A stretch of 64,000 nt of DNA from Mya arenaria (taxonomy: Eukaryota; Mollusca; Bivalvia; Myida; Myidae): contig NC_069136.1 of the NCBI RefSeq assembly GCF_026914265.1, positions 15,093,225 through 15,157,224 on the forward strand, written 5' to 3'. Positions 1 to 64,000 of this stretch are shown in pieces. The notes beneath the pieces were generated by a model that searched no databases, was not told the DNA's origin, and was given only the letters and a program-made list of their open reading frames with translations. The stretch's first letter is position 1, and every line of letters begins with the position of its first letter. The translations under genes and the position numbers were made by a program.

Positions 1-2682
1 GAACATGTGTGAGAGGAAATAAAAGAAAGAAAGGGTGAAAGTGGAAATAAGGAGATTAATCGGAGATATCGCACGGCAGGCATTGTCAACTTTTGGACTT
101 GTCATGGTATCGATGATCTATATCGCTCTATTAGCTCCGTGCAGAACTGGCGTATACATAGGCTGGTTTAGCAGTTAGTTTTCGTTGAACGATTGGCTAA
201 ATTTCGGCAGATAGGCGAAATGGAATCAATTAAAGTCAATTGTTTTATTTAATTCTTAGTCTTTATTAATAGAAGACAGGTAAAAAATATTTGTCGATTT
301 AAGTCTTTGCCGACATTTAGTACATTTGTTTATATCCTCTCTAAAACTAACGCATATTGCTTAATTTTGTTTTCAAAATGTGTTTAACTGTTTATGCCAT
401 GTGCCTCGGCCAGACCATTCAATAAGCATTTTACATTAATATTGAATCTAAACGTAAGCAAAATGTCTTAAACATGTCCCCTCTTAACAGTCTACAAATG
501 TATAACTCATAATAAGGACGTCGTCTGAAAGAGCAAGAGATTTCCTAACATATATGTAAGAATTAAACTTATCAGTTGATTTACGCATTCGTGAGAGAAA
601 GTTAACTACTTTTCCACATATAACTCTATAGGAGCCTTCCGGAGACACCATATTTTTTCAAAAAAAATGGCAATGTGTCTGAAACATTTTGCGCCGCTTA
701 TTCGGCGGGGCCCACGCGTTGCCCTTTGAAGTTTTCTCGACAACAATCGCGTATGTAAACTGAAAGGTAATGAAAATGCTGCGGACGCATTACGCGTCCC
801 TGCCTGCTCTTTGACGTTCTTTTGCCGATTTTTTTCCAGCTTTGGAAGTGTCGTCCAAAATCGAACTGGATCCCTAAGGTGAATGCTGCGGTGGCTCGTG
901 CGGTACCAGGGCGTGCGATGCTGTCTACATTAAATGTAGAAGACTAAGGTACTTGCATGATAACCATGGTACAAAATCGGTGGTCGTGATATTTTGTAAA
1001 CTTTGGCTCGTAGAAGCGCCTTATCGATTGATATGTGACCGGTTTTTTTTAAGGGGATCATCTTTCTTTTTTTTATTTTAACACGTTAAAACAATTCCAA
1101 TCAATGCCACTTTATGCAGTTGTCTTTCATAATCAACTAGCGCATGTTTTTACTTTAATAATCAAAACAAAACAAAACATATAATTTGTGCAAAGATAAT
1201 TTTAATGTTTACAATATTTTGGCGCTTTTAACTGGGTAATTGGTGGTCACGTACCTATTAAATGCAGTCAAAAGAGTGGGATAGAAGAGGCTGAGGAGGG
1301 AGTAGGCGAGAAATAAAGATAGAAGAGGGTGGATAGAAGAGAGGAGAAAGGGGGTAGAGCAAGAGGGGGTAGAAGAGGAGATATAAAATAAACAGAAACC
1401 AACAGAGAGGAAGGATAGAAGAGGATTGCGAACATTTAACTTTTAAAATCCTACTCACGTCTTAATTATTTTTTTCGCGTCTGAAATTGAGCTTCTACAT
1501 AAAAAAATATATGAATATCAGATTCAAATTTAATATTGCATACTTATATTTCAGGAAAATATAGAGTGTTCATTAAAAGAGTGAAATTCGAAATATTTCA
1601 ACTAAAGGACTCTTTTATAAAATGTATATTTCTGCGTTGGTCTCTTCTTCATTTTTAATTCAACAAATCTGACCGTTATTTTTCATTTATTAATCAATGA
1701 ACTTGATATTTTGTGCACTATAGTTTCGTTCGAGTATGAAATTGAGCTGTTCGTTGCTGACGTTCCCCACACGCTTTTATATGCAATAAAAATAACATGG
1801 CCTGATGAAATCGTATTAACTTTACACTGAAACTATTTAGTTTCACATTATTTAGACACAAGAAGTCCGGCCCTAGCAATAGAATAAACTATTTATGAAA
1901 TTATTCCGACCATTTTCGACGCTTATCATACCGAATCCTTTGAATTCTTTTTTGTTTGTGTATGTCTATATGAACAACCTGAAATGACAATTTGTCATAA
2001 AAAAAAACAAAAACATGAACAGTTGTTGTGTTGTTGTTTTTTCTAAAATTACGCAAACACATATGTCACGGTAACGGTCCGCTGCAGGCGGCGACTGTGC
2101 GTTCATAGCATAACATTCCTCACGTTCGTTCATAGTACGTATGTTTACTTGGTTGATAATATGCAATTTAGCAAAGCCCGGGCTCTGTGTGGATTGAGAA
2201 TTTACTGTATATAAAGACGAGCGGACCCCTTCAGAGTCGAGCATGCTTTTCTCTGAAGTGATCTGTTGGGCGTGTTTGACTTCGCACGTTACACGTGGAA
2301 CAATTTTAGAATTAACTTCTTTTTTATGAAATACACTGTCGTACATTTGTTATGTAAGAAATCAAATCTATATATGTATGCATTTCACTCGTTTGCCTTT
2401 GTGATATTTATCATATGTTATTACCTCATTTAACCATGTTTGTATTGGAATGAGTGAAATAAAGGAAACTTGACTTTCTGAATTACATTATTACATTGAA
2501 AAAATCTAGTGACATTAACGCCCATAAATCATCAGTTAATGTTATTTTGACTACGCAAATGGCAGGTTTAAGCTTGTCTTTTATAGCTACCATTTGTATG
2601 GGGGGTAATTCAATCAAGGTCCTTGTTTTCCAAAAAGAGTGTTCTTTAACCGAGCACTCTACGGCACAGTGTTCGAAGGTTA
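1..2682. other. Upstream intergenic DNA
   Basis: No gene could be supported here. Most of the stretch is AT-rich. Positions about 640-1010 are clearly richer in G+C and CpG than their surroundings and include a splice-acceptor-like tract (ttttttccag, ending near 840) followed by a short open frame to about 930. That frame is too short to name. Positions 1260-1420 are a purine-rich stretch of repeated agaagagg-type words. The open frames on the minus strand at 1258-1458 and 1966-2346 are low-complexity or unremarkable and are not called. Confidence 0.5.
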
Positions 2683-2683
2683 A

Positions 2684-2708
2684 TGACGTCATTCCATGTC
2701 GCCATCTT
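2684..2708 (+). promoter_or_regulatory. Likely ARGLU1 core promoter elements (CRE and YY1-like)
   Basis: A perfect palindromic CRE (TGACGTCA, 2684-2691) is followed 8 bases later by CGCCATCTT (2700-2708), the complement of the AAGATGGCG core bound by YY1. Both sit 75-100 bp before the ARGLU1 start codon. YY1-type motifs near the start site are typical of TATA-less housekeeping promoters in animals. No TATA box is evident. The transcription start was not located; the positions are seen, the promoter role is inferred. Confidence 0.5.
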
Positions 2709-2782
2709 AGTTGCAGAAAACATTTTCTGTCGTCAATTAACAACATAATATTGCAATCTTGGATCCGCCACCACCACCAGCG

Positions 2783-5700
2783 ATGGGCCGTTCACGAAGC
2801 AGAAGTCAGTCTACTAGTCGTGTCAGTAAATCTTCCTCAAAACATCGGTCCAAACACAAGAAACGCCGTTCTAGGTCACGATCAGCCTCTCGGGACAAAG
2901 TCAGGCGAAGTCGTGTTCGGTCAAGATCGCGCGATCGTGAAAGGAAAAGAGCAAGGTATGGTTATTTGTGGACAAATTGTTTATTTATGTTACATTGTAT
3001 GAGACCATAGAATGTATTAAAGAGATTGTTTATACACAAACAATACTGAAAAAATATGTATAATTCTTGTCATTTTGGAAAATTATTTTGTTTTGTGGTC
3101 AAAATAAACATGAGTTTTGTGTATTTCCCACTTGTTGTTGTTGTCTGGTAGTTTTCTCTGATTTCTTTTTAGCACTCCTATCCCACTTAAAAAAGTTGGA
3201 ATTTAAGAAGACCCTGTTTAATGTCATAGAAAACCCATGCAGTATTTTTTTCAACAGAATTCAGCAGTTGACAATCTGGTCTGATTTTTAACTACTTTCC
3301 AATTGAAAACCTGCTCAAAATGGTTGTTACTCATGTGTTTCTCAGGGTTCCCGCTGGCAATCGCCATTTGCAACAAAATCGCAAAAGTGGCGACAACTTT
3401 TCATATTTGGCGAATTTATGGAGACAACGACGGGGCTGTCGGACAGACACGTGATATGCAAATTTCGTAATGATGTTTACTCACAAAAAATAGATTTACT
3501 TTGGGTTTTGTCGCAATTTGTAATTGCTATAAATGCAGCATTTTTGGGGGTTAAAAAGTGTCAAAAAGATTAACAGAAGTCATTGGGTATGCTTACAAAT
3601 GAATAGAACTACATCCCATTTGATAAGGCTTCCAATAAGTTGGCTGGAGTAAAGAGTAGACACTATTTTTATAAGGACAGTACGGGCTCAGTTTGACAAT
3701 GTATATTTCTTTGAGTTTCCATTTATTTTAAATTTATCTCATAATTTCATAATATTCTTTAATTCTATGACACTATTGTATGCAGTCATTAGACTGAAAT
3801 CAACATATTGATGTATATGTCGCATTTTGGCAATATATTCATATTTTTTTATTGATATACTTGTCCATATATTTTTTCAATAGAATAACAATTTGCTAAT
3901 ATCTTGTGCTTCATGTACAACAATATTATCTTATGTTCTGCACAACAATGTGCTAATTAAATGCAATTTAAGGCTCTTAGTATGCTTTAACCCAATGAGC
4001 TTCTGGGGGCTTTGCCCCTTTTGAACCCCCACAAGGGCGCTGCCCTGGGTCCGTAAGGGGGCCTTTCACGGCCCCTTAACCCCCGCGAAAAAGTGGCGAC
4101 AACTTTTAACAACCCAGGGGGAACCCTGGTTTCTGTGCATGTAAAGACATTTTTGCACTCAAAATCTGATTTTGTCGTTAGGCGTAAAAAAAAAATTGTG
4201 TGTTTCCGGTTACCCGGCCGTGTCTGTTCCGCGCCCGCCGACTGTAATTTTTTTATCCTACCCAAATATTCCTCAATGTCGTCAGACGCTTTAAACGTGT
4301 ATTTTATTCATCCCGGAAAAATCGATAGAGCGTCTGAGCGCACTGAGTAGGAGTAAGCAGGCGACAGATAATGGCGTCTGCTATTCTGTCACTCAACATA
4401 AAGAAATGTCCCCATTACGGGGGCATTCGATGCTTAAGAAGTGTAAACCAAAGCCACCAAATAGGGCAGATTTGGCGAGAGTACCACCCCACTGGAAAGA
4501 TCGTCAAAGCAGTGTCGATCACTGGCACTCGGCATGACGAAAAGGTAAAATAAAAACTGTACTGGTCGGCGTTCCAGTGGCGGCTGTTGGCATTCTACAG
4601 TACACTCCACGCGGAAATACCACTTTCCGTTTTCCTCGGCGGATTTTGGTCATCGCGGACACAACATCCAATTGATCATAATCCTCTTTCCTCGGCGTTT
4701 TTACTCGTTCACCCACCGAGGATGATCAGTGGACCGTATAATTACAATCGCCGCGTTACTCGGAGGTAAAAACACCGCGAAACTCGGAGGAAAACCGATA
4801 AGAATCTCCCACTGTATCTAATTTTGTTTAATTTATTTGATATTTTTAGCTACACCCGTAATAATTTATAAAAATAATTTATTTCGCGTACCTAATTTTC
4901 GGACATCCAAAGGACATCAATCGTAACTTTCACACTTACCAAGTTTCACAGACGAAGATTATCTATCTATCTATCTACCTAACCGTTTACACCACTGTTG
5001 ACAAGTTAATTAGTAAATACCCATCCTAAACGATGTATTGCATGTAGAAAGAGGAAGTGTGAAATATTTATTGGAGGATTAAATAAACAACAAGGGCAAT
5101 CAAGGGTTTAAGAAAACAAAGACATGACATTTTTTGTAAAACGATCTGCCAATAATAGACTGTAAGAAGCAATTATGTAGAGTTAAACTTATTGAATCAT
5201 CAATAAAAGTCAACACATTCAGTGATATAGGTAACTAATTAATGTGATGAATTAAAGTTGGAAATGCAATACTTAAGTTACATTCAAAAACACCACTCAG
5301 ACACATTAATCCTGCATAACAATATACATGCTCTCCATGAGATCCTCGTGGGTAAAACTGTGAGTTATGTGGCGTCACACAGTGTGACTGTTTGATCTGA
5401 AGCCGATAGAATGTGTTATTCATTTCAATGCATGTATAAAATGGTGTTTAATGGGATTTTAATTAACTTGACGAAGGATTTACACTTATATGCGTAATAA
5501 ATAAGTTTAGAACCATTGATAACTACGGATAAATTAATAAGTGTTAATAAATGGTAAAATGCAAATTAAGAAATAATGACCGAAAAATATTCACACTTAC
5601 AAAGTTCTCAACACCTTCATTACTCCAATCTAATTAAGTTCTCAACACCTTAATTAAGTAAAAGAAAGATGACAATAACAAACACAAACGCACGCTATGG

Positions 5701-8700
5701 TATATCTTTTAATTACATAATGTGAAAAACAACAGTTGTTTGACGATGCTGATGAAAATTTACAATAATTGTTTTTAAAAAGAAACTTACTGTACTTTTA
5801 AAATTAATTATCTAATTATTTAATACTGCTATAACAGAAGCAATACTGTATTAGCTATGCATAAAACGCGGAGTTCCGCGATTAGGTCAATAAATCGATA
5901 CGAACACCGGCGCTATTGGCAATAAAACCCTCCATAGAAACGGTGCAACTCGGCGAAATTTAGCGAGGAAAAAGGTTGCGTACTCGGCGGAAATCCGCGA
6001 TAAATTAAAAACGCCTCCGAGTCACCGAGGAAAGTGGTAGTTCCGCGTGGAGTGTACTGTATATGTAAACGAATTATTTTTTCATGATATTTTATGCGGC
6101 AATTCTGAACTTCTGTACGTTTTTCTGCAAAACAAAAACAAAAACCTAACAAAAACCGAGTTGTTATTGACAAGAAAAATGCCAACGGCCGCAACTGGTA
6201 CGCGGATGTCACTGGTCCCCGACCAGTAGACATCATTTGAAATTCAGTTGACAGCTGGATTTTTTTTTATGACATGCACCAGAAAGAAAAACTTAATAGA
6301 TGTGTGACACAGAGGTGAGTGTTTTTATGTATCATCTATCGAATAGAGAGGGTGAGGTGTTTTCATTAGGATAAATGAACCACCTATCCCCACCCCCTCT
6401 CAAAACTTCTGCCTTATCCCCAACTTTCAATTGGTCTGTTTAAAAAAAAGAGAAAAACACTTAAATATAGAGAGACCCATGCCCAATTTTTTTTTAGGTG
6501 AGAACTTGTTTTTTTCTGCTGTAATTTTCAGAGAAGTAGAATCTATATACATACTTTAACATATTGGTTTCCTAAATCCATGCTGTTATTTCTTTAATGC
6601 TTAATGCATGGCAAACAGTGTAGACCCATTTTTAAGGTCTATTCTGTTTTTAGCTAGGCAGAATTTTATTTTCTACCCCTGGAAATTAGAAGGACCTGAT
6701 CAAATGTAATTGAGAGATATTCATTGGTTTAGATTTTCAATGCAATAAGTGTTTTCTCATGACATAGCTTTATATATAAATATATTCTGCTCAGGAACTT
6801 ATGAGTATCAATGTGCATTGTATTTTTAAGAGACTTGAAAAATACCACAGTTATTTTCATGGAAAAATGTATGTTCCACAAATATTTTAAAAGTCCACAA
6901 TTGGTTCAATATATGCATGTCAATGTTATGATCATTTTTCAGGGCGAGGCTGAAATGGAGCTAGAAGAATCTTTACGTGTGGAAGATGTGCTGGGTTTCA
7001 ACATAAAATACATCACATTTGTATGTAAGCCTGATGCAGAATTGGAAGAGTTCCACCAGGTTCTTCAGGCAACTACAACAAAGACGCTCAATGCTTTTGG
7101 TTTATTGATAGTAATAAAGAAACAAAGAAATAAAAATACAAGTTGTTTGTTTTTAATATTGATCTTTTAGCAAGAAAAATGACAGGATAATAGTACTAAT
7201 TTGGTGTTTCCACAGACGTCCTAACAGAAACTGACAAACATAAACATGTGCAGCATCTTGTTTCCTTTGGTTTGCTGTAATTGGTTGTATGGGTCTTCAT
7301 TTAAATATTGTACATGTATGGTCCTGAAAGTGCACCAATTAAATTATTATAATGTTATAAAATATTCAAAACATCGAAAAATGGCATCTTTAATGGCATC
7401 ATATAGTAGTTGTCAAAGATACCAATATACCAAATATGTGACGGTATAAAAAAAAAAAAAAAAAAAAAGCCTGCCTACCGTCCCTATTTTTTTTGATCAT
7501 GTAACCTGAAACACACATATATTTTTTTTTGGCCTTAATAAGAGTACAAAACATTTGAGATATTTAAAACTCACATAACTTTTTAATTCCTTCTAAGCTG
7601 TAAAACTGCTGTTGTTTACTGAATACTATAATGCACCAGTCATTTGTAACCACGGCCCCCCAGGTCCGGGGGTATACTGGGGTTAGCCGGAGGAAAGGGC
7701 CGTGTTTTTACTTTCCAGGTGCCCCCTCAGGGCCGGATGACCGCGGTGGTTTTGTCATAGCACCAAATTTAGCGGAAATTGGGCCTTATATAGAGTCCCT
7801 GGGATGCGGGGGCATTTGGCCGGGGTTTAACCATCAGTTCGTCTCCGCAGGGTGGGATTTTACACGGGGTTTGCTAGACCGAAAGTCCCGGCTATTCCCC
7901 GGACCTGGGGGGGGGGGGCTGTGGTTACAATTGACTGGTGTATAATCCTTTGACTATGAAACTTATTTTTGCATTAAACATGTATTATTCAGTACGAAAA
8001 ACTGAAAATTAATATTATAGAGAGAACAACAATGGTGCACTCCAAAGAAATTCAGATAGTAAGGAAAGAATGAAATATTTTTGAGCCGAAAAATGGTGAT
8101 TTTTTTTTAATTTGGAGGCTTTTTGACAAGGGGAAAGGCATGATATTTTTCCCCAAAATTAGCCTTTTATTAGTGTATTTAATGAGCTCTTACATTTTCA
8201 GAAACAAATATTTTTCCTGCCATCGCCAAATATCAATTGATGCTTTCAAAAATTTGCAAAGAATTCTCTTTCTGCGTTTTAGGCGACGTTCAGCATCTTC
8301 AAGCACCTCCAGCAGTGATGATGATCTCATTCTCAGGGCAAAACGTAGAGAGGAAGAGGAAAAGAAGCTGGAAATGGAACGCCAAAGATTACAGTACTGA
8401 ATTTTTTATCCTAAAGAATCAGAGAAAAGTCCACTGAATGATCAAGAGCCTGAATGGTTATTTAGTGTTAATTTTTTCGCCTTTGGCATTGGCGTAAAAC
8501 TTCAATTGTGCTTAAACTTGACTCAAGGAAACATTGAATAGTTTATTTCTACACATGGTACACATCCTCCAACAAAAGTATTAATCCTGTTCAAAATATA
8601 CTGAGATAACCTTGCACTTTTAAACAGTAACAAATTATCTGATTTTTTTATGCATATTTCATATTAACATGATCAATTTGCAGGAGGCAAAAGGAGCTAG

Positions 8701-11700
8701 AAGAGAAGCTTATAGAGGAAGAAGTTGCCAGGAGAGTTGAAGAGCTGGTCGCTAAAAGAGTTTCTGAGGAACTAGAGAAACGCAAAGATGAGATCGAGGA
8801 AGAGGTGAAACGTCGTGTGGAGGAAGCAAAACAAATCATGGAGAAGCAGATGTTGAAGGAGTTGGAAATGCAGCGACAGAGGGAGATCGACTCGCAGAAA
8901 AGAAAAGAGGTAAAACAGTCATTTTGGTTATCATTGGTTACCCTCGTCATTTGTACATGTACATTTGTACAACATACTCATTACCTCAGCCTCCTGGCAA
9001 TGCTCTCATTGCTGAAAAAGAGGTGGTTGTGGAATACAGATGGACACACAGGCTTTGCAGTTGGCTTGTCCCTATTATTAAAAGTAAAAAAAACAACATA
9101 TGTCCAAATAGGCTTTTCAACTCTCTTCGAAATTATGAAATTGAGCAATCCCTAATTCCTACACAAGCGCTTGGAATTTTCAAAATCAACAAGAACCTGC
9201 TTGTAACTCCTGAATTTGAGCAAGCCTGGAAAGCATTATAACAGGATAAGGCTTGTGCTTATTTCGACCACTGCCAAATGAAATCTTCAGTTTTCTTTTT
9301 CATTTGCAAATACATGAAGGCGTTTTTGAGCATTCAGTGGATAAAGTATGTGCTGCTCTTCCATTTGTTACAAGCCCTTTACTGCTTCAAAGCTTTTGTG
9401 TCTTTTTCTCCAATTTAATAATAATAGGAATTATATTCATTTTTCTTCAAACATGGATAAGGAAATTGAAGAAACTGTGGCAGTGTTTTGAAATTTCTAT
9501 GATTGGAAAATAAATTTATGGTTGAAGTTTTCAATTTGAAATATAAAAACGAAAAACTTACACAATGAAGCATTTAGCCATTTTGAGACACTTCAAGGCA
9601 ATAAAACAATTTCCTGGGGAAGGCCCTGATGTCTGACTTTGATGAACTAGCCTAAATCTTAAAATACTAACCCTTGTAACTTTTGGAACAAGCCAGGCTA
9701 TGTTGAAATTATTGTTGATCAAACCCAGTAATTATCCATTTACTTTTTATGTATGTTGAAAAATTTACTCTGTCAAGTTCAGATAACCCACTGCCATAGT
9801 TTTCATAGTTAAGCCGCTGTATTACAAGATAATCATTACTACATGGAACTCTAGTGTATTTGTTTTATTCTTTAGTCTTATAACTAATCATGGCTCAAAT
9901 CACACAAAAAATATCATCCTGCATAAATTTTTCAAATTATGTTCTGATCATTGAATGCACACTAGTCATAATATTGTATTGAAGAGTGTCCCTTGGAATT
10001 CTTTTTTTGTGACAAATAATGAATCTGACTGGTTTGATGGTCAGATTTGTGTAGTATTTTGATGTGCACTGTAGAATTTACAAGTTTTATCTGTAAAAAA
10101 AAAAGAGCATCAAAAAATAATTGTTGTGAAATTTTCATTTATTTGAAAAGCAACTTCCCTTTTTATTTCAACTATATATAACTCCCTGTAAGCTGTAATG
10201 ACTGTTTCTGCTGTTTTTAACATAAATATTTTGTTTTTACCAAAAAGTTGCACCCGTTTTACATGTTTGACCTGAATATAGTAAGTACCTGTTATATATT
10301 ACTCTTATTATTGAAGCAAGTTAACATCTGAAGTCATGACCATTCTGTGCTGAAAAAGACATTTGTAAATCATTGTTTTCTTGATTAATAACAAAATAAA
10401 AAGTTTTCATTGGCGTGGATGGTTTTGCTTCAGTTGTTTACAAACAGAAACTGATTAACAGTTTACACACATTTTAGCAGATTACATTGAAGAGTTGTGC
10501 AATTTAAATTGTTTTTTTTAAATTAAAACAAAACAAAAACTCAACATTAAATGTTAACCTTAAAAATACAACAACAATGTGGCATACACAATGGGCTGTA
10601 TACCAAAAAATCATTATAACACATCATTGTTCAAGTCTGCTAGAAATGTGGACTGTTATTCAGTGTATTGAACGAACATGAATTGTTCTAACCATAGGCT
10701 AATGATTACTTTTCCAGGGTAGTGTAGATATTGTTGTTTATTTGTTTCAAATAACAGATGAAAAGATTCAAATTTATTGTAGGTGCCCATTGATAATTGA
10801 AAATTGGAAAACACTTTGCATGGAAAGTGTTTGCAAGTATTTTATTTTCACAAACCTTCACACCAAGTCTGTATGTCTGTCTCTGTGATAAATAAGTAAT
10901 GCTTCGAAACATTAACGAAAAATATTTTGGCATTGATCGATGTAGCACATTGTGTCGCATGCCGAAATAAAATGAAGGAAATCAGTGCGGTACGCCATAG
11001 AGCAGGGACACACATCTTTTCATAGGTAAAGTCGGCAGATTGGTAAAGTACATCCGGGGGCTGTCCATCCAGATATACATATATATCTTAATATTTACTG
11101 TCATGCTTTTTATAGAAAACAATATTTAATCTTTATCTGATGGACAAGGTGAGTATATGCTCATGAAATAAAAAGAATAGTCATGTCTCGCATGATTATT
11201 CTTGCCCTTTCATTTAATATCCCCATTTTAAACAGTTTTTTTCTCCTCCATTATAAACTAACTTGTGTTTCTTTGCTTTATCAATGCTATAAATCTACAT
11301 GTAATGTTTTATAATATATAAGTTTAAGATATAGAGAAGTTATACAATGAATCAAGTGCCTCAATGAAACCCCACACATGTATAAATAAATCCAAAAGCA
11401 AAATAAAACTGTGTGTGTTTCATCGAAGACTTAATGCTTGTAAAAATCCAAACTGTGATACGATCAATCATCGGAATTTGCGCGTGTGTACATGTATGTT
11501 TGTGTAGGTATGTGGTAATATTGGCCCCCGATATCACTGTTCCCTATTTTTTAGGAGGATGAGCGACAAAAGCGTCTGGATCTGGAGCGTATCATGGAGG
11601 AGAACAACAAAAAGATGGAGGAAGCTCAGCGGAAATTGGTAAGATACTTTAAGTGAACTTTTACTGTAAGTCAGTGTTATTTCAAAGAATTGCTTAAACT

Positions 11701-13587
11701 TGTAGCTGGTCCTAGGCGTAAAAAATATTTTGGTTCGAATAACCAGACCCTACATATGAAATATACAAAGACTCTACCCTTTTTATTGTCCGCTGGTAAA
11801 ATAATGAAAAAAAAGATACTTCAGAAACACCAATAAATGAATAAATAGCAAAAAAAAACACATTTTCTAAACAAACAAGACTAAGAATATAAATAAATTT
11901 GGGTAATTTACTTTTCACAATTATCTTCTCAAGTATTAGTGGTCATGAGTAAACAGTGATAATCGGTTTTCCGCACATTTTCAAATTCCCTTTCATTTTT
12001 CATTGCAATTTTCACAATATGCGACAAATTTAACACCTGCCAAATGTTTGTTTATTTATGAACATGCATTTGGGAAAATGTGTGAAATTATGACCTCGAG
12101 GTTATCATAAGGTTTTGCGCATGATTCGTGCATTCGGGACTGGCAGTAGTGCTAGACTCCGTGACTTAATTTGGGTTTCGATCCAGCGTCAATATATTTT
12201 ATATGAAAATAGAAGGAAAAAGGTCCGGACTAAGCATCGACCTTAACTGACCGCTGGTTTTCAAATGACTGCCTGTACGAACGACCGCAGTTTTACTGTA
12301 ATAAAAAACTGTTTTAGAAAAGAATGTTATCCTAACCTAACCTTATCAATATTTTTTTGGCTCTATCCTTCAGGCCATTTTAGAAAGCAACTCCATTCAG
12401 CCTCATGGCATTTTTCCACCTTTTTGTGAATGACACTGCCAGGGCCTGTAAAATTGTGATTCTCAGTAATCTTTTCCGAAAGCAACTATTTGGTTTGTGA
12501 CAAAGACCTTTCGTGATATCATTTTAAATCTGTTTATACACGATATTTATACACTAGCTATGCACACCATGACACAGTGAGGTCTTCAGTTGACAGTTCA
12601 GTCAAAATTTTATTTGAAGAGGTGTTTTTTGAGTCAGTTGTCTGTTGGAATGTTTGGCATGACAATCCCCTGCTGTGCATCTCCTGCTAATCACACTGGT
12701 GTCACAGTAGGGGCCAATTTCCTGTGTAATTGTTTATTGGCTCAGGGCCATTTAGGGTCCATTTCCATAATAAAACCTCCCAAAACTGCACAGCAGGATA
12801 CTCAGATCAGAGATAATAAGTCACAAGGCAATAAGATTGAGATCAATACACAGAGGTTGTGTACTATACACCGATGGGGGCGGGGGGGTACTTATAGAAG
12901 GCTTAAACTTGGCCTTTAAATTGAAAGTGGTGAAATGATACAACTTGACTGTTAGGATGTTCATATTTTGATGACAAAATAATTATTGGCTAGGTTTATT
13001 TTATGTTCATTGTCATGCATTTTTTTCATTTAAGTCTCGTTGTATACAATTTATTATAATCACGTAAGTTTCACTTTTGCTTTTCCGTGCTAACATTGTG
13101 TCAACTTCAGGCAACTTTAACCCTGAGCCCACCACAAATAAAGCAATAAGAAATTAAAAAATGAAACTTTTCTTCACATGTAAAAGAAGTGACAATACAT
13201 GTATGTCTAGCAAGGTTTTACTCTGGTCTTTCAAGGCACAGTATAAGTTGATGCCAATTTTTTTAAATTATTTTTTTGCATTTTATGTCTAACTCATTTG
13301 ACTTTGATGAATTTTTGTGTACACAAATGTTCAACACCATAAAATACAGGTCAAATTCGACAAAATTAAACATTGTACTATCCAATTTTGGTGCTCTTGT
13401 TTTAAAATTTACCTGACCATTACAGGCTGAGGAGCAGCTCAAACTTGTGGAAGAACAGCGCAAAATGTTAGAGGAGAAACAACGGCTTGAGGACGAGCAT
13501 CGTCACGCCACACGCCGTGAACAGGAGGTCATCCTCAACAAGAAGAATGCGAGACCCAAACTCTCCTTTAGTATAAGCGGCAGATAA
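2783..13587 (+). CDS. ARGLU1: ARGLU1, arginine- and glutamate-rich protein 1 (5 coding exons, 251 aa)
   Basis: Coding exons are 2783-2955, 8283-8393, 8684-8909, 11555-11638 and 13426-13587. All introns are GT-AG, and the phases close to one frame of 251 codons plus TAA; vertebrate ARGLU1 is about 273 aa. Residues 1-65 are an RS-rich, basic domain beginning [10 protein letters not shown]. From about residue 75 to 235 the protein is a long charged helix, with the family-typical stretches [19 protein letters not shown] and [11 protein letters not shown] in exon 3 and ERIMEENN in exon 4. It ends in [11 protein letters not shown], matching the conserved RPKLSFS tail. In vertebrates ARGLU1 is nuclear, contacts Mediator (MED1) and spliceosome components, and modulates alternative splicing and hormone-receptor transcription. 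The start codon is the first ATG that gives the conserved N terminus. Intron 1 (5.3 kb) and intron 4 hold transposon insertions. Identity is strong; the exact donor of exon 2 was chosen by phase and homology. Confidence 0.93.
3343..4128. mobile_element. Non-autonomous inverted-repeat element, 786 bp (ARGLU1 intron 1)
   Basis: The left end CAGGGTTCCCgCTGG and the right end, read in complement, CAGGGTTCCCcCTGG form terminal inverted repeats. They are flanked by a direct duplication GTTTCT (3337-3342 and 4129-4134). The interior repeats short words such as aagtggcgacaactttt and has a GC-rich patch at 3995-4085. No transposase frame is visible. It shares its CAGGG start and interior style with the element at 14449-15632. 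The 6-bp target duplication does not fit the usual 8 bp of hAT elements, so the superfamily is left open. Confidence 0.75.
4562..6226. mobile_element. Outer MITE with TA duplication, split by a second element
   Basis: The left arm (4562-4595) and the right arm (6179-6226) are inverted copies: both contain GCCAACxGCCGCxACTGG in the same relative order, and the ends read CTGGTCGG and CCGACCAG. Each end abuts TA (4560-4561, 6227-6228). The right arm carries about 16 extra bases. If the inner element at 4598-6059 is removed, about 200 bp remain, a normal MITE size. The nested reading is inferred from the two sets of inverted repeats. Confidence 0.6.
4598..6059. mobile_element. Tc1/mariner-like non-autonomous element, 1,462 bp, nested
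   Basis: The ends are long inverted repeats: the left begins CAGTACACTCCACGCGGAA and the complement of the right end (near 6010-6059) begins with the same 19 bases. TA flanks both sides (4596-4597 and 6060-6061), and CAGT termini are typical of Tc1/mariner. Subterminal words of the cctccgag/ctcggagg type recur near both ends. A short tetranucleotide run (atct)n lies near 4960. No transposase is visible; open frames in it are short and terminal-repeat derived. Confidence 0.75.
6943..7024 (+). other. Possible alternative or decayed exon inside ARGLU1 intron 1
   Basis: An acceptor-like tract (atcatttttcag, ending 6942) precedes an 82-base open stretch with a donor GTAAGC at 7025. The translated text, starting [17 protein letters not shown], looks protein-like and acidic, and the same frame stays open to 7168. 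I do not recognise it as part of ARGLU1, and joining it between exons 1 and 2 would shift the frame (82 is not a multiple of 3), so if spliced in it would truncate the protein. It may be a poison exon, a piece of another gene, or chance. Confidence 0.25.
7633..7941. mobile_element. Palindromic MITE, CACCAGTCA family, copy 1
   Basis: The ends are inverted repeats: CACCAGTCATTTGTAACCAC on the left and the complement of the right end CACCAGTCAATTGTAACCAC. AT-rich TATAAT-type sequence lies on both sides. The GC-rich interior (cggggatttta, ggctggacc words) matches the copies at 50452, 50929 and 54837. The 104-codon open frame across it is not a gene. It lies in ARGLU1 intron 1. Confidence 0.8.
11705..11830. 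repeat. Dispersed repeat fragment shared with 51545-51790
   Basis: The words taggc(g/c)taaaaaat, ttggtt(c)gaata, actctaccc/actctcccg ttttta and gtccgctggt/gtcagttggt gaaa occur in the same order here and at 51548-51650. It sits in ARGLU1 intron 4. The poly-A tract at 7448-7468 followed by agcctgcctacc resembles the end of the second copy (about 51740-51790). It probably belongs to one transposon family; no ends were defined. Confidence 0.45.
12648..12915 (+). mobile_element. MITE related to 31757-32039, left end missing
   Basis: About 270 bp align by eye with the element in TAF6 intron 1, starting GAATGTTTGGCATGACAA and ending ...AAACTTGGCCT before TTAA (12916-12919). The shared words include CCTGCTGTGxATCTCCTGC and AGATCAATACACAGAG. 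The first ~15 bases of the full element are not recognisable here. It is in ARGLU1 intron 4. The open frame across it (12590-12919) is not a gene. Confidence 0.7.
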
Positions 13588-14372
13588 TGATTACGACGAG
13601 TAATAAGCCTTCAGTAGGCCGTGTTTTGCTTGATCCAAATGATTCAGTCATGTGATTGACTGTTGAATCGCTCACACCAACCTGTAGACATTTTGGAATT
13701 TTCTAAAATGGAATAAGGTGTGAAATTGTCATTGTGTCAATCCATATTTGGTTGATGGAGGTCAACAAAGATTCACGTGTGATGAAGATGGTCACCTGTG
13801 AGTTGTGATGAATTATGCAGAAAATAGTTTAAATGTGCTTAATTTAAGTAAGAATGTGTTGTTTATATAGAAATTATGAAGTGTTGAAGCAAAACCTGTG
13901 GATTTGATTCCTGAAAATCTTTGTTACAAAAGCTAACCCATTCTTCGCCATCACTCAGGTGTACTTTTGTGATAACCATAACCCAGGCTAGTGCCCCTAA
14001 CAGTATACCGGTAGATATTCTTGTTGCTGTGTAACTGTGCATCTGCGTATATAAGATCTTTTCCGATCATACATCATCCATGCCAGACTTAGCACCACAG
14101 ACAGTGGATGACATCAGAGCTGCCCAAGCATACACCGATCATCATGTTGTGAGATCAACTTCGAAAGACTTCATGAATTTCTGACGCTGTACTTTCGCAG
14201 AGATACATGTAAAGGACTCAGTGCAGAACTGTTTCAACTACTTGATTTTATGTGAGAAGTTAGGACAGTTCTGCATTGTGCCCTGGAGTGATACTGTCTC
14301 CAACGCATTGTAACATTCTGTTTGTTAATGTATCAAGCAAGCAGGTTAGGAATAAACATCATAGTTTGGTTG
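13588..14372 (+). other. ARGLU1 3' untranslated region with poly(A) signal
   Basis: After the TAA at 13585-13587 no further coding is seen. An AATAAA signal lies at 14351-14356, giving an expected cleavage site near 14370, just before a transposon at 14449. A second tandem stop (TGA) follows the TAA directly. The 3' end is predicted only from the hexamer; later signals cannot be excluded. Confidence 0.5.
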
Positions 14373-14448
14373 TCATATAAAGGAAAATCCATTGACATTA
14401 AGTGCTTGGTCTTTTTCTTGTGTCACCTAGGAAAAATGGTAGACGCAT

Positions 14449-15632
14449 CAGGGCTCTCACTAGGCTGAAATTTTTGGGAGAAGTGACTTCTCCCTTCAGT
14501 CAATTTAGGGAGAAGTTGGGAGACTTTAGGGAGAAGTGATACTTTTCATAACACCTGATACAAAAACTAGGCCATACCACACACCTAAGTTTATATTCAC
14601 ATTCAAATTAATTGCTATAACTATATAAAATGTTCACAAATAATGTATCATTTTTGGCTCAGCAAACGTGTATTTGTCAATGTCACATAGTTTATCTCCA
14701 AATAGCATCTAAAATGAATCAAAAACCAAGACAGCTAAGGATTTGAAACAATCAAAATGACCTTATAAATGAACTGTCAATATAGTAGGGGGACGAATCT
14801 TATTTTGGTACGTTCGGGATGGGTACGAATGTCACATTCAGCTATGCTGTTATATACTTGTCTCTGGCTAAATAATTTTCAATATGCTGACATTTAAGAA
14901 CCAAATGACCTTTAAATCACTGTTCTTGATGAAATTTTTACCAATACATAATGGGAGGTTGAGAAATTACTCGGAAAATTGTTTTGACAAATTGGCGATC
15001 TCGCCGATTTTTTTAAAGTCATAAACAGGAGAAAAATACTGTAAGTAAACACTACATACAGCAAAAAAAGAGATATTTTTGTGTTTGCAAATATTTTTTT
15101 ATCATGAACATTTCACTAAAACCAATCAAATATTTGTTGATACGTCATGTTATTTTCTTAGCGCCACCTTGCCGATGGCCCGAGATGGCTATGTCCGTCT
15201 GCTTCAAAAACAACAATGTTTAAAATGTCTTGCATTGTTTTTTCAATACATATATCAATTACTTTTTAACTTCTTTAATGCTTGACAAGATTTTTCATAA
15301 TTATGTCGCCTTTTCAATCTGATTAAGACGAACTTATATCATTTGATCAGGGACTTCTCAATGTACATTCTGATTGGTTGACCATCAATAGCTCCGCCTA
15401 CAGGCGATGTTTTGGTAATTGGATGGCACGGCCCAATTATCGGATTAGGAGATTACCTAATTTTATGAATGGCTAATTGCGGTGTGACAGTGGTCAAATA
15501 CTCGCTGATTGACATATTTACAATGTGCTAAATTTTTCGGCGAAGTCAATGTCGCTTTGATGATACAAATAGGCGAAGTCTGGAAATTTTAGGCGACCAC
15601 TTCGCCCAAGTCGCCCCCTCGCGAGAGCCCTG
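14449..15632. mobile_element. Non-autonomous inverted-repeat element, 1,184 bp
   Basis: The left end CAGGGCTCTC and the right end GAGAGCCCTG are inverted repeats, flanked by the direct duplication CGCAT (14444-14448 and 15633-15637). Near the left end gggagaagt words recur, and near the right end aggcgaagt/aggcgacca words recur. It belongs with the 786-bp element at 3343 (same CAGGG start, similar interior vocabulary, 5-6 bp target duplication). No transposase frame. It lies about 80 bp past the predicted ARGLU1 poly(A) site. Confidence 0.75.
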
Positions 15633-15744
15633 CGCATAGGGATGACTGTGTCTGCGTCATACGATTTTTTCTAGTCTGACCATCAATAACTCTTGAATAA
15701 CTTGTAGTAGAGTCCAGACTCGTATGCATATTTTTCATGTTCAG

Positions 15745-15830
15745 AAAATGACCCTTATTAGGTCAGCAAGTCAAAGTCCTGACCTTTCACCCAAGAGGTT
15801 GTTGTTTTGATCCCCACCAGGGACTCTCAG
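15745..15830 (+). repeat. tRNA-like SINE head fragment
   Basis: Contains ctttcacccaagaggt followed by gttttgatccccaccaggga. The same order (tctcacccaagaggtca, ttcaatcccaaccagga) makes up the 69-bp units at 60602-63560, and a related form is at 35745-35830. The second word fits a degenerate RNA polymerase III B box (GGTTCGAATCC). Fragmentary; ends not defined. Confidence 0.5.
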
Positions 15831-17582
15831 AAAGGACTCAGTACTAGAAAAATGATGGGTGCTCCCAAAAGATGACACATTGATTTGTAAAGTTCTTGTT
15901 GAATATAAAAGCTAGGGACAATCTTGCTTGATACATGTTTTCTTCAGTTAAAGAATGATGCATCTTGTATAATAATTATTGTTTATACATGCACAAACAT
16001 AGTTGTGCCTTTACTAAGGAGACTTTTTGTTTTATGTGTTTTAATGTAGTACACATATTTACACTCTCGAATCCATAATTTATCATTATATATGAGGTAC
16101 GGTAAGTTTGATAACACAAAGTTTGTCATTATTGTAGAGAGGTAAGTATTGTGATCTGTGAATTATGTGGCTGTAGATCATAAAATGTTTTATTTGTGCT
16201 ATGCTTTTTATATAACAAGTTATTTATTGGAAAGATTTTTTTTTTATTAAGTTTAGTAACATGAAACAGCATGATCAGAATATTTTATTAAGGTTTCATA
16301 AAAGTTGCACTCTCACACTCTCACATATTGACTCTTTCGACAATTGTTTTTGTCTTGGAAGGAGCCAACTTTTGTGCAAATGTCAAGAGAAAAGTGATAT
16401 AAGACTGCTTACAAAAGATCAGATCACAGTTTTTCATATAACTGTTTTTATAAATTTTTGTTTTATTTCTAAAAGCATTACTAATGCTTTAAGAAAAATG
16501 GAATTTTGAGATGACATTTGAGATCTGTTCTATTGTGAGTCATTTTATATGACTGGATTGAAGTAAAGCCATTAATGCAATATCATCTGTTACTGAGACA
16601 AAAATTAAAGCAATATCAAAACTGTCAATCTGTGGGAATGCAGCTTTAATACTAGGGTTAAGGTAAGTATTCAAACATATGTGAACAGTTCATTCCCCAA
16701 GCCTTGGGCTAAGGTCATGTTTGATTCCTGTCACAGTTTATGAAATTTATGATAATACTATTTGAATTCAATGACAATTTGCTTGATCATATTTGACTGT
16801 TGATTTAACTTCTACAATTGTTAAATAAATATATTTTTAACTGAACTAGGTTTTTGTTGTGATTTCTTTATAAGTATATTAAATCCATAGTCATGAAGAT
16901 TTTTAAACTAAGCCTCTAAATAAGAAGATTCATCCAGGAGATACAAGAATACTGGCAGATATTACAAAAATTCATAAAAAACATGGGTTTTTTTAATTAA
17001 ACTGACGGTAATAATATGGCAGTTAAAATTTGATGTATGTTTTATTAGCAACAGAGTTTATTTATGACAACTTTGAGACCATTTTGAAACTTGTATACAG
17101 TAATAAACTTACGTTTATACTTAAATACAAGCTAAAGAATTATTTATAGATAAAAGATGTTTACTTATGAAATATTAATCCAGACATTGATTTGTTCATT
17201 GTTTTAAGTCTTCTTATCTATTAAGTATAAACATGTACATGTGTTATATTAATGGTATATACATGTCTCTGAGATCATTAGTGTGCATTTATTTATCATG
17301 ACAGACTTTCTTATACATGTATATTGTGTGTTTTTCATTATGAACATTTATGTAAGAACAAGTTTGTAAGATATATCATAAGTATTTCTTAAAAGAACTT
17401 GTGACCTTTAGCATACAATGTTTATTGTTATGGATTCCTAAATGTTTATAAATGTGGTCTGATGCCATTGTTGTACATATGATTGAATGATAAACATTTA
17501 GAAGGTGATTGTGTTTGTTTGTTTATCATCCTGTTGAATTAAAACAAAAACATGTTCCATATTTTCACATCTAACTTGTTTT

Positions 17583-17900
17583 AGCTAAAGAGTGGAAGAG
17601 TGTTTCACCCTGTCCTTATCTGGTATCACCCTTCTGTCCTCAACTGCATGGGTACAGATCCCTGCGTTAATAGAATAAAATGCTACAGATAAAATATATA
17701 AAACTTATAAATATGTAATATGATTATATTATATAAAATTGTGCAAACTTTATAAATTTTACTTATTTGGCAATTCAAACTTAAGATTTGACCTTAAATT
17801 AAGCAAAATTTTAAATATTTTCTGAAATGATCATGTTCAAATTCTGAACAGCCCGACACAACATGCCCATAGCACCCTGCGGCTGCCCCTTTTAAAATCA
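17583..17900 (+). repeat. Old dispersed repeat related to 42514-42770
   Basis: The order tagctaaagag, caccctgtcc, cacccttctg(t/g)cctca, gcatgggtac and, about 230 bp later, catagcaccctgcggctgcccctttt is repeated in diverged form at 42510-42770. The last part (agcaccctg...ccctttt) resembles the 47-bp minisatellite unit starting at 19218. It is a probable transposon relic of unknown class. Confidence 0.45.
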
Positions 17901-18996
17901 GGCTTAAACTCATCACATCTTCTTTGAGCCTCAATGTTTTACGGTCTGTTATATTTGCCTTGTTGTAGCAATTAGCTTTTGATTCCTAGGCAGGGCTTTA
18001 CCTGACACAGAAAACTTGGGTCAATGACACAATTTTCTGGCTACATGTCGGTACCTTTTTTCAACTTTCCGTGCTCCCACCAATCTCATTCATCAGTGTT
18101 TATAATGATAAATGTGGTACGCATAGCATCATCACTCAGGTGCACGAGAGTGTGCATCCACATAACTCCCAAAATAATCTTGCAGTGATTATTGGAAAAT
18201 AACTTGCATTGGGATTCCATTCCAGAGACTTCCAAATGTTAACCACATGTTAAATACATGTGCTTGATCATGTTTCCCATTCTTTCCGAGGTATGAAGTA
18301 TGATCAGGGGCAGTGATTACAAACAATCTCAAGTTGAGTTTAGACGCGAATGGCAAAGCTGCAAATCTTCATTTCTTGTAACTTGTTTATGATAAATTTT
18401 GCTGTCAGAGTAGCTTTTCTATTTGAAGCTGACATTTTTTTTGATAAAGTCAATGGAATAAAAACAAATCTTTGTAAATTAATAAAAGTGCTTTTCTGTG
18501 TCTGTACTGTCAGAGTCTGAACTCAGATTTGAGTCTTTGTAAAGATGGAGCCTGACTTCAAACCCATTGACACTGGAACTTGTGTTTTAGCGCAGTTACC
18601 TAAGGTAGAGAATTTGTACCAAGTCATCATAAACTAGCCACTCATAAATTTTCAGAAAAAATAGAACAAGTGGTTATATCTGCCCTTTGGTCACAAAGTG
18701 TGACATTGAAGTCTCGGAGCAAGAATGGGAACTCTTCACATGTCTACCTGGTAAGAGTAATTATTATATACAGAAAATAATATTGAGATTTTAGAAAGCT
18801 CATTTCACACCTGATATCAGTTGGCAAAAAATACAAACTGTATAAGCAATCGGAATGTCATTCCATTTCAATGATAGATATCTTCTCTTTTTTTTAAATG
18901 ACAAGTTTTTACTAATGTACACGACAAAATGGCCACTGATTTTAGTTTTGTCTATCAATGATTGAGGTTAAGCTGATAAAATCAATGCTGGAGGTC

Positions 18997-19200
18997 ATTT
19001 CAATAAAGATTTTGGTCTATTTTATTCATAATTAAAACTACCATTAGTGTCATAGTTTCACCATTTTGCAATAAAATTGTGTGAATTGGACTTAAGATAA
19101 AATTTTGTTGAGGAAATAAAAATATATCAATGTATTGCAGATTGAGACATTCATACAGATTTAAGATCATTAAAGATACAACTACAATTCTTTGAAACAG
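18997..19200. mobile_element. Short MITE, TTTCAATAAAG family, copy 1
   Basis: About 204 bp beginning ATTTCAATAAAGATTTTGG and ending CTTTGAAACAG; the ends are imperfect inverted repeats. The interior word TTAGTGTCATAGTTTCA is shared with the copy at 58838-59044, as are the overall length and both ends. It directly precedes the 47-bp minisatellite. Confidence 0.6.
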
Positions 19201-19217
19201 CCATATGAGCACTTAAG

Positions 19218-21731
19218 CAGAAACCCTACCCTTTTAAAACCCAGCCACAACTCTTCCTTTTTCTCCAAATCCTTGACCTATTTTAACCCAGCCACAACCC
19301 TACCCTTTTCATCAGCACCCTGAGCTATTTAAACCTAGCCACAATCCTACCCTTTTCTGCAGCACCTTGACCTATTTAAACCTAGCCACAATCCTACCCT
19401 TTTCTGCAGCACCTTGACCTATTTAAACCTAGCCACAATCCTACCCTTTTCTGCAGCACCTTGACCTATTTAAACCTAGCCACAATCCCACACTTTTCTG
19501 CAGCACCTTGACCTATTTAAACCTAGCCACAATCCTAGCCTTTTCTTCAGCACACGGACCTATTTAAACCTAGCCACAACCCTACCCTTTTCTGCAGCAC
19601 CTTGACCTATTTAAACCTAGCCACAACCCTACCATATTCTGCAGCACACTGACCTATTTAAACCTAGTCACAACCCTGCCTTTTCTGCAGCACCTTGACC
19701 TATTTAAACCTAGCCACAACCCTACCCTTTTCTGCAGCACCTTGACCTATTTAAACCTAGCCACACCCCTACCATATTCTGCAGCACATTGACCTATTTA
19801 AACCTAGCCACACCCCTACCATATTCTGCAGCACCTTGACCTATTTAAACCTAGCCACAACCCTACCCTTTTCTGCAGCACCTTGACCTATTTAAACCTA
19901 GCCACAACCCTACCCTTTTCTGCAGCACCTTGACCTATTTAAACCTAGCCACAACCCTACCCTTTTCTGCAGCACCCTGCCCTTTTTAAATACCTTGCCA
20001 AAACCCTACCCTTTTTCTGTAGCACCCTGCCCTTTTTAAATACCTTGCCAAAATCCTACCCTTTTTCTGTAGCACCCTGCCCTTTTTATACCAATCCAAA
20101 ACCCTACCCTTTTCTGTAGCACCCTGCCCTTTTAATACCAAGCCAAAACCCTACCCTTGTCTGTAGCACCCTGCCCTTTTAATACCAAGCCAAAACCCTA
20201 CCCTTGTCTGTAGCACCCTGCCCTTTTAATACCAAGCCAAAACCCTACCCTTTTCTGTAGCACCCTGCCCTTTTTATACCAAGCCAAATTCCTACCCTTT
20301 TCTGTAGCACCCTGCCCTTTTTATACCAAGCCAAAACCCTACCCTTGTCTGTAGCACCCTGCCCTTATTTATACCAAGCCAAAAACCTACCCTTTTCTGT
20401 AGCACCCTGCCCTTTTTATACCAAGCCAAAAACCTACCCTTTTCTGTAGCACCCTGCCCTTTTTATACCAAGCCAAAAACCTACCCTTGTCTGTAGCACC
20501 CTGCCCTTTTTATACCAAGCCAAAACCCTACCCTTGTCTGTAGCACCCTGCCCTTTTTATACCAAGCCAAAACCCCACCCTTGTCTGTAGCACCCTGCCC
20601 TTTTAATACCAAGCCAAAACCCCACCCTTGTCTGTAGCACCCTGCCCTTTTAATACCAAGCCAAAACCCTACCCTTGTCTGTAGCACCCTGCCCTTTTAA
20701 TACCAAGCCACAACCCTACCCTTGTCTGTAGCACCCTGCCCTTTTAATACCAAGCCAAAACCCTACCCTTGTCTGTAGCACCCTGCCCTTTAAATACCAA
20801 ACCAAAACCTTACCCTTTTCGGTAGCACCCTGCCCTTTTTATACCAAGCCAAAACCCTACCCTTTTCTGTAGCACCCTGCCCTTTTTATACCAAGCCAAA
20901 ACCCTACCCTTGTCTGTAGCACCCTGCCCTTATTTATACCAAGCCAAAACCCTACCCTTTTCTGTAGCACCCTGCCCTTTTTATACCAAGCCAAAACCCT
21001 ACCCTTGTCTGTAGCACCCTGCCCTTATTTATACCAAACCAAAACCCTACCCTTTTCTGTAGCACCCTGCCCTTTTTATACCAAGCCAAAAACCTACCCT
21101 TGTCTGTTGCACCCTGCCCTTTTTATACCAAGCCAAAACCCTACCCTTGTCTGTAGCACCCTGCCCTTTTAATACCAAGCCAAAACCCTACCCTTGTCTG
21201 TAGCACCCTGCCCTTTTAATACCAAGCCAAAACCCTACCCTTGTCTGTAGCACCCTGCCCTTTTAATACCAAGCCAAAACCCCACCCTTGTCTGTAGCAC
21301 CCTGCCCTTTTAATACCAAGCCAAAACCCTACCCTTGTCTGTAGCACCCTGCCCTTTTAATACCAAGCCAAAACCCTACCCTTGTCTGTAGCACCCTATC
21401 CTTTTAATACCAAGCCAAAACCCTACCCTTGTCTGTAGCACCCTGCCCTTTTTATACCAAGCCAAAACCCTATCCTTTTCTGTAGCACCCTGCCCTTTTT
21501 ATACCAAGCCAAAACCCTACCCTTTTCTGTAGCACCCTGCCCTTTTTATACCAAGCCAAAACCCTACCCTTGTCTGTAGCACCCTGCCCTTTTAATACCA
21601 AGCCAAAACCCTACCCTTGTCTGTAGCACCCTGCCCTTTTTATACCAAGCCAAAACCCTACCCTTGTCTGTTGCACCCTGCCCTTTTTATACCAAGCCAA
21701 AACCCCACCCTTTTCTGTAGCACCCTGCCCT
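19218..21731. repeat. 47-bp minisatellite, about 53 units
   Basis: Tandem units of 47 bp. The first third uses accttgacctatttaaacc then tagccacaaccctaccctt; from about 19980 the unit becomes accctgcccttttaatacc then aagccaaaaccctaccctt. The two types are clearly related and the change is abrupt. Units differ by single bases and by 1-bp slips in the T run. The C-rich strand is on top. Stop-free minus-strand frames here are by-products. The array resumes at 23308 after an unrelated satellite block. Confidence 0.9.
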
Positions 21732-23290
21732 GTAACTAATAAAGCGATTTTCAAATAACTTTATACAAATTATCACAACATTAAAAGGATGTGTCGCGCG
21801 CAATTTCCAGGTCCATACCTCAAAGACTAGAATCACCATGGGGGTGCGTTAGCAAATCCGTGTCCAGGCCACAATTTGGTCACTAATAAAGTCATTTTCA
21901 AATAACTTTATACAAAGCATCATTACATTAAAAGGATGTGTCGCGCTCAATTTCCAGGTCCATACCTCAAACACTAGAATCACCATGGGGGGGGGGACGT
22001 TAGCAATTCCATGTCCAGGCCATAACTGGGTTACTACTAAAGCAATATTCAAATAACTTTATACAAATCATCTCTACATTAAAAGGATTTGTCAAGCATG
22101 CTTTCCAGGTCCGTACCTCAAAGGCTAATTTCACTGGGGTGCGTTAGCAATTCCGTGTCCGGGCCATAACTTAGTAACTAATAAGCGATTTTCAAATAAC
22201 TTTATACAAATCATCACTACATTAAAAGGATGTGTCGCGCGCAATTTCCAGGTCCATACCTCAAAGACTTGAATCACCATGGGGGTGCGTTAGCAAATCC
22301 GTGTCCGGGCCACAACTTGGTCACTAATAAAGTCATTTTCAAATAACTTTATACAAAGCATCATTACATTAAAAGGATGTGTCGCGCGCAATTTCCAGGT
22401 CCATACCTCAAACACTAGAATCACCATGGGGGGGGACATTAGCAATTCCATGTCCAGGCCATAACTGGGTTACTACTAAAGCAATTTTCAAATAATTTTC
22501 AAACTTTATACAAATCATCTCTACATTAAAAGGATTTGTCAAGCATGCTTTCCAGGTCCGTACCTCAAAGGCTAATTTCACTGGGGTGCGTAAGCAATTC
22601 CGTGTCCGGGCCATAACTTAGTAACTAATAAAGCGATTTTCAAATAACTTTATACAAATCATCACTACATTAAAAGGATGTGTCGCGCGCAATTTCCAGG
22701 TCCATACCTCAAAGACTTGAATCACCATGGGGGTGCGTTAGCAAATCCGTGTCCGGGCCACAACTTGGTCACTTATAAAGTCATTTTCAAATAACTTTAT
22801 ACAAAGCATCATTACATTAAAAGGATGTGTCGCGCGCAATTTCCAGGTCCATACCTCAAACACTAGAATCACCATGGGGGGGACATTAGCAATTCCATGT
22901 CCAGGCCATAACTGGGTTACTACTAAAGCAATTTTCAAATAATTTTCAAACTTTATACAAATCATCTCTACATTAAAAGGATTTGTCAAGCATGCTTTCC
23001 AGGTCCGTACCTCAAAGGCTAATTTCACTGGGGGGGGGGCGTTAGCAATTCCGTGTCCAGGCCACAACTTTGTGTTACTACTAATAAAGGAATTTTTAGA
23101 AAACGTGTCCAAGCCACAACTTTGTAACCAATAAAGCAATTTTTAGATAACTTTATACAAATTATTGCTACCTTAAAAGGATGTGTTGTGAGCACTTTCC
23201 AAGTCCTGCTACTTTTAAACTTGTATTCTCAGCTAAATGTTTATTAAAGACCTCAAGCCGAATCTTCTTCGGGCGTATAATGCTCCGTTT
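21732..23290. repeat. 147-bp satellite in a three-monomer higher-order repeat, inside the minisatellite
   Basis: Monomers of about 144-151 bp each carry taaag-attttcaaataactttatac, acattaaaaggatgtgtc and ccaggtccatacctcaaa. Three monomer types (A, B, C) differ in their ends: A has CACCATGGGGGTGCG, B has CACCATGGGGGGG followed by a conserved ATTAGCAATTCCATG-like end, C has TTCACTGGGG. The A-B-C trio recurs at 21732, 22174, 22621 and, degenerate, 23068 (spacing about 442-447 bp). The second and third C monomers share a small insertion (ataattttcaaactt) absent from the first. The last part (23068-23290) is decayed. Confidence 0.85.
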
Positions 23291-23307
23291 CGCGGTGCTC
23301 TTGTTAT

Positions 23308-23645
23308 TCCAAGCCAAAACCCTACCTTTTCTGTAGCACCCTGCCCCTTTTATACCAAGCCAAAACCCTACCCTTGTCTGTAGCACCCTGCCCTTTTTTT
23401 ACCAAGCCAAAACCCTACCCTTGTCTGTAGCACCCTGCCCTTTTAATACCAAGCCAAAACCCTACCCTTGTCTGTAGCACCCTGCCCTTTTAATACCAAG
23501 TCAAAACCCTACCCTTTTCTGTAGCACCCTGCCCTTTTAATACCAAGCCAAAACCCTACCCTTGTCTGTAGCACCCTGCCCTTTTTATACCAAGCCAAAA
23601 CCCTACCCTTTTCTGTAGCACCCTGCCCTTTTTAATACCTAACTA
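23308..23645. repeat. 47-bp minisatellite, right-hand remainder (about 7 units)
   Basis: The same 47-bp unit as the later part of 19218-21731 (accctgcccttttaatacc, aagccaaaaccctaccctt) resumes after the satellite block and ends near 23645. The unit type is the same on both sides of the satellite, which suggests that the satellite block invaded an existing array. Confidence 0.85.
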
Positions 23646-23882
23646 GTTAAAACCCTAAGTTCTTGTTAACTTAAGTATTGTTAAGAAAAACTTCCAATGC
23701 TTTTATTGTTTATTACAACTGGTTACATGTTAACAAAATATCTACATTGTATATTTGGATCATCTGTGAGAAACAGGTTATGAGATAAAGGTCTCAAAGG
23801 TTTTGTAACATAACAAACATAAATAATTACAAACAACATCATAACGCTGAAAAAACATCTGGGCGGGTTTACATAATTATAT

Positions 23883-24065
23883 ATCTTAAGTCATTTCCTA
23901 ACTCAAACAATTTTCCAAAACTTACATGGTGATATCAAAAGCTATTGAAAGAGGGTTATTTTACATACAATAATGAATTTTGATTTTAGTCGTTTTTTTA
24001 TGACGGTGTTATAATATTATATCATATGACCACTGATTTACTTAAGTCAGGAAATGACTTAAGAT
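23883..24065. mobile_element. Short MITE, ATCTTAAGTCATTTCCT family, 183 bp
   Basis: The left end ATCTTAAGTCATTTCCTAAC (23883-23902) is repeated in complement at the right (ending 24065): ATCTTAAGTCATTTCCTGAC. The interior is AT-rich and has no open frame. No convincing target duplication was found. It is a single copy in this window. Confidence 0.65.
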
Positions 24066-24507
24066 GTTTTATGATTACCGGCCTAATGATTCTATTTAAA
24101 AAAATATCACAGAAACAAATGCAGGAAGCACAAATAAATAAGTGTACCGGGTTTACTATATAACTATGGGAACAAAAACAGCAACAAAACCATTCAAAAA
24201 AGAAAGAACATTTCATGGTCCTACATCAAACCATTCACTTACTTCTTACTGTGTGGTGAATGACTTTTCGATATTGATGATATTGATGAGATCCCTACTT
24301 TTTATAACAGAAAATAATAAGGTTAACAAAAAGAACAAGGAGTGGACAAATTAATACTGGGAGTCAGTTCTTACAATGACTTCTTCAACTAAGCAAAATA
24401 TGTATAGAAAATAAATATAAACAATAAATAAAATAGATCCATGAGGAATTCAAAACATGGTTTTCAAACAATGTTACACTTGGCAAGGCACAAGAATCTG
24501 AACAATA

Positions 24508-25231
24508 ATCAACATGATCTGAGTTGTCAATCAACCTTCCAATTAACATGATATAAATTGTCAATCCACCATCCAATTCATATGATATAAATTGTCAATC
24601 CACCATTCAATTGTTATGATATAAATTGTCAATCCACCATCCAATTAACATGATGCTGGCTGTAAATCAACCCTCCAATTGACATGATATAAATTGTCAA
24701 TCCACCATCCAATTGATATGATATAAATTGTCAATCCACCATCCAATCAACATGATATAAATTGTCAATCCACCATCCAATTAATATGATATAAATTGTC
24801 AATCCACCATCCAATTGAGATGATACAAATTGTCAATCCACCATCCAATTGACATGATACAAATTGTCAATCCACCATCCAATTGACATGATACAAATTG
24901 TCAATCCACCTTTCAATTGACATGATACAAATTGTCAATCCACCATCCAATTGACATGATACAAATTGTCAATCCACCATCCAATTGAGATGATACAAAT
25001 TGTCAATCCACCATCCAATTGACATGATACAAATTGTCAATCCACCATCCAATTGAGATGATACAAATTGTCAATCCACCATCCAATTGAGATGATACAA
25101 ATTGTCAATCCACCATCCAATTGACATGATACAAATTGTCAATCCACCTTTCAATTGACATGATACAAATTGTCAATCCACCATCCAATTGACATGATAT
25201 GAGTAAAATGGCAATCAACCATCATATTCAA
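24508..25231. repeat. 34-bp minisatellite, about 21 units
   Basis: The unit is ttgacatgatacaaattg plus tcaatccaccatccaa. Early units (to about 24800) read atgatataaattg, later ones atgatacaaattg, showing an ordered spread of variants. Two units further on (near 24910 and 25150) share the variant cctttcaattgac and have the same neighbours, suggesting duplication of a block of about 7 units. No spacers are present, so it is not a CRISPR array. Confidence 0.9.
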
Positions 25232-27145
25232 TTAATGCAGAATCACTCCGATTTGAATATACTCGGCCCTTAACACAAACAAAACCAACGAAAACTGCAA
25301 CAGTAGACAAACAAAACCTGAGTTAATGGACTTGATTCTGTTTGATTGGCTTGTTTAAAAAACATGTTAATTACAGAGGGTGGAAATCACCCGTTTTTAT
25401 TAGTTTTAGTGTCATGTTAGTCAGCCAAAAAAGGAACTTGTTCATATTGCTCCAAACGGAATTAAGGTAGCAAAACATATTTATAACAAATTTAATTTTG
25501 GGCTTTAAGCCCTTTCTCATCATTGAACAAACACGGTATTTCTTTTCGTTAGGGGCACAGCCATTTTGAATGTAGGAAAAATGAACCAAAGTGACATTAT
25601 GCATGATGTCAAAACATGCTATAAAATGTATTAAAATGGGGCACTTTTGATCACATCATGTCAATGTCATTGAATGATTAAAGGTTTTGCCCAATATAAA
25701 ATTAAAATGTGTTAAAATGATCTTTTAATAAAGGAATCATGAATGTATGTTGCATATGGTTGCATCACGAGACAAAAAGTGAGCGCGAATGCAGAACATG
25801 CCTCAAGAAAACATGACTAGCAATATGGCAATCTTGATCATTGTGAAATCTTAAACTTAAATCAGTGGATAGATTGTTTGACAGTCTACATGTAAATATA
25901 TAAACCTGTATGCTGTAATTACATACATGTAGCCATTAGTTCAAATGTGTAATATAAGAACCAACTTTAACATACCTCGTAACATGTATATTGTAGTAAC
26001 TATTGCAGTTTCTGCCACAACTAGAATTTTATTGACAATATAAACAGTTAACCCAAAAAGATAACTATGCCCCAAAAATGTATATAATGGCTATCACAGT
26101 ATGACTCAAGTATACCCTGAACTTGTGACTTCGTTTCTGAGCAGACATGACGTTTTAAGAACAGAAAAGATTTCTATCACAGATTTGTATAAAAACTAAC
26201 AATTTACAGCTGTGTCTAGTCCTTTTCTTGCCTTGTGCAAAGAAAAATCGTGACAGTATGCTTTTTAATAATTTATTTTCATTCCCCTAGTGTTTTGTAT
26301 AGAGAAAACCTGACGTCAATGTTGACAACATGCCAGGGGTTACAACGTCATTGTTTATGCCAAAATTGTGATATGATTGGCACAACCTCATATAACCAAT
26401 AATATGTGACACAACAATGATTGGCTAAAGTGTACATTATGTTGTCAACAACCTTTCTTTAACAATAAAAACTCAGATGCCAAAGAATCTACTTATTTTT
26501 AATTGTGTTGAATTCAACTATTTGAAAAATGACTGATCATATTTTTTCATGCGTTATTTCAGTATGAACACAGGTCAGCATGCTTGCAAATTTCCCAAGA
26601 TGCACTTCATGGAATAAGCTCACATGCCCTCCTGCATTCATACAGCATGAACAAATGCAATCAATCCTTTTATGAAATTCACGTTCACATCAAGTAATAC
26701 AAAAAATCAATGGTTTACCAATAATCCTTTTTTCTCTTTTACAATGCATCTTACAAAACAAAAAATATCTTAACAACGAAAAACACTTTTGACATAGTAT
26801 TCAAAGTTCTCTTGCTCACCGGATGTTAAGAATGAGCAAACACAGCTTCTAGTATTGTGTACAAAAGTTACGAAATTGCAATTTTCTCCAAAAATAAAAA
26901 ATAATGACTAGCAAAGATGCAAAAAAAGTTGTTCTAAAAAAAATATTTTGGGGGATTTCTATTATTCATTTCAAATTTCGCAAAATAAGGTCGGTGAATT
27001 TTATTACGAGAAGTAGCCTCAGCAGTAACAAGCCCGAAACATGATTCTCATAGCATTGAAACATGTATGCAAATTATTTAGCTAAAAATATAACTTAAGC
27101 AGAAATTTATATATCATTTCACTAAGTTCATATCTTCGAAGTAAA
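25232..27145. other. Intergenic DNA and 3' flank of the CAP-Gly gene
   Basis: No exon is supported. On the minus strand this is the 3' side of the CAP-Gly gene; a candidate poly(A) hexamer (TTTATT on the top strand, AATAAA on the coding strand) lies at 27000-27005, about 140 bp past the stop codon. The remainder is AT-rich and unremarkable. Confidence 0.4.
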
Positions 27146-30100
27146 TCAAGCAGAAATATCATTCCACTGGGAACGCTTCATAGAATCTCTCCCAATGGGA
27201 ACAGACATTTCCCTCACATAGTGGGAGTTTTCCCACCCTCGGGAGATCTGCCTCCTCAGAGCAGAGAAAGGCATGTGCGTCTTGGGAATAGAAGGGCTGG
27301 TGATGTAAGGGTCATCAATTTCGTATTCGCCATGGACGGGTCGTGAGCTGTAGGTCAAGGTCACTGATCGGGGACGTGTCATTGTTGCCGCGGGGATTGT
27401 GCGGGAAATCGGGTGACAAAGAGGATGGTATCTCGTTCTGTAAATGTCTGCTGCATCTGAAAAAATTAATGTTTGAGGCTATTTTATCTCAGATGTGTGT
27501 ATACCTTATGGTTTAATGCAACTGCACTTGAAATTTTTTTAATTACACTGATCTCAAAACTCAATATTGCTAACCAATACTGAATAAAGGCTCTTTTTCA
27601 AGGTCAAAGGTTCCTTAGTATATTGATTATGTAATAGTTACTGCAACAACAACCAGATTTATTAAAATAATATAAGTTGTTTCAACGACAAGGGTAGTGG
27701 GTGAAGAAAATGTTTTGTGACATGTTGTCAAGGGCAATGACAATGTTCAATAACAAGTGTGCATATCAGTGAATAGCGTAATTTATCCGCACAATAGTTC
27801 TGCTTACCTGTTACAGTTTCAATATGGATGTTTATGTACAGACAAAAGAACATGGTTCAATAATTCAATACACCTTGGACCATTATTCAAAAAGGCTCTG
27901 TTTGATTTCAATTATTTCAAGTCATGTTACTTGCGTAATACATTTGTTTGACCAATTAAAACATTTGTCATAACCAACCATCATAGCTCCTTCCTGTTGA
28001 AATTCGATCATGGAATTTGGATGTGATCTTTATTGGATCATATGGACCGTTGTCAACTTCTGGCTCTGTAAAAAATAAATGATAATATCACAGCACCAAT
28101 AATAATATAGTATAATAATAGTACTTGAGACAGAAGATAACATTATTATTATTATTATTATTATTATTTACCAAACTTATGTAGCGCCCTTTTCATATAC
28201 ACGTTCAAAGGCGCTTTACAACGATATAATCTGATAGCTAACTACAAGCAATATCATTAAAATACTAGACAGCTTTTGAACAATAAATGTACAACATACT
28301 AAAAAATATGAAACACAATAAAATGAAATGTGGTATTTAACTGGTCGTCTGAATTAAAAACAATAAATATCAATATCATACGATAAAAAAATAGTCTAGC
28401 GAAACTTTGAAAAAATTTAAAAATGATATTAATATAAATTATGCCTGACATTTAAATTGCATTTATATATGACTTTTGTTTGTGTTGCAAATATGCACAT
28501 CTTATAAGTCACAGAACACTTCTTTAAAGGAATACAAAAATCCCCTTTTTGGTTAATCAATTCATATGCTATCATAATTATTGACTAGAATTCTACTCAT
28601 ACCTGTTTTATAGAATGGTTTTACTCATTTTCAGAAATGATCAATATTGTAAGTTTATTTGCAAGACATACGAGTAATTCTCATTGACCTTGACTTAGTA
28701 AATCATAGTTATTACACTTCTGATATATTTCAGAGATATAGAAAAACTTCCTCCATGCTTAACAGTGGGTTTTAAACAACAACATATTCCTTATGGATAA
28801 CCAAGGTGTGCATTCTCAAAATCAGTCCCCATGGTGGGACAAAACTGGGATATCTGCATTGTGTTAATAAAAAATCAATATCGTTTTAAATATAAGCTAC
28901 TTACTGGCTGAATTTCCAAACAGAGGTTCCTCCACAAATGAAGCATTGCCGACTCGGTGGTATTTGTTGTACAAACTGAAAGAGATTTTTCACATTGACA
29001 CTAAATGCAGCCATTATATCACTATACTTATAAATTACTTCCGCATACTATAAAAATGAGAGTGAATAAAACAATATCAATATTCAAGCAAAAGTATCCA
29101 TTAGCCGCACATTCTAAAAGAAGTAATTTTAAGACTGTAAGTTCTACTTTATAAACTATATTCGTAATACAATTTGATTTAATCCTCAACCTTAGGTATT
29201 CTTATTGCTTAGGGCTATTCCAGTAAAACATATAACCCACGGAGGAAAGGCAATTATTTAAATAGTATATAGGTGGGTGTCTTTTTTCACTAATTTTGAC
29301 TCCATATGGGTAAATTTGCTTCTGTTGGGGGGTGGCATAATTTTAAAGTGCCTTCCCCCCCGGGGGTTATATGTTTAAATGGAATAGCCCTTAGATGAAT
29401 TAATCACTGTACTGTTATATAAAAGGACTGCCTTGAAGGGAATGCCAACGCTCATCCAATGTTTTTTTATTTCGAACAAGGGGCATTATTCAAAAATGAT
29501 TAAAACCAGAGTTATGGGCCTTGCAATTCATGTGCTACAGATATTTCACTGTTTCTAGCAGCATTTGTACCCCCTTTATAATATCTTATTCAGTTTTTGA
29601 GTCATTGTTAATGTTAAAGTTGATGCACTACGACGCCGACACTGATACTAACACTGACACCATGACACCAGCTGTCACATAATTATAGGCTACCACAATT
29701 CCATAATTTCTTTTATTAAGACAAGCTTATAATGTACCAGCTGAACTGAGCTGAATTGAAAACAGTGTAAACTCACCATCTTTGCAGTGGAATAAACCGG
29801 AGCCTGTTTGACCTGACAAACAGACCATAGCCATCTTGACACTGGAAATACCTGCGCCCATTCACCATACCATCGCAGTTTCCAACTGAAATCATGAAAA
29901 AACAGTTTAGCTCAGTTACTAAAGCTACTGTGTTATTAAATAACCACTAAACTGGCAGATAACTTCACTTTCATTTGCCTTATCTTGTATAAATCCAGTC
30001 AATCCATCCATTGTGTATGGAGAGCTCAGCACAATATGGTCATAACTCCATATAAAAATATACCTGACAAAAAAGTCAGGTAAAAGCATCTTTAAATATT

Positions 30101-30495
30101 AATATTTTATATGGCAAATAAATGGCTATTGCACTTTTTCACATTTATTGATGTACATGTAGTGCATAGTTTCTTACTAATTTGTCAAACTAGCCTTAAT
30201 TGAAAGGTAACTGGCCAGTTAGGGGTACTAGGGGGAATTTTGACAAATGGTAGAGCTTTTCAAAGAAAATAGTAGGAAAAGGTGGGGCCCTTTTGAAAGC
30301 CTGTTAAGATTTAATAAATCTACCGTCATTTTTGTCCAAGCAGGTTTTTTTACCTCTTTCCTCGAGAAGTACTCCAACCCAGTCTCCTTGTTTGCCAGTC
30401 AGACATCCCTTGTACCCGACCGTGCCTCGAATGGTTCCCCAGTCAAGGCTGACCTCAACACGCTGCCCCACATTCACATTGTGGAACAATACCAT
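27146..30495 (-). CDS. CAP-Gly domain protein, family not recognised (5 coding exons, 239 aa)
   Basis: Coding exons in transcript order are 30495-30354, 29885-29777, 28975-28905, 28065-27979 and 27456-27146. All introns are GT-AG and phases agree, giving 239 codons plus TGA. Residues 10-83 form a CAP-Gly domain across exons 1-2: GQRVEV, GTVGYKG, GDWVGVLLEE, a variant GNCDG in place of the usual GKNDG groove motif, then RRYFQC and GYGLFVRSNRLRFI. CAP-Gly domains bind the C-terminal EEY/F tail of alpha-tubulin and similar tails, so a microtubule-end or ciliary role is plausible. The C-terminal 150 residues have no domain I recognise; they are rich in Arg, Pro and Ser and end in SQWNDISA. The start ATG is the first before the domain in exon 1. 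The gene is head-to-head with TAF6 (start codons 1,085 bp apart). It is much shorter than CLIP or dynactin proteins. Exon structure is strong, function is domain-level only. Confidence 0.85.
28142..28219. repeat. (ATT)n microsatellite with adjoining hairpin
   Basis: About nine ATT repeats (28142-28168) are followed by a hairpin-forming sequence, tagcgcc...ttt and aaaggcgctt (28182-28217). A microsatellite coupled to this hairpin suggests the end of a dispersed element. It lies in intron 3 of the CAP-Gly gene. Confidence 0.6.
29212..29390. mobile_element. PIF/Harbinger-like MITE, 179 bp, TTA target duplication
   Basis: Long inverted repeats: the left end begins GGGCTATTCCAGTAAAACAT and the complement of the right end GGGCTATTCCATTTAAACAT. 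TTA flanks both sides (29209-29211 and 29391-29393). The 3-bp TWA-type duplication and GGG ends fit PIF/Harbinger. It lies in intron 2 of the CAP-Gly gene. Confidence 0.8.
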
Positions 30496-31579
30496 TGTGC
30501 ATGTAAGTTTTAATCTCTGCAAAGAGAAAATAAAATTGTGGCATAAATGTTTTACATACATGTAGTTATAATTAAGTACCGACCAAATGACACACTAGTT
30601 TCCAGCAATTACACATAGCAATCACTGGGACTACTTTCTTCCTCTAATAATATTTTAGGCCAGTCAAAGCACTCCTTGCACACCAGTAAGGTTGACCTTG
30701 GAGGAAAAGCATGCCTGGTGTGGGGCTCAAACCCATGACTAATTAACACAAGCATATATGTTGCTCTACTGAGTAAGCTTACAGAGAGATGTGGAGAGAT
30801 TAACACCCACATGGCATTATTTTGCAAACGAGAAGAATAAGGATGACAACAACAACAAAGAAACGTAAGCAAATGAATATATTTATCTGCTTCGTACAGT
30901 ATCAACTTAATAATAATCAAGCCGTTTGAGTGGGGTTAACTTAGAGCAGCACAACTTTGGACAAGCACTCTCCACCCGAATAGATATATATAATTATGTT
31001 GTAAATGTAATATAATACCGCGTGTGTTGTCTAATAATTAAAGTTGCGATTGGCATGCGTGTTTCATTCAAAGCTGTGGTAGAGAAAGTAAGAATTTATT
31101 GTTTACATGTTTCCAACGTTAATTGGGTGCTCACTTTCGAATTTTCATTTTCAAAATAAAATGCAATATTATACATACCTAGTAATTGTTATTTATTTAT
31201 AACGTAATTTATTATGATCATATATTTTTTTATTGATTTTGTTTTAAATTATATTATACGAATGCATGGCCAACGCTTGAAAAGCTGGCCACCGGCAAAA
31301 AAAGCTAAGAAATAAGTAGACTTTCAACAAGAAGTACCTTTTCTTTGGTCCTATAAAGTCGGAATAATCGATTCAAGATTAACCTTTGCATAAACAATAT
31401 TCCTATATTTTATTTTCTGTTTGTGTCTTCCATTTCACTGTTAAGACATGTTGCAACATATTTTCGCGATGTGTTATTGAACTTCTTGGTGTCCATGTCA
31501 AAGACTTGTCTAGTGTTTACACTGTTCTCTGTTGATTATAATTAATCGAGCGTATCCTGTGAAAGTGTTAATAAGAAAT
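30496..31579. promoter_or_regulatory. Shared 5' region between the CAP-Gly gene and TAF6
   Basis: The 1,084 bp separate two divergent start codons, so both 5' untranslated regions and promoters should lie here or in unseen leader exons. No TATA box, CRE or other clear motif could be assigned to either gene. A SINE remnant occupies about 30660-30790. The bidirectional arrangement is seen; shared control is inferred. Confidence 0.5.
30660..30790 (-). repeat. tRNA-Lys-like SINE remnant
   Basis: Read on the minus strand from about 30785, TACTCAGTAGAGCA is an A-box-like match to the D arm of tRNA-Lys (CTCAGTxGGTAGAGCA), and CATGGGTTTGAGCCCC about 40 bases further on fits the B box and T arm. The anticodon region and acceptor stem are not intact, so it is a SINE head, not a working tRNA gene. 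Confidence 0.6.
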
Positions 31580-34500
31580 ATGGCCGAAAAAGGTGACAAA
31601 GACACTAAAATGAATGGTCATCTGACAGCCGAGTCTGTTAAAACAATGGGTGAATCTATCGGAGTTGGGGGCCTACCTGATGGGGCAGCTAACTACTTGG
31701 CAGAAGACTGCACATACAGACTAAAACAGATTGTTCAGGTGTGTGGATGTGTTTAAAGGCCTAGTTAAGGAATGTTTGGCATGACAACCCCCTGCTGTGT
31801 ATCTCCTGCTAATTGCACTGATGTCACAGGCCAATTTCCTGCTTATTTGTTTATTGACTCAGGGCCATTTGGAGTCCATTTCTATAATAAAACCTTCAGA
31901 ACTGCACAGCAGGGTATTTAGATCGGAGATCTGATAAGACAAATAGGCAATTAGATTAAGATCAATACACAGAGTTTGTGTACAATACATGTTGTTGTTG
32001 TCTGTTTTTTAGGGGGAGGGGGTCACTTAAACTATGCCTTTAAGTTTAAATATACAGCTTAAATGGGAGTCTTCTGTCATCAATATAATGTCATACACAA
32101 ACACACAAATATTTTTATGTTTCTTTTTACTGGTTGAGTGTCCAAACGTTACAGAAATCTAGAACACCTATGAAAACATGTGTTTGTTGACTGTGATCGC
32201 TAATTCATTAATCTAGATCAATACAGACCCTTGCCTAAGCAATGCTTTCACTTCAGAGTCTTGTTTCGGTGAGTATTTTCCTCAAATATCCCATTCATCA
32301 ATCTAACCTGCTCGTATGTCAAAATGTAGCACATGGGAGAATGATGTTAAATTTACAGTTTATTAACATATCATACATAAAAAAAATTGAGGTTGACTTT
32401 CGGCAAGTCATTACCAAATACAATTGTGAAAAAATATAAAGTGTTTAGATTTGGGCCCTGTATTGGTTAAGGTTTAGCTGAAAGATATTATAAATGCTGT
32501 TGTAAAATATTACAGGAAGCTACAAGAATCATGCATCACAGCAAAAAATGTAAATTGACATGTGGAGACTTCGACAATGCTCTTAGAGTGCACAATGTAG
32601 AGGTACGTTTGAAAATTGGTTGGTGGCTTAAACCAGTTTTTATAGCTGTAAGTCAATTAAGAAGTAATATTCAGAAATGTATTGGAGCCACCAAGCACCA
32701 AGAAAACTTTTAAGATTTTTATTTAAATGCATGTATGATAAATGGACAAGCTTATAATTGTGCTTCATAAACAACTAGATATGTGATTATAACATGAACT
32801 GTTTGCACTGTAAATCATTTTGTGTATATTTTACCACAGCCATTGTATGGGTTCCATGCCCCAGACTTGATCCCCTTCCGTTATGCAAGTGGTGGAGGCA
32901 GGGAGCTTCACTTTGTGGAGGAAAAAGAGCTGGACCTCAGTGAAATAATCAACTCTACCCTACCAAAGGTGCCCCTTGATGTCTCCATGAAAGGTATGGG
33001 TGATTGGGGTATCTACATGTATGATACATTTACCATGTATATATTTAAAGTATAATAGATTCACTATTCATATACGTTTGTAACACCATTTCCTGAGGTA
33101 TGATTGTAGGTCTTTAATTAAATACAGTACCAGGATATTTGGGGAGATGACCCTGCTCAATTTGGGAATAAATCATTGGTATCAAAAGTTAAGATGATAA
33201 ATAATGCACCATATCTACACTGTCCCATTAGTACAGGAGCAAAACTGGTGGCATCAATCAAACTCTAAAAAGAATACAATCATTTACGTGTTCAACAGCA
33301 GTCTCTTAATTTGTCATAAGATTGGATTTTTTTTCCATTGGTTGTTCGGCCTTCACAGTAGTAAGCAAGCTGGCTTCTCAACAAGAGTTCCAGCAGTGAT
33401 TCATTTTTGCTGTATTTCCTGAGTCCTACACTCATTTTTCCAGATGAACCATATTCTTAAGTATGGATGCATTGTTATAAAGTAATATGTGTACAAAACT
33501 ATATTTTGTTCTGAAACAATTAAATTTAACAATAATAATTATGAGAGTCCAGCTGAATGCTTTCAAGCAGCTTTCAAAATGAATCTCTGCTCCCAGGCTG
33601 GTGGCATGGCAATAAAGTTGATTGTCACCAAGTCAGATAAGTGGGTTTCCTCCTGGCACTCCAGCCACCTCACAGTATAAGGCCACATTACAAGTCACAT
33701 TTGTTTATAGCGTCATGCCAATGAGATTGATAAGTAAAATATTAAAATAGCTTGTTTCAAAATTGTTGTAAAAATTATGTCAAACCAAACTTCACTCTAG
33801 CCCACTGGTTGTGTATTGATGGTGAGCAGCCAGCCATTCCAGAAAACCCACCACCTGCAAGTAAAGATCAGCAGAAGAAGGAAATACTCGATACCTCCGT
33901 CAAAAGTAAGTTAAATTGTACCAAAGGTATTTATACTGGTTATAAAGTTATTCTTTCTTTTGTATGAATTATGTTATATATGAAATTATGTCTTGATGAA
34001 ATTTGAATAAACATGAAAAAGCTAGGAAAGATCTAAAAAAACAACAACATGTCAATGCATCATGGCAATGTTGCATTGCCAGTTAAACTTGAAAACTTAA
34101 ATTCATGGTTTGTTTGCTTAAAATGAAACCACTCAGACTTATTCCTTCATGTAGTTTACATGAAACTTGGTATTTGATTTGTATATTTATATAGTGGCGC
34201 TTATATTGTCTCCCTAAGAGCTAGTTAAATAGTTACGTAGTAGAGTATCAGCCTGGAGTGGGAGAGAATGTGAGCTTGATCCGCTTCAGATGCACATGGC
34301 AATTTGTCTAGTCTATTTATAACATATGGTACCCAAAATAAATAATTTAAATAGCACAAAAAGTCTCAAGATCATTGCTAATTGACCTTAGTCTCTACAA
34401 TTTGAGGACAAGTTTCAAATGGAGGGGGATAGTGTAACCGGGTATTGGATATATACATAACAGCACTTATACTGTCACACTTTAGAGCTAGCTTTTAAAG

Positions 34501-37500
34501 CTTGATGTGATTCGGTGTCTGCCTGCAGAGCAAGAGGTCATGTGTTTGATCCCCAATAAGTGCAGGTATCAATTTGTGCAGTCTGTTACATAAATAATCA
34601 TGCCTGTATACTTTAGCCATGATAGACAAGAGCCACAAGCCCGCAGGCAGGCCGGGCGGGGACATAGGGAAGGCTAAACACAAGCCTAAAGGTGTCTCCG
34701 ACCTCGTGAAGATGAAGGCTCTCAGTGTTCACGAATTGTCTGTGGTGAGTAGCGGTAGTTTCTTCAGTCTTATGTGTGATCTTCAAAAAGTTTGCATTAT
34801 ATTTAACTGATCGATTATTGAGAACTTAGTATCTTCAGAAGCTATGTTTACATTGAAATGTAAATGTATGTAAATGACATTATGTTTTTAAGTTATGTAT
34901 CAAAATTCGGAAGGCGCTTTGATTATATACATCTTATTTTGAAACAATCACTTACTGTAATCATATATGTAAAAAATACCCTTTTGAAGATAAGGCAAAA
35001 TGTGTTTCTTGTAATTTGTTTGAAAATTATTTTTATATTTCTTTAAATCTTAAAAGAAAATGTTTAAAAAATACATGAAGTATGAAAAAAAAGTTTGAGA
35101 AATATACATTTTAATGGTAAAAAACATTATTTTATCATAAATCAGGAGCAACAACTATTCTACAAGGAGATCACAGAAGCATGTGTCGGCTCAGACGAGA
35201 TCAAGCGCTCCGAGGCCCTCCAGTCTCTTGCCACAGACCCTGGCCTGCACCAGATGCTGCCTCATTTCACGTCATTTGTTGCTGAGGGGGTGAGCATCAT
35301 ACCTATTTATTTGCTCTTCAGATTTTTGCAGTTATAGAGTTGAGGTATTGTGCTAGCCTTGGTTGTCTGTGTCAGTGACATCGTTTTTTTATTGTGGCCA
35401 TAGCCAAATATTGTTTAAGATATTCAAACAAAAATTGACACAAATGTTGCTAGAGACTGTGTACATGCATACCAAGGCCTACTACATTGACTTTAATAAC
35501 TGTCAAGTTATGCCCTATTTTTGTCTGAAAAACAACAACTGTATAGCATCTGCTTTGTAGTGCTCATTCATTTACCTATGTATAGTAAAGAAATAACAAC
35601 TGCCATGCTATAGTTGTGCAAGAGTGATATCCCTTATGCTGGTGGAGGTGATCACTATCAAATATGTATTATATTTGCCTTGCAATAGTTATAGTATACC
35701 CAAAATTAGTACAGTAGTATCAACTGTTGCTGACATGCTCAGGGTGGTCTAGTGGTATAGGTGTCCACCTCTAAACCTATAGGTTGTGGTTTAGATTCTC
35801 AACCAGGGAAACATTCTCTCAAAACAGTTTCTGCCAGGAAACAGCCCAAAGAGTGATTTAAAACAATTTCCAGCTGTTTCAAAAATAATTTAATAGTATA
35901 AGTAAGCTTTTCACTCAACTTGAGGTTATTGTTGTACAATTTTTGTATTTATCATTCAGGTAAAGGTGAACATAGTACAGAACAACCTGGCCTTGCTCAT
36001 CTACCTGATGAGGTTGATGAAAGCACTCATGGAGAACCAGACCATCTACCTCGAGAAATATGTGAGTACATCATCCTTTTTTCACATCACAAGATTTATT
36101 GCACTTTCATTTATATAATTTTGTCAATTAAAGTACAAAGGTAACTATTGCAGACAATAGTTATCTGATTAACGTTCACTGTTCTGTTTATTTAATGCCA
36201 ACTGGCCATATTTTGAGTAAGAAGCTGTGTAGAAAGCCTGACCCCAATATTTCGAAACATCTTAAGCCTCTTATACGAAGATAAAGCTAAGCTCACTATT
36301 TCTGTGCTGTTATAATTTGTGTAATATTTACATTTATTAGAGTTTTTGGACATTATGCTTACAATTATCTCAATTAACTAGGTATTATTTTGTAAAATGA
36401 AGATCAAATAATTTGGCTAAAATGGAATAAGGTACTCAAGCTTATTATGCTTAAGCACTTTTGAGAAATGCGAGCCAGAAGCCTTAATCTGTATATTGCT
36501 ATAACATCATGTCTAATGATGTCATGTTCTATTTATAGCTGCATGAGTTCCTGCCTGGAGTGATGTCATGCATTGTGAGTAAGCAGTTGTGTATGAGGCC
36601 AGATGTGGACAATCACTGGGCTCTCAGAGACTTTGCAGCCAGGCTAAATGCTCTCATATGCAAGTAGGTTAATCAAGCAGAATGTATAGAAACATCACAG
36701 CAATGACATTTTACATAAACACGTAATATTGATGAGGTTGAAAACTGAGCAGTATGGCTAGGGATTTTTATGGCAATAAAAAAAAGAAGACGGGAAATGC
36801 TCATGAGATATTATAGAAAACAGTATACATATTTTTGCATGTAAAGCCACTCTGCAATGTCGTATAATACATTGCATCAACTGTTTAAGGTAATATGCAA
36901 ATGTTCTGTAATTTTGTTATACTAAGTATACTATTCAATAGTTATTTTGATAAGATGCAGTGATAATGTTTTGCATGTATTACCTTGCAGAAATTTCCAC
37001 AACAATGTAAACAACATCCAGGCGCGTGTGACTAAGACGTTCAGTAAGGCTGTACGGTCGGAGAAGGCGGCCCTGGCCACAATATACGGAGCACTCAGCG
37101 GACTCGGGGAATTGGGGCCAGAGGTGAGGGCATCATTTTACTCAGATAGTAATTTGTCTGTGCTATTATTTTCAAAAAAGAAAATATGCAGTGGTATCAT
37201 ATACAGTCATCATGGTCAGCTAAATCGGCTTCATTGATTTGTTGTGGCTGTTTTTGTTTTTGTACACCTTTGCATTTAGACAAAATATGTGAAGCATGTC
37301 CAATAAATGTTGCCTAAATATATGTCAAATTATACCCCTTAATTGACTGATTTAGCTGGATTTTAATTACTACATAGCCGGGCTAGTTACAATTTCTTCA
37401 GCCATGTAGTGGTGTAAGATTATGACTTACTTATTTTTCAGTGACTTTTCTTGCATACTTTCAAACTGCTAGTGCCTTTTTGATTGGGGAAATTAACATG

Positions 37501-40500
37501 ATAAGTCCATCATCTGGAAAATTTAAATAATGCAAAATAATAGAATGAGTTACAAATATTCATCTTCTAACCAAATATATAGTTTTGCAGTAGAATATAG
37601 TACCAAGTTTTGAAAGGAAAATAACATGAATATTTTTGAAAAATGGATGGTGTGTCACATGGGAAAACAGTCTGTAAATGACAAAAAAATTATGTACAGA
37701 CCACTGAATTGTCTGCTTTCAAAGACTGGAAGTACATGTAAGCTAGATAGTGTTTTTGCGATACATGTTTAAAGTCCTGATTCAATTAATATTTATTTTA
37801 TTTTATTGACAGCCATGCATTGCATGCACAATTAAATAAATCATTGATAATTATGTCAAACAGTTTGCCAGTTTTGTAATAAAATATAATAGATTATATT
37901 GATCTGAAGAAATGTAAATGATTGTTTGCAGGTTGTTCACTCGTTTGTGGTGCCGAACATTCGTATGATCGGGGACCGAGTGAGACAGGCAATAGATGGG
38001 CAACAACTTACTAACAACGCTGACAGGATTGCCGCCGAAAATATAAAGAAACTTGCAGCGGTGAGTGCCTCTCTTAAAAGAAGGAAACATTTGGGGATTG
38101 TCGTGGGGAAAAATTAATATTGAGAAGGGATTATTTTTCTCTTGTGTTTATTAACTTTAAAGGTACTTGCTCATTTTTGTAAAATGCATTTTTTAATGAT
38201 GAAATAAAGTGTGGCAAATCATTAAAAGTGATCATGAATTAACATTGAGATGTATACAAACGAGGGATTGATGCAGAAGAAGGGTGTTATGTCGCTGATA
38301 TAGTGAGGAGGCACATTATTTATGTCTTGTGTTTAAAGGGACTCAGTCATGTTTTGTAAAATGCACTTTTTTATGACAAAATAAAGTGTGGCAAATCATT
38401 AGGAATGTTAAAACTAAGATACTGAAGGCTTGAACCCATCAACAAATGTTAATATATGCTCAAATATTGTCTTTGAAGTCAACGATTCTGAATTGCGTTA
38501 GTAAAGCTTTCCAACAAAACCTTAGTGTTTAATTATCACTCAGCTAATGCAAGAGTCCTTATGGGCGAGTGTTTTTGTTGTCAATTTTCTATTATTTCTT
38601 GACTGTCATGCATTTATTCTTAAATTGTTTTTTTCCTGCATTTTCAGTATCAAAGAGTAAATAATTTTAAAAAATTAGTGTTTCCAGATGCATATCCATA
38701 AAAACATATTTTTGGTCTAAAAACATGAGCTAGTCCTGTTATATCAGTCAAAAAGGTCTTTTGATTAGGGATTGGGTGTTTTCTAGTTCAATTGTTTTAT
38801 GCAATTGTTTGCAGTGTTATGACACTTTTTCACTTTTAAATGTCAATCCTCACTGCAGAAGTATATCTCACCGGTGTTGAAGACACACCGTCTGCTGACA
38901 GACACTATAGAGGACTACACAGCGGAATACGGCTACTTGGGTCCACTCTTACATGCCGCTGTTGGGAAGGAGAGGAGTTCTTCCACCTCCAGTCAGGGTC
39001 CCCCTCATAAGCCAACTATACAGATATCACAGGTAGGGCCTGGCATAGAAACCCACTATTCAGATAGTACAGGTATGGCCTTATACACAAACCCACCATA
39101 CTGGTACACAGATAGGGCCTCACATAGAAACCCACTATTCAGATAGCACAGTAAGGGCCAGCACAGTAAGGGCCTCATACACAAACCCACCATACTGGTA
39201 CACAGGTAGGGCCTCACATAGAAACCCACTATTCAGATAGCACAGGTATGGCCTTATACACAAACCCACCATACTGGTACACAGGTAGGGCCTCACATAG
39301 AAACCCAGTATTCAGATAGTACAGGTATAGCCTTATACACAAACCCACCATACTGGTACACAGGTAGGGCCAGGCATAGAAACCCACTATTCAGATACTG
39401 TGAAATCATTAATGTTCGTGAGGCATTAATGTTCGTGGTTTTCGTGGGTTGGGTGATCCACAAATTCAAGATCCCAGGAAATATTGACCCTTTATTCCCT
39501 TTTTCAATTGCCATGTTATGTACATACTCCAGTTTATTTGTTACAGAAGCCGCAGTATACATCGTAAATATCCGTCTAAGTGTATATCGTACTATCATTA
39601 TTTTGTTAATATATTATATCAGCCTTTAACAAATAATAAACCAAATCATTTTAATGTGTTTTTATGAACCAAATGACAGAAGCAATTGCATTAACCTGTG
39701 CTGTTCATGAAAATCTCCAGGTTTACAAGATGTGAGTGATGAGTGTCGGTTCTCAATTTTATTTCTTTAATGAAATAATTAATCGATAACATTAAAGGTT
39801 ACTGAACACCCAATGTGACAATGTACAAAACAAAGCGTTCAATAAACTTATTAAACAAAAACGTGTGAATAAATATTGAAATGAGATGATATTCAAAAGT
39901 AATTGAATTTGTAAACATCAGCTATCTTTAGGGATTGTTTACTCAAATATACGGACCTTCTCGGTGTTTTCACAGTTTGCAAAATTCTTAATTGGCATTC
40001 AATGGCTTAGTCTATCTGTATTTAGGATCAGGGTACATCTTCTTTTATGACCTTAATTTCCAATTAAATCGATAATTGACATGGATATATGCACTAATTG
40101 GCATGTCGTACCACTTTAGCCAGCGTCATAAACCGAGTGACGTCGACAACAGAAATCACGGGCCAGCGCGTGGAATGCAGTCAATCTAGAACGATCGCAA
40201 TATTGATTATATTTTTCTTTTCAAACATGAAAAACCACGAATTCAAGTACCCACAAAATTGTCATTTTTCGGCAAACCATGAAATTTCATGCCAACGAAT
40301 ATAAATGATTTCACAGTAGTACAGATATGGCCTAATACACAAACCCACTGTACAGGTACACAGGTAGGGCCTCACATAGAAACCCACTATTCAGATAGCA
40401 CAGTAAGGGCCTAATACACAAACCCACCATACTGGTACACAGATAGGGCCTCACATAGAAACCCACTATTCAGATAGCACAGTAAGGGCCAGCGCAGTAA

Positions 40501-41565
40501 GGGCCTCATACACAAACCCACCATACTGGTACACAGGTAGGGCCTCACATAGAAACCCACTATTCAGATAGCACAGGTAAGGCCTAATACACAAACCCAC
40601 TGTACAGATACACAGGTAGGGCCTGGCATAGAAACCCACTATTCAGAAATTACATATAAGGCCTCAAAAAGTCCACCATACATAGGTAGGGCCTTTAATA
40701 CATACAAACCCATTATACAGTTATTATGCCATATGTGATGTTCCACAAAAAGTTTATCATTTTATGGATTTAATTATTATAATAGAATATCTTTTCTCGA
40801 AAAAAGGAATCACATTTAATAATTAATGCTGTATAGGAGATAAAAGTTAAAGCCTTTAATTGTTTTCATTGCAGGTCATATTTTAAACTAGCCCCAATAA
40901 CTACAGTGTATAATATTCAAAATAAAAAAGAACAAAACTAACAAGCTTTAAGCCAAGACACAGTATTTCACTAGGTGATTATCTTCGGGCTTGTACCATT
41001 CCTCTTGAGAGAAGGATCGAAGAGTAATTCATATCAGCTAATAAGGTGTATCTGACTTTACAATTGGGCTTAAATAGATAATAGTTAATTATAACTGTTA
41101 CTTTTTTTGCAGGGCAAGCCCCATATATTTCTGGGAGGGTCAGGCACCTTGTCCACGCCACAGACGCCCACATCTGCACGTCCCCTACAAAACATTACAT
41201 TTCCCCGCACCCCATCCATCCCTGGAGTTGGTCAAAACCCTAACCAGAAGTTTGTCATCATGCAGCAACCAAGGGTGTCATCAGTACCCATGCAGACCAC
41301 GGGAGTGGGAGTGGGTGGCACTTCAATAGTAAAAGTCCTTCCAGGAATGCATGGAGGGTCAACGGGTAACATTACCAGTGGTGTCAGTGCTAGTACCATA
41401 ACATCGTCAGGGAGTACAGGAGGGCAGAAGATTGTTGTCATGTCTGGTTCCCAGCAGCCTATGCAGGTGCAGGTGTCTTCAGGAGGGGAACCAGGCAGGC
41501 AGGTGTTCACTTCCGCCACAGGCGAGCAGATCTCCATAGTGAAAACAGAACCATCACATTTGTGA
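31580..41565 (+). CDS. TAF6: TAF6, transcription initiation factor TFIID subunit 6 (12 coding exons, 630 aa)
   Basis: Coding exons: 31580-31738, 32516-32602, 32840-32993, 33801-33905, 34617-34744, 35146-35289, 35960-36061, 36539-36663, 36991-37123, 37932-38060, 38859-39032 and 41113-41565. GT-AG introns and phases sum to 1,893 nt, 630 codons plus TGA (human TAF6 is about 677 aa). Residues 15-82 are the histone fold that pairs with TAF9; the next stretch has [20 protein letters not shown], the TAF6 signature after the fold, then PAIPENPPP. Residues 205-460 are the conserved HEAT-repeat domain ([53 protein letters not shown]). Residues 481-630 are Gly/Ser/Thr-rich and of low complexity, as in other TAF6 proteins. 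The signature favours TAF6 over its paralogue TAF6L. Its role is core-promoter recognition and TFIID assembly in the nucleus. Odd points are a MITE 14 bp after exon 1 and a tandem array starting exactly at the exon 11 donor. Confidence 0.96.
31757..32039. mobile_element. piggyBac-like MITE, 283 bp, TTAA target site (TAF6 intron 1)
   Basis: TTAA flanks both ends (31753-31756 and 32040-32043). The left end AGGCCTAGTTAAGG and the complement of the right end AGGCATAGTTTAAG are inverted repeats. The body matches the partial copy at 12648-12915. TTAA duplication is the hallmark of piggyBac-type transposition. The element starts 18 bases after the last base of exon 1. Confidence 0.75.
33600..33700 (+). 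repeat. SINE body fragment (TAF6 intron 3)
   Basis: The order tgtcaccaag, aagtgggttt, ctcctggcactcc and ccacctcaca resembles the body of the SINE at 49749-49950 (ggtcaccaagc, aagtgggtttgcttctg, cccccacaac). No tRNA-like head is seen here, so it is a fragment. Confidence 0.4.
34196..34600 (+). repeat. Two diverged tandem copies of a tRNA-like repeat (TAF6 intron 4)
   Basis: Copy 1 (about 34196-34330) and copy 2 (about 34462-34600) share, in order, gcgcttatattgtc/gcacttatactgtc, agagctag, gtatcagcctg/gtgtctgcctg, agcttgatccg/gtttgatccc, and caatttgt(ct/gc)agtct. The second contains gcaagaggtcatgtgtttgatcccc, like the 69-bp array unit. It ends about 15 bases before the exon 5 acceptor. Confidence 0.55.
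35745..35830 (+). repeat. tRNA-like SINE head (TAF6 intron 6)
   Basis: ggtggtctagtggtataggt fits a D-arm/A-box and gtggtttagattctcaacc a degraded B box. Between them lies ccacctctaaacctataggt, an anticodon-arm-like stem. The same scaffold with different wording forms the 69-bp repeat at 60602-63560. Not an intact tRNA gene. Confidence 0.5.
38157..38410 (+). repeat. Pair of ~70-bp direct repeats (TAF6 intron 10)
   Basis: Two copies, about 38157-38228 and 38335-38405, share tttgtaaaatgca, aataaagtgtggcaaatcat and the leading ctcatttttg/gtcatgtttt text. They lie 178 bp apart in the same direction. Probably two hits of one dispersed repeat, or a local duplication. Confidence 0.6.
39033..40700 (+). 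repeat. 79-bp tandem array in TAF6 intron 11, split by a MITE
   Basis: The unit is cacaggtagggcctcacat, agaaacccactattcagatag, cacaggtatggccttatac, acaaacccaccatactggta; the two halves are themselves related (caggta-ggcc then aaaccca). It runs 39033-39397 and 40317-40700 around an inserted element. The last bases of exon 11 and the donor (ACAGATATCACAG|GTAGGGCC) match the unit (TTCAGATAGCACAG|GTAGGGCC), so the array begins exactly at the splice junction. Confidence 0.85.
39398..40316. mobile_element. TA-flanked MITE, 919 bp, inserted in the 79-bp array
   Basis: The left end CTGTGAAATCATTAATGTTCG and the complement of the right end CTGTGAAATCATTTATATTCG are inverted repeats, with TA on both sides (39396-39397 and 40317-40318), as in Tc1/mariner-type insertions. 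Subterminal copies of cattaatgttcgtg recur at the left. No transposase frame. It interrupts the array cleanly at a TA in cagata|cag, so it is younger than the array. Confidence 0.8.
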
Positions 41566-42190
41566 CCATAGTAATAAACTGGAAATTTGATGAGGTGTGT
41601 AATAATGTTCACGTTCTCCGCTGGCAAACATATCTCCCCAAGGACTTGTGCTGCCATACTGTATACAAACCTTAATTCCTCCATCGCGCTCAGTGAGAAA
41701 CAATAACTTCCACTTGATTGCTCCAAGATGACAGGAATTTGTCATGACTTGGTGGAAATGTGTAATGGTGTTGCCGCAGTGACTAATGACCTTACTTCGC
41801 TAGAACCTACATGCCTCTCCATGGCGACATTGTAACCTTACAACAAAGGGTCACAACTACAAATTTGTATTAGTGTTGCTGTATATAAGCTTTGATCCTA
41901 TGGAACTTTATCTCCTAAACTCAAAAACAAAATCTTGTAAGCAAATCACCAGGAATGGAAAATGTTTAGACTGGAGAGGGGGTAATAATGACTGAAAACT
42001 GTTGTTGAAAGATTACGATTAGACAGTGCTGGTTTTCAGTAGTTACTATATATGGAGTAAAACAGCGTGTTGGGAAACAGCTTCCAATTGTTGGAAGGCT
42101 GATTGACTATGACTGAATTTTGTTGTAAAAAAAACTCACTCAAGTGTTGATAAAATTTACAACAAAATAAAGTTGTTAAGACATTATGAA
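41566..42190 (+). other. TAF6 3' untranslated region with poly(A) signal
   Basis: Non-coding after the TGA at 41563-41565. An AATAAA hexamer lies at 42166-42171, placing the expected cleavage near 42185. The minus-strand open frames overlapping exon 12 are shadows. Confidence 0.5.
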
Positions 42191-42513
42191 TTTTGGTGAA
42201 TGTAACCTTTAATTTCTGAATTCATACCTGAATGTTAAAAGGACAACTCATGTCAGATGTAATTGATTGCATTATTTGATTTTTAATATATTAAAAAATA
42301 AATCTTATGGTATTAAATGCTTTACCTATGAACAAGAAACTGAATTAGTTATAGCCACGCCCATGCATTTGTATTAATAACCTGAGTTATTGAAATTATA
42401 CATGATCACTTAAGAACCCATGTACGGTATTATTTTAATTGCAAGGGCAAAGAGTGAAGTAACTGTGTTGTACCATGTTGTCAAGGAAAACGCTTTCTAA
42501 TGAACTAGGGTTT

Positions 42514-42960
42514 CAGCTAAAGATTTCTGAAAGGGTGCTGCACCCTGTCCATTTTTAGGGGCACCCTTCTGGCCTCATGGAGAACAGCATGGGCACCCTT
42601 TTGCCTTCATAAAATTCAAAGCTTAAGAATACTTAATATTTATTTTGTTTTGATTAAAACTTATAAAACATTTTCTGTCAAATTCATGATGTTCAAAATT
42701 ATTCACATTGCTGTACAATGAACCCTCTTGCTCTTCTACAGCATGTTGTCCTTTTTAAAACCTGGCCAAAACCATATAAGTGAATGGCATTTTATTTTTT
42801 TTGACTTCGCCCTTTGTTACTCAAATATGGCAAAATATTGTATAGATGGAAGTGATAATTTTGAGGGCCTTAGCTAAACAAGTTTTATAAGGGTGCCACC
42901 CCCATGAATACCGGCATGTGCACCCTTCTGTCTTCAAAGAATTATGTCCTAGATTACGCT
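42514..42960 (+). repeat. Dispersed repeat related to 17583-17900 and to the 47-bp unit
   Basis: A block reading cagctaaagat, gggtgctgcaccctgtcc, gcacccttctggcctca and agcatgggcaccc is followed at 42735 by ctacagcatgttgtcc and ttttaaaacctggccaaaacc, which mirrors the 47-bp minisatellite unit (ctgtagcaccctgcc, ttttaataccaagccaaaacc). A third, shorter version lies at 42870-42950 (gctaaacaag, agggtgccacccccatgaat, gcacccttctgtcttca). Confidence 0.5.
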
Positions 42961-45900
42961 TAAGGAGGTATTCAATATGCAACTTTATGGTCATACATCA
43001 TTGACTTCATTTTAACTGTATTGGTTGGTTATTTATATCACACAATCCTATAGGCTATTCTTAGATCCAATTAAGATCAATATTGAAAACAAGCTGTTGT
43101 GGTAACAAAGTTTTCAAAACACTGTTAGCCTTGACCTTGACTTACTGACACCGAAAACAAAAGGGCTTATCTACTGGTTGCACCTCATGAATTGGAATTT
43201 TTGATTTGATTCTGGATCTATATGCAGTACAAATAACCCTAAGTGAATTTGGTATAGCCACAAGTTGAGTTTGGCTGAAATTTGATCGTAGCCTTATGAT
43301 TTCCCCTAAAGTTGTTACATTGTCAAAAGTTTGTACAAATCACAGGGATTAATTTTCAAATAACTTGAATGTGTCCCTTGGACTCCAATATTTCTTATCC
43401 ATGGGTCCTCTGAACAGAAACTGCAAGTCTCAGGTTTAGTGGCAAATCATCCTGTTGATGGACATGTTTAACAATAATTGTTTCACATGAAAATGACCTG
43501 GAATGTGATTAAAGAAAGATTAATACTGCGTTTAATATGTAACTATGTTCTCTTGTTAGAAAAAAAGTCCAGTTCAACTGGTTTTTATTTTGTAACAAAC
43601 AAGGGGAATAATTCTATCAGACTTAGAAAACGGTAAAATTCTGTCACAGCAAATTGAGTTACCTCCCTTGGAATACTTGCCTGACCAGTTACCTGCATGA
43701 CGTCATCAAGGTATATCCCAATCAAAAATGGGGATATCTCCATTAAAATAGTTATTAAATAATTTATCCTACATTTGTTTATTTAACGGTAATTAAATTA
43801 TTAAGAAACTTTGTTTCGCTATAAGTAATCATACGGTTTAGACCGGAACTTTAAAGAGAACTCGCCATAATTGACAGGTGGGGTTTCTTAATTTACTTAA
43901 TGACGTCATACGGAATCTCCCGATATGGTCTTTGGTGCATGAACGCTTGACAATTCTTCTGGGTGTGTCTCAAGTAAGAAGAGTTTCACCTGTTCAATTT
44001 TGGATTATTGTACACGGAATAAAAGCATGAATTAAAGAAACAAAACTTCAGGTAACATTTTAAAGGTGTGTTCTTTTAATCTTGAGAGTACCTTAGTAAT
44101 TTAGATGATGTTTTCCGACATTTTTAGCTACTAAAAAAATGTACCCGCCTGTACTGTACAAATTTTGAAGGCTGTGTACTTTGAAGTTATCGATTTGGAA
44201 CTAATGCATAAGACACAGAATATATTCAGCACGTTCACTGTGCTGTAGATGTCAATTAAGATATACATGTGTACATGTAATTAGGTGACAAGTTTTGTTT
44301 CAGTCTTCTGTCGTTTTGTAGTTAAACACATCGAGCATTAAGCTGCTAAATAATAGACTTACATAGCAAAAATGATATGTACATGTATGTGTAAGTAATT
44401 CTACCTTATGTACATGTACAACCTTATAATTATTATCAATATCAGCATATTTATAACAGAAAAAAATGTAGTAGAATACTGTAGATGTAACTCAACCTGT
44501 ATTTTACTGATCATCCAGAGTTATCAAAATTATATATTTTTTATTTATTGAACTTGAAATATAATACTAGTTTTGACACATTTTTACAGGTAAGCATGGA
44601 GCATTTTCAAACATGCAGAGGTCAGAGATAACATGCTTAAGATAACATGCCTATATTAGGTTATATCCAACTACAAGGTTGGGGCGGTACAATTTGCAAT
44701 AAAAATGTGTGAATGGGCTACTTCACAATAGATGTATATTGACATTTCACACTGGTTGTAAATTATTTATTGATGAACCAACTAAATAACAAACTGTTTG
44801 AGATCTATATCTTCAGTCTGACCATGAAATGAACCAAACAAATTATTTCTCCAGAAAATTGCTTTTTTATACAAGAAACTCGTTATTTTGCAATAAATCA
44901 ATCATAGCCCAATCAATGAATCATTCATTTCGAAATCGTAAGGCAAAGTAAAGAAATTATTTAAGAAAATTCTTATAAGGTCATGTCAGTTCAAAAGCTC
45001 TAGCCTACAGAGCTAATATATTGTATTGTTCAGATGGTTGTTAAAGTCAACATCAATTTTAGTGGCATTGTTGTTAACTTTTAAATCTTGGTGGCAATGG
45101 AAGGGTGGCAATGGAAGTTTAATGGATTACACTTATGATCTGCAGTATTTCTTACAAAATTAAGATGACGGTTTCAGATGTTCTTGTCTTTTATAAATAT
45201 CTGACCACATCATAAAAAATTTTACACTTAAAAAGTTAACAATAATCTTGTTGATCATGTTGTTAACTTAAAGCTCTGGACAATCAGCCCATTTTTATGT
45301 TTAATAACATGCATGTCTTGCCAACTTAAATTAAAACTTATATTTTCTTATCTTTATAGTTTACACCCCTCCCCATGACTCGCATGTTACAAAATGTTGA
45401 AGGTGTAATAATATGTAACGAAGCAAGGAGCATTTAAGTTTGACATGCAGAATGCATGCTTTATATTTCATAAAGTACAAATCAGCCTGTTATTGCGGTT
45501 GTTAAACACCATAATATGAGTAATAGACACACAAAAAAAGAATTTTTATATGCCGGTGAATTGAAGTGTGACATCTTTTTACAGAGATCAAAACAACTGC
45601 TTACAGATTAAAACAAATGGTGTGTAGGCAAACACATTCTTGGTTTTCTGAAATGTGAACAAAAAATCATTAATTGTAACTTAATTCTTAATATAAAAAT
45701 CCATCATTCTAGTAGTACATATATATATATGTATGTATGTGTCTGTATCATATTTTTTCCAATTGTTTTGGTAAACGATGTGCTGTCATTAAACAGTGTA
45801 AGACATTGATGTCCGCTTCTTTGCTAAGATTATTTTTAACTAAATTTACATACCCAGTATGAAGGCATATTATGCTAAAACATTTTGAAAAAAGAGTAAA

Positions 45901-48900
45901 AAACATAACTTATGTTTGTGTGATTTTATTTATTATTATATTATTTCTTCAAGTAGTCACATGTTTGATGAACATATAAGAACATTAGTATGCTCTTGTC
46001 TGACCATCTGTGTCAAGTATTGTGCAGGTGAACATAAAGATCCATATGGCCGTGAGATTGCCATTGATCAAGACGGGTCGTCATCAATTATTCAACTCTT
46101 CTCAGATTTCGTCCTGTTTGATTTTGTTTTCTAGAAAAAACAAAGGTTCATACTTTATATAGCTTTATAATTGAATACATGTATATACCTGGGAGATGCA
46201 TCATGTTTTAATAAAACAGTATGAATACAGTTTCTTTGATCAGTTTTGGGGGGTGGGGTTTTGTCGCATTGCCATAATATTTGTTTTGATTTTTCTTGTG
46301 GCTTCATGATTTCTTGGAATATATAAATTGTTGGATCTTCCAAACAATTCTTTCTCTGTACTTAAGCATGATGGTTGAATTCATTTTCAAACCGGGATGG
46401 CAGTATTTTCCAAAATATGCTATGTTTAACTTTCATATTGATCAACTTTACTTTTATCCTTCATGAGAGGACTTTTATATAATAATAATCGAGTGATATA
46501 TATTTGACAAATACTGAAAATTAAATAATTTTATTTGATGTTTCTTACATGTGTACTGATACCCATTTTCAGTACCGCGCCCGGGTAGAGATAAACTATA
46601 TACGTAAGTATTTATTTGGAAATCTATAAGAAAATTATCTGCCAGATTTGATTAATTTTCATATAAACCTCCAAATAAACATTTCAACTAGCTATATAAT
46701 ACTTAAAAAGCTGTAAAAATGAAGAAAACTCCTCAGATCTGCTAAAATGTGAAAATTACATGACAACACAAACTTTGATGATATGAACATTGTTTTCTAC
46801 AATTGATTTGTATAGATACATTAATGTAATTGCTTTCCTTTTATTTGATAAAATCTGTCACAATTTTATGTCGCAAACTCCCACAGTCGTTTTCGTGACT
46901 GATCATTTGGTGGTGTGCAAGTGGATCATTTTTTGTCTTATTTACGAAGCATGACATCTAACAAAACCTCAATATAAAATGACATGAAACAAATTTGATG
47001 AACTTAAATTGACAAGCATCATTATGTATAAGGCATGATATAATACCGGAAGAAAGGAAAGGCAGCTCTTAATTTTCTCTGCTCCCTGAGGATGAAGAAA
47101 CAATTACTTTATTAAGCTTATTCAGGTTACAACTTTGTCCACCGACCATTCAGATTTCTACGTAACTTGGCACAAAAGTTCATACTAGGCCTGATGGAAT
47201 CTAATGTAAAGAATTTAATTCAGCACAAATGTTTAGTCATTTCACTTGGAGACATAAGGTCAAGGGGAAACTTAGTGTCATTCGGTCAGATTTCATGATT
47301 CAGATGTTTATACTTGAAGCCACATTAGGATTTCAAAGTAATTTACCGGTGGGGGGATAGATCTCAGACACGAGGGAGGGGATAGATCTCAACACAGGAG
47401 TTTATCTCTGACAACCAAAATTTTTGCTAAAAATGTTTGCATGATGAGCTATCAAGTGCTCTTATTTAAAATTTAATCAGGTTTTTGTGATGTGTCATTG
47501 TTCAGAAAAAGTTACACTTTTGTCATTTAATTTGAGCAATTTGTTATGTATGCAACAAACAATTAAGGTACGTCATTTGTCACGGAACATCAAGTTACAA
47601 CATGGTTATAAAAGAGCCATATATTCTGCTGAACTCAACAATATTTTTTAATGACTATTATCTAATGCTCGAAATATTGTTGATATTTAAATTTTCAGCA
47701 GAAAAAAAATATTATGAGGACATTTTCTGAAAACGTTGGACACCTTACTTAACTGTCAAACTAGAATTTGACCCCGTTTATGACCATCTTTTTCAAAACC
47801 ATAGGAAAGTTTAATTTCTAATTTTGTATGTTTTTAAAAAGAGCTGATGTTTATCAAATTTAATGTACTGTTTAGAAAGAAATATCGGTTATCTCAACAG
47901 GTCAGAGGAAGGTATTTATATTCTAAAAAAAAACGCGTCAAAAAGTGTGCGAGATGCCGTAGGCTAAATATACAGTCGGGCTAGATATTCTTGAAAAAAA
48001 AGGGGGGGGGGGTAAAATCATTACCATTACTATCATTGTGATTATCATTACTAGACCTTTCAATTTTTTCTAAAGACACTAAAGACATAACATTTTTATT
48101 TTTTATCCGTCTGTTGCGAATAACATCTGGAAATACCACCATGTATGTACATAAACTATCATTATATGTGTATGCAAATGATTTTGTAATTACATGGATT
48201 GCTGTATGTATTACAATGCTAATTACTGGTGTAATATTACATGGAATTCCACAACATTTTGCTGAATGACAAATTTAAGGATTTGTTACTAAGGAAGTGT
48301 TACTTGGTAAGAAAAAAATACATGAATTTAAATCTTATTTAAACAAGACTGTATTATTTTGAAACTCATTGCATGTCGATAAGAAAAACTGTGTGTACTT
48401 AATGATAAAGACACGGCTGAGGCCTGCTACGGACTTCCGTGATCATCAGTTCTGTACTTTATTACAATTTCAAAAAGTTGCGCTATATTGAACCAGATTT
48501 CGGGAATGTAAAAATATTTTGTGGTTTAATTAAAGACTGGAAAATTAAAATTACCAGGGAAGCTTAGTGATGTTTGAATTTTGGTAAGAAATTATATGAT
48601 AATGATTTGTTTTAATGTTTTAGTTATCAAGGTGAGATTCAAATACAACAACAACAGCCATCGAAGGAGCTTGCTCATGTTTTGGGAAAAAAAAATTATT
48701 TATGCTATTTGCACCTGAAAGCACTATTATTATTACTGTTTTACTCTTTGATACCGAAATTGCAGAAAAAATGCAATTAAAATATGAAAAAACAACCGGT
48801 CTTTAGTGGGGAGTGAACCAACACTAGTATAGTTATTTAGAAAACTGACAACATATCTGATCGCCCACAAAAGCTTTTATATAAGCTGAGGGATAATCTA

Positions 48901-49748
48901 ACCTTTAAGCCTTTTGTTGAAAAGTATTACTAACGCTTATTTTCAAAATTGTGGACTTCAATGACAATATTTGAGCATTATGTTAACATTTGTTGAAGGG
49001 TTCCAGTCTTCAGTATCTTAGTTTTATCACTCCTAATGATTAGCCACAGTTTATTTCATTCATAAGCATTAAGTCTCTTTAAGGTATCTGAAGTACAGCA
49101 TTATAAACATTTGATGCCTTGTGACGTCGGGGTTCCATGTTATTCTGGTATCAATGGAAAGGGTTTAATGTGTAGCGGCAGATTTTGTAAATATAATAAA
49201 GTATTAAGCGATTAAAATATTGCAAACATGCTGTTTTGGCATGGATTGAAAAATCAGTCATTTCATTTCCGATATCAGTTGTAATAAGAACAAAAATACA
49301 AACTGCCATTGCGTTATCTGTAATGCATTTTTGGTCAACTATTTTTTCATATCTTTAATCAGTAAGCAATCAAAGAATGCCAGAGTTATATCGGGTCACC
49401 AATAAGGCATCAAAATTTAACACTACGGCCAATGGCAAAATAATTTAAAAATCTTATTTGAACATCAAAAACCACAATAAATACAAAAAAATTAACAGTA
49501 TTTTGTTCTGTCATGGTAATCAATGCTGTTGTTTTTTTCATAAATTTTTGTGATAATAAACATTATAGAAACAAGTGGACGCTTAAAGGCAAATTTATAG
49601 AAGAAAAATCTGAATATGTAAATATGTCTTTAACATTTTTTTTACACATTTTAATTAAGTTGTTAAATTCACTTGCTAATTGAATATTTTGTATTCATAG
49701 GTGGCAGTCTCAGTCAGAGATGGGGAATTTTTTCACCTTCTCTGACTG
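42961..49748. other. Gene-poor DNA; possible promoter and pseudo-exons only
   Basis: AT-rich sequence with no secure exon. Noted inside it: two perfect CREs (43698-43705 and 43901-43908), an exon-like stretch between acceptor-like ttgtgcag and about 46110, a 31-base stretch bounded by ttttcag and gtaagt (46573-46603), a G run at 48003-48012 and a short direct repeat ggggatagatctca near 47353-47392. It may be intronic to a gene that begins near 43.9 kb and continues at 55.3 kb, which I cannot show. Confidence 0.35.
43698..43908. promoter_or_regulatory. Two perfect CRE palindromes 203 bp apart
   Basis: TGACGTCA occurs at 43698-43705 and again at 43901-43908. Shortly after the second, tgtgtctcaa|gtaagaag (donor-like at 43974) could end a non-coding first exon. 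These are the only perfect CREs seen apart from that before ARGLU1. A promoter for a plus-strand gene further right is a guess. Confidence 0.3.
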
Positions 49749-49950
49749 ATATAGGTTGTAGGGTTAACGCAGTGGTTAGCACATTCGCTTCTCACCTAGG
49801 CTTCCCCAGTACGATTCCCGGTCTTGGCACTTGTGAGTTTGGTTTGTGGTCACCAAGCTTGACAAGTGGGTTTGCTTCTGTGGTTAGAACAGTTCCCTTT
49901 CCCCCACAACACAATACCACACTCTCACGTAACAATTATGTTTGTTCCAA
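49749..49950 (+). repeat. tRNA-derived SINE, plus orientation
   Basis: The head has an A-box-like GTTAACGCAGTGGTTAGCAC, an anticodon-arm-like cattcgcttctcacctagg and a B-box-like gtacgattcccgg. The body continues gtgagtttggtttgtggtca, ccaagc and cccccacaacacaataccac. The same head and body order appears inverted at 53390-53580. The open frame over it is not a gene. Confidence 0.65.
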
Positions 49951-50451
49951 CAAGAGTAATTAATATAATGTTTTAATAACTTGTTTCACAATCGTTGCAA
50001 ATACATAAGTTTAAACCTAAACGTAAACTTACTCAGATATAAGCACCTCTGACTGTATCAAGATGTAGATACATGTATAGACCATATTTAATTTGGGCGT
50101 TGCAATACTTGTTTTCACTTTGAAGGAGTGATAAAATTGTTTTAAATCTACCCTTATCTGGATGTATAAAATCTAAGATATTTGACATACAGTAGCTACA
50201 GTGAACGGTTATCAGCCGTCTTTTTAACTTCATAGGGTCAATAAATTCTTCAGATAATTTTCCTGCTATCGAAATCTGATATGTGAATGGGTTTTGTTTC
50301 TCCAATGATATTCACTGGTTGCTTATTTACTTCCTTTTAAATGCATGAATTAAAACTTTGCCATTGCATGATCATCAGTTTTAATGAAAATGTTCTTCAA
50401 TGACTTATATTATAATGACCTTTGTTTCACATTATATATTGAGTTTGTTAT

Positions 50452-50768
50452 GCCCCAGTCAATTGTAGCTACGGCCCCCCTTAGGTCAGAGGGTATACCG
50501 GGGATAGTAGGGGAAATGGGCCATGTTTTTACCTTCCAAGTGACCGCGCAGTGCCGGATGAATGCAGTGATTTTGTTTTCGCTCCAAAAATAGAGGGGAA
50601 TGGGCCTTGCATACCTAAGGTCCCTGGGGTGCGGGGGCATTTAGTGGGGATTTTACCAGAAGTTCGTCCCAACAGGGCAGGGATTTTACCCGGGCTCGGC
50701 TGGACCTTAAGTCAAAGTCCCCGCTATTTCCCAGACCTTTGGGGGCCGTGGTTACAATTGACTGGTGC
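50452..50768. mobile_element. Palindromic MITE, CACCAGTCA family, copy 2
   Basis: The left end GCCCCAGTCAATTGTAGCTAC and the right end GTTACAATTGACTGGTGC are inverted repeats of the family seen at 7633. The interior gccgg-tgaatgc-gtg-ttttg and ggctggacc words match copies 1 and 3 in the same orientation. The open frames on both strands here are not genes. Confidence 0.8.
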
Positions 50769-50928
50769 ATTACATTTACCTTTCTCTTTGGTTCGTAGTA
50801 TTCAAGGGAGCTTTTAAAGGACAAGTTTTTGTTTATACCATCCTTAAAAGCAGGAAATGAACATGTTGACTGATATTTCAACAGATTTTAACACATATTC
50901 AACTGTCCCATTTATGTGAAAGTATTAT

Positions 50929-51209
50929 GCACCAGTCAATTGGAACCAAGGCCCCTCCAGGTAGCCGGGGAAATGGGCCATGTTTTTACCTTTTAGGTGT
51001 CCCCGTAGTGCCGGGTGAATGCGGTGGTTTTGTCTTCGCGCAAAATATAGTGGGGATGGGCCTTACCTAGGGTCCCTGTGGTGCGGGGGCATTTGGTGGG
51101 AATTTAACCATCAGTGAGGGGATTTTACCCGGGGTTGGCTGGACCAAAAGTCAAAGTCCCCGCTATTCCCCGGACCTGGGGGGAGGCCGTTGTTACAATT
51201 GACTGGTGC
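50929..51209. mobile_element. Palindromic MITE, CACCAGTCA family, copy 3
   Basis: The ends GCACCAGTCAATTGGAACCA and GTTACAATTGACTGGTGC are inverted repeats. It lies only 160 bp from copy 2 in the same orientation. Flanks ATTAT and ATTAC suggest an AT-rich target of about five bases. Confidence 0.8.
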
Positions 51210-51544
51210 ATTACTTGGCATTGAAATGCCAAAATAAAACAATTAAGAGACTCCAAAATAAGTCTAAAGAAAGACGGACCTCCCCCAATTTGTAAAAGAA
51301 TTCTTGTGCATTAAAATATGCCCTTGTTTTAGGTAGGCATAAGTAAAACATTCTTATTAAATTTTTACATAAGCATAGAATAGGGGTTCAACAACTTAAT
51401 TTATGTCAAGTTTTACCCATAACGCTTTACTGATTGAAAGAGATTATTTTTGATGTACAAGTTCAGTATCTGGAACACTATGATTATCGGTGAAAAGCAG
51501 TACTAAGTCTGATATCGGAAAAAAGACATCTATACAGGTTTAAT

Positions 51545-51790
51545 GGGTTAGGCCTAAAAAATGGTTGGGAATACCTTAAATCCTATACCTACGAAATTGG
51601 AAATTGGCAACGACTCTCCCGTTTTTATAGTCAGTTGGTGAAAAAAAAATGAGTGTGTTTCAATATGTAGTTTAAAAAAATTTTTATACAGAAGATATCG
51701 TTCTTATAGATAAAGACTAATATTTTGTTTTTAAATGAATAAAAAGCCCACCTACCCTACCTGTTTTTGAAAAGGATGTAACCCTGATCA
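51545..51790 (+). repeat. Dispersed repeat, second copy of 11705-11830
   Basis: Shares with the ARGLU1 intron copy the words taggcctaaaaaatggttgg, gactctcccgtttttatagt and cagttggtgaaaaa, then ends with aaaaagcccacctaccctac, which resembles 7468-7490. Class unknown. Confidence 0.45.
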
Positions 51791-52614
51791 AACCATTAGT
51801 GTTGCTTAACAAGTTTGAAAATAATTAAGTTGTTATTAATCTTTAAATAGCAGTTTATTAAAGCCCACAATGGCCTGAAAGCTTCAGAAGTATTAAGAAT
51901 TGTCACGTTGATATAGATACCGGTCGTCAAGTGCAGTAACTTTTCCGAATAGTCTCCCAGTTGCAATAATTATATCTCGCGGAGGCGGGCATTATTAAAA
52001 CACAATTTGTCACAAAATGACGTAATTTTCTCCCAGTTTGGACTTAAAGGTCCTTTTCAGAAAATAGCTAGAAAACCAATGTGCTCATAAACCATTAGGG
52101 TATCTTTATTACAATGCTTTTCAAGACATGTATTAAACTTAACATACTGCACAGTGTACTGTTCCAAGACAATACACCAATCCAATCTTTAACAAATAAT
52201 TTCATATGAACCAATTCTGTGACCAGTCTGGGGGATTTCATCACTTTCAGTGACAACTTAAGCTTCAATTCACTTGTTTTATGTGACAAAGGCACTTACT
52301 TCAACTTTCCATGTTGTCATGCAGTGTCACACAGATTAGATTACTTCCAAGATATATATGATAGTATCTTCTTGGTGTTACTCATTGTTTTAATCATTCT
52401 ACTCTATCAGTCTATGTAATTTGAATCCCAGCAATTGTTTATAAAAAAAAATGTATTTGTTTGTTTTAATGGCTTAATTTTAGGTGTATAGATTCATGAA
52501 ACATATTGTTTAAACAAAGTTAACTTTAAAATATTATGTACCTGACACTTTACAGTATGATATTAACAATTGTGTTATGGTTAAAGCTTGTTTAAGTATG
52601 TCACAATAACTTAA

Positions 52615-52862
52615 CAAAAATAAATGGTTTGATGTGACACATTCAGTTGCAAAACCGTTTATTTTGTGTAGGTACATACTAACAGTTACCTTTTACTTTT
52701 TAGTGGTCTACATTTTATTGTGTAAACTACTTACTACATGGGCCAGCCACTGTTTATATCTATCGTTTCACCTGATTTAAAACCATAAAGGCTGTCTGCT
52801 GATTTACTGAAATAAATGCATTGGAAATACTGCCTAATCTCATTGGACAAAATCGAATGTCA
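52615..52862 (+). repeat. ~250-bp sequence duplicated at 59800-60035, copy 1
   Basis: Shares in order aaataaatggt-tgatg, tttagtggtctacatt, gggccagccac, cacctgatt-aaa, ctgctg-tttactgaaa and tcattggacaaaat with the second copy, without inverted ends or a tRNA-like head. The similarity extends over roughly 250 bp. It could be a dispersed repeat or a duplicated regulatory block. Confidence 0.6.
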
Positions 52863-53389
52863 ACCACTAAACAAGTTCATTTTTCAATGCATCTTTATTT
52901 ACCAGGTATATGTACAATATGTGCACTGCTATTATTCATTCTGTCATGAATGTATGACATGAGTTACCTGAATAAACTTGAAAATTGAAACTTTCAGGTT
53001 AAGTGTTATGTTTATTCCTGAGTAAATTATAAATTGTTAACACAGTAAAATAGTAAAAACCATAAACGAAATTAATTTTCCTTATTTCTTTTTATGTAAA
53101 CTGCAGAAAAAAGGTTTTGGGAACAACAAATCATAAATTTGGGGACTTTTGAAATAATCAATGTATGAATATAAAATAATTCAGGAAGTGAAAATTCCAA
53201 TAGTAATTTGCCAAATTACCCACAACACTAGCACTAGAATTGTCCAATTAGGAATGGGTCAAGATATCTGACCTGTATGCTGTCCTGGAAAATTATATAT
53301 ACAGGTGTCCAAAGATAATCTTCTATTTGTTTATAAATTCTTTTTCATTTTACAAGGATTATGAAGAATTTTCAATTTAATTACTGATA

Positions 53390-53580
53390 AGACCCTCTCA
53401 TTGGCACGATGTTGGGCAAAAGTGTGGTCTTGTGTTTAGGGGGGAACCAGAAAACCTGCCTGTCCGGTTTGATGAGGTTACCACCAACCAAATTCACATG
53501 TGCTCTGAGGTCAGGAATCAAAAACAGGTCGCCTTGCTGAGAAGCAAGTGCTCTAACTTGCTGCGCTATAATGATCCTCA
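53390..53580 (-). repeat. tRNA-derived SINE, minus orientation
   Basis: On the minus strand from about 53575: ATAGCGCAGCAAGTTAGAGC is the A-box region, acttgcttctcagcaagg the anticodon arm, and ttgattcctgacc the B box. The body gtgaatttggttggtggtaa and ccccctaaacacaagaccac parallels the SINE at 49749. Both open frames over it are by-products. Confidence 0.65.
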
Positions 53581-53957
53581 TGTTTGTTTTTATGTTCCGG
53601 ATATAAATGGTGGTGATCTCAATCTAAAAGCATCAGTTTTAGGAGTCATTATTATACTCACATTTAATCAACACAGTTGCCTTATCAATGTGACCCTGTT
53701 ATAGTTATTACAGAATTTTATTGATTATACTGGTCGGTATGACACTGTTTAGAGTGAAGACAAACATTGCAGTGTATCAGAAAGAAAAAAACTTGTCTCT
53801 ATTTTGTAACTATTATAACCAAACTTACATGCCCCAATGCCGGGAACCTGAGAGTGGCTAGATAAATATGTGTCTCATGTTAAATTGACAAGATGTCTCC
53901 AGAATTTCATGAATACATTTTAATCAAGTACTTTTGTATGAAGATGGATAGTAACTA

Positions 53958-54132
53958 CAGTTGAAGCCCAATGCCTTGATATACCAGGGACAGGCCAAAA
54001 TACATCGAGCCTCGAGTATATCGAGCCTAGCGGGAATGCTTACAAAGGGTTAATCAAAATTGGTCCTTTACATCAAGTTCCAGCCACAGAGGAAAACGAG
54101 ACAAGCGATATCGAGCCAATGGGTTTCGACTG
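53958..54132. mobile_element. Tc1/mariner-like MITE, 175 bp
   Basis: The left end CAGTTGAAGCCCAATGCCTTG and the complement of the right end CAGTCGAAACCCATTGGCTCG are inverted repeats; TA flanks both sides (53956-53957 and 54133-54134). The interior has tcgagcctcgagtatatcgag. It is related to the element holding the 32-bp array at 58171-58837. Confidence 0.75.
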
Positions 54133-54836
54133 TAAATGAAAAATCATAATTCAGTATTTGTTCAAGACTAATTTGACTACTAATTTGAATGTCACTTTGG
54201 GCTTACATGACCGATCTTAGATAACCTAAATTTGAAGTCAGATTGGCTGTTCTGATATGGTTGATGATGCATACAGATTTCTATTTGTGATATTTCAGAA
54301 AATACTGACAAACTGCTTTAATTGAGTGTTAAAACGAATTCAGCAGGCAAGTGATAAATGGCTGTTTAAACATGGCTGATAAAAAATGTGCATAACTTTG
54401 CTATGTAATTGTAGTCTGATAACATTATTTGTCACTTCTAACAGTTGAAGATTGAGAAATAATTGACACAGGTATATAAAAAATTGATTTACATTTATGC
54501 GTGCAATTGCATATTTGTAACATTGACTTCATCAAGCATGGAAATGAAATGTTGATATTACATGGGCTTAATAAGCCTTCTTTTTACGATCATCATCTTG
54601 CTCTTAAAGCACGCGCGAAATAATTATTATTTAGTGCTTTATAACATGATATATTGTCATTAGTGATTCAAAATCTGTGAACATCTGATGGTAAAGGTTA
54701 GAATAATTAATTTGTAACAGTTGAGGTTATTAATTGTCAAACTGTCATCACCGTAAACAAATTAACATGTCAACAAATGTTTCTATTGCTGATTTTGCTG
54801 CCAGACTTTTATGATGGTTGAGTTTTGATCCTTTGC

Positions 54837-55167
54837 GCACCAGTCAATTGTAACCATGCCCCCCCCCCCCCCCCCCCGACCCAGGGTATAGCAGTGAATT
54901 TGACTTTTGGTCCAGCCTAACTCGGGTAAAATCCCCGTCGTGTTGGGACAAACTGCTTGTAAAATCTCCGCCAAATGCCCCTGCAACCTTGGATACCTAG
55001 GTAAGGCCAATTCCCCACTATTTTCGGCGTGAAAACAAAACCACCACATTCACTTGGCACAGCGGGGCCACCTTGAAGGTATATTAACACGGCCCATTTC
55101 CCCCGATATCCCTCAGTGGGATACCCCTGGATCTGGGGATGGGGCCGTGGTTACAATTGACTGGTGC
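54837..55167. mobile_element. Palindromic MITE, CACCAGTCA family, copy 4 (inverted)
   Basis: The ends GCACCAGTCAATTGTAACCA and GTTACAATTGACTGGTGC are inverted repeats. The interior (acttttggtccagcc, cgggtaaaatccccg) is the reverse complement of copies 1-3, so this copy lies in the opposite orientation. An unusually long C run occupies about 54859-54877. It ends 91 bp before a candidate exon. Confidence 0.8.
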
Positions 55168-55258
55168 ATTATTAAATGCCAAAAAGAGGTAAAATGAAGT
55201 GAAGCATTGCTCTTAATTGAAGATAAAAAATCTATATTTTTTTCTGTTATGTTTTCAG

Positions 55259-55320
55259 ACTGACATCCAACTGGCTTTGAGACACCCCTTCAACAACTGA
55301 ACATGGTCATTTTAGGAAAG
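55259..55320 (+). CDS. Candidate first coding exon of a gene running to the right
   Basis: A strong acceptor (pyrimidine tract then gttttcag, ending 55258) precedes 62 bases that finish at a consensus donor (gtaagt from 55321). Within it an ATG at 55303 opens six codons (MVILGK) up to the donor, and an in-frame TGA at 55261-55263 lies upstream, so the ATG would be the true start. A possible next exon is a 22-base stretch at 57500-57521 (acceptor gtatag, donor gtaagc), which would add VNEGFGT, but a microexon that short is weak evidence. Protein not recognised. The layout implies a non-coding leader exon further left. Confidence 0.35.
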
Positions 55321-58170
55321 GTAAGTCAATTAGGATTAGTGTTTGCCCTCATGTCTCCACTATTGAGATTTCCGGACAGACTCTGATTGAATTATTAAGA
55401 AAACATTGAAAAAAGTTTTGTAAATAATTGTTAGTATATGGGTTATTAAATTAATAGCATGAGTTCAGGAAAATTAAATGGCTCTGAGGCAGAGACATTC
55501 AAATCAACACTCCTAGAGTTGGTTTTTAATCCTGCTTCATGGAATAATATGATGTTGACCAGTGGCTTAATCAAATGCCAAATTATATAATGGTTACAAA
55601 GCAAAAGTAAAAACCAACATTGGCAACTTTTTTGGTTTTTAAACCTCCCTGCATGTGATATACTGACATTGGGTACATTTGCTAAAAGCTGTTCACACTA
55701 AAGTGTTCTATATGTAAAGAACAAATCCTACACAAAAGCTCTTTGTAGTCTCCTGTTTCTTGAATTTTGCACCCCTCGCTGAGGTAATGAGTGCTTTTTT
55801 GATTCAGGTCGCAAATAATTATTGAATTGAAAATCTGCATCTGAAATGCACTGCAAAAATTTTAACTTCCTGGAGGGAGGGGCTTAACATTTCCTTTTCT
55901 TATTCTATTGGTCAACTTAATTTAATTTTAACAAAAAGCACTTTCAGGGTGTTCCTAATATATTCAGGTAAAGAGTGCTCTATGTGCCCGCCCTGTACTC
56001 GTAAATAGTCTGTCTGCATGTTACACAACTCTCGCCCATGATCTCTTAAGATATCACAGCTCTGAAACTAAATAATGCATTGTATAATCAATAACATTTG
56101 CTGGTATTCACCTTATTAGGGTGTTTTGATTTGTTTTTGTTATGCCTTAAGACTGGTTTTTGTCTTTACGTACAAATCAATCATAAATAAGACAAGCAAT
56201 GATCATTTTATAACCCATGTGTTCGTAAACAATGAATCCACCCACAGCTGTTGTTTAGTTGACAAACTTTTATACAGGGACGAAAAGGCAATCTATTGAT
56301 CATTAAGTACATTATAATAACTCCATTGCCCATTGTCTTAGTTAATCATGTTGAGTGCTAAAAATAGATGAGGAAAAAAACATGCCCCCCACTTGGATAT
56401 TTTTTTCTTTCTTTAATCACTGTTCATTGATGAATCAACAATGATTATTCTTTTGAATTACCTGGCCTGAATCCTTATCCTTAAGTGATTTCCATAAAAG
56501 CCCGGAAATTAAACTTAAGCTGTCATGCACTCACCGTGAATTCAGGGCTTGTGAGCTCGTGCTAAAATATCCCACTCAGTTAATAGTCTTCAAAGTTAGA
56601 CTTTTGGATGAACACCAGATTGGTGATTATATTAGCCTGGTTCCTTACACTATATAAGTGCTTGGAATTAACAAAAATCAACAGTGCATGCTTCATAAAA
56701 TGCAGAACTTTAGCGAGCCCGGAAAGCTTTTTACATTAGTGCAGGGCTTGTTGACTAATGTTATAATTTAAAACACTGACCGTTGCTTCATTATACATTC
56801 AATTGACTGTTAAGTATGATTTGCGGCAGCTTGAAGCTCCAAAATGTTAAAAAAATGTCTATTTTAAAGTTTTGGGGGGTGGAGGGAGGGTGTGTCTTGG
56901 ACTCTTAAGTGACATGTTGCGTGGAGAAAACGGTTAGTACATTTATGCTTGATGGTGGACTATTCCACGATCAGGACAACCGAAGTATGTCAATAAAACC
57001 TTAAGTGCCACTTTTCTAAAGGTCTTGATTGTTTATTGCCTTCTTTTAACTACCAATGCAAAGTTGCATAGAATACTGAATTAGCGAATTTGATAAGTTT
57101 GACTCCAAAACTTAAGATATAATCCAGAGGTAAATACCGACTTGAGTCTCAAATGTTGCCTGAACGTTGTAATATGATGAAATATAGTTACAATGTAACA
57201 TTCCTATATATGAAAATGAAACAGTGTCATTATGTGAAAATCTTTGCATTTTATTAATATGGCTTTGAGTGAAAATGTGGGAGAATTGTTGAAAAACTTT
57301 GGAGATTTATAATTGATGTGAGATTCAATTGTGAAAATATAATGTATCAATCATTTATTATGTTTGAATAAAAACATATGGGAAATTTGTTGAAAAGAAT
57401 TACAAAAAAAAAATCCAAATCATTGTTCAGGAATTAACTTGTAACCATCATTTGTGAGCTAATTTGAAGGGATAATCTTTTGTGACTAAATATGTATAGG
57501 TCAATGAAGGTTTTGGTACAGGTAAGCACATATAATTTTGTTGTATCAAATTCAAATTTTTTAGCCTTTTTTTTTTTAAAGATCTTGCAGTTTTATATTG
57601 CATGTTCATTTTTGGAAAATTGACAAACTATCATTTTATTAAACAGAATCTTTAACTTAATCTGGCTATTGGAAGACTTGATTGAAAGCTTAGACATTTC
57701 ATGCAATTTCAGTGAAAATACTTGAAATTCTACTTTTGAAATGGTAGACTTAGAGTATATTTACAGAGCTATAATTGAAGTCAGTCACAGATGACATTAT
57801 ATACAAAACTAACACTGACTTGGTGGAAATTAGTTTAATATGACACTTAAATAGTACATAATTTGCCTCGTTTAATTATTGATGAATTAGTTTTTTATTA
57901 CCAATTACTGTTTATAGATTACATAGTCGTCATTTATTGATTTATTGACCTGTCTGGTTCAAGTGGTCAAAACATCCATAATGATTGACAATTGGGGTGA
58001 ACCTGTAATATTCTAATTATTGAATGATCATTCATACCGTATGTATAGGTTATTTTTATTTGAAGGTCTTTATGGAAATCATAAACTTTCATGTCCTAAG
58101 CGCAGTTGGGCAAATGTTTCATTTTCATAAAGACCTCCAAATAAAATATAACGTGTAATATATAAATTAT
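55321..58170. other. Gene-poor or intronic DNA
   Basis: If the exon at 55259-55320 is real this is its intron. Apart from the weak microexon candidate at 57500-57521, no exon, repeat with defined ends or RNA gene was supported. AT-rich throughout. Confidence 0.4.
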
Positions 58171-58837
58171 GTGACTGAGTCGAACCCCACTGGCTTGAAC
58201 TCCCTTGGCTCGAATTCCTCGTTGGCTTGAACTCCCTTGGCTCGAATTCCTCGTTGGCTTGAACTCCCTTGGCTCGAATTCCTCGTTGGCTTGAACTCCC
58301 TTGGCTCGAATTCCTCGTTGGCTTGAACTCCCTTGGCTCGAATTCCTCATTGGCTTGAACTCCCTTGGCTCGAATTCCTCATTGGCTTGAACTCCCTTGG
58401 CTCGAATTCCTCATTGGCTTGAACTCCCTTGGCTTGAATTCCTCATTGGCTTGAACTCCCTTGGCTCGAATTCCTCATTGGCTTGAACTCCCTTGGCTCG
58501 AATTCCTCATTGGCTTGAACTCGCTTGGCTCGAATTCCTCATTGGCTTGAACTCCCTTGGCTCGAATTCCTCATTGGCTTGAACTCCCTTGGCTCGAATT
58601 CCTCATTGGCTTGAACTCCCTTGGCTCGAATTCCTCGTTGGCTTGAACTCCCTTGGCTCGAATTCCTCATTGGCCTGAACTCCCTTGGCTCGAATTCCTC
58701 ATTGGCTTGAACTAGATGTTAAGAACCGATTTCTTTATACTGAAGGTAAATATTCTTGCTTGGCTCGATTTTTATGAGGCTCAAGGTATTTTGCTGGTCC
58801 CTCACAGGGAGTTCAAGCCAGCAGGGTTCTGGGGTGC
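58171..58837. repeat. 32-bp array inside an inverted-repeat element
   Basis: About 16 units of ggcttgaactcccttgg plus ctcgaattcctcatt (58189-58715). The array is bounded by inverted copies: the left edge reads tggcttgaactccc after gtcgaacccca, and the right edge gggagttcaagccagcagggtt. Between array and right edge lies cttggctcga-ttttatgaggctcaaggta, related to the MITE at 53958. So one terminal segment of a MITE seems to have been amplified in place. Units vary mainly at a/g in cctc(a/g)ttgg. Confidence 0.8.
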
Positions 58838-59044
58838 GTTTCAATAAAGATTTTTATCGTAAATTGAAATTATCTTAGTGTCATAGTTTCATTATTTTAA
58901 TACATATTTGAGTGAATTGAACTCGAGTCAGCATTGAAAATGAACACCAAATTGAGTAAATAAAAATAATTGATGTACATGTATCGTTAATCTTTATACA
59001 GGTTTAAGAGAATTGAAGTTACGACTAAAATCCTTTATTGAAAC
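58838..59044. mobile_element. Short MITE, TTTCAATAAAG family, copy 2
   Basis: The left end GTTTCAATAAAGATTTTTAT and the right end CTTTATTGAAAC are inverted repeats, 207 bp apart. The interior TTAGTGTCATAGTTTCA is shared with 18997-19200. It abuts the right edge of the 32-bp array element. Confidence 0.65.
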
Positions 59045-60601
59045 AGCCCCCAGCTGTATAAAACTGTTCAGTGTTAAGAAAGTCTCTTGTATAATTAAAA
59101 CAGAGCAACAAGAGTATATATTTAAACAATTGAGGCTAATATGAACCTTCATGGTCTTAAAGCACAGAATTTCAATGGTAATAAAATACTGTAATATTAT
59201 TTCGAAATTGAAATTTCATATTCATTACCAAGTCTCAAGTTTTAGGAAGGAGTAATTTTAAGTGACAGTGTCTCCAGTTTTTTTTTAAAAGGAGAGGAAG
59301 ATAAGTGAACCATTCATCGATACACGATACCACCATACTTTTCACCCAAGTTCGGGCGTTTTAGGATGAGCCTAGTTTGCACAAGTATAAAAGCAAAAAG
59401 TTGCATCTTTTTTTTAACCCAATTCTCGCATCTTTTGCATAATCATTAATGTACCGGGTACTTCTTTTAAAAAGAAATACAATTTCATCAGCTGATAAAA
59501 CTTTTTCTGTGTAAAGACGTATGAAGTTTTGAAAGGGAGGACATAATTTAACTATCTTCCAAATAATGGTTGAGTGCATCTGAATAGCGAAAACAACTTA
59601 ATTTTCACCATGATTATCACAATGTTATATAAAAGGGAGACTGTAGAAAGATTTATTATGAATGAATAACCATATTTGGAGTATATTTAAAGGTCTTTAC
59701 ATGTTGATGAACTGGAAAGATTTTCTACTGTCAGTTATTTTTCTCTGTATAGACTTATAAGTAATGGTTAGTGATTGTTAGTAATTTTTTATATGTACTT
59801 ATCAAAATAAATGGTCTGATGCAGTGCAGTCGCATAACTATTTATTTAGTGTAAATTGCATTCTTACCATCTTTAGTTTTTTTAGTGGTCTACATTATTT
59901 CATGTAAACTACCCATTTACTGGGCCAGCCACGGTTCATATCTGCCACTTGACCTGATTAAAATCAAGAACAGCTGACTGCTGCTTTACTGAAAAACTTG
60001 AGAAATACTCATTGGACAAAATATTTTGTTGACCTGGATGGTGTCTTGAAAATTACAAATTTAGATTGTACACGCATAAATTAATTTGATTGTAAATCAA
60101 TTATGTACTTCCTATTTAAAATTACACAGAAGCTTTCAAATTATGTTTTTGAATGTAATGCAACCACTAACATTAAACAACAATTATTTTATCATTAAAG
60201 TATTCCAAAATGTGTATATATATAATTATAAATATGTTATGTGCTATTCATAGATTTTATAAAGTATGTACATGTATGTTATACCTCCATACTTTTATTT
60301 CAGTAAACGTTTTAAATGTATACCTTATCTCAATAAGAAGCCCTTTAACTATAAGTTTATTTACATTTTATGTGTGCTTAAACTCCGACCAAAGCTGAAG
60401 TTACTTTTGAGATTTTGTCCTACCATTGAATGAAAACATTGTTGAAAATGGTTTGACTCTCAAATCAGCTCGGCCTTTTGATTCAAAACCAAGATAAAAT
60501 TGACAAAAAATTAGAATGTATATAATATTACATCTTAACGATATAAGGGTTCATACCAATGCCATCTTGTAAACAGCAATGGTGGGATTTAAATTTAGTG
60601 T
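59045..60601. other. Gene-poor DNA with the second copy of the ~250-bp duplication
   Basis: No gene is supported. Positions 59800-60035 are the second copy of the sequence at 52615-52862. The remainder is AT-rich and plain; the minus-strand open frame at 59361-59579 shows no recognisable feature. Confidence 0.45.
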
Positions 60602-63560
60602 TTGATTAGGTGTCTGCCTCTCACCAAAGATGTCATTGGTTTAATCCCAACCAGGATGAGAGTGTTATATTGGTTGAGGTGTCTAGCTCTCACCCAAGAG
60701 GTCATGGGTTCAATCCCAACCAGGATAAGTGTGTTCTATTGGTTTAGGTGTCTGCCTCTCACCCAAGAGGTCATGAGTTCAATCTCAACCAGGATAAGTG
60801 TGTTCTATTGGTTAAGGTGTCTGCCTCTCACCCAAGAGGTCATGGGTTCAATCTCAACCAGGATAAGTGTGTTCTATTGGTTAAGGTGTCTGCCTCTCAC
60901 CCAAGAGGTCATGGGTTCAATCTCAACCAGGATAAGTGTGTTCTATTGGTTAAGGTGTCTGCCTCTCACCCAAGAGGTCATGGGTTCAATCACAACCAGG
61001 ATAAGTGTGTTCTATTGGTTTAGGTGTCTGCCTCTCACCCAAGAGGTCATGAGTTCAATCACAACCAGGGTGAGTGTGTTCTATTGGTTAAGGTGTCTGA
61101 CTCTCACCCAAGAGGTCATGGGTTCAATCTCAACCAGGGTGAGTGTGTTCTATTGGTTAAGGTGTCTGCCTCTCACCCAAGAGGTCATGGGTTCAATCTC
61201 AACCAGGATAAGTGTGTTCTATTGGTTAAGGTGTCTGCCTCTCACCCAAGAGGTCATGAGTTCAATCACAACCAGGGTGAGTGTGTTTTATTGGTTAAGG
61301 TGTCTGACTCTCACCCAAGAGGTCATGAGTGCAATCCCAACCAGGATGAGAGTGTTATATTGGTTAAGGTGTCTAGCTCTCACCCAAGAGGTCATGGGTT
61401 CAATCCCAACCAGGATAAGTGTGTTCTATTGGTTTAGGTGTCTGCCTCTCACCCAAGAGGTCATGAGTTTAATCTCAACCAGGATAAGTTTGTTCTATTG
61501 GTTAAGGTGTCTGCCTCTCACCCAAGAGGTCATGGGTTCAATCTCAACCAGGATAAGTGTGTTCTATTGGTTAAGGTGTCTGCCTCTCACCCAAGAGGTC
61601 ATGAGTTCAATCTCAACCAGGATAAGTGTGTTCTATTGGTTAAGGTGTCTGCCTCTCACCCAAGAGGTCATGGGTTCAATCACAACCAGGATAAGTGTGT
61701 TCTATTGGTTTAGGTGTCTGCCTCTCACCCAAGAGGTCATGAGTTCAATCACAAGCAGGGTGAGTGTGTTCTATTGGTTAAGGTGTCTGACTCTCACCCA
61801 AGAGGTCATGGGTTCAATCACAAGCAGGGTGAGTGTGTTCTATTGGTTTAGGTGTCTGCCTCTCACCCAAGAGGTCATGGGTTCAATCTCAACCAGGATA
61901 AGTGTGTTCTATTGGTTAAGGTGTCTGCCTCTCACCCAAGAGGTCATGAGTTCAATCTCAACCAGGGTGAGTGTGTTCTATTGGTTAAGGTGTCTGCCTC
62001 TCACCCAAGAGGTCATGAGTGCAATCCCAACCAGGATGAGAGTGTTATATTGGTTAAGGTGTCTAGCTCTCACCCAAGAGGTCATGAGTTCAATCCCAAC
62101 CAGGAGGAGAGTGTTATATTGGTTAAGGTGTCTGACTCTCACCCAAGAGGTCATGAGTGCAATCCCAACCAGGATGAGAGTGTTATATTGGTTAAGGTGT
62201 CTAGCTCTCACCCAAGAGGTCATGAGTTCAATCCCAACCAGGAGGAGAGTGTTATATTGGTTAAGGTGTCTGACTCTCACCCAAGAGGTCATGAGTTCAA
62301 TCCCAACCAGGATGAGAGTGATATATTGGTTAAGGTGTCTGCCTCTCACCCAAGAGGTCATGAGTTCAATCGCAACCAGGATGAGAGTGTTATATTGGTT
62401 AAGGTGTCTGACTCTCACCCAAAAGGTCATGAGTGCAATCCCAACCAGGATGAGAGTGTTATATTGGTTAAGGTGTCTAGCTCTCACCCAAGAGGTCATG
62501 AGTTCAATCCCAACCAGGAGGAGAGTGTTATATTGGTTAAGGTGTCTGACTCTCACCCAAGAAGTCATGAGTTCAATCCCAACCAGGATGAGAGTGATAT
62601 ATTGGTTAAGGTGTCTGCCTCTCACCCAAGAGGTCATGAGTTCAATCCCAACCAGGATGAGAGTGTTATATTGGTTAAGGTGTCTAGCTCTCACCCAAGA
62701 GGTCATGGGTTCAATCTCAACCAGGAGGAGAGTGTTATATTGGTTAAGGTGTCTAGCTCTCACCCAAGAGGTCATGGGTTCAATCCCAACCAGGATGAGA
62801 GTGTTATATTGGTTAAGGTGTCTAGCTCTCACCCAAGAGGTCATGGGTTCAATCCCAACCAGGAGGAGAGTGTTATATTGGTTAAGGTGTCTAGCTCTCA
62901 CCCAAGAGGTCATGGGTTCAATCTCAACCAGGAGGAGAGTGTTATATTGGTTAAGGTGTCTAGCTCTCACCCAAGAGGTCATGGGTTCAATCTCAACCAG
63001 GAGGAGAGTGTTATATTGGTTAAGGTGTCTGACTCTCACCCAAGAGGTCATGGGTTCAATCTCAACCAGGGTGAGAGTGTTATATTGGTTAAGGTGTCTA
63101 GCTCTCACCCAAGAGGTCATGAGTTCAATCCCAACCAGGAGGAGAGTGTTATATTGGTTAAGGTGTCTGCCTCTCACCCAAGAGGTCATGAGTTCAATCC
63201 CAACCAGGATGAGAGTGATATATTGGTTAAGGTGTCTGCCTCTCACCCAAGAGGTCATGAGTTCAATCCCAACCAGGATGAGAGTGTTATATTGGTTAAG
63301 GTGTCTGCCTCTCACCCAAGAGGTCATGGGTTCAATCTCAACCAGGATGAGAGTGTTATATTGGTTAAGGTGTCTAGCTCTCACCCAAGAGGTCATGGGT
63401 TCAATCCCAACCAGGATGAGAGTGTTATATTGGTTAAGGTGTCTGCCTCTCACCCAAGAGGTCATGAGTTCAATCGCAACCAGGATAAGTGTGTTATATT
63501 GGTTAAGGTGTCTAGCTCTCACCCAAGTGGCTATGAGGGTCCGAGTCCCACCATGGAGTT
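60602..63560 (+). repeat. 69-bp tandem array, about 43 units, tRNA/SINE-derived
   Basis: The unit is ggttaaggtgtctgcctct, cacccaagaggtcatgggtt, caatcccaaccaggatgag and agtgttatatt. GGTTAAGGTGTC resembles a Pol III A box; cctct...agagg is an anticodon-arm-like stem; GGGTTCAATCCC is a good B box and T-arm match. Left-half units end ataagtgtgttctatt, right-half units atgagagtgttatatt. Related single copies occur at 15745, 34500 and 35745. Because 69 is 3 x 23 and several frames lack stops, open frames of 1,012 (60602-63640) and 575 codons run rightwards and one of 530 codons leftwards. Unit-to-unit changes (gcc/gac/agc at one site) alter the amino acid in both plus frames, so no frame looks protected. 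The last unit (about 63500-63560) ends in a different tRNA-like text, ggctatgagggtccgagtcc. Confidence 0.85.
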
Positions 63561-63579
63561 GCACATTCACTTGGAGTGA

Positions 63580-64000
63580 GTTGGCCTGTATAAATAGTAC
63601 ACTGTGTTATTGGTTTCTACCCAGGAAAATAACTTTATAATGTGATTCATATCGGCTTGTTACAAGCTAGCTGTCTTAACAATCAATCTAAAAAATATGG
63701 TATGAGTCTATTCAATGATTTATTTTGTAGCGCAATTATTCCCCAGTCTTATCTTTATTGGTTTCCTAAGGACCCTTTTCTCTTAAACTTGTGCATCAAC
63801 AGGATGCAAAGTTTTTGAAGAGATATATGTGCTTAAAACTATGCTAATTTTTGACTATCAGGTTTTGGCCCAGGACCCAAGGGTCTGAGTAGAAGGAACT
63901 CATTAAAGAAATAAAACAATCATAGTATTTACTTGACCAGAAACATGCATGATTTTAGCCTCACTCGGGTTAAGTTAATGGGGTACGTTCAGAGCCTTTC
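63580..64000. other. Right flank, nothing recognised
   Basis: The large open frame of the array runs out at 63640. The remaining sequence is AT-rich and shows no exon, inverted repeat or RNA gene that I can support. Confidence 0.5.

Follow-up and report, generated by a model that had tools for sequence, protein, structure and literature searches.

Near the end of a 64,000-nucleotide stretch of Mya arenaria DNA (the window, located at 15.09–15.16 Mb on contig 15 of the assembly), some 43 short, tRNA-like units follow one another head to tail. Such an array raises the questions of what its units are derived from, how they were multiplied, and whether the array has a role.

The array and its neighbours in the window

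A tandem repeat with a period of 69 was detected by TRF at positions 60608–63527 of the window, with 42.3 copies, 94% matches, and 0% indels. In the unit table, the unit starts were spaced every 69 bp from 60608 through 63437, giving 42 consecutive units, and a 43rd, degenerate head started at 63506. The array of about 43 units proposed in the first-pass annotation was thus resolved into 42 units of exact length and one degenerate unit (Table 1). The first unit had 6 differing positions and carried neither an A box nor a B box. The chain identified with the SINE model started at 60606, and the few bases of the first head upstream of that position were placed by eye. Over its 69 bp, the last head departed from the unit consensus at 35 positions.

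Table 1. SINE-related features of the window
Feature	Position	Strand	Basis
Diverged first head, forming the 5' end of the decayed SINE (approximate start)	60590..60676	+	Unit table, SINE model
42 head-to-tail 69-bp units, from the SINE head (tRNA-Glu-like)	60608..63505	+	TRF, unit table, consensus match to SINE head
Two adjacent ten-unit blocks (60677-61366 and 61367-62056)	60677..62056	+	Lag-10 identities, long exact repeats at lag 10
Last, degenerate head, adjoining the body; T-arm/B-box-like segment unlike the array units	63506..63556	+	Sequence
Diverged SINE body, single copy, directly 3' of the array	63583..63696	+	Body model
Single-headed SINE relic (head and body), in an apparent gene region	35741..35861	+	SINE model, E 8.3e-20
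SINE fragment (3' part of head, start of body)	15782..15847	+	SINE model, E 5.1e-12
Possible head-only relic, weak	34512..34560	+	Head model, E 3.8e-4; SINE model, E 1.3e-3

The mean mutual likeness of the window units was 92%, and their identity dropped with distance along the array (r = −0.31; none of 5,000 permutations was as low). Units 2–11 and 12–21 were 0.96–1.00 identical when compared unit by unit and constitute a duplicated block, the trace of a multi-unit duplication. The distance decay and the block duplication are both marks of local duplication and exchange.

Two other identities were considered for the array and rejected. It is not a set of intact tRNA genes, as ARAGORN found no tRNA genes in the window, nor is it a snoRNA, as the only matches to the Rfam model TB11Cs4H3, on the minus strand, scored 25.6–32.6 bits, below the cut-off of 40. 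RNA folding of four sequences gave z values of −1.74, −1.40, −0.13, and 0.45, with nothing strong among them.

The body 3' of the array was recognized with a model built only from single-head SINE copies elsewhere, from which the window and the relic at 35.7 kb had been excluded. The match had an E value of 5.5e-7, whereas the best match in the reversed-window control had an E value of 7.5, and 83 of 127 aligned columns were identical between the window body and the SINE body. Detection of the body required the profile: no match was returned when the downstream flank of the window array was compared pairwise, by blastn, with the flanks of the other arrays. When window positions 63500–63700 were searched against the genome, one other match to part of the body was found (77% identity, query positions 109–193, E = 7.9e-7), together with head-like matches. 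The 500-bp upstream flank of the window array matched none of the other array flanks compared, and no target-site duplication was found around the window array.

The three single relatives of the unit that had been noted elsewhere in the window do exist, and they are unequal in strength: E = 8e-20 for the copy at 35741, 5e-12 for that at 15782, and a weak 1e-3 for that at 34512. The reversed-window control gave no SINE-model match at E ≤ 10. The relic at 35741 sits among exon-like pieces at 34600–36100, which we take to resemble TAF6; two short pieces from this region had no protein-family match. An ORF at 8673–9152 matched the Pfam family ARGLU (PF15346, E = 5.4e-17).

Short satellites are abundant in the window. 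At 19223–23639, TRF reported a 47-bp array (53 copies), followed by a 147/447-bp array and then by the 47-bp unit again (7 copies), so that the 47-bp satellite seems to be interrupted by the 147/447-bp one. Further tandem arrays were found at 24524–25199 (34-bp units), 39015–40666 (39/79/94-bp), and 58191–58713 (32-bp units).

The parent SINE and its multi-head loci

The 1.216-Gb assembly, consisting of 18 contigs, was searched with a single-headed copy (L044) from among the fetched loci as the query. Of the 2,732 first-look candidates, 40 were scored, and all 40 matched, which bore out the expectation that SINEs with the same head occur in the genome. Two samples of single copies were examined, both drawn from best matches and therefore leaning to young copies. 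The first comprised 20 copies fetched by whole-SINE similarity, every one of which had one head and one body. From 19 of these (L055 was left out because the expected tail motif was absent), a consensus of 196 nt was derived, composed of a 70-nt head and a 126-nt body, with a four-G joint between the two in 17 of the 19 copies and an unreadable joint in the other two. The second sample comprised 20 of the 41 matches listed for the body of L027 alone, with L027 itself and copies already read skipped, and it was likewise single-headed throughout (20/20). Among these copies, fetched regardless of head number, 40 of 40 were thus single-headed and none was two-headed.

Target-site duplications with a score of at least 9 flanked 16 of the 21 single-head copies tested (the first 20 and L044), compared with 1.2% of swapped pairs, and were present in 10 of the 20 copies in the second sample, read without the swapped-pair control. 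Some of the single-head copies are duplicates of one insertion (e.g., L063/L064 and L071/L072). With a tRNA-like 5' head bearing A and B boxes, a conserved non-tRNA body and tail, dispersed copies, and target-site duplications, the family has the features of a tRNA-derived SINE. In three young single-head copies (L063/L064 and L067), a direct duplication of approximately 15–18 bp of the SINE 5' end was seen by eye.

In sequence comparisons, the SINE head looks like tRNA-Glu(CUC). Aligned with a tRNA-Glu sequence, it scored 52, whereas the best of 1,000 shuffles scored 28. With the Rfam model for tRNA, a single unit in the sister array L013 (positions 2963–3019) reached 29.9 bits, above the cut-off of 29, and other matches in that array reached 23.7 and 23.6 bits. 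Matches at E ≤ 5 were obtained for two of seven array loci (L013 and L017, the latter with 22.7 bits), and a match at E ≤ 1 for one of 18 single-head loci (L067, 24.1 bits), with CUC at the anticodon place. The alignments covered positions 7–64 of the 71 positions of the tRNA model, leaving the acceptor stem outside. Covariance scoring therefore favoured a tRNA origin in the one L013 unit above the cut-off and did not do so for the window, the units of which had no match up to E = 5, nor for most other heads, which were not listed. Elsewhere in the genome, dense clusters of high-scoring tRNA genes were observed (G000:C2:46.66–46.74 Mb and C6:74.37–74.39 and 77.04–77.06 Mb); on C6 the spacing was often approximately 705 bp or some multiple thereof, pointing to a repeat of tRNA genes in tandem.

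The survey of multi-head loci took in the window together with the surroundings of matches to its unit at 37 other loci. It contained 40 chains of at least two heads, ranging from 2 to 54. A body lay within 130 bp after 27 of the 40 chains (that of the window and 26 of the 39 others) and before none, although several of the body matches were weak (E = 1e-4 to 4e-3) and the chains were partly non-independent, some loci being duplicates. Of the 13 chains without a body, two extended to the limit of the sequence read. Another 20 loci were read as stretches of 667–1181 bp, and eight of them contained a body. A query spanning the head–head joint gave at least 205 matches on many chromosomes, the best 40 of 290 candidates having been scored.

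The upstream flanks of the arrays matched one another only within duplicated loci, and the downstream flanks had the body in common. A clear target-site duplication was present at one of the 23 testable multi-head loci, a four-headed copy (L012) with perfect 12-bp duplications at both expected ends. The bodies of multi-head loci (up to 114.5 bits) were more diverged than most single-head bodies (91–146 bits; 101–144 bits in the second sample). Across 21 loci, unit identity was 0.88 within a locus and 0.79 for units of different loci, and 334 of 393 units had their closest counterpart within their own locus. The arrays thus have a unit derived from part of a SINE, a terminal unit that runs on to the SINE end, and a variable copy number, as SINE-derived satellites do.

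Two of these loci have further peculiarities. In a seven-headed copy (L016:1481–2225), a 29-bp segment within the body (53–81 in the model) is also tandemly repeated, with at least 20 repeats according to TRF and the body matches. In the other (L027:2215–2280), a 32-head array starts about ten bases past what appears, by eye, to be an exon end and 5' splice site.

Probable amplification in place and the alternatives

Seven groups of loci had common flanks on both sides, or nearly the whole stretch in common, and are copies of one insertion. Provided that the tandem repeats are correctly assembled, the number of heads differed in five of the seven: 9.0 versus 5.7 in L013/L035; 17.7 versus 19.4 in L015/L045, with 13.1 in a second L015 array; 10.9 versus 8.9 in L017/L018; 13.0 versus 10.0 in L024/L025, the flanks of which are 99% identical; and about 6 versus 13 in L086/L094 (5 versus 12 by another count). 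The numbers were equal within each of the other two groups, L036/L038 and L037/L039, whose two group counts were 6.0/5.9 and 8.4/8.4. Because copies of one insertion differ in this way, the number of heads changes in place. In the window, the unit consensus agrees with the SINE head at 57 of 69 positions, and the 12 differences are carried by a mean share of 0.88 of the units; as most units have these differences in common, decay came first, and amplification or homogenization later.

We consider it probable that the array is a SINE-derived satellite, in which the head of one decayed copy was amplified in place while the body was left single. A single-headed member of a large dispersed family, composed of a tRNA-Glu-like head with a Pol III promoter, followed by a body and an AT-rich tail, would have been inserted long ago and would have decayed after its insertion. 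Its head would then have been duplicated and multiplied in place to about 43 units, with the body remaining single, through DNA-level events that may have included replication slippage, unequal exchange, and local conversion, by which the units would keep one another similar. Many other old copies of the SINE may have followed the same course. We infer that the first duplication, too, occurred in place. The array most likely has no role and would be a by-product of repeat instability. The suggestion that the head of a tRNA-derived SINE was turned into a satellite, most likely in place, is upheld by the presence of the SINE in the genome, the body after the array, and the differing head numbers of duplicated copies. 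Counting against this explanation are the low frequency of target-site duplications at multi-head loci, the chains without a body, the weakness of several body matches, the junction common to most arrays, and the tendency of multi-head bodies to group together in a tree of bodies.

The last two points concern an alternative that excludes amplification from a single-headed copy and that we think possible but unlikely, namely a single origin of a SINE with two or a few heads, either through an early duplication or because the template was re-entered as it was reverse-transcribed, followed by its spread through retrotransposition and by later growth or shrinkage of the copies in place. Two or more head–head joints could be counted in 49 of 58 loci, and the same junction, CAGGG followed by TGAGAG, was present in 44 of the 49; one of the five loci without it (L044) is not an array. 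A few-headed ancestor would account for this common 69-bp junction, from which the single copies, with their four-G joint, differ. A common junction is not obviously expected from independent origins and would reflect either the spread of one few-headed ancestor or repeated formation of the same joint; however, the queries used to find the arrays spanned the junction and so favoured it in the sample. The four-headed copy between perfect target-site duplications also fits such an ancestor, as do L083/L084, two copies of one insertion that begin inside the T-arm of an upstream head like a 5'-truncated multi-head copy. Together with the short 5'-end duplications in L063/L064 and L067, the starts of L083/L084 keep the retrotransposition route open. 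In a tree of bodies (25 multi-head and 43 single-head rows), the multi-head label changed 11 times, compared with a mean of 19.7 after shuffling, and none of 500 shuffles was as low; the multi-head bodies as a single clade were not rejected (AU p = 0.21). On the other hand, the 11 label changes of the unconstrained tree (bootstrap 10–12) are weakly supported, and no two-headed copy was found among the 40 fetched regardless of head number, though these lean young.

It is more doubtful still that head multiplication is a recurrent property of the SINE, with a fixed junction between head end and 5' end made repeatedly, perhaps by reverse transcriptase re-entering the structured head. If this were true, the SINE family would steadily seed multi-promoter loci that grow into satellites, a built-in route from mobile element to satellite.

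A functional array, that is, a TFIIIC or Pol III locus kept under selection as an insulator-like cluster of B boxes or as a source of short RNAs, seems very improbable from the condition of its promoter boxes. Of the 42 window units, 41 have an intact A box (TRGYNNANNNG). The A-to-B pattern was matched 14 times within the array, never on its other strand, and never elsewhere in the window on either strand; in 200 base-shuffled arrays, it occurred at most once each. Runs of TTTT are so rare, with one inside the array (61286) and the next past the body (63723), that a predicted Pol III transcript could extend far. At seven of 21 loci, a strict B box is kept in most units, including the long arrays L009 (25/29) and L027 (27/32), as well as L012 (4/5), L017 (10/11), L018 (9/9), L020 (12/14), and L022 (3/3). 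Against selection, the strict B box (GWTCRANNC) is present in 14 of the 42 window units, variability is higher in this box (0.104) than in the remainder of the unit (0.054), and 12 of the 21 loci have it in only 0–2 units. At the B-box CpG of the young SINE, 191 of 393 unit rows across these loci have CA and 61 have TG (252 together), and 33 still have CG. Decay of CpG to CA or TG is expected in unconstrained methylated DNA, and the pattern looks like neutral decay. The proposal that every unit carries a B-box-like motif therefore holds only loosely. The dense cluster of working TFIIIC sites envisaged in the first-pass annotation, which calls for intact and maintained B boxes, is not supported, with two thirds of the units lacking a strict B box and that box varying more than the other parts of the unit.

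A repeat encoding a repetitive protein can be dismissed: the 69-bp unit corresponds to 23 codons, and long open frames are present on both strands, one of 1013 aa, but a unit that is a multiple of three keeps any stop-free frame open, the general unit consensus of 21 loci, checked by hand, has a stop in each of the three forward frames, and descent from the SINE head accounts for the unit, so that the open frames are a by-product of its length.

Comparison with known SINE-related and Pol III-related repeats

SINE-derived satellites (sSats) have been reported in squamate reptiles (Vassetzky et al. 2023, PMC10702118), and the authors left their occurrence beyond squamates open. The clam array belongs with these satellites, and what is new is the bivalve case. 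In a literature search confined to titles and the openings of abstracts, we found no account of SINE-derived satellites in bivalves or of this SINE.

The clam arrays resemble the squamate sSats in that the tandem unit comes from part of a SINE and the terminal unit continues to one SINE end, and in that there are many dispersed loci with locus-specific subvariants within arrays (PMC10702118). Unit number is variable in both, between orthologous loci in the squamates (PMC10702118) and between duplicated loci in the clam. The clam unit is exactly the whole 69-bp head, whereas the main snake unit (67 nt) consists of the 3' part of the head and of the body; in a minor gecko variant, sSat3Ppi2, the unit matches the tRNA portion of its SINE and averages 151 nt (PMC10702118). 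The sSats are described as preferring subtelomeres (PMC10702118), whereas 7 of 38 clam array positions, picked by similarity and partly duplicates, lay <5 Mb from chromosome ends compared with 5.2 expected, which is no clear excess. The host of the clam array is a bivalve, and its SINE is apparently unrelated to the squamate ones.

Several amphibian repeats related to Pol III (Xenopus OAX/satellite I, newt PolIII/TAN, Rana/polIII, and Hydromantes Hy/polIII) are likewise tandem and contain a tRNA-like or Pol III promoter segment (PMC10702118, PMC9659126). Their units are approximately 200 nt or more, and their link to SINEs is termed inconclusive (PMC10702118), whereas the genome with the clam array also contains its parent SINE, complete with a body and target-site duplications. 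SINEs can also be dimeric or multimeric (Alu and the Dip multimers; PMC10702118), with more than one promoter-bearing unit per element; however, whole SINE units are repeated in these or the dimers are mobile, whereas the clam arrays repeat the head alone, from 2 to 54 times. The clam arrays add an independent case of SINE-derived satellites in a phylum distant from squamates, in which one assembly contains the parent SINE as well as few-headed copies, long arrays, and duplicated loci of variant length, so that the path from SINE to satellite is directly testable across individuals and sister species.
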